This document shows, one piece after another, positions 1 to 32,953 of a stretch of DNA of 32,953 nucleotides (positions are counted from its first letter, which is position 1; each line of letters opens with the position of its first letter). The translations under genes were made by a program, and so were the position numbers. This stretch comes from Prosthecobacter sp. (GTDB taxonomy: Bacteria; Verrucomicrobiota; Verrucomicrobiia; Verrucomicrobiales; Verrucomicrobiaceae). The notes beneath the pieces were generated by a model, which ran no database searches, was not told where the DNA came from, and worked only from the letters and a program-made list of their open reading frames with translations. Location of the stretch: assembly GCF_029946185.1 (NCBI RefSeq), contig NZ_JAQSEA010000169.1, positions 1-32,953 of the forward strand, given 5' to 3'.

Positions 1-1
1 C

Positions 2-1186
2 GGCGCGCCCCCGCATCAGGACATGTATGATTTGAAGATGGACGCGCCGCTGGAGATCCGCGGCCCTTATAAACCCATCAAGACCGCCGTCCCCGGCATC
101 CACATCTCCGAGCACGCACCGCGTCTCGCCAAGATCATGGACAAGCTGGTGCCCATCCGCAGCATGTACGGCTCCCCGAACGGCGCGCATGACAGCTTCA
201 TCTGCTACACCGGCAAGGCCCCGCCCGCGAACGGTGGCGGTGCCCCGGTCGGACGCCTTTCCGATCCGCCCTCCTTAGGTTCGGTCGTTTCCAGGCTCAA
301 AGGCCAGGCTGATCCCGCCATGCCAGCGTTCATCGGCCTCGCTCCGAAGGCCGGACATCCGCCTTACGGATCGCCGGGGCATCCCGGCTTCTGTGGCAAT
401 GCGCATGCCGCCTTCCGCCCGAACGGAGCAGGCATGGATGACCTCCAGCTCAATGGCATCACACTTGATCGTCTCGAAGACCGCCGCTCGCTGCTCACCG
501 GCTTTGACAAATTCCGCCGCGAAATGGATTCCAGCGGCCTCGTCGGCAGCATGGACGCCTTCAATCAGCAGGCTCTCAATGTGCTGACCTCCAGCAAGCT
601 GCTCACCGCGCTCGATTTGAACCAGGAGAAGCTCAAAACCCGCGAACGCTACGGCAAGGGCGACTCCAAAAACTACGGCGATGGCGCTCCGCTCAATCTT
701 GAGCACTTCCTGCTCGCCCGCCGCCTCGTCGAAGCTGGCGCACGCGTGGTCACACTGAATTTTGGCCGCTGGGACTTCCACGACAACAATTACCCGCAAC
801 TCCTCCGCCACCTGCCATTGTTCGATCAAGGCATGAGCGCCCTTGTTGAAGATTTGCATGAGCGCGGACTCGACAAAGACGTCGCCGTAGTCGCCTGGGG
901 CGAGTTTGGCCGCACTCCGTTCATGAACAAAGACGGCGGTCGTGACCACTGGCCACGCGTCGGCGGTGCCTTGCTTGCTGGCGGCGGACTGAACACGGGA
1001 CAGGTCATCGGAGCCACCGACAAACTCGGCGGCGAACCCACCGAACGTCCGGTCCATTTTGGTGAAGTCTTTGCCACGCTCTACAAGCACATGGGCATCG
1101 ACGCCGTTAAGACCACGCTCAACGATCTGACCGGTCGTCCGCAGTTCTTGACCGATGGCTGGCAGCCGATGCCGGAGCTGATTTGA
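2..1186 (+). CDS. DUF1501 family protein, 5' end cut by window edge
   Basis: This is the C-terminal major part of a DUF1501 protein, a family placed in the alkaline phosphatase/sulfatase-like superfamily; members are usually exported by the Tat route and their biochemical role is unknown. The reading frame is open back to base 2 and reads GAPPHQDMYDLKMD, matching the GGPSHQDMFDMKPD segment of the paralog at 4870-6210. The first ATG visible (base 23) is therefore internal, and roughly 60 N-terminal residues including the Tat signal lie outside the window. Family blocks WGEFGRTP and GGRDHWPRV are intact, as is the terminal LTGRPQFLTDG. It aligns along its whole length with the third DUF1501 protein, including the shared RRLVEAGARVVTL and HERGLDKDV segments, so the two are close paralogs. 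Assignment is strong; function is not known. Confidence 0.93.
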   Translation, partial: GAPPHQDMYDLKMDAPLEIRGPYKPIKTAVPGIHISEHAPRLAKIMDKLVPIRSMYGSPNGAHDSFICYTGKAPPANGGGAPVGRLSDPPSLGSVVSRLKGQADPAMPAFIGLAPKAGHPPYGSPGHPGFCGNAHAAFRPNGAGMDDLQLNGITLDRLEDRRSLLTGFDKFRREMDSSGLVGSMDAFNQQALNVLTSSKLLTALDLNQEKLKTRERYGKGDSKNYGDGAPLNLEHFLLARRLVEAGARVVTLNFGRWDFHDNNYPQLLRHLPLFDQGMSALVEDLHERGLDKDVAVVAWGEFGRTPFMNKDGGRDHWPRVGGALLAGGGLNTGQVIGATDKLGGEPTERPVHFGEVFATLYKHMGIDAVKTTLNDLTGRPQFLTDGWQPMPELI

Positions 1187-1199
1187 GGTGGAAGGTGTC

Positions 1200-1227
1200 T
1201 TGCCCCTGCCCAGTGCAGGCGTATAGT
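1200..1227 (+). promoter_or_regulatory. Candidate sigma70-like promoter for the 60-aa gene
   Basis: TTGCCC (1200-1205) and TATAGT (1222-1227) are separated by 16 bp. Initiation about 7 bp past the -10 box would fall on or next to the ATG at 1234, which would make a leaderless or nearly leaderless mRNA. No Shine-Dalgarno sequence precedes the ATG. This is a match by eye only. Confidence 0.35.
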
Positions 1228-1233
1228 CTCTCC

Positions 1234-1416
1234 ATGTATCCGATCAAAACGACCATTCCAGAAGGCTTGGTCCTCAATGAAGGGGATGAAGCCGATCTGC
1301 GAGTGGTGGTCCAGGACGGGATAGTGGTGGTGACCAAGATTTTGCGGCAAAAGTCTGCTGCGGATGCCGCTACCCCTGATCACAAGATCAAGCTGGGTGT
1401 CTGGAACCGGAAGTAG
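1234..1416 (+). CDS. Small AbrB/MazE-like protein, 60 aa
   Basis: A 60-residue protein starting MYPIKTTIPEGLVLNEG. The pattern of a short beta strand, a Leu-x-x-Gly-Asp-Glu turn (LNEGDEADL) and a second strand with a Gly turn (DGIVVVTK) is reminiscent of the swapped-hairpin AbrB/SpoVT domain of transition-state regulators and MazE-type antitoxins. That is an inference from pattern, not a firm family match. The frame is also open upstream to 1183, overlapping the previous stop, but those residues (Cys/Pro-rich) look non-coding and the ATG at 1234 sits just behind a plausible promoter. No toxin gene is adjacent: its neighbours on both sides are DUF1501 genes. It could be a regulator of the cluster, an orphan antitoxin, or a spurious call. 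Confidence 0.55.
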   Translation: MYPIKTTIPEGLVLNEGDEADLRVVVQDGIVVVTKILRQKSAADAATPDHKIKLGVWNRK

Positions 1417-1460
1417 GCCGTTTGGAAAGGCTTGGCGACAGCCTGCGTATTTGTAGGCGT

Positions 1461-2900
1461 ATGTCCTTCCCGCATCCAGCGCATCCCGTCTCCCGCCGCG
1501 AAGTCATTCAGGCCGGGGCGGTGGGTTTGCTCGGCCTCGGCATGAACCATCTCAGCGCCCTTCAGGCGATGACGGCTGCCACGCAGCCGCAGCGTGCGAA
1601 GTCCGTGATCTACATCTTCCTTTCCGGCGGACTCGCGCAGCATGAAAGCTTCGACATGAAGCCTGACGCCCCCATGGAGATCCGTGGCGAGTTCAAGCCC
1701 ATTCGCACCCGCACCCCCGGCCTGCACATCTGCGAGCACCTGCCCAATCTCGCACGCATCTCGGAAAAGTGGTCGCTGGTGCGCTCGCTCACACATGGCA
1801 GCAGCGATCACTCGCTGGGCCATCACATCATGCTCACCGGTCGCACCGATGCGCCGCTGGGTTTTGATCCATCGAAGCCAAAAAAGTCCGACCATCCCAG
1901 CATGGCAGCACTGGCCACCGCACTGCTGCCAAAGCGCAAAGACAACCTGCCGCCCGCCATTGTTTTGCCAGACAAGCTTGTGCATCGCGAAGGTCGCATG
2001 CTCGCCGGACAGTTTGCCGGCACGCTCGGTGCCCAGCATGACCCGTGGTTCCTGCAGATGTCGCCTTACCATCCGAAGCACTACGGCGCTTATCCGAAAT
2101 ACCTCTTCCATCACGAGCGCGGCTTTGAGACGGATCCCTCCCTGCTCTTCCAGGCCCCGCATCTCTCGTTGCCGCAAGGGCTCACGATGGATCGCGTGAT
2201 GGACCGCGTCTCATTGCGCAATGCCTTGGAGCAGCAAACCTCGGATCTCACCGCATTGGCCGGTGATGAAGCCTTTGATTCCACCCGGCAGGCGGCCATC
2301 GGCCTGCTGAGCAATCGCAAGGTGCATGACGCCTTCAGCCTGGAAAAAGTCGATCCCAAGATGCTCGACCGCTACGGCCGCCACAGCTACGGCTGGTCGC
2401 TCCTCATGGCCCGCAGGCTCGTGCAAAGCGGCGTGCGCATGGTGCAGGTAAATCTTGGCAACAACGAGACCTGGGACACGCATCAAGCCGCTTGGGGCAA
2501 TCTGAAAAACTACCTGCTCCCGCCGATGGATCAGGCCGTGAGCGCCTTGATCGAAGACCTCGACGCCAGCGGCCAGTTGGATGAAACGCTCATCATCATG
2601 GGCGGCGAATTTGGCCGCACGCCCAAAATTAAGAGCATCTCCGCCACCGCCCTGCCGGGTCGCGATCACTGGGGCCACACACAAAGCGTCCTGCTCGCCG
2701 GCGGCGGCATCAAGGGCGGTCGCGTGATCGGTGAAACCGACAAGATCGGCGGTTATCCCGTCAGCGATGCCCAGACGCCCGAAAATCTCGCAGCCACCAT
2801 TTATGAGGCCCTCGGCCTCCCCAACGATCTCATGTGGCATGACTTCACCGGTCGTCCGCACACCCTCTACATGGGTTCCCCCATCAAAGGGCTGGCTTAG
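1461..2900 (+). CDS. DUF1501 family protein with Tat signal
   Basis: A 479-residue DUF1501 protein of full family length. The ATG at 1461 is chosen because it places a twin-arginine signal (SRREVIQAG, Arg12-Arg13, then the hydrophobic run AVGLLGLGMN) at a normal distance from the N-terminus; the frame is open to 1422. After the signal come VIYIFLSGGLAQHESFDMKP, then GEFGRTP and GRDHWGH near the C-terminus, and a final DFTGRP. It is clearly more diverged than the other two DUF1501 proteins here: it has QHESFD where they have HQDM(Y/F)D and an extra segment after the LTGR motif. It is probably periplasmic. The role is unknown; the family is often encoded beside DUF1549/DUF1553 proteins. It ends 7 bp before the convergent gene's stop codon. 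Confidence 0.93.
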   Translation: MSFPHPAHPVSRREVIQAGAVGLLGLGMNHLSALQAMTAATQPQRAKSVIYIFLSGGLAQHESFDMKPDAPMEIRGEFKPIRTRTPGLHICEHLPNLARISEKWSLVRSLTHGSSDHSLGHHIMLTGRTDAPLGFDPSKPKKSDHPSMAALATALLPKRKDNLPPAIVLPDKLVHREGRMLAGQFAGTLGAQHDPWFLQMSPYHPKHYGAYPKYLFHHERGFETDPSLLFQAPHLSLPQGLTMDRVMDRVSLRNALEQQTSDLTALAGDEAFDSTRQAAIGLLSNRKVHDAFSLEKVDPKMLDRYGRHSYGWSLLMARRLVQSGVRMVQVNLGNNETWDTHQAAWGNLKNYLLPPMDQAVSALIEDLDASGQLDETLIIMGGEFGRTPKIKSISATALPGRDHWGHTQSVLLAGGGIKGGRVIGETDKIGGYPVSDAQTPENLAATIYEALGLPNDLMWHDFTGRPHTLYMGSPIKGLA

Positions 2901-2907
2901 TCGCGCC

Positions 2908-3798
2908 TCACTTCCCTTCGCGCTCCGTCTTCGCCGTCACATCCACGCCATCAGACGTGATCTCGATGTTCCCATTCCAAGCCGTCACGAAAACCTTCGT
3001 GCCCAGCGGCTCAAACTGATCCTTCAATTTGTCCCCAGGCGATGGCACTTCGCTGCCTGCATAAAAGGCGAGGCACGAGGCGATGGCGAATTTCGGCTTC
3101 GTGGCGGTCACAAACTCAGGATGGGTGTTGAAGCCATGATGCGGCGCGGTAACGACCGTGGCTTTGAGTCTTTCAGGCGAAGTATGTTCCAAGACGTAGC
3201 GCTGCCCGGTGCCGTAGGCGTCACCGGGAAAGAAAAAGACGTTCTTGCCATGTTGAAGGCGTAGAAAGAGCGAGTTCGTATTCAGCAGGCCATGCTCGGT
3301 GATCTTCGCGGGATCGGTGTCGGTGTTGTGCATTTGTTTCGGTGGCGAAAGCACTTCCACGGTCAGCTCAGGACCAAAGTCGAGCGTGTCGCCCTCGGTG
3401 GCGGTGATGTATTTCGCACCGCGTTCCTGCGCGTGCTGGCGTATTCGGCTGTAGGCCAGCGCAAGACCGCGTGCCGAATAACCTGTGTCCACAAAGGTCT
3501 TCACCGGCAGGTGGTCGAGCAGCCAGAGCGCACCGCCGTAGTGATCGCCATGCGGATGGCTGATGGCGATGCCATCGAGCTGTGTGATGCCACGAGCTTT
3601 GAGAAACGGTTCAATGGTGTCGCGACCGGCATCATATTTGTCCGACTGATGGCCGGTGTCGATCATCCACGTTTTGCCGGAGGGCGTTTGCACCACGATG
3701 GCCAGCCCATGCTCCGGCATGCCAAGGTAGGTGACGATGAGCTTGCCGTCGCTGGCGTGCAGCGTGGCGGCGCAGAGTAAAAGCAGCAGGTGTTTCAT
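2908..3798 (-). CDS. Secreted metallo-beta-lactamase-fold hydrolase (ComEC C-terminal-like)
   Basis: A 296-residue protein starting MKHLLLLLCAATLHAS, a clear signal peptide. The metal-binding HxHxDH motif is present as HPHGDH (His81, His83, Asp85, His86), with a later GDAYG and a PHHGF motif. Together these match the soluble ComEC/Rec2-type branch of the metallo-beta-lactamase fold (COG2333-like). Family members cleave phosphodiesters, including DNA or RNA; the substrate here is unknown. I use the ATG at 3798 although the frame is open further upstream, because it gives the signal peptide and overlaps the upstream stop codon as ATGA. That 4-nt overlap implies translational coupling to the phospholipase C-like gene at 3795-4799. 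Both proteins plausibly act on phosphoester substrates. Confidence 0.88.
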   Translation of the reverse strand: MKHLLLLLCAATLHASDGKLIVTYLGMPEHGLAIVVQTPSGKTWMIDTGHQSDKYDAGRDTIEPFLKARGITQLDGIAISHPHGDHYGGALWLLDHLPVKTFVDTGYSARGLALAYSRIRQHAQERGAKYITATEGDTLDFGPELTVEVLSPPKQMHNTDTDPAKITEHGLLNTNSLFLRLQHGKNVFFFPGDAYGTGQRYVLEHTSPERLKATVVTAPHHGFNTHPEFVTATKPKFAIASCLAFYAGSEVPSPGDKLKDQFEPLGTKVFVTAWNGNIEITSDGVDVTAKTEREGK

Positions 3799-4799
3799 TC
3801 GTGTTTGAGTTGGTTCCATCCCTTCTTCGGCTGCGGCGGTAAATCCCGCCATTCGGGCACCAGCGCGATGGTTTGCTCCATCAAATCGGCGCACTGTTCC
3901 GCAATCGTGACCAGCGTGTCGCGCATGCCCGCCGCTTCCGCCATTTGAATCATCTGCGCATGCTCCAGCCCACCGCTCACGCGTTTCGCCTCCTCGCTGT
4001 CGCGTTGCACGTCTCGGAGCACGTCTTCTGTGTGATGCGGCAGCCAGCGGCGATTCTCCACGAGCACCGCATTCAACAGCGGCTGCAGTTCCGGCTTCCA
4101 GCCATCGTCGAAAACTTGTCCAAGCCTACCCCTCTTCCCAGCAATGCGCATGTAGTGTAATTGGATGGGCTCCACAGGCGTTGCCGCCATGTCGCGGAAA
4201 GTTTTGACCCAGTCGATGCCCAGTTCGCCGCCAATCGTGTGATACGTGAACTGATCCTGCACCACGCGGTTTCGCGGGGTGTAAACACCATCCAGCAGAT
4301 GCATGCGGATGCCCGGCTGCACGGATTTGATCAGCGAATCGCCCACAATGTGAACCATCCAGCCCAGCGCATAGGCCAGGCCGCGCTCGCTGGTCATGTC
4401 ATCGCGGATCGCCAGCGCGCAGTAGTCGGCCAGATGATCCCACGGCACACCCAGGCTAACCTCCGCTGCCGACCAGCCGAAGACGAGATGCGAGCGGCCA
4501 TAAAACAGACCATGAATCTCTTTGGGCCGGTAGTTGCGCCCTTCATGCTCCAGTGCCCATTGCTTCACCGCACCACCCGTGAGCGGACTTTTTCCCAGCG
4601 GCACGGTGCCAAAGCCGACCTCGCGTCCGGTGTCCACACACACGGCTTCAGGCATGACCTGAATGTCGCAGCCGAGATAGGCAGCACAGAGAAAGCTCGG
4701 CAGATGCCGCTCAATGATGGGCGACACCGCCAGCCCGCGTCCCTGCGCCGCTTTCGCCGCGAGGATGCCATACATCGTGTGCCCGATCAGTCCGCTCAT
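3795..4799 (-). CDS. Zinc-dependent phospholipase C / S1-P1 nuclease-like protein
   Basis: A protein of 334 residues if started at MSGLIGHTMYGIL (ATG at 4799). The frame continues to an ATG at 4871 and a TTG at 4877, but the extra residues are low in hydrophobicity and look non-coding. Spaced His and Asp residues (GHTMYG, LGCDIQ, GRSHLVFGW, LGWMVHIVGD, MHLLDG, QFTYHTIGG) recall the all-helical fold of zinc-dependent phospholipase C and S1/P1 nucleases, where such residues bind three zinc ions. I infer this from the pattern and do not claim a specific subfamily. There is no obvious signal peptide with this start. It is the first gene of a two-gene unit with the metallo-hydrolase downstream, and it lies head to head with the third DUF1501 gene. 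Confidence 0.7.
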   Translation of the reverse strand: MSGLIGHTMYGILAAKAAQGRGLAVSPIIERHLPSFLCAAYLGCDIQVMPEAVCVDTGREVGFGTVPLGKSPLTGGAVKQWALEHEGRNYRPKEIHGLFYGRSHLVFGWSAAEVSLGVPWDHLADYCALAIRDDMTSERGLAYALGWMVHIVGDSLIKSVQPGIRMHLLDGVYTPRNRVVQDQFTYHTIGGELGIDWVKTFRDMAATPVEPIQLHYMRIAGKRGRLGQVFDDGWKPELQPLLNAVLVENRRWLPHHTEDVLRDVQRDSEEAKRVSGGLEHAQMIQMAEAAGMRDTLVTIAEQCADLMEQTIALVPEWRDLPPQPKKGWNQLKHE

Positions 4800-4869
4800 G
4801 CTGCCTAACAACGCTCCACTGGCAAGAGAGCTGTCATTGTCTGCGTAGGTTAGTGGTCCCTCATCATTC

Positions 4870-6210
4870 ATGCTCAATCTCTACTCACATCCCAGCGGCG
4901 GCTATTGCGATGGTGTGTCGCGTCGAAACTTCCTCAAGATCGGCGGGCTTGCCATGGGCGGGCTGTCGTTGAATGATGTGCTGCGTGCCGAGTCCGCGCA
5001 GAAGACAGGCAAGTCGCACAAGGCCGTCATCATGATCTTCCTGCCCGGCGGCCCGTCGCATCAGGACATGTTCGACATGAAGCCGGACGCGCCGAGCGAG
5101 ATCCGCGGCGAGTTCAAACCCATCTCTACCAACGTCCCCGGCATCCAGATTTGCGAGCATCTGCCGCGTCTCGCCAAGATGATGGACAAGTGCACCCTCA
5201 TCCGCTCGCTGGCCGACTGTGATGTGCGCCACGATGCCTTCCAGTGTCTCACCGGCCGCAACTCCAAGCAGCAACCTCCCGGTGGCTGGCCTTCCTTCGG
5301 CTCCATCGTCTCCCGCTTGCAGGGCAGCGCAAATCCCGCCATGCCGCCCTTCGTCGGTCTCGCGCCAAAGATGGGCCACATGGAATGGGCGCGCACCGGT
5401 GAGCCGGGCTTCCTCGGCGTCGCGCATGCGCCCTTCCAAGCGAATCGCGGCGGTGGCACGGGAGACATGGCGCTTCACGGCATCACGATGGATCGCCTGC
5501 GCGATCGCAAGTCACTGCTCTCCAGCTTTGACAATCTGCGTCGTGACATGGATGCCACCGGCCTCATGGGTGGCGTCGATGTCTTCAATGAGCAGGCGCT
5601 CAATGTGCTCACGAGTCCGAAGTTGATCCAAGCCCTCGATTTGAGCCGTGAAGATCCGCGCGTCGTCGCGCGCTACGGCAAAGGCGAAAACCGCAACCGC
5701 GACGACGGCGGTCCTCGCTTGCCCGAGCACTTCCTTGCCGCGCGTCGTCTCGTCGAAGCCGGCGCACGCGTCGTCACACTCGCCTTCAGCCGCTGGGACT
5801 ACCATTCCAACAACTTCGGCCAGTTGCGCGAAGACCTGCCGCTGCTCGACAGCGGACTCACCGCCCTCATCGCCGATCTGCACGAGCGCGGTTTGGACAA
5901 AGATGTCTCCGTCGTCGTCTGGGGCGAATTTGGCCGCACGCCATTAATCAATGCCAAAGGCGGCCGCGACCACTGGCCGCGCGTCGCCTCCGCACTCCTA
6001 GCCTGCGGCGGCATGCGCCACGGTCAGGTCATCGGTGCCACCGACAAACAAGCGGGCGAGCCCACCGAACGCCCCGTCGCCTTTGGCGAAGTCTTCGCCA
6101 CCCTCTACAAGCAGATGGGCATCGACGTGACCAAAGCCACCCTCACCGATCTCACCGGCAGACCGCAATACCTCGTCGATGGCCATCTTCCGATGCCAGA
6201 ACTGGTGTGA
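4870..6210 (+). CDS. DUF1501 family protein with Tat signal
   Basis: A full-length DUF1501 protein of 446 residues. The N-terminus holds the Tat motif SRRNFLKIGG (Arg18-Arg19) followed by a hydrophobic stretch, so export of a folded protein is expected. The family blocks are FLPGGPSHQDMFDMKPDAP, WGEFGRTP, GGRDHWPRV and LTGRPQYLVDG. It is a near neighbour of the truncated first DUF1501 gene: the two share long identical runs throughout. The start ATG shares the palindrome CATG (4869-4872) with an alternative ATG of the divergent minus-strand gene. No Shine-Dalgarno sequence is seen. The stop codon overlaps the next gene's start as TGATG, suggesting coupling. Family function is unknown; it belongs to the alkaline phosphatase-like superfamily. 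Confidence 0.94.
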   Translation: MLNLYSHPSGGYCDGVSRRNFLKIGGLAMGGLSLNDVLRAESAQKTGKSHKAVIMIFLPGGPSHQDMFDMKPDAPSEIRGEFKPISTNVPGIQICEHLPRLAKMMDKCTLIRSLADCDVRHDAFQCLTGRNSKQQPPGGWPSFGSIVSRLQGSANPAMPPFVGLAPKMGHMEWARTGEPGFLGVAHAPFQANRGGGTGDMALHGITMDRLRDRKSLLSSFDNLRRDMDATGLMGGVDVFNEQALNVLTSPKLIQALDLSREDPRVVARYGKGENRNRDDGGPRLPEHFLAARRLVEAGARVVTLAFSRWDYHSNNFGQLREDLPLLDSGLTALIADLHERGLDKDVSVVVWGEFGRTPLINAKGGRDHWPRVASALLACGGMRHGQVIGATDKQAGEPTERPVAFGEVFATLYKQMGIDVTKATLTDLTGRPQYLVDGHLPMPELV

Positions 6211-7070
6211 TGGATCGCATGCCTCGTACCAAGATCTTCTTCGCTGTCCTGGCGCTGTTTATCGCTGTCTTCGTTCTATGGGCCCGTTTGGGGAAAACAT
6301 TCCCTGAATGGTTGTCCATTGTCGTGTGCTTTTGGATGTTTTTGGCTGGCCCTGTGGTGTTGTTCTTCACAGCGCGGCAGGCCCGTGATGAAATTCACTT
6401 TGAAAATCCGCGCGGGTTCATCGGCCTGGTTCTGCGAGTGTTGGTGGGCACACCGCTAGGCTGTTTCGGCGTTGTCTGCCTAGTGACCGGTTCTGCTGTG
6501 ATTGCGCTCGCGACATGGTCTGCATGGGCGAAAGCAGACTACAGCATGCTCAAGAATGTGCCGGGGCTGCTTGTCTTTGCTGGAATGTCTGCGTTCGGGT
6601 GGTTCGTCTTGCGGCATGCAATGCGGGGTGAAGGTCTGACATGGAGAGAAATCGAAGGATTCAAGCAGGCCCGGATCGACGCCCTTCTACATCCAGACTG
6701 GGCGTTTTACGCGGAGCACTTGGCGCGGCCGATTCCTGAGGCATTGAAAAAAATTTACGAAGTTCCTCGCCAAGTGCAGGCCTTCCCATGCCTTCGAGGC
6801 ATGGAGTCGGAGGAACACTCGATTGAGTTTGAGCCTCTCCGCCGGGACTACTGCGTGCCTGCCGCGGAAAGCGATCTGCCTTACGACATCGTTCCTGTCG
6901 CGATAGCCGATGATCAGAACTGGATATTCCTGAAGCCAGGCAAAGATGAGAGCGATCAAATTTTCATGGCGGACCCCGAGGAGCCTGGGGACATCCTGAT
7001 CCTGGCAGATTCTGTGGAGGCATTCCTTGCCGCACTGACTTGGGAAAACGAGCCTGGGTCAGACTCATGA
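6210..7070 (+). CDS. Four-TM membrane protein with SUKH/SMI1-like C-terminal domain
   Basis: A 286-residue protein that begins at the ATG inside TGATG, overlapping the DUF1501 stop by one base (a GTG one codon earlier is possible). Hydrophobic segments lie at about residues 9-27, 34-54, 70-103 and 117-137. The remaining 150 residues are soluble and acidic. They contain a Trp/Tyr-rich start (HPDWAFYAEHL), IPEALKKIY, then strands DIVPVAIADDQNWIFL, QIFMADPEEPG and the closing LADSVEAFLAAL. That ending resembles the SMI1/KNR4 (SUKH) fold, whose closing motif is a serine followed by a phenylalanine-rich helix. SUKH proteins are often immunity proteins against polymorphic toxins, but no toxin gene is nearby. 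Base composition looks less GC-rich than its neighbours, consistent with later acquisition. The SUKH assignment is tentative. Confidence 0.72.
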   Translation: MDRMPRTKIFFAVLALFIAVFVLWARLGKTFPEWLSIVVCFWMFLAGPVVLFFTARQARDEIHFENPRGFIGLVLRVLVGTPLGCFGVVCLVTGSAVIALATWSAWAKADYSMLKNVPGLLVFAGMSAFGWFVLRHAMRGEGLTWREIEGFKQARIDALLHPDWAFYAEHLARPIPEALKKIYEVPRQVQAFPCLRGMESEEHSIEFEPLRRDYCVPAAESDLPYDIVPVAIADDQNWIFLKPGKDESDQIFMADPEEPGDILILADSVEAFLAALTWENEPGSDS

Positions 7071-7174
7071 CTTGAAAAGGACCGCAAGGTGCCCCGGGCC
7101 GTTCCTTGGGCCAAGTGAGGGACTTTGCTTCCCAAGACAAGATTCGCATTCGAAGTCCGTAGGTTCTCCCTGTC

Positions 7175-9373
7175 ATGATCTTCTCACGTCTCATCCTCAT
7201 CGCCGCTTTATCAGCCACCGCACCTTGTTTCGCGGCGGAAGCTCTGCGTCCGCTGAATTTCGCGAACGACATTATGCCCATCCTCACCAAGGGCGGTTGC
7301 AACGGCGGCGGCTGCCATGGCAAATCCGGCGGGCAGAACGGCTTCAAGCTCTCCCTCCTCGGCTTTGAGCCGCAGGAAGACTACGAGCACATCGTCAAGG
7401 AGGCGCGCGGACGCCGTGTGTTTCCCGCAGCGGCGGAGCAGAGCCTGCTGCTCACCAAAGGCGCCGCGCAGCTCCCGCATGGCGGCGGCAAGAAAATCGA
7501 TCCCAAGTCCGAGGACTACGCCGACCTCGCACGCTGGATCCGCGAGGGCATGCCCTACGGCAAGGACAGCGATCCCAAGATGGCAAGCATCAGCGTCGAG
7601 CCTGCCAAGCTCACCATGCCCCTCAAAGCCGCGCAGCAGCTCAAGGTCACCGCACACTACACCGACGGCACCACCCGCGACGTCACCAAACGCGCTCTCT
7701 ATGAAGCCAACGAAAAAGCGATGGCCGAGACGAATGAAACCGGCCGCGTGCAGCTCTATGATCTGCCCGGCGATGTCGCCGTGATGATCCGCTATCAGGG
7801 CAAGGTGTCCACCTTCCGCGCCACCGTGCCGCTCGGCGCTCCGGTGGACACACTGCCCGCCTCACGCGGGTTTGTGGACGACCTCGTCTTCGCGAAATTG
7901 AAGACCATCGGCATGCCACCCTCCGGCATCGCTGACGACGGCACCTTCATCCGTCGCGTCACCCTCGACATCACCGGCCGCCTCCCCACCGCCGCAGAAA
8001 TGAAGGACTTCATGGCCTCCAAAGACGCCACCAAGCGCAGCGCCCTCATCGACCGCCTGCTCGACAGCCCGGACTACGCCGAATACTTCGCCAACAAGTG
8101 GAGCGCCCTCCTGCGCAATCAGCGCACGCAGCCCATGTATGCACGCGGCAGCTACCTCTTCTACTCGTGGATTCGCGACAGCATCGCCGACAACAAACCT
8201 TACGACAAGTTCGTGCGCGAAGTCGTCTCCGCCTCCGGTGATCTCGACCAAAATCCCCCTGTCGCCTGGTATCGTCAGGTCAAAGACATGAAGCAGCAGA
8301 TGGAGGACGTCGCGCAGCTCTTCCTTGGCACCCGCATGCAGTGCGCGCAGTGCCATCATCATCCCTTCGAGAAGTGGAGCCAGCAGGACTACTACGGCTT
8401 CGCCGCCTTCTTCAGCAAAGTCAGCCGCAAGCCTTCGTCCTTTGCCACGGAGGAAATGATCTTCAGCAAACGCGGCGTTGCGCAGACCACGAACATCCGC
8501 ACCAAGGAGGCCGTCACTCCCACCAGCCTCGGCGGTCAGGCCTTGAAGCTGAAACCAGAACAGGATCCCCGTCAGGCGCTCGGCGAATGGATGAGCCAGA
8601 AGGACAATGCATTCTTTGCCCACACCTTGGTAAATCGTTACTGGAAGCACTTCTTCAATCGCGGCCTGGTCGAACCCGAGGACGACATGCGTGAGACCAA
8701 CCCTCCGGTGAACCCCGAACTGCTCAGCGCACTCGCGGCGGATTTTGTGAAGAGCGGCTACGATTTGAAGCAGCTCATCCGCACCATCGCCAATTCCACC
8801 ACCTACCAGCTCAGCGCCATTCCAAATGCGCACAACGCCAAGGACCGTCAGAATTTCAGCCGCTACTATCCGAAGCGCCTCAACGCCGAAGTCCTCTACG
8901 ACTCCGTCAACACACTGCTCGATACCCAGACCACGTTCGCCGGTCAGGCCCCCGGCACACGTGCCGTCGCCCTGCCGGACAACAGCTACAACCAAAGCAC
9001 CTACTTCCTCAGTGTCTTCGGTCGTCCCGACTCCTCCAGCGCCTGCGAATGCGAGCGCACCCAGGAGGCCAGTCTCGCCCAGAGTCTGCACCTGCTGAAC
9101 GCGGCCGAAATCCAGACCCAGCTTTCCCGTGGCAACGGTCGTGCCGACACCCTCACCAAGGACACACGCCCCGACGACGACAAGATCACCGACCTCTATC
9201 ACATCGCCCTCAGCCGCGACCCCAACCCCGCCGAAGTCAAATTCGCCCACACCCATCTCGACAAGAAAACCTCAGGCAAGGCCGGCGACGAAGCCTTGAA
9301 AGGCAAAAAGGAAGCCTACGAAGACATCCTCTGGGCGCTGCTGAACACGAAGGAGTTTTTGTTCAATCACTAA
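7175..9373 (+). CDS. DUF1549/DUF1553 protein with cytochrome-type motifs
   Basis: A 732-residue exported protein with the domain order usual in Planctomycetes-Verrucomicrobia. A signal peptide (IFSRLILIAALSATAPCFA) is followed by a cytochrome-like N-terminal region carrying CNGGGCH (Cys42-x4-Cys47-His48). An Ig-like segment follows at about 140-225. DUF1549 starts near residue 235 (LDITGRLPT, LLDSPDYAEYFANKW) and holds a classical CxxCH motif, CAQCH (Cys390, Cys393, His394). DUF1553 follows (NRYWKHFFNRGLVEP, PKRLNAEVLYDS) to the C-terminus. Covalent heme binding is suggested by CxxCH; the CX4CH variant is common in this family. The role is unknown but is presumed to be periplasmic and redox-linked. 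It leads a three-gene run with the PPC-domain and WD40 genes. The ATG at 7175 fits the signal peptide. Confidence 0.94.
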   Translation: MIFSRLILIAALSATAPCFAAEALRPLNFANDIMPILTKGGCNGGGCHGKSGGQNGFKLSLLGFEPQEDYEHIVKEARGRRVFPAAAEQSLLLTKGAAQLPHGGGKKIDPKSEDYADLARWIREGMPYGKDSDPKMASISVEPAKLTMPLKAAQQLKVTAHYTDGTTRDVTKRALYEANEKAMAETNETGRVQLYDLPGDVAVMIRYQGKVSTFRATVPLGAPVDTLPASRGFVDDLVFAKLKTIGMPPSGIADDGTFIRRVTLDITGRLPTAAEMKDFMASKDATKRSALIDRLLDSPDYAEYFANKWSALLRNQRTQPMYARGSYLFYSWIRDSIADNKPYDKFVREVVSASGDLDQNPPVAWYRQVKDMKQQMEDVAQLFLGTRMQCAQCHHHPFEKWSQQDYYGFAAFFSKVSRKPSSFATEEMIFSKRGVAQTTNIRTKEAVTPTSLGGQALKLKPEQDPRQALGEWMSQKDNAFFAHTLVNRYWKHFFNRGLVEPEDDMRETNPPVNPELLSALAADFVKSGYDLKQLIRTIANSTTYQLSAIPNAHNAKDRQNFSRYYPKRLNAEVLYDSVNTLLDTQTTFAGQAPGTRAVALPDNSYNQSTYFLSVFGRPDSSSACECERTQEASLAQSLHLLNAAEIQTQLSRGNGRADTLTKDTRPDDDKITDLYHIALSRDPNPAEVKFAHTHLDKKTSGKAGDEALKGKKEAYEDILWALLNTKEFLFNH

Positions 9374-9384
9374 GCGCCCGCATC

Positions 9385-11430
9385 ATGCCTTCCTCCCATT
9401 TTCAGTTCTCAGTTCTCGGTTTACAATTTGCAGTTCTGCTGGCCTTCGCTGCCCCAGCGCTCTCTCAATCCACCTTCCCATCTCCGACACTCATCTCCAT
9501 CTCCCCGCTCGGCGGCAAGCCCGGCTCCTCAGTCGAGCTCACCCTGCGCGGCGCTGATCTCGATGGCCCGCAGTCCATCCTGCTTAACGAGCGTGTCATT
9601 CCCCTCAAGAGCCTCAAGCCAAACATCTTCAGCATCGCTCTCCCTGCGGACCTCAAACCCGCGCTTTACGATCTCCGCTTCGTCGGCCACTACGGTGTCT
9701 CCAATCCGCGTGTGTTTGAAATCAGCGCACTCGACTCCATCACCTCCCCGGGGACAAACGCGAAGCCCGACCAAGCTCTCAAAGTAGCCGTCGGTTCCGT
9801 CATTCAGGGCGCCTTCAAATCCAACTCACCGCAGTGGTTCACCTTCGAGGCCAAAAAAGGCCAGTCCATCATCGCCAGCTACGATGGCCATCGTTTTGAC
9901 ACCCGCACCGAAATCTCCGGTGCCATCACCAACACCAGCGGCAAAGAGATCGCTCGCATGCGCCATGGCGTCATGCCCTTCGTTCCTCCCGCCGATGGCA
10001 CCTATCGCCTGCGCCTCAATGACCTGATGTACCGTACTGGCGATGATTATGCATTCCGTGTGACTCTGGATCTGATGAAGCTGGCCCCCTTGTCGGGCTC
10101 TCCCTATGGGCCGCATCCCGTGCCTCCCATCAGCGTCAAGATTGGCGATGTCATCCGCGATCAGTTTCCTGAGCAAGGCCAGCCGCGCATGTTCGATCTC
10201 GCTTTTAAAGCGGGTGATCAATTCATTCTCGAAGTTCACTCCCAGCAGCTCGGCCACTCCACCGATCCGCATCTCGTCATCGAAAATCTAAAACCCGACG
10301 GCACTCTCACGCCGCAGGCGGAAGTCGCCGACGCACCCGCCATCACGCCAGCGCCGTACCTCGCTTTCGTAAATCGAGATCCCTCCTACGCCTACGTGGC
10401 CAAGGCCGACGGCACCTTCCGCATCTCCATCAACGACAACTCCGCCACCATGCAGCCCTACGAGCTGCGCATTCTCAAAGAGACACCCAAGCCCGCGTCT
10501 CTCATTGCCCTCAATCCCATCCTGCCCGGAGCCAAGGCCAAGGGGGCCGAAATCGGCAGCGCCAACATCCCACGCGGAGGCATCGCCGCCCTCGAAATCA
10601 TCGCCCCCAATCGCAACGCCCTGAGCGAACCCATCGAGCTCAAAGCCGTCAAGCTCCCCGCAGGCGTCACCTGCCTCGGCGGCTTCATCGGCAAAGGCCA
10701 GTCACTCGGCTACATCGCTTTTCAAGCCAGCGCCGATGCCCCTGCCGGAGCCAGCATTCTCAGCGAGATTCCGCAGAGCCACTACGCGAGCTTCGCCGTT
10801 GCCGACGCCGCCCGGGACAACACTCTCTCCCGCACCACTGGCTCCCCCGCTCTCGGCGTCAGCACGCAGCTGGCCCCCGCTTTCGTGCAGACGGAGAAAA
10901 CAGACATCCTCGAAGTCGCCGCCGACGCCAAGCTCGACATCGCCCTCAAAGTCACCCGTCATGCCGACTTCACCGACGCCCTCAAGCTCAAAGCCCTCGG
11001 CCTCATCGACGTTGCCAAAGCTCCTGAAGCCGACATCCCTGCCAAAGCCGCCGCAGGCAAATTCACCCTCGATGTGAAAGCGCTCAAGCTCGCCCCTGGA
11101 GACTACGGCTTCATCCTTCAAGGTCCCGCGAAAATGAAATTCCGTCGTGGTCTCGAAGAACTCAGTGCCGCCGAATCCGCCGCCAAAAAAGCAGCTGAAG
11201 CTCAAGCCGCAGCCAAACAGCAGCTCGCCACCGCCAATGCCGACGCCACGCCCAAAAAGGCCGAACTCGTCAAAGCCGCCACCGCCGCCCTCAAGTCATC
11301 AGACGCCGCCAAAGCCACCGCCGACAAGCTCGTCAAAGACCTCGCCGCGAAGTCTGCCGCCAAAGAAGCCACCTTCATCGTCTATTCCAATCCCATCCGC
11401 ATCCGCGTGAAGGAGGTCGCCAAGAAATGA
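9385..11430 (+). CDS. Secreted PPC-domain protein with Ala/Lys-rich helical tail
   Basis: A 681-residue exported protein. The ATG at 9385, 11 nt after the previous stop, gives a signal peptide ending ...FAAPALSQ; the frame is open upstream inside the preceding gene, but that part is a shadow. Residues 30-125 look like an IPT/TIG-type beta domain (GGKPGSSVELTLRGADLDG). Two PPC-like beta domains follow at about 133-225 (SPQWFTFEAKKGQSI, PADGTYRLRLND) and 250-360 (FDLAFKAGDQFILEV). Residues 590-670 form an Ala/Lys/Glu-rich helix or coiled coil (AAESAAKKAAEAQAAAKQQL). In this phylum such proteins commonly accompany DUF1549/DUF1553 and PSCyt1 genes, where they may bind partners or carbohydrate; this is inference. 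The start of the signal peptide is coded by a 7-bp tandem repeat. The gene ends in an ATGA overlap with the next. Confidence 0.88.
   Translation: MPSSHFQFSVLGLQFAVLLAFAAPALSQSTFPSPTLISISPLGGKPGSSVELTLRGADLDGPQSILLNERVIPLKSLKPNIFSIALPADLKPALYDLRFVGHYGVSNPRVFEISALDSITSPGTNAKPDQALKVAVGSVIQGAFKSNSPQWFTFEAKKGQSIIASYDGHRFDTRTEISGAITNTSGKEIARMRHGVMPFVPPADGTYRLRLNDLMYRTGDDYAFRVTLDLMKLAPLSGSPYGPHPVPPISVKIGDVIRDQFPEQGQPRMFDLAFKAGDQFILEVHSQQLGHSTDPHLVIENLKPDGTLTPQAEVADAPAITPAPYLAFVNRDPSYAYVAKADGTFRISINDNSATMQPYELRILKETPKPASLIALNPILPGAKAKGAEIGSANIPRGGIAALEIIAPNRNALSEPIELKAVKLPAGVTCLGGFIGKGQSLGYIAFQASADAPAGASILSEIPQSHYASFAVADAARDNTLSRTTGSPALGVSTQLAPAFVQTEKTDILEVAADAKLDIALKVTRHADFTDALKLKALGLIDVAKAPEADIPAKAAAGKFTLDVKALKLAPGDYGFILQGPAKMKFRRGLEELSAAESAAKKAAEAQAAAKQQLATANADATPKKAELVKAATAALKSSDAAKATADKLVKDLAAKSAAKEATFIVYSNPIRIRVKEVAKK
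9403..9437 (+). repeat. Five tandem 7-bp units, consensus CAGTTCT
   Basis: The 35 bases read as CAGTTCT, CAGTTCT, CGGTTTA, CAATTTG and CAGTTCT with no gaps. The array starts 18 nt after the start codon of the PPC-domain gene and codes for part of the h-region of its signal peptide (FSVLGLQFAVL). Period 7 is out of register with codons but preserves the frame over the array. Confidence 0.75.
11410..11417 (+). promoter_or_regulatory. Strong Shine-Dalgarno site for the WD40 gene
   Basis: AAGGAGGT lies 9 nt before the ATG at 11427, inside the last codons of the PPC-domain gene. It supports that start and coupled translation. It stands out because most other starts in the window lack such a site. 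Confidence 0.7.
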
Positions 11431-13574
11431 GAATCATCCTTCCACTCGCCATTCTACATTCGTCATTCGTCATGGCCGCATCGCCAGCGGCCATCGACTA
11501 CGACCAGCAAGTCCGTCCGTTTTTGAAGGACAACTGCATCGCCTGCCACAACAAGACCACGACCAAAGGCGGTCTCAACATGGAGACGCCCGAGCTCATG
11601 GCGAAGGGCGGCGAAAGCGACAAAGGCATCATTCCCGGCAAAGGCGCGGACAGCGTCATGTATCAGGCCGCTGCACACACCTGGGACTCCGAGATGCCGC
11701 CGAAAGGCAACAAAGTCGGCGCAGTGAATCTCAGCGCGGAACAGCTCGCGCTCTTCAAAGCCTGGATTGATCAAGGCGCGAAAGCCTCACCCAAAAAAGT
11801 GCAGGTCATCGCATGGGAGCCGCTGCCAGCAGGCTTGCAGCCCATCTACGCCATCGCCGTTGCACCGCAGGGTGACTTTGCGGCAGCTGCCCGGGCCAAT
11901 CAGATCAGCATCTACCATCTGCCCACGCAAAGTCTCATCACCAAGCTCACGGACGAAACCCTGCTCAAATCCGGCCTCTACAAGCAGCCCGGTGTCGCCC
12001 ATCGCGATCTCGTGCAGGCGCTCGCCTTCAGCCCAGACGGCACCCGCCTCGCCACCGGCAGCTTTCGCGAAGTGAAACTGTGGAAGCACACAACACCCGC
12101 AGCTCCCGCCCTCGCCCCTTCAGCCAAACTCACCGCGACACAGGAAGCCGACAACTCGATCAAACTGACCGAAACCACCGGTGGCAAACTGATCGCCCAC
12201 ATCAAATCCGACCTCACCGCTGAGCAGGCTGTTGCTCAGCACAGCCTCACCGCTGTGCGCGCGGCGCTGGAAGTAACGTATCAAAACGAAGCCATCAAAA
12301 AAACCGAGACCAATGCCACCGAGCAGACGAATCGCCTGAAGAAAGCCAACGAGCTGGCCGAACTCGCGAAGAAGGCGCTCGAAGATAAGAAGAAGGACAT
12401 CAAGCCCAAGTCAGACGCCAACGCCGCTGCGGAAAAGGGCGCAAAAGAAATCGCCGATCAACTCGCCAAGATACCACAAGACAAGCCCGACGCGGCATTG
12501 GCCAAAAAGAACACCGAAGCGCAGGAAAAAGCCACCAAGGCAGCCGCGGATCTCAAGCTCGCGCAGGAATCTCTCACACGTGCCGAAACCGCGATCACGG
12601 ATACCGCGAATGAAATCAAACTCGTCACCGAAAACGAAAAGAAAGCCAAACTGGCCGTCCTGGATGCCAAGGCACATCTCGAAGTGGTGAAGAAGGCAGC
12701 AGTGAAAGCGAATGCGGATCGTGACCTCATCGCCAAAACAATCACAACAGGACTCAAGAAGGCCAAATCACTCCAGTTCTCCGCAAATGGTCTCGAACTC
12801 ATCGCCGAACAGGAAAGCGGTCCGCCGCTCGCCTGGAGCACTGTGAATGGCAAGCCCATCGTTCCCGGTAGCACCAGTGGGACTTGGACCCTAGAACGCA
12901 CCTTCGGCACCGGCGATGGCGAATCTCTGATCACCGACCGTGCGAACAGTCTCGCTTTCAGCCCCGACGGTAAAACGCTTGCCATCGGCAGCGGCGAGCC
13001 TTCTCGCAGCGGCGACATCACCCTGTGGGATGTGGCGACGGGCAAGCTCACCAAGAACTATGCCGAACGCCACCTCGACAGCATCTTCGCTCTCGACTTC
13101 TCGCCTGACGGCAAGCTCCTCGCCTCTGGCGGCGCGGACAAAGCTCTGCGCATCACTGACTTGAGCACCGGCAAAGTCGTGAAGGTTTTCGAAGGCCACA
13201 CCCACCACGTCCTCGGCGTTTCATGGCGTGCTGATGGCCGCCTGCTCGCCAGCAGCGGTGCCGACAACGTCGTTAAAGTCTGGGATTGGACCACCGGCGA
13301 CCGCCGCAAGAGCGTCGATGGCTGGGACAAGGAAGTCACCGGCATCCACTACCTCGGTGCCGCCGATCAGTTCGCCACCAGCGCCGGCGACACCAAGCTC
13401 CGCCTCATCACCAGCGACGGCGGCGTGGTGAAACAATTTCCAGGTGCCACCTCCTTCCTCCAATCCCTCGCCACCACCCGCTCCGGCGATGTGGTGCTCG
13501 GCGGCGATCAAGACGGCATCGTCCGCGCCTGGGATGTCGCTACCGCGAAAGAAATCGCTGTTTTCAAACCCTGA
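11427..13574 (+). CDS. PSCyt1 (cytochrome c-like) and WD40 protein with coiled-coil insert
   Basis: A 715-residue exported protein. After a short signal peptide (RIILPLAILHSSFVMAA) comes a PSCyt1-type cytochrome domain with CIACH (Cys37, Cys40, His41), GGLNMETPE and the distal heme-ligand region EMPPKGN. A first WD40-like blade lies near residues 197-222 (VQALAFSPDGTRLATGS, VKLWK). Residues about 260-440 are a long Lys/Ala/Glu-rich coiled coil. At least five more WD40 blades follow (LAFSPDGKTLAIGSGE, DFSPDGKLLASGGADK, SWRADGRLLASSGADN, GDTKLRLIT, DGIVRAWD). The cytochrome-plus-propeller layout is characteristic of Planctomycetes-Verrucomicrobia; the coiled coil splitting the propeller is less usual. 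The start overlaps the previous stop (ATGA) and has a strong Shine-Dalgarno site. A role in periplasmic redox or scaffolding is inferred. Confidence 0.92.
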   Translation: MRIILPLAILHSSFVMAASPAAIDYDQQVRPFLKDNCIACHNKTTTKGGLNMETPELMAKGGESDKGIIPGKGADSVMYQAAAHTWDSEMPPKGNKVGAVNLSAEQLALFKAWIDQGAKASPKKVQVIAWEPLPAGLQPIYAIAVAPQGDFAAAARANQISIYHLPTQSLITKLTDETLLKSGLYKQPGVAHRDLVQALAFSPDGTRLATGSFREVKLWKHTTPAAPALAPSAKLTATQEADNSIKLTETTGGKLIAHIKSDLTAEQAVAQHSLTAVRAALEVTYQNEAIKKTETNATEQTNRLKKANELAELAKKALEDKKKDIKPKSDANAAAEKGAKEIADQLAKIPQDKPDAALAKKNTEAQEKATKAAADLKLAQESLTRAETAITDTANEIKLVTENEKKAKLAVLDAKAHLEVVKKAAVKANADRDLIAKTITTGLKKAKSLQFSANGLELIAEQESGPPLAWSTVNGKPIVPGSTSGTWTLERTFGTGDGESLITDRANSLAFSPDGKTLAIGSGEPSRSGDITLWDVATGKLTKNYAERHLDSIFALDFSPDGKLLASGGADKALRITDLSTGKVVKVFEGHTHHVLGVSWRADGRLLASSGADNVVKVWDWTTGDRRKSVDGWDKEVTGIHYLGAADQFATSAGDTKLRLITSDGGVVKQFPGATSFLQSLATTRSGDVVLGGDQDGIVRAWDVATAKEIAVFKP
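11447..11474 (+). repeat. Four tandem 7-bp units, consensus CGTCATT
   Basis: The units are CGCCATT, CTACATT, CGTCATT and CGTCATG. The array begins 20 nt after the start codon of the PSCyt1-WD40 gene and codes for the ILHSSFVM part of its signal peptide. The last unit contains an ATG that could serve as an internal start. The same family recurs in reverse at 19111-19131. Confidence 0.72.
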
Positions 13575-13666
13575 GAGGTGCAATCCGCGCGCAGGGTGAA
13601 GCCGGGAGAAAGGATGCAGCAGGCGCTTCGTTTGCTTGCTGTATTCATTCCCACCTCCAACCCATC

Positions 13667-14536
13667 ATGCGCACCCATCTTCTTCCCGTTCTCGCTGCAG
13701 CCCTTCTCGTTCCCACTTTTGGCAAAGCAGAAATCACTGTGAAAAGCGGCGAGAAAATCGCCTTCCTCGGTGACTCCATCACAGCAGGCGGCTGGGGCAT
13801 TCCCGCAGGCTATGTGCGTCTGGTGATCGCCGGTCTTGAAGCCAATGGCATCAAAGCAGAGCCTGTGCCCGCAGGTATCAGCGGTCATAAATCCGATCAG
13901 ATGCTCGCACGCCTCGACAAGGACGTGCTGAGCAAAAAGCCGCAGTGGATGACCCTGAGCTGCGGCGTGAACGACGTCTGGCACGGTCCGCGCGGCGTGC
14001 CTCTCGATGATGCCATGACGAAGAGCGGCACGTACGATGACAAGGTCGCCGCCCGTGGCACCTACAAGAAGAACATCACCGCCATCATCGATCAGGCGCA
14101 GGCCGCAGGCGTGAAGCCGGTCATGCTCACGGCCACCGTGATTCAGGAAAATCTCGACAGCAAAGAGAACGGCCTGCTCGCGCCCTACAACGCCTTCCTG
14201 CGTGATCTCGCCAAGGAAAAGCATCTCCCTCTGGCAGACCTGAACACCATGTTTCAGGAGCGCATCAAGGCCGAGAACAAGCCGAACGTGAAAGTCCTCA
14301 CCAGCGATGGCGTCCACATGAATGTGGAAGGCAACAAGCTCATGGCCATCGGTGTGCTGCAGGCGCTCGGCCTCAATGCCGCCGAACTCGACAAAGCCAA
14401 AGCCGCCTGGCAGCCGCTCGAAGTCGCCGGTATCATGGCCGCGCAGAAAGCTGCAGAAGCGAAAGCCAAAGCTGCCGCTGAAAAGAAAGCCAGGGAAGCA
14501 GCCGCCAAGGCCAAAGGAGTCAGCACACCGAAGTAA
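13667..14536 (+). CDS. Secreted SGNH/GDSL hydrolase
   Basis: A 289-residue protein starting MRTHLLPVLAAALLVPTFGKA, a signal peptide. All SGNH blocks are visible: block I GDSIT with nucleophile Ser37, a Gly in AGISGHKSD (block II), GVND (block III, Gly and Asn of the oxyanion hole), and block V SDGVHMN with Asp214 and His217. The fold acts as an esterase or carbohydrate acetyl-esterase; the substrate is not evident. The last 40 residues are an Ala/Lys/Glu-rich helix (QKAAEAKAKAAAEKKAR) that is not part of the SGNH fold. The frame is open upstream into the WD40 gene, but the signal peptide decides for ATG 13667. It precedes the LamG-like gene by 2 nt, so the two are very likely cotranscribed. 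Confidence 0.91.
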   Translation: MRTHLLPVLAAALLVPTFGKAEITVKSGEKIAFLGDSITAGGWGIPAGYVRLVIAGLEANGIKAEPVPAGISGHKSDQMLARLDKDVLSKKPQWMTLSCGVNDVWHGPRGVPLDDAMTKSGTYDDKVAARGTYKKNITAIIDQAQAAGVKPVMLTATVIQENLDSKENGLLAPYNAFLRDLAKEKHLPLADLNTMFQERIKAENKPNVKVLTSDGVHMNVEGNKLMAIGVLQALGLNAAELDKAKAAWQPLEVAGIMAAQKAAEAKAKAAAEKKAREAAAKAKGVSTPK

Positions 14537-14538
14537 GC

Positions 14539-15309
14539 ATGAAGTCATTCCTTTTCACCACTCTGCTGCTGGCTCCGCTGGCGGCCTTTCATGCAGCAGA
14601 CACTCCCACGCCGCGTGATGACGCCGCATGGCTGCGCGAAAAAGGCCACATGATCTTCCATGACGCCTTCGAGCGTGAGGAGGATGGCAATCTCGCCAAA
14701 GCCATCGGCAATGGCTGGAACAGCGCCACGGCGGATCGCGTGCCGAAGACCAAGATGGCCGATCTCGATGAGGGCAGCTTGAAAATAGCCAGTGCCTCCA
14801 AAGAGGCAAAGCATGCCGCGCATATCCACCACGAGGCCGGATTCACCGATGGCGGCGCGGTGATCCGCTTCCGCTTTCCCGGCCTCTCACAAGGCGAATC
14901 GCTGCAGCTTGGCTTTGTGGACCGCGAATTGAAAGGCGTTCACGCCGGGCATCTCTGCTACGGCATTTTGAGTCAGAGCAGCATCACGCTGATCGATCAC
15001 AAAACCGGCACCATGAACCTGGAGGTCAAAAAGAAGCGCGATGACTTCCTGGCCCGCAAAGTAAAGCCGCCTGCTGAGTTCGAAGCCCTGCTCAACTCCA
15101 AGAAAGTGGTCGTCCCGTGGAAGGCCGACCACGAATGGCATGAACTCGTCCTCGTCACCGAGGGTGACGAAATGCGCCTCAGCCTCGACGGCAAGGTGAT
15201 CGGCAGTCATCACTCGGAAGGATACGCCCATCCCATGAAACGCTGGTTCAGCTTCTTGGTGCCCAATACCGTGTGGATCGACGACGTGAAAATTTGGAAA
15301 GTGAAGTGA
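14539..15309 (+). CDS. Secreted LamG/DUF1080-like protein
   Basis: A 256-residue protein with the signal peptide KSFLFTTLLLAPLAAFHA. The rest is beta-rich: HDAFEREEDGNLAKAIGNGW, GSLKIAS, GGAVIRFRFPG, WHELVLVTEGDEMRLSLDGKVIGSH and the closing strand VWIDDVKIWKVK. This order (a damaged-looking Trp/Asn start, a strand with LDG before the end, a final DDVKIW) is what is seen in concanavalin-like LamG and DUF1080 (3-keto-disaccharide hydrolase-like) domains. The family match is made by eye and catalytic residues are not identified. It begins 2 nt after the SGNH hydrolase stop, so it likely works on the same substrate, perhaps a glycan. Confidence 0.75.
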   Translation: MKSFLFTTLLLAPLAAFHAADTPTPRDDAAWLREKGHMIFHDAFEREEDGNLAKAIGNGWNSATADRVPKTKMADLDEGSLKIASASKEAKHAAHIHHEAGFTDGGAVIRFRFPGLSQGESLQLGFVDRELKGVHAGHLCYGILSQSSITLIDHKTGTMNLEVKKKRDDFLARKVKPPAEFEALLNSKKVVVPWKADHEWHELVLVTEGDEMRLSLDGKVIGSHHSEGYAHPMKRWFSFLVPNTVWIDDVKIWKVK

Positions 15310-15398
15310 TGCGCTGCAAAGCGATCGCCATGCGCCATCTGGCAAAGTATCTCCCGGCGCGGAAGTAAGGCGGAGTGGCGGCGTATGGATCACCAACC

Positions 15399-16256
15399 AT
15401 GAAACTCATTCTCCTCGCCACTCTCGCTTGTGCCGCCACCGCGTTCGCCCAGAACGTGAAGTCCGGCATCCCCTACGTCGAAAACGGCCATGCACGTCAC
15501 GTGCTCGACATCTACTCGCCACCCAATGCCAAAAATCTCCCTGTCGTGTTCTGGATCCACGGCGGCGGCTGGACTCAGGGCGACAAGACGGATGTAAAAC
15601 TCAAGCCGCAGTGGTTCATGGACAAAGGTTTTGTCTTCGTCTCCACCAATTACCGCCTGCTGCCCGAAGTGGACATGGGCACACTCACCCGTGATGTCGC
15701 CAAAGCCTTCGGATGGGTGGAAAAACACATTGCCGAATACGGCGGCGATCCCAAGCGCGTGCTCGTGGGCGGCCACTCGGCCGGAGCACAACTCGCCGCC
15801 CTCCTCTGCACCGACGACCGCTACCTGAAGGCCGAAGGCGCGGCCTTCGACTGCCTCATCGGCTGCGTTCCTGTCGATGGCGACACCTACGATGTCCCTG
15901 CCATCATCGAAACAGCAGAGACACGGCGGCGCGTGCACGGGCAGGAGCCGCCCAAGAACGGCCACCGCGAAAAATTCGGCAACGATCCCGCGAAGCACAA
16001 AGACTTCTCCGCCGTGACGCATGTGGCCAAGGGCAAGAACATCCCGCCGTTCTTGATTTTCCACGTCGCCGCGCAGCCGGACAATTCCGCTCAGGCCGTT
16101 CGTTTGAGCAGCCTGCTCAAATCGGCAGATGTTCCTGCCACGGCCTTTGCTGCCAAAAGCACCGATCATTCGAAGCTCAACAACGACCTCGGGCTTCCCG
16201 ATGATCCCGCGACGCAGGCGCTGACCAAGTTCATCGGCCAGATTCTAAAACCCTGA
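15399..16256 (+). CDS. Secreted alpha/beta hydrolase, BD-FAE/HSL-type esterase
   Basis: A 285-residue protein beginning [19 protein letters not shown], a signal peptide; 24 bases of upstream open frame are ignored for that reason. The oxyanion-hole motif HGGGW and the nucleophile elbow GHSAG (Ser127) are typical of the hormone-sensitive-lipase and feruloyl-esterase-like group. A late His257 in STDHSKLN is a good candidate for the triad histidine. Such enzymes remove acyl or feruloyl esters from polysaccharides or small molecules. The neighbours (SGNH hydrolase, LamG-like protein, sulfatase) fit glycan side-chain removal, but that is inference. It lies 89 nt after the LamG-like gene and faces the minus-strand isomerase-like gene. 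Confidence 0.9.
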
Positions 16257-16259
16257 GGC

Positions 16260-16276
16260 GCGCATCATCCATGCGC
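16260..16276. terminator. Hairpin between convergent genes, no T-tract
   Basis: GCGCAT (16260-16265) and ATGCGC (16271-16276) form a perfect 6-bp stem with a 5-nt loop. It fills the 26-bp gap between the esterase and isomerase-like stop codons. Symmetry would serve both strands. The missing T-run makes true intrinsic termination uncertain. Confidence 0.4.
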
Positions 16277-16282
16277 TGAAGC

Positions 16283-17260
16283 TTAGACGCCTTCAATGAT
16301 CTTGTTCAGCCGGTCGTTGAACTCAGGCAGCGGCAGGCCGTTGTCTTCCACCGTGATCCAGCCGTTGTAACCCACATCATCCAGCGCCTGGCGCATCTTC
16401 GGCCAGTCGATGCTGCCGTCACGCGGATGCACAAACTTGCCGCTGTGGTTGTCCGGCGCGAGCGCGTAGTCCTTGATGTGAATCTTCTGGATGAGTCCAC
16501 CCAGCGTGTGAATCCAGTCATGCACCGGCACAAGGTACTTCACGTGGTTGCCCACGTCATAGTAGGCCTTCACAAACGGATGATTGAAGGACGCGACAAA
16601 GTTCTTGTGCAGGTCGGGGCGCACCCACAGATTGTTCCAGACGTTTTCCAGTCCGATGATGACATTCAGCTTCTCCGCCAGTGGGATCAACTTGGTCACC
16701 TGCTCTTTCGATCCGTCCGTTGATTTGTTTTGCAGTGCCATGTAGCGCTCAAACGGCGTGTTGTCGCCCTTCACCACGCGGCTGACGTGTCCCGTTTTTT
16801 CATCGAACTCGATGTCAAACTCCCACGGTTCCGGCATCTTCACCGTCGGTCCGCCCACTCGGCAGGGCACCAGCAGGATCGTTTCTGCACCCAGCCAGTT
16901 CGCGGTGCGCAGCGCCTGCTCCGTCACGGCATAGCTCGCCGCCACCCGTCCCGGATCATCGCTGTTGAACTCCGCCCAGCCACGCAGCACCGAGTGGACT
17001 TTCAAACCGATGCTCTCGACGAGTTCGCGCGCCTTTTTGGCCTCCGTTTCATCATCGAAAAGATGTGAAACCTCCACGCCATCGAACCCCGCTTCCTTGA
17101 GCTCGCGCAGCGCCTTCTCCTCCGGTTTCCCGATGATCTTGGCCTTTTTGATCACCGTCTTGAACGCAGCCGCCTTCGCAGATGAAAAGAGCGACAGCGA
17201 GGCGGCGCCTGTACTGGCGAGGAATTGACGGCGGGAGGAAGAGCGGGCGGTTGGTTTCAT
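16283..17260 (-). CDS. Tat-exported xylose isomerase-like TIM-barrel protein
   Basis: A 325-residue protein with a Tat signal (SSSRRQFLASTGAASLSLF, Arg10-Arg11). The mature part is a sugar phosphate isomerase/epimerase-type TIM barrel (AP endonuclease family 2 fold): ELKEAGFDGVEVSH, LVESIGLKVHSVL, GAETILLVPCRVGG, LNVIIGLENVWNN with a likely metal-binding Glu, AYYDVGNHVKY, IQKIHIKDY, and WITVEDNG. Cytosolic relatives isomerise sugars or inositols. The Tat signal implies a periplasmic version, which is common in Planctomycetes-Verrucomicrobia gene sets but still without a defined substrate. The start is chosen at the ATG giving the Tat motif. It is divergent from the sulfatase gene across a 426-bp gap. 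Confidence 0.9.
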   Translation of the reverse strand: MKPTARSSSRRQFLASTGAASLSLFSSAKAAAFKTVIKKAKIIGKPEEKALRELKEAGFDGVEVSHLFDDETEAKKARELVESIGLKVHSVLRGWAEFNSDDPGRVAASYAVTEQALRTANWLGAETILLVPCRVGGPTVKMPEPWEFDIEFDEKTGHVSRVVKGDNTPFERYMALQNKSTDGSKEQVTKLIPLAEKLNVIIGLENVWNNLWVRPDLHKNFVASFNHPFVKAYYDVGNHVKYLVPVHDWIHTLGGLIQKIHIKDYALAPDNHSGKFVHPRDGSIDWPKMRQALDDVGYNGWITVEDNGLPLPEFNDRLNKIIEGV

Positions 17261-17295
17261 CAGTTAAGCCAAACGCTGCTGCTGCATCACATGTT

Positions 17296-17315
17296 GCCAT
17301 GCGTGTACGCATTGC
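17296..17315. promoter_or_regulatory. Operator-like dyad upstream of the isomerase-like gene
   Basis: GCCATGCG and CGCATTGC flank TGTA, matching at 7 of 8 symmetric positions. The centre is about 45 bp upstream of the minus-strand start codon, a plausible site for a dimeric regulator. TTGCCA also repeats directly at 17294 and 17312. There is no independent support. Confidence 0.3.
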
Positions 17316-17400
17316 CACATCGCAAGGCATTGAGAGTTGCTAACTATTTGCTGGGCAGGAATGGCACTCGGTTAAGCCCATGTTTCGTCCGCATTGCCGC

Positions 17401-17575
17401 CAGGCTCTCCGCACCAAAGGTGCGGCGGACTCAGCCCAGGGCGCGGCGAGGAACGAGCAAGCCCTGGGTGACCGCGCCAGCCCTCCGGGCAGCAAACCCA
17501 GGGCCTTCTGCACAAACCGCGTCCGCCAGCAGCGTCCTCGACGCTCCGCCGCCGCCGCCCAGCGTCCGTAGGCTT
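17401..17575. repeat. Palindrome-rich GC-rich element, candidate dispersed repeat
   Basis: It contains a perfect hairpin CCGCACC-AAA-GGTGCGG (17409-17425). CCCAGGG occurs at 17435-17441 and again at 17497-17503, and both can pair with CCCTGGG at 17462-17468. A second hairpin, AGCGTC-CTC-GACGCT, lies at 17531-17545. Codon-like structure is absent. The form resembles a REP-like or structured intergenic element; only one copy is in the window, so repetition elsewhere is a guess. Confidence 0.5.
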
Positions 17576-17686
17576 CCAAGATCCATGATGGATGCCCTTA
17601 ACCGAGCGCCATTCTTGCTGTGCAGGCAGGAGGCAGCCGGAAAAGTTTGCTTGCATGCGCACGGCATTTTTTGCCATGCTCCACAC

Positions 17687-19108
17687 ATGTTCCGACTTCT
17701 CGCTTTTCTCTGCTTTATCTTTTCCGTCACTCTTCACGCCGAAGATAAACGGCCAAACATTCTCTGGCTCATTGCCGAGGATTTTGGTCTGGATCTAGGC
17801 TGTTACGGCGCCAAGGAAGTTTCCTCTCCAGTGCTGGATGCTCTCTCAGCCAAGGGAATGCGGTTCACACGCTATTACACCACCGCACCCGTCTGCTCGG
17901 CCAGCCGCTCAGCATTCAACACCGGAATGTATCAAACGACAATTGGCGCACACAATCACCGCTCGCATCGTGATGATGGCTATACTTTGCCTGAAGGGGT
18001 GAAGTTGATCAGCGAGCGCATGCGCGAGGCGGGTTACTTCACGGCAAATTTGAAAGAAATGCCCAAGGAGGCGGGGTTCAAAGGCACCGGCAAGACCGAC
18101 TGGAACTTCGAGGTGCCTGCCAAGCCGTTTGATTCATCCAATTGGGATGACTTGAAACAGCACCAGCCCTTTTATGCGCAGCTCAATTTCTCGGAAACGC
18201 ATCGCACCTTCCACGCTCCACCCTATGCTGACCCCGCCAAGGTGGAAATACCGCCCTACTACCCTGACCATGAAGTGACGCGCAAGGACTGGGCGGAGTA
18301 TCTCGATGCCGCGACGGACCTGGACCGGAAGATCGGTAAGGTCATGGAACTGCTCCAACGCGACGGCCTGATGGAAAATACCGTCATCTGCTTCCTCGGC
18401 GATCACGGTGCCGCACATGTGCGCGCCAAGCAGTTCTGCTACGAAGAAGGGTTGATCACGCCGTTCATCATGAGCTGGCCCTCCGGCATTCCCACCCCCG
18501 CTGGTTATGAAGCCGGTAAAGTCAGCGAGCGTCTGCTGATGTCGATCGATCTCACCGCCACGTCCCTCGCATGGGCCGGCATTGCAAAACCGAAGGGCAT
18601 GCAGGGGCAGGTGTTCATGGGAGCGAATGCAGAGCCACCACGCGAGTACGTCTTCGGTGCGCGTGACCGCTGCGACATGACGGTGTTTCGCTTTCGCACC
18701 GTGGCGGATGCGCGCTATCGCTACATTCGGAACTTCACGCCCGACCGGCCCTTCCTCCAGCACAACGCCTACAAGGAGAAGCAGTATCCCGTGTGGAATC
18801 TGATCAAAGAACTCGCCGCGCAGGACAAGCTGACGCCCGCACAAGCCCTGCTGGCAGCGCCGACGATGCCCGAGGTGGAATTGTACGATTTGCAGACGGA
18901 CCCCTTCGAGATCAACAACCTCGCAAAGTCGAACCTGCCTGAGCACCGCGCCGCACGCGAGCGGCTGAGTTCAGTCCTAAACTCATGGATCGAGCGGACG
19001 AACGATCAGGGGCGCATTCCAGAGCCGGAGGAGGTGGCACGAAATGAAGGCCGCACAAAAGCGGCACCACCGGCGAAGCAGGGCAAGGGAAAGAAGAAAA
19101 AGGAATGA
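17687..19108 (+). CDS. Secreted formylglycine-dependent sulfatase
   Basis: A 473-residue arylsulfatase-family protein. ATG 17687 gives the signal peptide MFRLLAFLCFIFSVTLHA; the frame is open far upstream through the palindromic block but that part is not coding. The mature start PNILWLIAEDFGLDLGCYG carries metal-binding Asp residues. The activation motif CSASR (Cys70 to Arg74) fits the C-x-A/P-x-R pattern whose Cys is converted to formylglycine; the modifying enzyme is not in the window. Further family blocks are FLGDHGAAHVRAKQ and the C-terminal LYDLQTDPFEINNLA. It hydrolyses sulfate esters, probably of a polysaccharide (heparan- or N-sulfoglucosamine-type by its overall look). The last residues are Lys-rich. 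The neighbouring esterases suggest joint use on one substrate. Confidence 0.94.
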   Translation: MFRLLAFLCFIFSVTLHAEDKRPNILWLIAEDFGLDLGCYGAKEVSSPVLDALSAKGMRFTRYYTTAPVCSASRSAFNTGMYQTTIGAHNHRSHRDDGYTLPEGVKLISERMREAGYFTANLKEMPKEAGFKGTGKTDWNFEVPAKPFDSSNWDDLKQHQPFYAQLNFSETHRTFHAPPYADPAKVEIPPYYPDHEVTRKDWAEYLDAATDLDRKIGKVMELLQRDGLMENTVICFLGDHGAAHVRAKQFCYEEGLITPFIMSWPSGIPTPAGYEAGKVSERLLMSIDLTATSLAWAGIAKPKGMQGQVFMGANAEPPREYVFGARDRCDMTVFRFRTVADARYRYIRNFTPDRPFLQHNAYKEKQYPVWNLIKELAAQDKLTPAQALLAAPTMPEVELYDLQTDPFEINNLAKSNLPEHRAARERLSSVLNSWIERTNDQGRIPEPEEVARNEGRTKAAPPAKQGKGKKKKE

Positions 19109-19110
19109 GC

Positions 19111-19131
19111 AACGAATTCAGAATGACGAAT
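19111..19131 (-). repeat. Three 7-bp units, reverse orientation of the CGTCATT family
   Basis: On the plus strand the units are AACGAAT, TCAGAAT and GACGAAT, i.e. ATTCGTC, ATTCTGA and ATTCGTT on the minus strand. Array 11451-11471 reads ATTCTAC, ATTCGTC, ATTCGTC in the same phase. It starts 3 nt after the sulfatase stop; a weaker unit, AATGAGC, would include the stop codon itself. Confidence 0.55.
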
Positions 19132-19157
19132 GAGCAGCCCCCGCCATCCTCAAAGAC

Positions 19158-19910
19158 GTGAAGCTGCTCCCCCACCATCGTGCGCATGATGCACGGCACC
19201 TCATCCAGCGCTGGCGCCTGCTCGCACGTACCGCTGGCTGCCGGGTCAAGACCTTGTGCAAGGCTGGGGACCTGCCAGTGATCGTGCTTGAATCGCCAGC
19301 CGCACAGGCGGGAGACCCCGCGGCCTATCTTTCCACCGGAGTGCATGGCGATGAGGCCGGCTCAGCCTGGGGCCTGCTCATCTGGGCGGAAAAGCACGTG
19401 AACGAGATTAAACGCGGGTCATTCCTGATTGCCCCCTGCCTCAATCCGGTCGGCCTCTTGCTGAATACTCGCGCCGATCATCGCGGCTTCGACATCAATC
19501 GCCGTTTTCACGACTCGGCAGATGAAATCTGCGGGCCATGGCAGCAGTGGATCACCGGGCGGGCCATGCGCTTTGGCCTCTGCCTGCACGAGGACTACGA
19601 CGCGCAGGGTGCCTACCTCTATGAGCTCAATCACTCACGCCAAACGGTGGGTCATGAAATCATCGAACGCTGTGCCAGCGTGATCGCGCCTGATCCGCGA
19701 AAAAACATTGAAGGCCAGCGCGCCAACCGTGGCGTGATCCGCCGCCGCACATTGCCTACGCACCTGCCTGGCATGCCTGAAGCTATTGAGCTGCATGTGC
19801 GCGGCTGTCCCCTGACACTGACCTTTGAATCGCCTTCGGAGTTTGATCTCGACAAGCGGGTGCAGGTGCAGGTGAAATTCGTGGAGTCGGCATTGGCCGT
19901 TCTTGTTTAA
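19158..19910 (+). CDS. M14-like zinc peptidase / aspartoacylase-type deacylase
   Basis: A 250-residue protein with the M14/succinylglutamate desuccinylase signature. The zinc-binding HxxE is HGDE (His63, Glu66) in STGVHGDEAGS. NPVGLLLNTR and FDINRRFHD carry the substrate-binding Asn-Arg pair. A third zinc ligand is probably His144 in CLHEDYDAQGAYLYE, and Glu224 in TFESPSEF is the likely catalytic acid/base. The start is a GTG at 19158; there is no in-frame ATG before the catalytic region, so this start is needed. No signal peptide is seen, so it is probably cytosolic, unlike its secreted neighbours. Relatives cut C-terminal residues from peptides or acyl groups from amino acids. The lipoprotein hydrolase follows after 2 nt. 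Confidence 0.87.
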   Translation: MKLLPHHRAHDARHLIQRWRLLARTAGCRVKTLCKAGDLPVIVLESPAAQAGDPAAYLSTGVHGDEAGSAWGLLIWAEKHVNEIKRGSFLIAPCLNPVGLLLNTRADHRGFDINRRFHDSADEICGPWQQWITGRAMRFGLCLHEDYDAQGAYLYELNHSRQTVGHEIIERCASVIAPDPRKNIEGQRANRGVIRRRTLPTHLPGMPEAIELHVRGCPLTLTFESPSEFDLDKRVQVQVKFVESALAVLV

Positions 19911-19912
19911 CG

Positions 19913-20893
19913 ATGTACACCTCACTCATCCATCGCTTGCTTATGTTCTCAGTTTTCGCCGCCTTATCCAGCTGCGCCTCAGTGAAAAAAATGACCGCAG
20001 GCCCTGCTGAGTTGCGTGCCGAAGACTGGGTGAGCTACGATGGCAAAACCATGCCATGCAAAGTGTGGCCGGTGCCTGCCGGCGTGACTCCACGCGGCGT
20101 GGTCATCGCGGTGCATGGCCTGAGCGGCGCGAAGTCCGACTTCTGGTATCTGGGCGAACAACTCCCTCCGCACGGTTACACCGTCTATGCCTACGATCTG
20201 CGCGGGCAGGGGAACGATCCCGTGGCGGCCGAGCGCGGCGATATTATAAAGGCCACCGCCTGGCAGCGCGATCTGGCAACCTTCCACGCGCTGGTGAAGC
20301 GCAGTCATCCCAAGTCACCGGTCTTTTGGTACGGAGAGAGCCTTGGCAGCCTCATCTCCCTGCACACAGCAGCCGATTTGCTCGGGAACCGGTCTGATCC
20401 CGACGGCATCATTCTCGCCTCACCCGTAGCCGGGCTGCGCGTCGCCCTGAGTGGCTTCAAACGTTTCCTGCTCGAAACCGCCGCCAAGCTCTCCCCACGC
20501 TCACGCTACACGCTCGGCGATCTGGCGGGAGTGGATGAATCCAAGATCAAAGTCACGGCAAAATCTACGCATGGCGGTCAGATGGCGGTCACTCCACACC
20601 ACGTCAGCGCCTTCTCGCTGCGCCTGCTCTCAACCATCGGCGGCATGCTCGATGCGAATGCCGAGTCAGCTCATCGTTTGCAAATGCCGGTGCTCTTCGT
20701 CGCATCGCCGAATGATGTGCTGTCTTCAGCCGATCAGATCCACGCCCTGTTCGCCGAAATCCGCAGCAAGGACAAAAAACTGCTCTGGTACACCCGTTCC
20801 TACCATCTCCTGCTGCATGACGTCCAGCGCGAGGAAGTCGTGCACGATGTGACGCACTGGCTGGACCGCCAGGTAGAAGCCATCCGCCGCTGA
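19913..20893 (+). CDS. Lipoprotein alpha/beta hydrolase, monoacylglycerol lipase-like
   Basis: A 326-residue protein with a type II signal: a hydrophobic run followed by the lipobox LSSC, Cys21 being lipidated. VIAVHGLSGAKSDF is the first strand and oxyanion loop, YDLRGQGND a lysophospholipase/monoacylglycerol lipase-type motif, and GESLG the nucleophile elbow (Ser143). SPNDVLSS and SYHLLLHD supply the likely Asp and His. Lipid or acylglycerol ester hydrolysis at the outer or inner membrane surface is expected. It starts 2 nt after the M14-like gene and its stop is 5 nt before the next gene, so these genes probably form one transcript with the two genes downstream. Confidence 0.9.
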   Translation: MYTSLIHRLLMFSVFAALSSCASVKKMTAGPAELRAEDWVSYDGKTMPCKVWPVPAGVTPRGVVIAVHGLSGAKSDFWYLGEQLPPHGYTVYAYDLRGQGNDPVAAERGDIIKATAWQRDLATFHALVKRSHPKSPVFWYGESLGSLISLHTAADLLGNRSDPDGIILASPVAGLRVALSGFKRFLLETAAKLSPRSRYTLGDLAGVDESKIKVTAKSTHGGQMAVTPHHVSAFSLRLLSTIGGMLDANAESAHRLQMPVLFVASPNDVLSSADQIHALFAEIRSKDKKLLWYTRSYHLLLHDVQREEVVHDVTHWLDRQVEAIRR

Positions 20894-20898
20894 CCACC

Positions 20899-21747
20899 AT
20901 GACTCTCGAACATGCCATCCAGGATGCCCTAAGCCGCAGCGAACTCCCGCTGAAGGCAGCGGAGGTCACCAAGCTCGTCAAGCCCTCGGTGGGGCGCACC
21001 GCCACCCCCAAAGCCGTGGCCGCAGCATTGGAAGCACTGGCAGCAGCGGGCGCACTGAACCGCATTGTCGCAGGCACCCGCAGCAAGCCCCTGCCTCTCT
21101 TCACACCCCACAGCCCCGAAGCCGCCGCCGCCGCTTTCGTAAAGTTCTGGGTGCACCCTGCCAAAAAGGAGCAGCAAGCCGTGAAGTTGAAAGCAAAGCT
21201 GCCGTTGGGCCTCCAGCCTCTCTTTGAGACCGCCCTCGCTCAGCTCGTCGCCACCGGCGCTGCATTTGTGCTGCCGGGTGGCAAACGGCTCGTCTATGCC
21301 CGCAAGCCACAGCCTTCCGATCTGCTGGATGCCACGCTAAAGCGTTCCCTTCAAAAGGTCCTCCACGCCATAAACAGCGTCCGCACCCCGCCTGCAACCT
21401 TGGAGGATCTGATCGCATGGCTGGACGCGGCCCCGCCGCCATTAGACTCCATCAGCCTGCCTACCGAAGCAGACCTGCGCGCCTGGTATGATCTCGACCG
21501 CCTCCGCTCCTCCACGGTGATGATCCCCATTCCCCAGACCTTCACCCGTTATAAGGCATGGGCGGCAGAACACGGAGGAGTCGCGGATAGTCAGGTTTTA
21601 CGAAGTTTGATTGAGACTCTTTACAACAATGGGCATCTCCTGTTAGAACCTTGTGAAAGGCCCCAAGACCTCCCGGATCACGATCGTGCCCTGCTTGTTC
21701 CCATGGCTCTCGGCCCACCCGGTTACTCTTGGTGCTGGATTTCTTGA
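20899..21747 (+). CDS. Unknown protein with predicted winged-helix segments
   Basis: A 282-residue protein I do not recognise. It is cytosolic-looking, with no signal or membrane segment. Residues 4-68 (IQDALSRSELPLKAAEV, then ATPKAVAAALEALAAAGAL and a basic GTRSKPLPLF wing) have the helix-helix-helix-wing layout of a winged helix. Residues about 78-133 (FVKFWVHP, PLFETALAQLVATGAAFVLPGGKRLVYA) repeat the same layout. A third helix pair lies at 147-180 (LKRSLQKVLHAINSV, LEDLIAWLDA). The rest has short helices and ends GPPGYSWCWIS. This is read from sequence pattern only. The gene sits 5 nt after the lipoprotein gene and 45 nt before the P-loop ATPase gene. A DNA- or protein-binding partner of that ATPase is a reasonable guess. 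Confidence 0.78.
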   Translation: MTLEHAIQDALSRSELPLKAAEVTKLVKPSVGRTATPKAVAAALEALAAAGALNRIVAGTRSKPLPLFTPHSPEAAAAAFVKFWVHPAKKEQQAVKLKAKLPLGLQPLFETALAQLVATGAAFVLPGGKRLVYARKPQPSDLLDATLKRSLQKVLHAINSVRTPPATLEDLIAWLDAAPPPLDSISLPTEADLRAWYDLDRLRSSTVMIPIPQTFTRYKAWAAEHGGVADSQVLRSLIETLYNNGHLLLEPCERPQDLPDHDRALLVPMALGPPGYSWCWIS

Positions 21748-21792
21748 TCCCGCTCCTCACACACTCGCGAATACTGAACTGATTCCTAGACC

Positions 21793-24027
21793 ATGCCCTC
21801 CTACGCTGACCTGAATCCCTTCATCTCCACAAGCGTGGGCGAAAATGAACTGTGGAATGCAGCCGCCTTTCTCGACGTTCCTTACATTCACTCCGTTCAG
21901 TCTGGCACGTTGCGCATCGCGGTAGATCAGGTGCGTGCCCAGCACCGCAGCCAGGTGCGTTTTGTACGGGGCGCTGGCGGTTCGGGCAAATCCCATCTCT
22001 TCTCGCGGCTTCGGCGTGAGTGTGCGGACAGTATTTTTTATGCCTACGCACCGAATCCGCCGCTGCAGCCGGAGGCCTTGGAAAATTTCATCCTCACACG
22101 CGTCGTCGGCAGCATGCGCCATCCCGCCCGCAGCAAGGAGGGCAGGGAGGCTCCCTACAGTCAGTTGCGCCTGCTCGCCTATGCCCTGCTCAAACCGGTG
22201 GTGGAGCAGAATTTCACCTTTCCTCAACTGCACGAAGCCTGGGCGGGAATCAGACTTGAGACCCGCAAGGACCTGATCCATCACGCCATCCAGCTTCTCG
22301 AAGCCGAGCACCCCATGGTTCCGCGCAGCGTGTTGCGCTGCCTCCTCAATGTCTTGCGTGACGACAAAGAGCACCTCGCCGCGCAGTGGCTTTCAGGTGC
22401 CGCCTACCTCACGGAGAATGAGCTGAAGTTCCTCGGTGTCCCAGAACCTCTGGCTCGTGCGGAAATGGGCGGCGTCATTCAGCTTTTTGGCAAGCTGGCC
22501 TCACAGGTCGGCTCACCCGTGGTCCTGGTGCTCGACCAGCTCGACCTCGTGGTCACCCAGCCTCAGTTTGATGAGATGCAGCGCCTGCTCTTTGCACTCA
22601 TCGATCAAAGTGAAAACTGGGTCGTGCTCATCGGTCTCGTGGTGGAACGTTTCGCCGCATGGGACGCTGCCCTCTCGCAGGCGTTGCGTGGCCGTGTCGG
22701 TGTGCCGGACTCAAATGCACCCCTCGGCTTCCGTCTGCCCGTCATCGACATGCTCCCAATCGCCAACGAGCAAAAGCGCCTCCTTCTCAACTGCCGGCTC
22801 GAAACCCCCGCACTCATCGCGCTGCGTCAGAACGACGGCATCACCTCAGCCATTCATCCGCTGTTGGATGAAGACGTGGCCCGGCTCACCACCGGCGGCG
22901 CAATCTTCCCACGCCATCTCCTGGCCGCTGCCGCAGAGGCCTATGCCATGCGCACCACCACCTCGGCGCTGCCACCCGAAATCGTCGCCGCCGTCGCAGC
23001 GCAGCCAGTCCCTGCCGCAATAACCCCGGTGGCCGTTTCGGTGGTGGATGAAGAGAATGATTTCCCGGTGCTCGCGGCCATACCAATGCCGACACCAGCA
23101 CCGCCGCGGCCCCTGCCACCTCCTGCGGCACTCTCAGGCTCCAAGACAAGCCTGGCGCAGAAAGTGGATGCGCTGCTCCAGCAGGCCATCTCAGCCGCCA
23201 AGGCCGACACCTCTTCACCCAGCGCCATCGATCTTGGCGAACGCGCACGCGATCTCATCGATCTCATGGTTGCCCCTCCGGTTACGATCAGTGAAGGCGA
23301 CATCCATAAAACCTACGACAACTTCGACGGCTCCGACCGCTGGTTCGAATGGGGCGGAGGCAAGGTGCGCATCGTCACCAGCGACTCCATGCGTGGCAGT
23401 TTCATTGCCGTGCTGGAGCGCATCAAGGAAGCCTGTGGCGATACCCTGCTGCTCCGCAATGACATCGCTCCTGTTTCCGGCCAGCTCACCATGGAGCTGC
23501 TCAACGCCTTCAAAGCGAAAAACACCTTCCATCACATTCCCGCAGCCGAGGCCGCCATCTTGGCTGCGCTCGCACGCATCCTCGCCGCCCAGCGCGAAGG
23601 CTCCTACGATCAGTTCGCCACCGAACCACCTGCGACGAAAGACAACGTGCTCGCCGCCTTGCGCGCACACCCCCTTCTGCGTGAACTCAAACTCTGGGAC
23701 ATGATTCAAAAGGTTCAGGCACCAAAACAGGCACCTCCCGGCCCGCATCAGTCTTCCGTGCTCTCATCGATCATCCGGCCCCCGGCTCCACCCATGGCCA
23801 AACCACCGGTGATCCCAAATGCTGGGCTCTCCGCAGTGCCAGGTGCGAAGCCCCCACCCCCACCTGCATACACGGGCGCCATCAAACCGCTCGCCAGGCC
23901 GCCTTCCGCACCCATTTCAAAACCCATCGCTAAACCGCCCGCTCCACCCATGATGAAGCCGCCCACAGGTGTGGCGCGTCCGCCCATGTCCAAGCTGCCG
24001 CCTCCATCGCAAGGCAACGCCGCCTAA
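21793..24027 (+). CDS. P-loop ATPase with proline-rich linker and tail
   Basis: A 744-residue protein, cytosolic by appearance. An N-terminal segment (NPFISTSVGE, DVPYIHS) precedes the ATPase core with Walker A GAGGSGKS (residues 60-67) and Walker B VVLVLDQLD (Asp248, then Asp251). This layout resembles AAA+/STAND/KAP-like ATPases used in signalling and defence, but I cannot place it in a named family. Residues about 400-450 are a Pro/Ala-rich linker. Residues 475-650 form a second domain I do not recognise (WFEWGGGKVRIVTSDSMRG, LLLRNDIAPVSGQLTMELL). The last 90 residues are a Pro/Ala/Lys repeat-rich tail (KPPAPPMMKPP, ARPPMSKLPPP). It follows the winged-helix-like gene by 45 nt and ends just before a strong terminator. 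Confidence 0.88.
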   Translation: MPSYADLNPFISTSVGENELWNAAAFLDVPYIHSVQSGTLRIAVDQVRAQHRSQVRFVRGAGGSGKSHLFSRLRRECADSIFYAYAPNPPLQPEALENFILTRVVGSMRHPARSKEGREAPYSQLRLLAYALLKPVVEQNFTFPQLHEAWAGIRLETRKDLIHHAIQLLEAEHPMVPRSVLRCLLNVLRDDKEHLAAQWLSGAAYLTENELKFLGVPEPLARAEMGGVIQLFGKLASQVGSPVVLVLDQLDLVVTQPQFDEMQRLLFALIDQSENWVVLIGLVVERFAAWDAALSQALRGRVGVPDSNAPLGFRLPVIDMLPIANEQKRLLLNCRLETPALIALRQNDGITSAIHPLLDEDVARLTTGGAIFPRHLLAAAAEAYAMRTTTSALPPEIVAAVAAQPVPAAITPVAVSVVDEENDFPVLAAIPMPTPAPPRPLPPPAALSGSKTSLAQKVDALLQQAISAAKADTSSPSAIDLGERARDLIDLMVAPPVTISEGDIHKTYDNFDGSDRWFEWGGGKVRIVTSDSMRGSFIAVLERIKEACGDTLLLRNDIAPVSGQLTMELLNAFKAKNTFHHIPAAEAAILAALARILAAQREGSYDQFATEPPATKDNVLAALRAHPLLRELKLWDMIQKVQAPKQAPPGPHQSSVLSSIIRPPAPPMAKPPVIPNAGLSAVPGAKPPPPPAYTGAIKPLARPPSAPISKPIAKPPAPPMMKPPTGVARPPMSKLPPPSQGNAA

Positions 24028-24057
24028 GCAGATCCAAAACCACTGAAACAGGTGTCA

Positions 24058-24129
24058 CAGCCTTCATAAGGTAGCCCTGTTCATGCGGAACAGGAAAGTC
24101 CTTGTTGCTCAGCAACAAGGCTGCTTTTT
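24058..24129 (+). terminator. Compound intrinsic terminator
   Basis: CCTTGTTGC and GCAACAAGG form a perfect 9-bp stem with loop TCA (24100-24120), followed after 4 nt by TTTTT (24125-24129). Upstream, CCTGTTC (24076-24082) and GAACAGG (24088-24094) make another 7-bp hairpin. CAGCCTT (24058-24064) can pair with AAGGCTG (24117-24123), closing both into a three-way structure that competes with the base of the second hairpin. It lies between the ATPase stop and the convergent sialidase-like gene. Confidence 0.75.
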
Positions 24130-24145
24130 GAACCTTCGAAGAGAT

Positions 24146-25447
24146 CTAATAAATCAGTCTGCGGAAGTTCTGCACCCGGTGGAACGTGATCAAATTCCCA
24201 TTATGCGCTGAATGCGCATGCTCATTACCACTCCGGCTCACAATGCAAAGATCCTCACCATCAATGCACATCGCCGCATAATGCCGCGACTCTTTCGGCG
24301 TCTCCCCCTGGCACACCAGACCCGCAAAGCACCAGTCGATCATGTTCTTCGAAAAATGCAGCACCAGACGCTGCCTCTCATTGTCCGGCAGCCCCCACCG
24401 CTCCGGCGGCAGACGCTCCGGCCGCGTCATCGAGTCAGTCGATTGCGAGCTAAGCAGCCAGTAGAGTTTTGTCTTCACATCCCACTCCACATGAAAACGC
24501 ATCTGCCCGCCAGGGCAGGGGGCATACAGCATCGGCGTGCCAGCCGGCGTCTTCACCACCGACGTCGTCATGCTGCCATCCTCATTCTCCTTCACTTGCG
24601 CGATGGCCGCATAGTTCGTCATGCCCGTATGCGCGCGCATCCACAGGTGAAAAGTTTTCCCTTCAGGATCGCACCACACATGGTCGGGATCCGTAAACTG
24701 CACCACATTCGTCTCCAGCCACCCAAGCGGCGCGATGCCACGCCCCTTCGGCGGCACCAGAAAAGTCACCTTCTTCCGATCCACCGGATAAAACGGCAGC
24801 CCAAACGCATTTGGCATCTGCGTTTCAGGTGCGTCCTCAAACACCAGTTCACTGGCAAAGGTCCAGTTCGCACGGTCCGTCAGATCAGCATCCGCCCTCG
24901 CCCGCATCAGCACCGGCGCGAGATCCGCCACCTGCCAGCCCTGAATGCCTCGCTTGGGCGCATGCTTCTCCATCACAAGATACACGTTCCCCTTCGCAAA
25001 CAGAACATTGCATGCGGACTGGTGCCAGATGCCCGTGTCATTGAGGAACTTCCGTTCACTCCACGTCACGCCGCCGTCATCGGAACGCACGATGCCCACC
25101 TGCTTGCCACGTCCAAGGATGTACACCGTCTTCCCCGCAACAAACGGTCGCGCAAAACTGAGATCGAAATTCGCCCGATGCACCCAAGTTTTGCCGCCAT
25201 CATCACTGGTAAGGATACGGGACTCATGAAACGGCTTCTTCTCGGGAGTCACCGCCTTTCCCGCAGAGGAAACTTCATGTGTCACAACCATCCTTCCCGA
25301 GGGCAGTCGGCAAATCCCCGGCGTATAGCCATAGATGCGCGCCGGATCTGGCGAAGTCCAGATCGCGACATGATCTTGCGCCAGCGGCCTGAATTGAGCC
25401 GCAAGCGGCAGCGCGATGGCAGCGAACAGTATGAGGAGGCGATTCAT
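24146..25447 (-). CDS. Secreted sialidase-like BNR/Asp-box protein
   Basis: A 433-residue protein starting MNRLLILFAAIALPLAAQ, a signal peptide. ARIYGYTPGICRLPSGRM recalls the start of the sialidase fold (Arg-Ile-Tyr/Pro followed by a Leu-Pro-x-Gly strand). Two Asp boxes follow, SDDGGKTW (81-88) and SDDGGVTW (122-129). The fold is a six-bladed propeller; the usual Arg triad of true sialidases cannot be confirmed by eye, so the enzyme activity is open. A GTG start at 25462 would overlap the upstream stop (GTGA). The ATG at 25447 gives a better signal peptide. It is the last gene of the three-gene minus-strand unit with the FAD-oxidoreductase and FG-GAP genes. Confidence 0.86.
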   Translation of the reverse strand: MNRLLILFAAIALPLAAQFRPLAQDHVAIWTSPDPARIYGYTPGICRLPSGRMVVTHEVSSAGKAVTPEKKPFHESRILTSDDGGKTWVHRANFDLSFARPFVAGKTVYILGRGKQVGIVRSDDGGVTWSERKFLNDTGIWHQSACNVLFAKGNVYLVMEKHAPKRGIQGWQVADLAPVLMRARADADLTDRANWTFASELVFEDAPETQMPNAFGLPFYPVDRKKVTFLVPPKGRGIAPLGWLETNVVQFTDPDHVWCDPEGKTFHLWMRAHTGMTNYAAIAQVKENEDGSMTTSVVKTPAGTPMLYAPCPGGQMRFHVEWDVKTKLYWLLSSQSTDSMTRPERLPPERWGLPDNERQRLVLHFSKNMIDWCFAGLVCQGETPKESRHYAAMCIDGEDLCIVSRSGNEHAHSAHNGNLITFHRVQNFRRLIY

Positions 25448-25458
25448 GATGGACGAAT

Positions 25459-26997
25459 TCACTGCGGCTGGATCACCTGGCCCTGCTGCTGCAAAAGTGT
25501 CTGCAAAGGTTCGATCAGCACGCGGCGCAGCGGAGTATCATTGAGAATCGCCAGATGCGCCGCCACACCCGCCGCCTGACCCAGCGCCATCCAAGTCGGC
25601 TCCAGTCGAATGCTCGAAAACGCCACATGCGTCGTGCTGGCAGGCACCGGAACAATGAGCCCATCGATCTTCTTCGGGATCATGATGCGATACGGAATCT
25701 GATACGGCCGCGTGATCTTCTTCAGCATGCCGAGATAACCTTCCAGCACCACCGTGTCGCCGGGCTGGCGCTTCTGCATCGGAAAGCTGTCGATGGGAAA
25801 CTCACCCACCGCGATGGCATCCTCATGCATCCGCTCGGAGGGCAGCCCATGCTGCTCGGTGATGTTGCGCTCACTCAGCGTGAACTCGCCCACGAGCCTG
25901 CGACCTTCACGGACGTAAAGCTGAAAGGGGAAGTGGTTGTATTCCGGAAACTCATCGCGGCAGGGCTGGTACTTGAGCGCCGTCTCATGCGCATTCTCCG
26001 GCACTTCGCTGTCATGCTGCAGAAACCACAGCAGCCCCAGCGAGAGATCGCGAATCTTGGCCGTGATGCGTTCGCGCTCCGGCCAAGCGGCTTCGATGTA
26101 GCCTGCGTTTTCCTCGGCGAAGACAAACCCCAGCGGCACGGGCTTCATGTTCAGCTCCACCTTGTCATTCGGCAGCTTGCGCACCGTGAAGGCGATGGTG
26201 GTCAGGTTGCTGCCAAACCTGCCGCCTTTGAGATCATCGAAGTAACCGACGTAGCGCGTACGATCATATCCCGCAGGCGCTGCAACGAGCGGCACCTGAT
26301 TCTCCACGTTCGATGAAAGTGGAATCCGAAAGGTGAACGCCTGCATGCGTTTGTCTCCCGCCCCCGTGCCGCCGATGCGTTCACCACCGGGGACGTTGTA
26401 AATGTGCCCGGCGTGGGGTTCACCAAAGTCATCTCTCGACTCACGACCCAGCCTGAATTCCGCACCCGCCGCAGCAATCAAATCGCCTTCGTAAGTCGCA
26501 TCCACAAACACCTTCGCTCTCAGTTTCTGCTCCACATTCGTGGACCGGTTCATGATCGTCACCGCCACCACCCGGTCATCCTTCATCTCAGCGCTCACGA
26601 GTTGATGATGCTTCAGCACCGTGATCTTGGGCTGCTCCGCAATGAAGCCCTCAAACACCTGCTCCGCCACCCGCGGCTCATACCAGTACCCATCCTTGCA
26701 AAGTTTCACGTTCTCCGAGTCCGCTCCATAAGCCGCGATATATTGCGCCTTCACGCGATCCACGAACTCACGAAAAAATCCTTGAATCATCGCTCGGTTC
26801 TCGATGTCACTCGCCCCGAGCCCGCTCGCGCTCATGCCGCCGATGCGCTTGTGATATTCCACCAAGGTCACCGTATGCCCCATTCGAGCTGCGGTCACTG
26901 CGGTGGCGATACCACCCGGCGTGCCACCAATGACAACGACATCCTGCGCGTGCAGAGCGGAGGCGACCAGTATGCTAAAAAAGTAGAAGTATCTCAT
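25459..26997 (-). CDS. Exported FAD-dependent oxidoreductase
   Basis: A 512-residue protein of the FAD_oxidored family (PF12831-like). A short signal-like N-terminus (YFYFFSILVASALHA) is followed directly by the dinucleotide-binding motif VVVIGGTPGGIATAV and the strand VTLVEYHKRIGG. Further family features are the KVFVDATYEGDLIAAAG segment, which in relatives contacts FAD, and C-terminal PYRIMIPKKIDGLIVP and HVAFSSIRLEPTWMALGQAAGVAA. Its substrate is unknown; such proteins are often found with glycan-degradation genes. Export of a flavoprotein is notable because flavin must be loaded before or after transport; no twin-arginine pair is present. It overlaps the upstream FG-GAP gene by ATGA and reaches the sialidase-like gene downstream. 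Confidence 0.91.
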   Translation of the reverse strand: MRYFYFFSILVASALHAQDVVVIGGTPGGIATAVTAARMGHTVTLVEYHKRIGGMSASGLGASDIENRAMIQGFFREFVDRVKAQYIAAYGADSENVKLCKDGYWYEPRVAEQVFEGFIAEQPKITVLKHHQLVSAEMKDDRVVAVTIMNRSTNVEQKLRAKVFVDATYEGDLIAAAGAEFRLGRESRDDFGEPHAGHIYNVPGGERIGGTGAGDKRMQAFTFRIPLSSNVENQVPLVAAPAGYDRTRYVGYFDDLKGGRFGSNLTTIAFTVRKLPNDKVELNMKPVPLGFVFAEENAGYIEAAWPERERITAKIRDLSLGLLWFLQHDSEVPENAHETALKYQPCRDEFPEYNHFPFQLYVREGRRLVGEFTLSERNITEQHGLPSERMHEDAIAVGEFPIDSFPMQKRQPGDTVVLEGYLGMLKKITRPYQIPYRIMIPKKIDGLIVPVPASTTHVAFSSIRLEPTWMALGQAAGVAAHLAILNDTPLRRVLIEPLQTLLQQQGQVIQPQ

Positions 26998-28985
26998 GGC
27001 TTCGTTTGTAGTTTTTTCCCCGGCAGCAGAAACATCCGCCCGGCCTCATTGCAGATCAGCAGATTCGGTCCGTTGCCGCCCAGCATCGTACCCACAGCAC
27101 CCGTTTCATGCGCCCCACCCGGTTGGATGACTTGCTCCTCATCATCCTGAAACGTCAGCGGCCTCGCAAACTTCATCTTCGCATTCGTTCCCGTGTTCAG
27201 CATCACCAGTGGCGTTCCCAGTGTCTTCTTCAGCTTGGTCGGCAGCGCAGAATCCACCAGCCTTCCGATCAATCCCCCAACCACTGGATTCTGCCCCAGC
27301 GCCGCCATAGGATAACCCGTCTCACGATCAGGAATCGAACACACCCGACCCGTGCCGATGACGAAATCCAGCTTCCCATCCTGATTCCAGTCGAAGAAGT
27401 CCAGCTTGCAGCGTCCACTCATGCCCCCCACTCCGCCGCTTGCACCAATACGTTCCCCGTCATCCAGCAGGAGCTTGCCACCATCTCCAACATTGTAGTC
27501 ATCAATGCGCCAGTAGAGATGAAATTGGTCTTCTCCATCCACGATGGCCAGCGCCACCCGCTCGCCGATCTTCGCCAGCGCCGGACGGCAGCGCCACATG
27601 CCATGGAGATCCACGCCATCGCAATAAATCGGATGCGCAGGATCTAGCTTCGGCTCCCTCTGGGTGCCGCGATTGAGATAAATCAGGTAGTTCCCCGTGA
27701 TGTCACCCGTGATCAGATCCGGCAGAGCATCCCCATTCCAGTCGATCACATTCGGCGAGAGATACCCCCACCGCGCCTCCTGCACCCCCTGCAAACTACC
27801 CGCATACCCCGCCTGCACCTGAATCTCACGCCCACCCGCCTGCACACGTGTTGCCGGCAAAAACTTCGGCTCGTCATTGCTGCCGATGTTTCTAAAGAAC
27901 AGCACAAAGCCCTCCGAATTACCTGCAAGAATGTCCAGCACCCCATCACCATCCCAATCCACCGTCGTCGGTGAGGGCAATGTGCCCGCGTAAAGATCCG
28001 CATGCTCCTGCAGCACGGAAACCGGCTCCTTGCAGACAGGTGCGCCCATCTTCGTGAACTTCCCCGTGAAGCGATAGAAGTAGAGCGATCCCTCACCACA
28101 GGCGATGACTCCACCCCCATACGCACACACACTGGGATTGATGCTCGGATGCCGCAGCGCATTGCCATCCTCACCCGCAATGAGTCGCTTCGTTTCCAGA
28201 TCAAAACCGCTCGCCGCCTTGTTGTGATAATACACCAGATTCCCCTGCCGCGATCCCGTCACCAGATCGTGCTCACGGCCTGCACCCAAGTTCACCGCCG
28301 TGATGCCGTGCATGGAAAAATAGACCTCATTCTTCGTCTTCGTGATCTGCTTCGTGACCCCATCGGCGCTGACGCCCATGAGATAACGATACCGCAACTC
28401 CCCCACCGCAATGCCAGATGAGTTGAAAGGCCGCCACTCCTCCGTGTTCGGACTTCCCTCAGCCCCTTGACCACCATTCGACATTTCAAACACCAGATCG
28501 TAACCGCCGTCATCATTCACCAGCACGCCAAGACTGGAGGGCGATTTCACCGCCTTCGGCAGCTTCTCCCTCTTCGTCTCGCGAAACTCCAGCTTCTCCC
28601 GGTCAAGCTCCGTCGTCACCAGCTCATCCTTGTCGATCCACAGACCTGTGATGATCCCATCCTTTCGCTGAAACACACTGCCCTTGTCCTTAAACGCACA
28701 CTTCACTTCCACCGGCTGCGCAAACACCGGCGCACCCGTTTCCGCAGTGTCCACCCATCGAAACAAATGCACCGCCTGCGGCCCGCCATAACCAGCCACA
28801 AACAAATCCGGCTCCTTCCCAGCAAACACCCGTGCATGACCCAGCACATGATGATTCAGATTCACCAAAGCCAGCGGCCCACGTCCATGGGCCGCTGCCG
28901 ATGGCAGCGCCTTCGTGCCCGACGGCAGATGGGGTTCGGCACCGCACAATGCGGTAAAAAAGAGGAACAGGAGAAGTGGCTTCAT
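26994..28985 (-). CDS. Secreted FG-GAP/VCBS-repeat protein
   Basis: A 663-residue protein starting MKPLLLFLFFTALCGAEP, a signal peptide; the open frame continues upstream to 29210 but without signs of coding. Calcium-binding FG-GAP/VCBS-type motifs are visible, such as VDWDGDGVLDILAG, IDWNGDALPDLITGD and FDWNQDGKLDFVIGTG, as expected of a beta-propeller with Asp-rich loops. No catalytic motif is seen. Roles in carbohydrate binding or protein contact on the cell surface are typical of the fold but are not shown here. It is the first gene of the three-gene operon; its stop overlaps the FAD-oxidoreductase start (ATGA). The 145-bp region before it should carry the promoter. Confidence 0.9.
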   Translation of the reverse strand: MKPLLLFLFFTALCGAEPHLPSGTKALPSAAAHGRGPLALVNLNHHVLGHARVFAGKEPDLFVAGYGGPQAVHLFRWVDTAETGAPVFAQPVEVKCAFKDKGSVFQRKDGIITGLWIDKDELVTTELDREKLEFRETKREKLPKAVKSPSSLGVLVNDDGGYDLVFEMSNGGQGAEGSPNTEEWRPFNSSGIAVGELRYRYLMGVSADGVTKQITKTKNEVYFSMHGITAVNLGAGREHDLVTGSRQGNLVYYHNKAASGFDLETKRLIAGEDGNALRHPSINPSVCAYGGGVIACGEGSLYFYRFTGKFTKMGAPVCKEPVSVLQEHADLYAGTLPSPTTVDWDGDGVLDILAGNSEGFVLFFRNIGSNDEPKFLPATRVQAGGREIQVQAGYAGSLQGVQEARWGYLSPNVIDWNGDALPDLITGDITGNYLIYLNRGTQREPKLDPAHPIYCDGVDLHGMWRCRPALAKIGERVALAIVDGEDQFHLYWRIDDYNVGDGGKLLLDDGERIGASGGVGGMSGRCKLDFFDWNQDGKLDFVIGTGRVCSIPDRETGYPMAALGQNPVVGGLIGRLVDSALPTKLKKTLGTPLVMLNTGTNAKMKFARPLTFQDDEEQVIQPGGAHETGAVGTMLGGNGPNLLICNEAGRMFLLPGKKLQTKP

Positions 28986-29130
28986 GGCAGATTCGACGGA
29001 CAACCGAGTCGGTAGGTTACTCGTAACGCTGCATTCACAGCAGCATTTATCCACCTTCAGCATCGAGTTGATGCCGAATCTTGAACCCACATGAGCATTT
29101 TTGACATGCCGCCCCGACGCCCAATCGAAG
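28986..29130 (-). promoter_or_regulatory. Upstream region of the FG-GAP operon with two inverted repeats
   Basis: GTTAC-TC-GTAAC (29016-29027) and GCATC-GAGTT-GATGC (29060-29074) are perfect short dyads in the gap between the FG-GAP gene and the NTF2-like gene. They could be an operator or a leader hairpin. No convincing -35/-10 pair was found. Confidence 0.3.
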
Positions 29131-29571
29131 CTACTTCGTCGGCGGTGCCAGTTTGCACGACTGCCAGGCCAGAAAGCGCCATTGTCCGCCCTCCAGACGC
29201 CACACCGCAAGGAAAGCCAGCGTAGGCTCGATAGGACCCGTTTCGAGGCCGATCTTCAAGTTGGCACTGCCAGTCATCAGCGCGATGTCGGGTGCGGGGA
29301 AGGTGAACTGACGCTCCACATAATCGACCGCCAGATACTTCGTGCTGCCCTTGAGCAGCGACTCAATGAACGATGCCTTGGTGTCCACCACGCCGGAGGA
29401 GTGCGCGTAGCGGAGTTCATCAGAAAAAATCGCGCTGAGCTTGTCCCGGTCCGGCGACTTCATCGCAGCCACGCGCACATCATCCGCCGCCTGCACAGCA
29501 GCAAGGGGCGCGTCTTCCGCAAAGGAGATGAAACTGACGAGGCAGATCAGGGAGGTGAGCAGTGTTTTCAT
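29131..29571 (-). CDS. Secreted NTF2-like (DUF4440/SnoaL) protein
   Basis: A 146-residue protein. The start MKTLLTSLICLVSFISFAED is a signal peptide. The mature part has the alpha-plus-beta layout of the NTF2-like superfamily: a leading helix ending in DDVRVAAMKSPDRDKLSAIFSDELRYAHSSG, then strands FTFPAPDIALMTGSANLKI, LAFLAVWRLEGGQWRFLAWQ. DELRYAHSSG followed by a helix and an alternating strand set is typical of DUF4440. The fold forms a pocket and can be a small-molecule or peptide binder, or an enzyme; no catalytic residues stand out. It is on the same strand as the FG-GAP operon, 145 nt upstream of it, and may be transcribed separately. Confidence 0.8.
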   Translation of the reverse strand: MKTLLTSLICLVSFISFAEDAPLAAVQAADDVRVAAMKSPDRDKLSAIFSDELRYAHSSGVVDTKASFIESLLKGSTKYLAVDYVERQFTFPAPDIALMTGSANLKIGLETGPIEPTLAFLAVWRLEGGQWRFLAWQSCKLAPPTK

Positions 29572-29681
29572 GGAGCAGGTGTTTGGGTAGTCAGTTGTTT
29601 AACAATAAAATTCCAGATGTCGCCATACCTATCGATGGGATGACCGGGATACTTCACGTACAGGGGCTCTGACACAGGGGG

Positions 29682-29867
29682 CTAGCAGGTGAATTGAATC
29701 AAACCCGTAGATAATGCGATGATCACTGCCAGCACGCAGCCAACAGCAATCCCCAAAGAGATCACCGCAGCCCGCGCAATCCATCGACAGACAATGATTC
29801 CAGATTGAGACTGCCCTCCGTGGTCTGGCTCCGGCTCCGTGTTAGGGATGTGGGCTTGATCAGTCAT
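29682..29867 (-). CDS. 61-residue single-TM membrane protein
   Basis: A small protein whose start codon overlaps the stop of the phosphatase-like gene by 4 nt (ATGA), the main reason to accept it. The N-terminal half is polar (Asp/Glu/Pro/Gln/Ser). Residues about 33-56 form one membrane span (AAVISLGIAVGCVLAVIIAL), and the protein ends in IQFTC. It is likely inserted in the inner membrane with the polar tail inside or outside; topology is not settled. No family was recognised. It may assist or anchor the phosphatase. Confidence 0.68.
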   Translation of the reverse strand: MTDQAHIPNTEPEPDHGGQSQSGIIVCRWIARAAVISLGIAVGCVLAVIIALSTGLIQFTC

Positions 29868-30427
29868 TGCCTCTGTCCTGGTTGAGGTTTGTCTCGATGG
29901 GCGATGCGTTGAGCAATTTCGCCGGCGAGATCCTCTGCATCGAATCCAGCAGACCGGGCGAGACCAAGAATTTCATCCGCATGGGGTCCATCGGTTTGGG
30001 ATGCTTTCGCCAGTGCATAGAGACGCACCGCGCGACGGCCCGTCCGGCAATACAACACCGCAGGCTTGTCAATATCCCTCAAAACCGACTGCAAGGAACC
30101 CACCGCTTCATCCGGAATCTTATCGTGAGGAACGGGAATGTAGTGAAATTCCATTCCGCTTGCCTTGGCTGCCCGCTGTATCTCTTCTGATGAAGGCTGG
30201 TCGGTAACCTCGCCATCCGGCCGCATGTCGATGACTGTTTGGATTTGCTGCTGCCTTAGAAAGCGCATGTCGCCGGGCTTTAATTGCGAGGTGAGGAACA
30301 CTTGATCGGTGATTCTTGTGAGCTTCGGTTGAAGGCTATCCTCATGCCTGCGTTGCAGATAGAAGTAGCCTAGGGCCACGGTCATGGTGCACACGACAGT
30401 TAAACCAAATAGCTTGAGATAGTGCAT
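29864..30427 (-). CDS. Membrane-anchored DUF442/BLH-type phosphatase
   Basis: A 187-residue protein when begun at ATG 30427 (MHYLKLFGLTVVCTMTVALG, a membrane anchor or uncleaved signal); a GTG at 30475 would add 16 residues. The rest matches the DUF442 (beta-lactamase hydrolase-like) phosphatase group: ITDQVFLTSQLKPGDMRFL, QTVIDMRPDGE, FHYIPVPHD, and the active-site loop YCRTGRR, with Cys127 and Arg132 in Cys-x4-Arg spacing. Relatives dephosphorylate proteins or act in sulfide metabolism when fused to other domains. The soluble part would be on whichever side the anchor directs it. It overlaps the 61-residue gene by ATGA. Base composition here looks less GC-rich than average for the window. 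Confidence 0.84.
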   Translation of the reverse strand: MHYLKLFGLTVVCTMTVALGYFYLQRRHEDSLQPKLTRITDQVFLTSQLKPGDMRFLRQQQIQTVIDMRPDGEVTDQPSSEEIQRAAKASGMEFHYIPVPHDKIPDEAVGSLQSVLRDIDKPAVLYCRTGRRAVRLYALAKASQTDGPHADEILGLARSAGFDAEDLAGEIAQRIAHRDKPQPGQRQ

Positions 30428-30429
30428 GG

Positions 30430-30467
30430 GTCGAAGGTTGAATTCCGTTATTCTGAACAGCTTCGAC
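30430..30467 (-). promoter_or_regulatory. Inverted repeat upstream of the phosphatase gene
   Basis: GTCGAAG (30430-30436) and CTTCGAC (30461-30467) are perfect inverted copies with 24 nt between them. They begin directly before the ATG at 30427. They could form a stem in the leader or mark a regulator site. If translation starts at 30475 instead, they would be coding. Confidence 0.35.
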
Positions 30468-30548
30468 AGTGTCACAATCCATCTCGCTATTTCAAGATGG
30501 TTCTTCTGGCAAGATCTGCCTAAGAGCAGGTGATTTTGCCGATCCTAG

Positions 30549-31328
30549 CTACTTCGAATTTGCCAGCACAAAGTCCACCAGCTCCCGGCACTCAAAAAAC
30601 GACGGTCCCACCTTGTGCCCCTCACCAGTAACGACCTTCACGCTGATCTGCCCACCACCCGCAGCATACCGCTCTTTGAGCAGCCCCGTATTCAGCTCAT
30701 AAGGCACCACCACATCCGAGTCGCCATGCACCGCGAACATCGGCACCTTGTTTGCCAGCAATCCCTTCAGGTTATCCACGGGATTAAACTCGCTCAGCTT
30801 CGCGACGAGTTCGGCCTCCGGCATGCCAAAATCAGCCAGCGTCTGCGCCTTGGAATTCTTCAGCGGCCAGCTCGCCAGATTGCACACCGGATAGATGCCC
30901 ACCCACGCACGCACTTTCTCCGGATTCCGAAACGCCCACGCCAGCGTCATCATCCCGCCCCGGCTCTGCCCCAGCAGGATCGGCTTCGGCGAATAGCCAC
31001 GCTTCACCATCTCATTATAAAAAAGCGTGAACTTCGCCGTGCTCGCAGGTGAGCCCCGCACCTCGCCCAGATCATACCCGGCAATGCTGATCCCCGCTTT
31101 CATGAAAGCCTCGGAGTACATCTTCCGGCCAAACAGCGAGATGCCGTTCAAAGTCGGCGCATACCACAGCCACGGCTTGCCCTCGGCGGGCTTGGGTGCC
31201 GCATAGAGAAAGGCCTTGTGCCCATCGACCTCAAAAGTCTCGGCGGTTTTAGGCAGCACCTCCTGAGCGATGGCAGAGCATGTCAGGCCGAGAGTAACAA
31301 AGAGAAAGCAGCAGCGGTTCATAATCAT
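30549..31328 (-). CDS. Secreted alpha/beta hydrolase
   Basis: A 259-residue protein with the signal peptide MIMNRCCFLFVTLGLTCSAIAQ (starting ATG 31328, or ATG 31322 two codons later). The nucleophile elbow is GQSRGG in PILLGQSRGGMM. VHGDSDVVVP supplies the acidic residue and VTGEGHKVG the histidine, so the triad is complete. The nucleophile region and GYDLGEVRGSP loop resemble dienelactone-hydrolase or prolyl-oligopeptidase-like members. Substrate unknown. It lies 22 nt downstream of recQ on the same strand and may be read from the same transcript; GGGGAG (31340s) is a weak Shine-Dalgarno candidate 13 nt before the start. Confidence 0.87.
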   Translation of the reverse strand: MIMNRCCFLFVTLGLTCSAIAQEVLPKTAETFEVDGHKAFLYAAPKPAEGKPWLWYAPTLNGISLFGRKMYSEAFMKAGISIAGYDLGEVRGSPASTAKFTLFYNEMVKRGYSPKPILLGQSRGGMMTLAWAFRNPEKVRAWVGIYPVCNLASWPLKNSKAQTLADFGMPEAELVAKLSEFNPVDNLKGLLANKVPMFAVHGDSDVVVPYELNTGLLKERYAAGGGQISVKVVTGEGHKVGPSFFECRELVDFVLANSK

Positions 31329-31350
31329 AGAATCGAATCATCTCCCCTAC

Positions 31351-32952
31351 TTATTTCCGCGTTTCAAATGCCCGAAAATAATGCAGCACCGGGTACTCGT
31401 AGCGATTGCTCAGCGCCTCCTTGAGTTTGCCAAGACTTTCAACTCCATGCTCGGCTGCTGCTGCGCGCAGTTCTTCCTCCTCTTCCACGCTGTAGTAGTC
31501 GCGGGGATCTGCCTTCACCTCGCCCTGCTGAATGCCTTGGGCAAGGTGGCTGTGAATGGTGCCGATCACCAGACCTCGCAGCGCCGCGATCTTCTCCGCG
31601 CTGTGTTCCTGTCGGTGCAGACGCAGCGTCTCCAGCACAGTGCCCGTGAGTCCGCCCTCGCTCTTCATCTTCGGCGGTGGTGGCGGCGGAGCTTCCTCTG
31701 CAAATCTCTGCGCCTCATGCACCTCAAGCCACTGTGTGATCGCCCCCATGAAAGCCTCTCCGTAGTCGGCCAGCTTCTGGCTGCCCACCCCAGGGATGGC
31801 AAGAAAGTCCCGCTCAGTGCGCGGATACTCACGACACATATGACGCAGGCTCGTATCGCCAAACACCACATAGGGCGGCACTCCGCGCTCGTCCGCCAGT
31901 TTCTTGCGCAGCACACGCAGCTCCTCGAAAAGCCCCTCGTCACACGCGATGCTGCCCGCTTTGGCCACCTTCCCAGTGCTCGTGCCAGCCTTCACTGCCA
32001 CCGGCGCTCGCGCGAGTATTACCGGCGTCCGGTTCATCAGCGTGGCCAGCCCCTTCTTGGACAGAGCCAGCGTTTGAAATGAATCAGCCGTGGCGTCGAT
32101 ATGGCCCAGGCGGATGAGCTGCCGTCCCAGCACCGCCCATTCCTCACGCGGCATGTCCTTGCCTATCCCATAGGTGCTCAGCTGGTCATGGTACCACTTG
32201 CGGATCTTCTCCGTGTTCGCTCCCGTCAGCACTTCCACCACATGGTTCAGCCCCGTGCTAAAGCCGCTCTTCTGCCGGATGCGAAAGATGCAGCTCAGCA
32301 GCTTCTGCACCTGCGTGGTCGCATCCCACTGCTCGCGCGGCTGCAGGCAGATGTCGCACCCGCCGCAGTTGTCACCCGGCCACTGCTCGCCAAAGTAATC
32401 CAGCAGCGCCACACGCCTGCACTCAGTGCCTTCGGCAAAATCCGCCATCAAACGCATCTGCCGCGCGGCCACCTCCGCCGCCTGCGCATCCGTCATTTCA
32501 TCGAGAAACTTCAGGTTCCGCACCAGATCACCGCGCGAGTAAAGCAGCACGCACTCACTCGGCAGACTGTCGCGTCCGGCTCGCCCCGTCTCTTGATAGT
32601 AGCCCTCGATGTTCTTCGGCAGATCAGCATGAATGACATAGCGCACATCCGGCTTGTTGATCCCCATGCCAAAAGCGATCGTGGCGCACACCACATGCGC
32701 CTCATCACGAATGAACGCCTCTTGGTTCGCCGCACGCTCCTCCGGCTGCAGCCCCGCATGGTAGGCCACCGCCTTCACACCCTCCGCAGCCAGCGCAGCA
32801 GCCAAACTCTCCGCACTCTTGCGCGACTGCACATACACAATGCCCGACTCATTCGGTCGCTGCCTCACAAAATCATAGACCTGACTCGTCGCCTTGGCCT
32901 TTGGCAGCACAGTGTAGCTCAGATTCGGCCGGTTGAAGCTCGCCAGGAAAAA
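31351..32952 (-). CDS. recQ: RecQ family ATP-dependent DNA helicase, N-terminus cut by window edge
   Basis: The open frame continues to the window end, reading FLASFNRPNLSYTV before the GTG at 32910, so that GTG is internal and the helicase motifs I to III are missing. Seen are the later helicase motifs (GIVYVQSRKSAESLA, ATIAFGMGINKPDVRYVIH, YYQETGRAGRD), the zinc-binding cysteines (CGGCDIC), a winged-helix RQC region (GLNHVVEVL, WYHDQLSTYGIGKD), an HRDC domain (LRVLRKKLADERGVPPYVVF, IPGVGSQKLADYG) and a C-terminal helix-turn-helix-like segment ending HYFRAFETRK. RecQ unwinds DNA 3' to 5' in recombination and fork repair. Domain order and length fit a standard bacterial RecQ with a C-terminal extension. 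Confidence 0.95.
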   Translation of the reverse strand, partial: FFLASFNRPNLSYTVLPKAKATSQVYDFVRQRPNESGIVYVQSRKSAESLAAALAAEGVKAVAYHAGLQPEERAANQEAFIRDEAHVVCATIAFGMGINKPDVRYVIHADLPKNIEGYYQETGRAGRDSLPSECVLLYSRGDLVRNLKFLDEMTDAQAAEVAARQMRLMADFAEGTECRRVALLDYFGEQWPGDNCGGCDICLQPREQWDATTQVQKLLSCIFRIRQKSGFSTGLNHVVEVLTGANTEKIRKWYHDQLSTYGIGKDMPREEWAVLGRQLIRLGHIDATADSFQTLALSKKGLATLMNRTPVILARAPVAVKAGTSTGKVAKAGSIACDEGLFEELRVLRKKLADERGVPPYVVFGDTSLRHMCREYPRTERDFLAIPGVGSQKLADYGEAFMGAITQWLEVHEAQRFAEEAPPPPPPKMKSEGGLTGTVLETLRLHRQEHSAEKIAALRGLVIGTIHSHLAQGIQQGEVKADPRDYYSVEEEEELRAAAAEHGVESLGKLKEALSNRYEYPVLHYFRAFETRK

Positions 32953-32953
32953 C

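Follow-up and report, generated by a model that had tools for sequence, protein, structure and literature searches.

Several predicted DNA-defence systems of bacteria combine an Orc/Cdc6-type ATPase with a winged-helix partner. The closest described are the HerA/FtsK capture systems, in which an Orc/CDC6 ATPase is combined with an inactive restriction endonuclease (REase), a wHTH, an active REase, and HerA/FtsK (PMC10853773, section 22). A subset also encodes a fast-evolving protein with two to four wHTH domains, and these are predicted anti-invader systems (PMC10853773). In the available sections of two sources, the role of Orc/Cdc6-HerA/FtsK systems was inferred from gene context (PMC10853773, PMC12839542). 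The same sections place BrxC/BrxD of BREX in the Orc/Cdc6 clade of AAA+ proteins (PMC12839542) and describe SspB-SspC of the Ssp phosphorothioation system as a multi-winged-helix protein with a Cdc6/Orc-clade ATPase (PMC10853773). Here, we describe a gene pair of Prosthecobacter sp. that resembles a reduced version of the published predicted anti-invader family and is stably inherited.

The window, that is, the whole stretch of 32,953 nucleotides that we analyzed, contains on its forward strand gene A (20899..21747), which encodes a 282-aa winged-helix protein, and, after a gap of 45 nt, gene B (21793..24027), which encodes a 744-aa Orc/Cdc6-type AAA+ ATPase. The assignments come from the ORFs and AF2 models, with VIA-align for A and fold searches and alignments for B. 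Both ORFs of the two-gene unit proposed at 20899-24027 are in place, and neither has internal stops in the listed relatives. An intrinsic-terminator-like hairpin on the same strand (24100..24120; nine pairs plus a T-run) closes the unit, as had been expected. It had the longest stem in our hairpin scan, which returned six rows overall, two of them this hairpin on both strands, versus 4.5 ± 1.9 in shuffles. Between 18900 and 24300 we saw no sigma-70-like promoter. Also on the forward strand, an AstE/M14-like deacylase gene (19158..19910) is followed after 2 nt by an alpha/beta-hydrolase (Hydrolase_4) lipase gene (19913..20893), which lies directly upstream of A with a gap of 5 nt; 16 relatives have lipase-A gaps between -4 and 20 nt. 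The transcript of A-B probably starts further upstream, at the AstE/M14-like gene, a possibility raised in the original prediction. This gene is present in 45 of 48 genomes of the genus. By eye, its product lacks a signal peptide, so that the earlier view of secreted enzymes all around A-B does not hold. The lipase looks like a lipoprotein by eye. A RecQ-like gene lies 7 kb from A-B on the opposite strand.

The AF2 model of A had a mean pLDDT of 82. Residues 1-72 matched winged helices of solved structures with Z up to 12.2 (VIA-align), and we regard this first wing as firm. Residues 1-133 matched 8b9x (Z 10.1, rmsd 3.8) and residues 1-252 matched SelB (1lva, Z 10.4, but with an rmsd of 11.9). 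These rows and the element order of the model suggest further wings, with likely winged-helix-like segments at residues ~73-133 and 190-282. The last of these is weak because block pLDDT falls to 47-59 over the final 40 residues of A, although a C-terminal block of A is conserved in the alignment. Of the two or three winged-helix segments predicted at the outset, one is firm, more are probable, and the third is weak. Sequence searches gave no credible solved relative of A (the best row, m4D2, had E 0.0046 across 33 residues, and STAT3 came next with E 0.075), and PADLOC returned zero matches for it. Comparisons by hhalign of A with the C-terminal segment of B from other genera and with the RuvB-like protein encoded beside B in those genomes were null.

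For B, one good AF2 run in five (mean pLDDT 70 versus 39-52) gave an AAA+ module to residue 390, a linker at 391-450, an alpha/beta domain at 454-642, and a low-confidence tail at 646-744. The AAA+ module (residues 1-390; 21793..22962) carries the predicted Walker motifs intact, and both are conserved in near and distant homologues: Walker A is GAGGSGKS at residues 60-67 and Walker B is VLVLDQLD at residues 243-249 (hhhhDQ). B also shares Arg 301 and a sensor-2-like Arg 374 with distant homologues. The best solved fold matches to residues 1-390 were ORC/Cdc6/Orc2 chains (7jgr, Z 16.4, 242 residues aligned, 3.8 A; 1fnn, Z 15.4; 1w5t, Z 15.0), followed in the ranking by TnsC, MuB, and BrxC. The TnsC/MuB AAA+ folds scored Z 12.5-13.7 and BrxC (9zll) scored Z 12.2 with an rmsd of 8.2; STAND proteins stood lower, among them a plant NLR (6j5t, Z 12.9) and MalT (8bob, Z 12.2). 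Foldseek alone gave zero PDB matches at E <= 0.001; its first row was Cdc6/Orc1 at E 1.2e-3, with RUVBL and Cdc48 rows close by. By modelled fold, then, the ATPase of B is nearest to Orc/Cdc6-type AAA+ proteins and next to TnsC/MuB. Sequence profiles matched B below threshold: AAA_16, BrxC_BrxD, and NACHT in Pfam, and also nSTAND. The score with PF10923 was 21.7 bits (cut-off 22.2), that with the NCBIfam BrxD model NF033438 was 14.2 bits (cut-off 350), and PADLOC reported BrxD alone at E 0.041. We did not adopt KAP or STAND membership for B, since profile matches were sub-threshold only; KAP itself had no match in B and was matched only in the Pseudanabaena homologue described below. The original STAND/KAP-like label thus survives in the lower STAND fold matches and faint profiles, but Orc/Cdc6 is nearer. 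No credible solved relative of B was found by sequence.

A separate second domain, as predicted, occupies residues 451-645 (23143..23727) in the AF2 elements and conserved residues. Its elements run helix, strand, short helix, two strands, helix, strand, helix, strand, helix, an order compatible with a restriction-endonuclease-like core. From this order alone, the domain is a candidate inactive REase, unproven as such. No E-x-K motif was seen in residues 451-645, none of seven members had a relevant Pfam match to the domain (the one row was TMP-TENI at E 0.085), and its profile gave no score at all for the distant homologues. The proline-rich tail was also borne out: residues 646-744 (23728..24024), disordered and basic by model, composition, and alignment, contain 32 Pro, 10 Lys/Arg, and no acidic residue among 99, and end in a conserved LPPPS motif. 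The modelled B of the window has this low-confidence tail and no C-terminal winged helix, and its relatives in three other genomes (G002-G004) have a different C-terminal segment in the alignment.

We found distant homologues with the AAA+ profile of B, which was run against 968 ORFs and 800 shuffles. It reached a Pseudanabaena plasmid homologue at 60 bits (E 2e-17), a homologue in G067 at 35 bits (E 1e-9), and one in G064 at 27 bits; the next-best rows beyond these and the B family were Synechococcus plasmid ATPases at 10 bits. B and the G067 protein aligned in hhalign at 96.7% over 336 columns. A 266-aa ORF precedes the Pseudanabaena homologue, and the next gene after the homologue codes for a protein combining PDDEXK_1, FtsK_alpha, and FtsK_SpoIIIE domains. 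The G067 homologue is fused to a HerA/mad8-like motor and lies near a DUF559 ORF. The G067 protein led us to a Xanthobacter homologue (E 3e-8); with the B profile this homologue scored 9.6 bits, no better than the doubtful Synechococcus ATPases. By eye, ORFs adjoining the Nonomuraea and Xanthobacter homologues have nuclease-like ends. ORFs adjoining the distant ATPases did not match A, either by profile search (noise, best E 75) or by hhalign, a weak test that set a shallow profile against single sequences. Therefore, we keep these neighbours as a positional analogy only.

B occurs patchily, in 26 of 68 family genomes, and A is absent from the 42 that lack B. Both genes were present in all 22 family genomes carrying A. 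A lies directly upstream of B in all 20 B-carrying genus genomes with a visible upstream side, so that the proposed two-gene unit is a conserved pair, and we saw no genome with A but lacking B. G003 and G004 keep both genes although they are not linked there, with A at other loci at 40-41% identity (genome-wide search). The same search found B and no A match in G002 (99% complete). Among the 48 genus assemblies searched, 21 carry B and 27 have no B match. The order AstE-lipase-A-B is conserved, and the pair stands behind the same lipase gene in 17 of the 21 carriers. Median dN/dS, rough because synonymous distances are near 1 (16 genomes, 120 pairs), was 0.070 for B 1-390, 0.108 for B 451-645, and 0.196 for A, the fastest-evolving folded part (0.196 versus 0.07-0.11). 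Given these values and the uninterrupted ORFs in the listed relatives, A and B behave as genes. Their dN correlates with that of their neighbours. B did not prove to be a housekeeping ATPase usually found without A, nor did A lack a winged-helix fold. A draw of 387 genomes of the phylum yielded two genomes already contained in the profile; wider genomic contigs were covered by a single scan with a pair of close-family peptides. A viral origin was rejected because scans of viral contigs with two peptide patterns gave no relative; the Xanthobacter homologue had two prophage rows (E 1e-3), annotated as replication-initiation/transposition-B or AAA ATPases.

Set against HerA/FtsK capture systems, the pair shares an Orc/Cdc6-type AAA+ protein homologous to motor-linked relatives, an alpha/beta domain in the position of their inactive REase (its own identity as an REase is unproven), and a faster-evolving winged-helix partner. 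However, no HerA/FtsK and no recognised restriction nuclease adjoins A-B or occurs among the 26 window ORFs scanned, which include A and B and some ORFs without a Pfam match; B has a proline-rich tail in place of a C-terminal winged helix; and the neighbourhood is not mobile. B shares with BrxC/BrxD the Orc/Cdc6-clade AAA+ protein and falls just below one BREX cut-off, but it lies below both curated cut-offs. PglZ (PF08665) had no match in the window's genome (G000; 317 contigs, 95.86% complete), and where PglZ does occur in the genus, in 8 of the 48 genomes, it is distributed without regard to B (3 of 21 carriers versus 5 of 27 non-carriers). SspB-SspC is alike by its published description, but no sulfur-modification genes were recognised among the window genes scanned. 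The AAA+ fold also matches TnsC/MuB, but the same genes include no transposase, and A-B is inherited with its neighbours.

We consider it slightly on the probable side that A-B has been kept or repurposed as a DNA-bound AAA+ platform with a winged-helix reader, whose effectors are recruited in trans. The winged helices of A would read a DNA site, and the ATPase of B would assemble there in an ATP-dependent manner. The alpha/beta domain would be a binding scaffold, possibly an inactivated restriction-endonuclease fold, and the tail with its terminal LPPPS would dock a partner encoded elsewhere, such as a translocase, a nuclease, or a segregation factor. A-B would share ancestry with the Orc/Cdc6-iREase-wHTH-HerA/FtsK capture systems, and in this clade it is a settled chromosomal fixture ending the AstE-lipase operon. 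In favour of this reading are the fold of the B ATPase, its sequence homology to motor-linked relatives, the co-occurrence of A with B, the faster evolution of A, and the RuvB-like AAA+ protein, also of a DNA-motor family, that follows B in three genomes of other genera. Nothing directly supports the effector step, as the 26 window ORFs scanned include no HerA/FtsK or recognised restriction nuclease. Also against this reading, typical defence islands do not keep one locus and evolve this slowly, G002 has B and no A match, the A profile misses the neighbours of the distant ATPases, the second domain has no relevant Pfam match, Foldseek alone is weak, and the B model comes from one good run in five. 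An active two-gene anti-phage or anti-plasmid defence, in which A senses invader DNA and B assembles and blocks or kills alone, seems unlikely to us. It would fit the weak AAA_16, BrxC_BrxD, and NACHT matches, the STAND proteins among the fold matches, the patchy family distribution, and the nuclease domains and FtsK/HerA beside distant homologues, but not the PADLOC results, the fixed locus under strong purifying selection, or the empty viral search, and no effector domain is recognised in A-B. The predicted defence plan has standing at the family level, through those homologues and the inference in PMC10853773, but nothing of it showed at the A-B locus. A defence role is plausible and unproven.

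Still less probable is a replication, repair, or segregation loader of Verrucomicrobiaceae that takes no part in defence and serves, for instance, RuvB- or FtsK-type motors. The Orc/Cdc6 fold would suit it, as would three genomes of other genera in which B is followed by a gene for a RuvB-like AAA+ ATPase. By eye, a der-like gene precedes B in two of these three genomes. No replication gene adjoins A-B in the window, though the RecQ-like gene is 7 kb off on the opposite strand. Because B went unmatched in 27 of the 48 assemblies of the genus, such a loader would not be essential. A second FtsK-domain protein, of ~1215 aa, is present in 18 of 21 genus carriers versus 6 of 27 non-carriers (Fisher p 2.5e-5); five of those six non-carriers have the most carrier-like AstE, and phylogeny therefore explains this co-occurrence equally well. 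We rejected the HerA-like protein of the window's genome (G000:C209) as a trans motor; it is not specific to carriers because it also occurs in non-carriers. Control by A-B of its own, probably co-transcribed AstE-lipase-sulfatase genes is the most doubtful reading. The tight lipase-A spacing, within -4 to 20 nt across 17 genomes, the conserved order, and the winged-helix nature of A would agree with it. Yet AstE-lipase stands without A-B behind it in the 10 non-carrier genus genomes inspected, of 27; A-B lies away from that operon in G032 and G039; A and B are apart in G003 and G004; and a 744-aa Orc-like AAA+ protein would be an unusual transcription regulator.

We tentatively entertain a more specific version, a domesticated anti-invader ATPase: in one Verrucomicrobiaceae lineage, an Orc/Cdc6-winged-helix capture module would have lost its own motor and nuclease and would use its proline-rich LPPPS tail to draw in a DNA motor of the cell in trans, with sister genera keeping a RuvB-like motor next to the same ATPase. 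As a motor-less minimal pair, under purifying selection, present in 22 genomes, and kept even when unlinked, A-B should be easier to test. The RuvB-linked relatives suggest that the platform may be connectable to different DNA motors. If the domesticated version is true, motor capture would be wider than HerA/FtsK, and these bacteria would possess an ORC-like platform with exchangeable motors.

Genes A (20899-21747, + strand) and B (21793-24027, + strand) are both present as ORFs on contig C169, which makes up the whole window and belongs to a 6.19-Mb assembly of 317 contigs. Their GC and GC3 are like those of the neighbor genes. We found B matches in 26 of the 68 family genomes, 21 of them among the 48 genomes of the genus; outside the genus there were three strong matches (G002, G003, and G004) and two weak ones (G064 and G067). 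Named relatives of the locus come from assemblies labeled Prosthecobacter, Verrucomicrobiaceae, and other Verrucomicrobia, with two labeled Akkermansia. A phylum-wide draw gave a B match in 2 of 387 genomes: the one that holds the window, and G002. Each already contributes a row to the search profile. Gene A was matched in 22 of the 68 family genomes, all 22 of which also match B. B occurs without an A match in four: G002, G064, G067, and G025, whose contig begins inside B. In every genus genome with that side visible (20/20), A lies directly 5′ of B. In G003 and G004, A is unlinked from B (L174:7080-7898 on G003:C13 and L173:1453-2253 on G004:C259; 40 to 41% identity), and no window genes lie beside it except weak sulfatase matches in G003. 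By eye, both unlinked homologues adjoin a Kelch-like repeat protein.

We then considered how the pair relates to its neighbors. AstE, the M14-like deacylase gene (19158-19910, +), is present in 45 of 48 genus genomes. The spacing from the lipase gene (19913-20893, +) to A is −4 to 20 nt in 17 of the 21 carriers within the genus, counting the window; G032 and G039 have A-B without the lipase, and G025 and G052 could not be judged. In G032 and in the 10 noncarriers (of 27) that we inspected, AstE and the lipase gene adjoin each other and no A-B match comes after them. In pairwise comparisons, dN of A and of B's parts tracks dN of AstE (correlation 0.80 to 0.91), of the lipase (0.74 to 0.85), and of the sulfatase (0.64 to 0.75). 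Therefore, A-B either joined a core operon or dropped out of it, and was afterward co-inherited with it. A sulfatase-like gene lies directly 3′ of B in 14 of 15 relatives; the exception, L041, has no such match, and its contig ends soon past B. In the window, no sulfatase-like gene follows B (24028-24145), and the next gene is a BNR-repeat gene on the opposite strand. Elsewhere on the contig are three clustered DUF1501 paralogues (23-1186, 1422-2900, and 4870-6210; cluster 23-6210), a PSCyt2-PSD1 gene (7175-9373) preceding one for a Planctomycete-type cytochrome c (PSCyt1) protein with C-terminal WD40 repeats (11427-13574), and a RecQ-type helicase gene (31351-32910, −; Helicase_C, RecQ zinc, RQC, HRDC, and HTH_40 domains) truncated at the contig end.

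A and B evolve under purifying selection. Across 16 genomes, median dN/dS was 0.196 for A and, for B, 0.070 (residues 1-390), 0.108 (451-645), 0.210 (tail), and 0.311 (linker). The neighbor genes gave 0.092 (AstE), 0.113 (lipase), and 0.068 (upstream sulfatase; 15 genomes). All these values are rough, with synonymous distances of about 1.

The AlphaFold2 model of A (16 aligned sequences) has a mean pLDDT of 82. Residues 1-72 resemble solved winged helices, including Zur, PerR, Fur, and Zalpha (Z 9.4 to 12.2 among the matches listed). Element order and longer structural matches suggest that further wings may follow (residues 1-133 with UFL1-DDRGK1, Z 10.1, rmsd 3.8; residues 1-252 with SelB, Z 10.4, rmsd 11.9). 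Model quality is poor over the last 40 residues (block pLDDT 47 to 59), yet this segment is highly conserved. B was modeled from 19 sequences, and one of five runs was good (mean pLDDT 70). In that model, an AAA+ module ends at residue 390 and is followed by a variable linker rich in Pro, an alpha/beta domain at 454-642, and a low-confidence tail. Its solved-structure matches were, in order, ORC/Cdc6 proteins, then TnsC, MuB, an NLR resistosome, MalT, and BrxC; Foldseek alone gave no match at E ≤ 0.001, with Cdc6/Orc1 on top at 1.2e-3. By its element order, domain 2 is a candidate restriction endonuclease core; no E-x-K motif was seen on inspection, and no profile or fold comparison independently backs the assignment. 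Of the tail's 99 residues, 32 are Pro, 10 are basic, and none is acidic. The tail ends in LPPPS in 16/16 genus rows and 0/3 other-genus rows of alignment A4 and is variable outside this motif; in G039 (L075) it is shorter, with fewer Pro.

In G002, G003, and G004, a RuvB-like AAA+ protein with about 300 extra N-terminal residues is encoded directly 3′ of B (L047:11449-13332, L048:11550-13691, and L049:7383-9182). These ORFs overlap B because they run from the first possible start codon. The protein carries a RuvB_C domain (E = 4e-10 in G004 and 3e-13 in G002), scores 61 (G004) and 85 (G002) bits with NCBIfam RuvB against a cutoff of 282, and is 90% identical between G003 and G004. Five A-B genus genomes tested gave no strong match to it and one weak row, in G039. 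Another protein, of 1215 aa (L172:154-3801, G000:C26) and with an FtsK/SpoIIIE domain spanning 663-834, was found in 18 of 21 B carriers versus 6 of 27 noncarriers and differs from the FtsK match present in nearly all genus genomes.

The AAA+ profile of B recovered homologues on a Pseudanabaena plasmid (60 bits), in G067 (35 bits), and in G064 (27 bits); next came Synechococcus plasmid ATPases (10 and 7 bits) and a Xanthobacter protein (9.6 bits). B and the distant homologues have in common Walker A, Walker B (hhhhDQ[LV][DE]), Arg 301, and Arg 374. The Xanthobacter protein, encoded on a plasmid near an integrase gene, is a short copy of 455 aa. In the Pseudanabaena plasmid operon (L124:8123-13082), the homologue is an Orc-like ATPase that also contains a Pro-rich stretch, and it is flanked by a 266-aa ORF and a PDDEXK-FtsK fusion (PDDEXK_1-FtsK_alpha-FtsK). 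The G067 homologue is itself fused to a HerA-like motor (PADLOC mad8, E = 1.2e-22) and adjoins a 298-aa ORF and a DUF559 ORF. These neighborhoods match the layout of the predicted capture systems, which combine an Orc/CDC6 ATPase, an inactive REase before a C-terminal wHTH, an active REase, and HerA/FtsK, a subset adding a fast-evolving multi-wHTH protein (PMC10853773, section 22). Passages of PMC12839542 describe HerA/FtsK, ORC/Cdc6 ATPases, fast-evolving wHTH proteins, and nucleases as a recurrent combination; there and in PMC10853773, the anti-invader role is presented as deduced from context. We do not count A-B as a member, because features that define these systems were looked for and not found in it. 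Among the titles and abstract openings listed from an open-licence library, nothing else described a pair of this kind or its RuvB-linked version.

The fixed locus and slow evolution of A-B speak against a simple defense island. In two genomes A and B sit at separate loci and both are retained, which supports their acting together. The cluster contains no HerA/FtsK or restriction nuclease; thus, an active partner would be encoded elsewhere, or the pair would work by occupancy. The conserved tail end of B would be the best candidate for contact with a partner. DNA binding, assembly, and docking are what we infer for the pair: most likely, B would assemble on DNA as a platform, with A as its reader.
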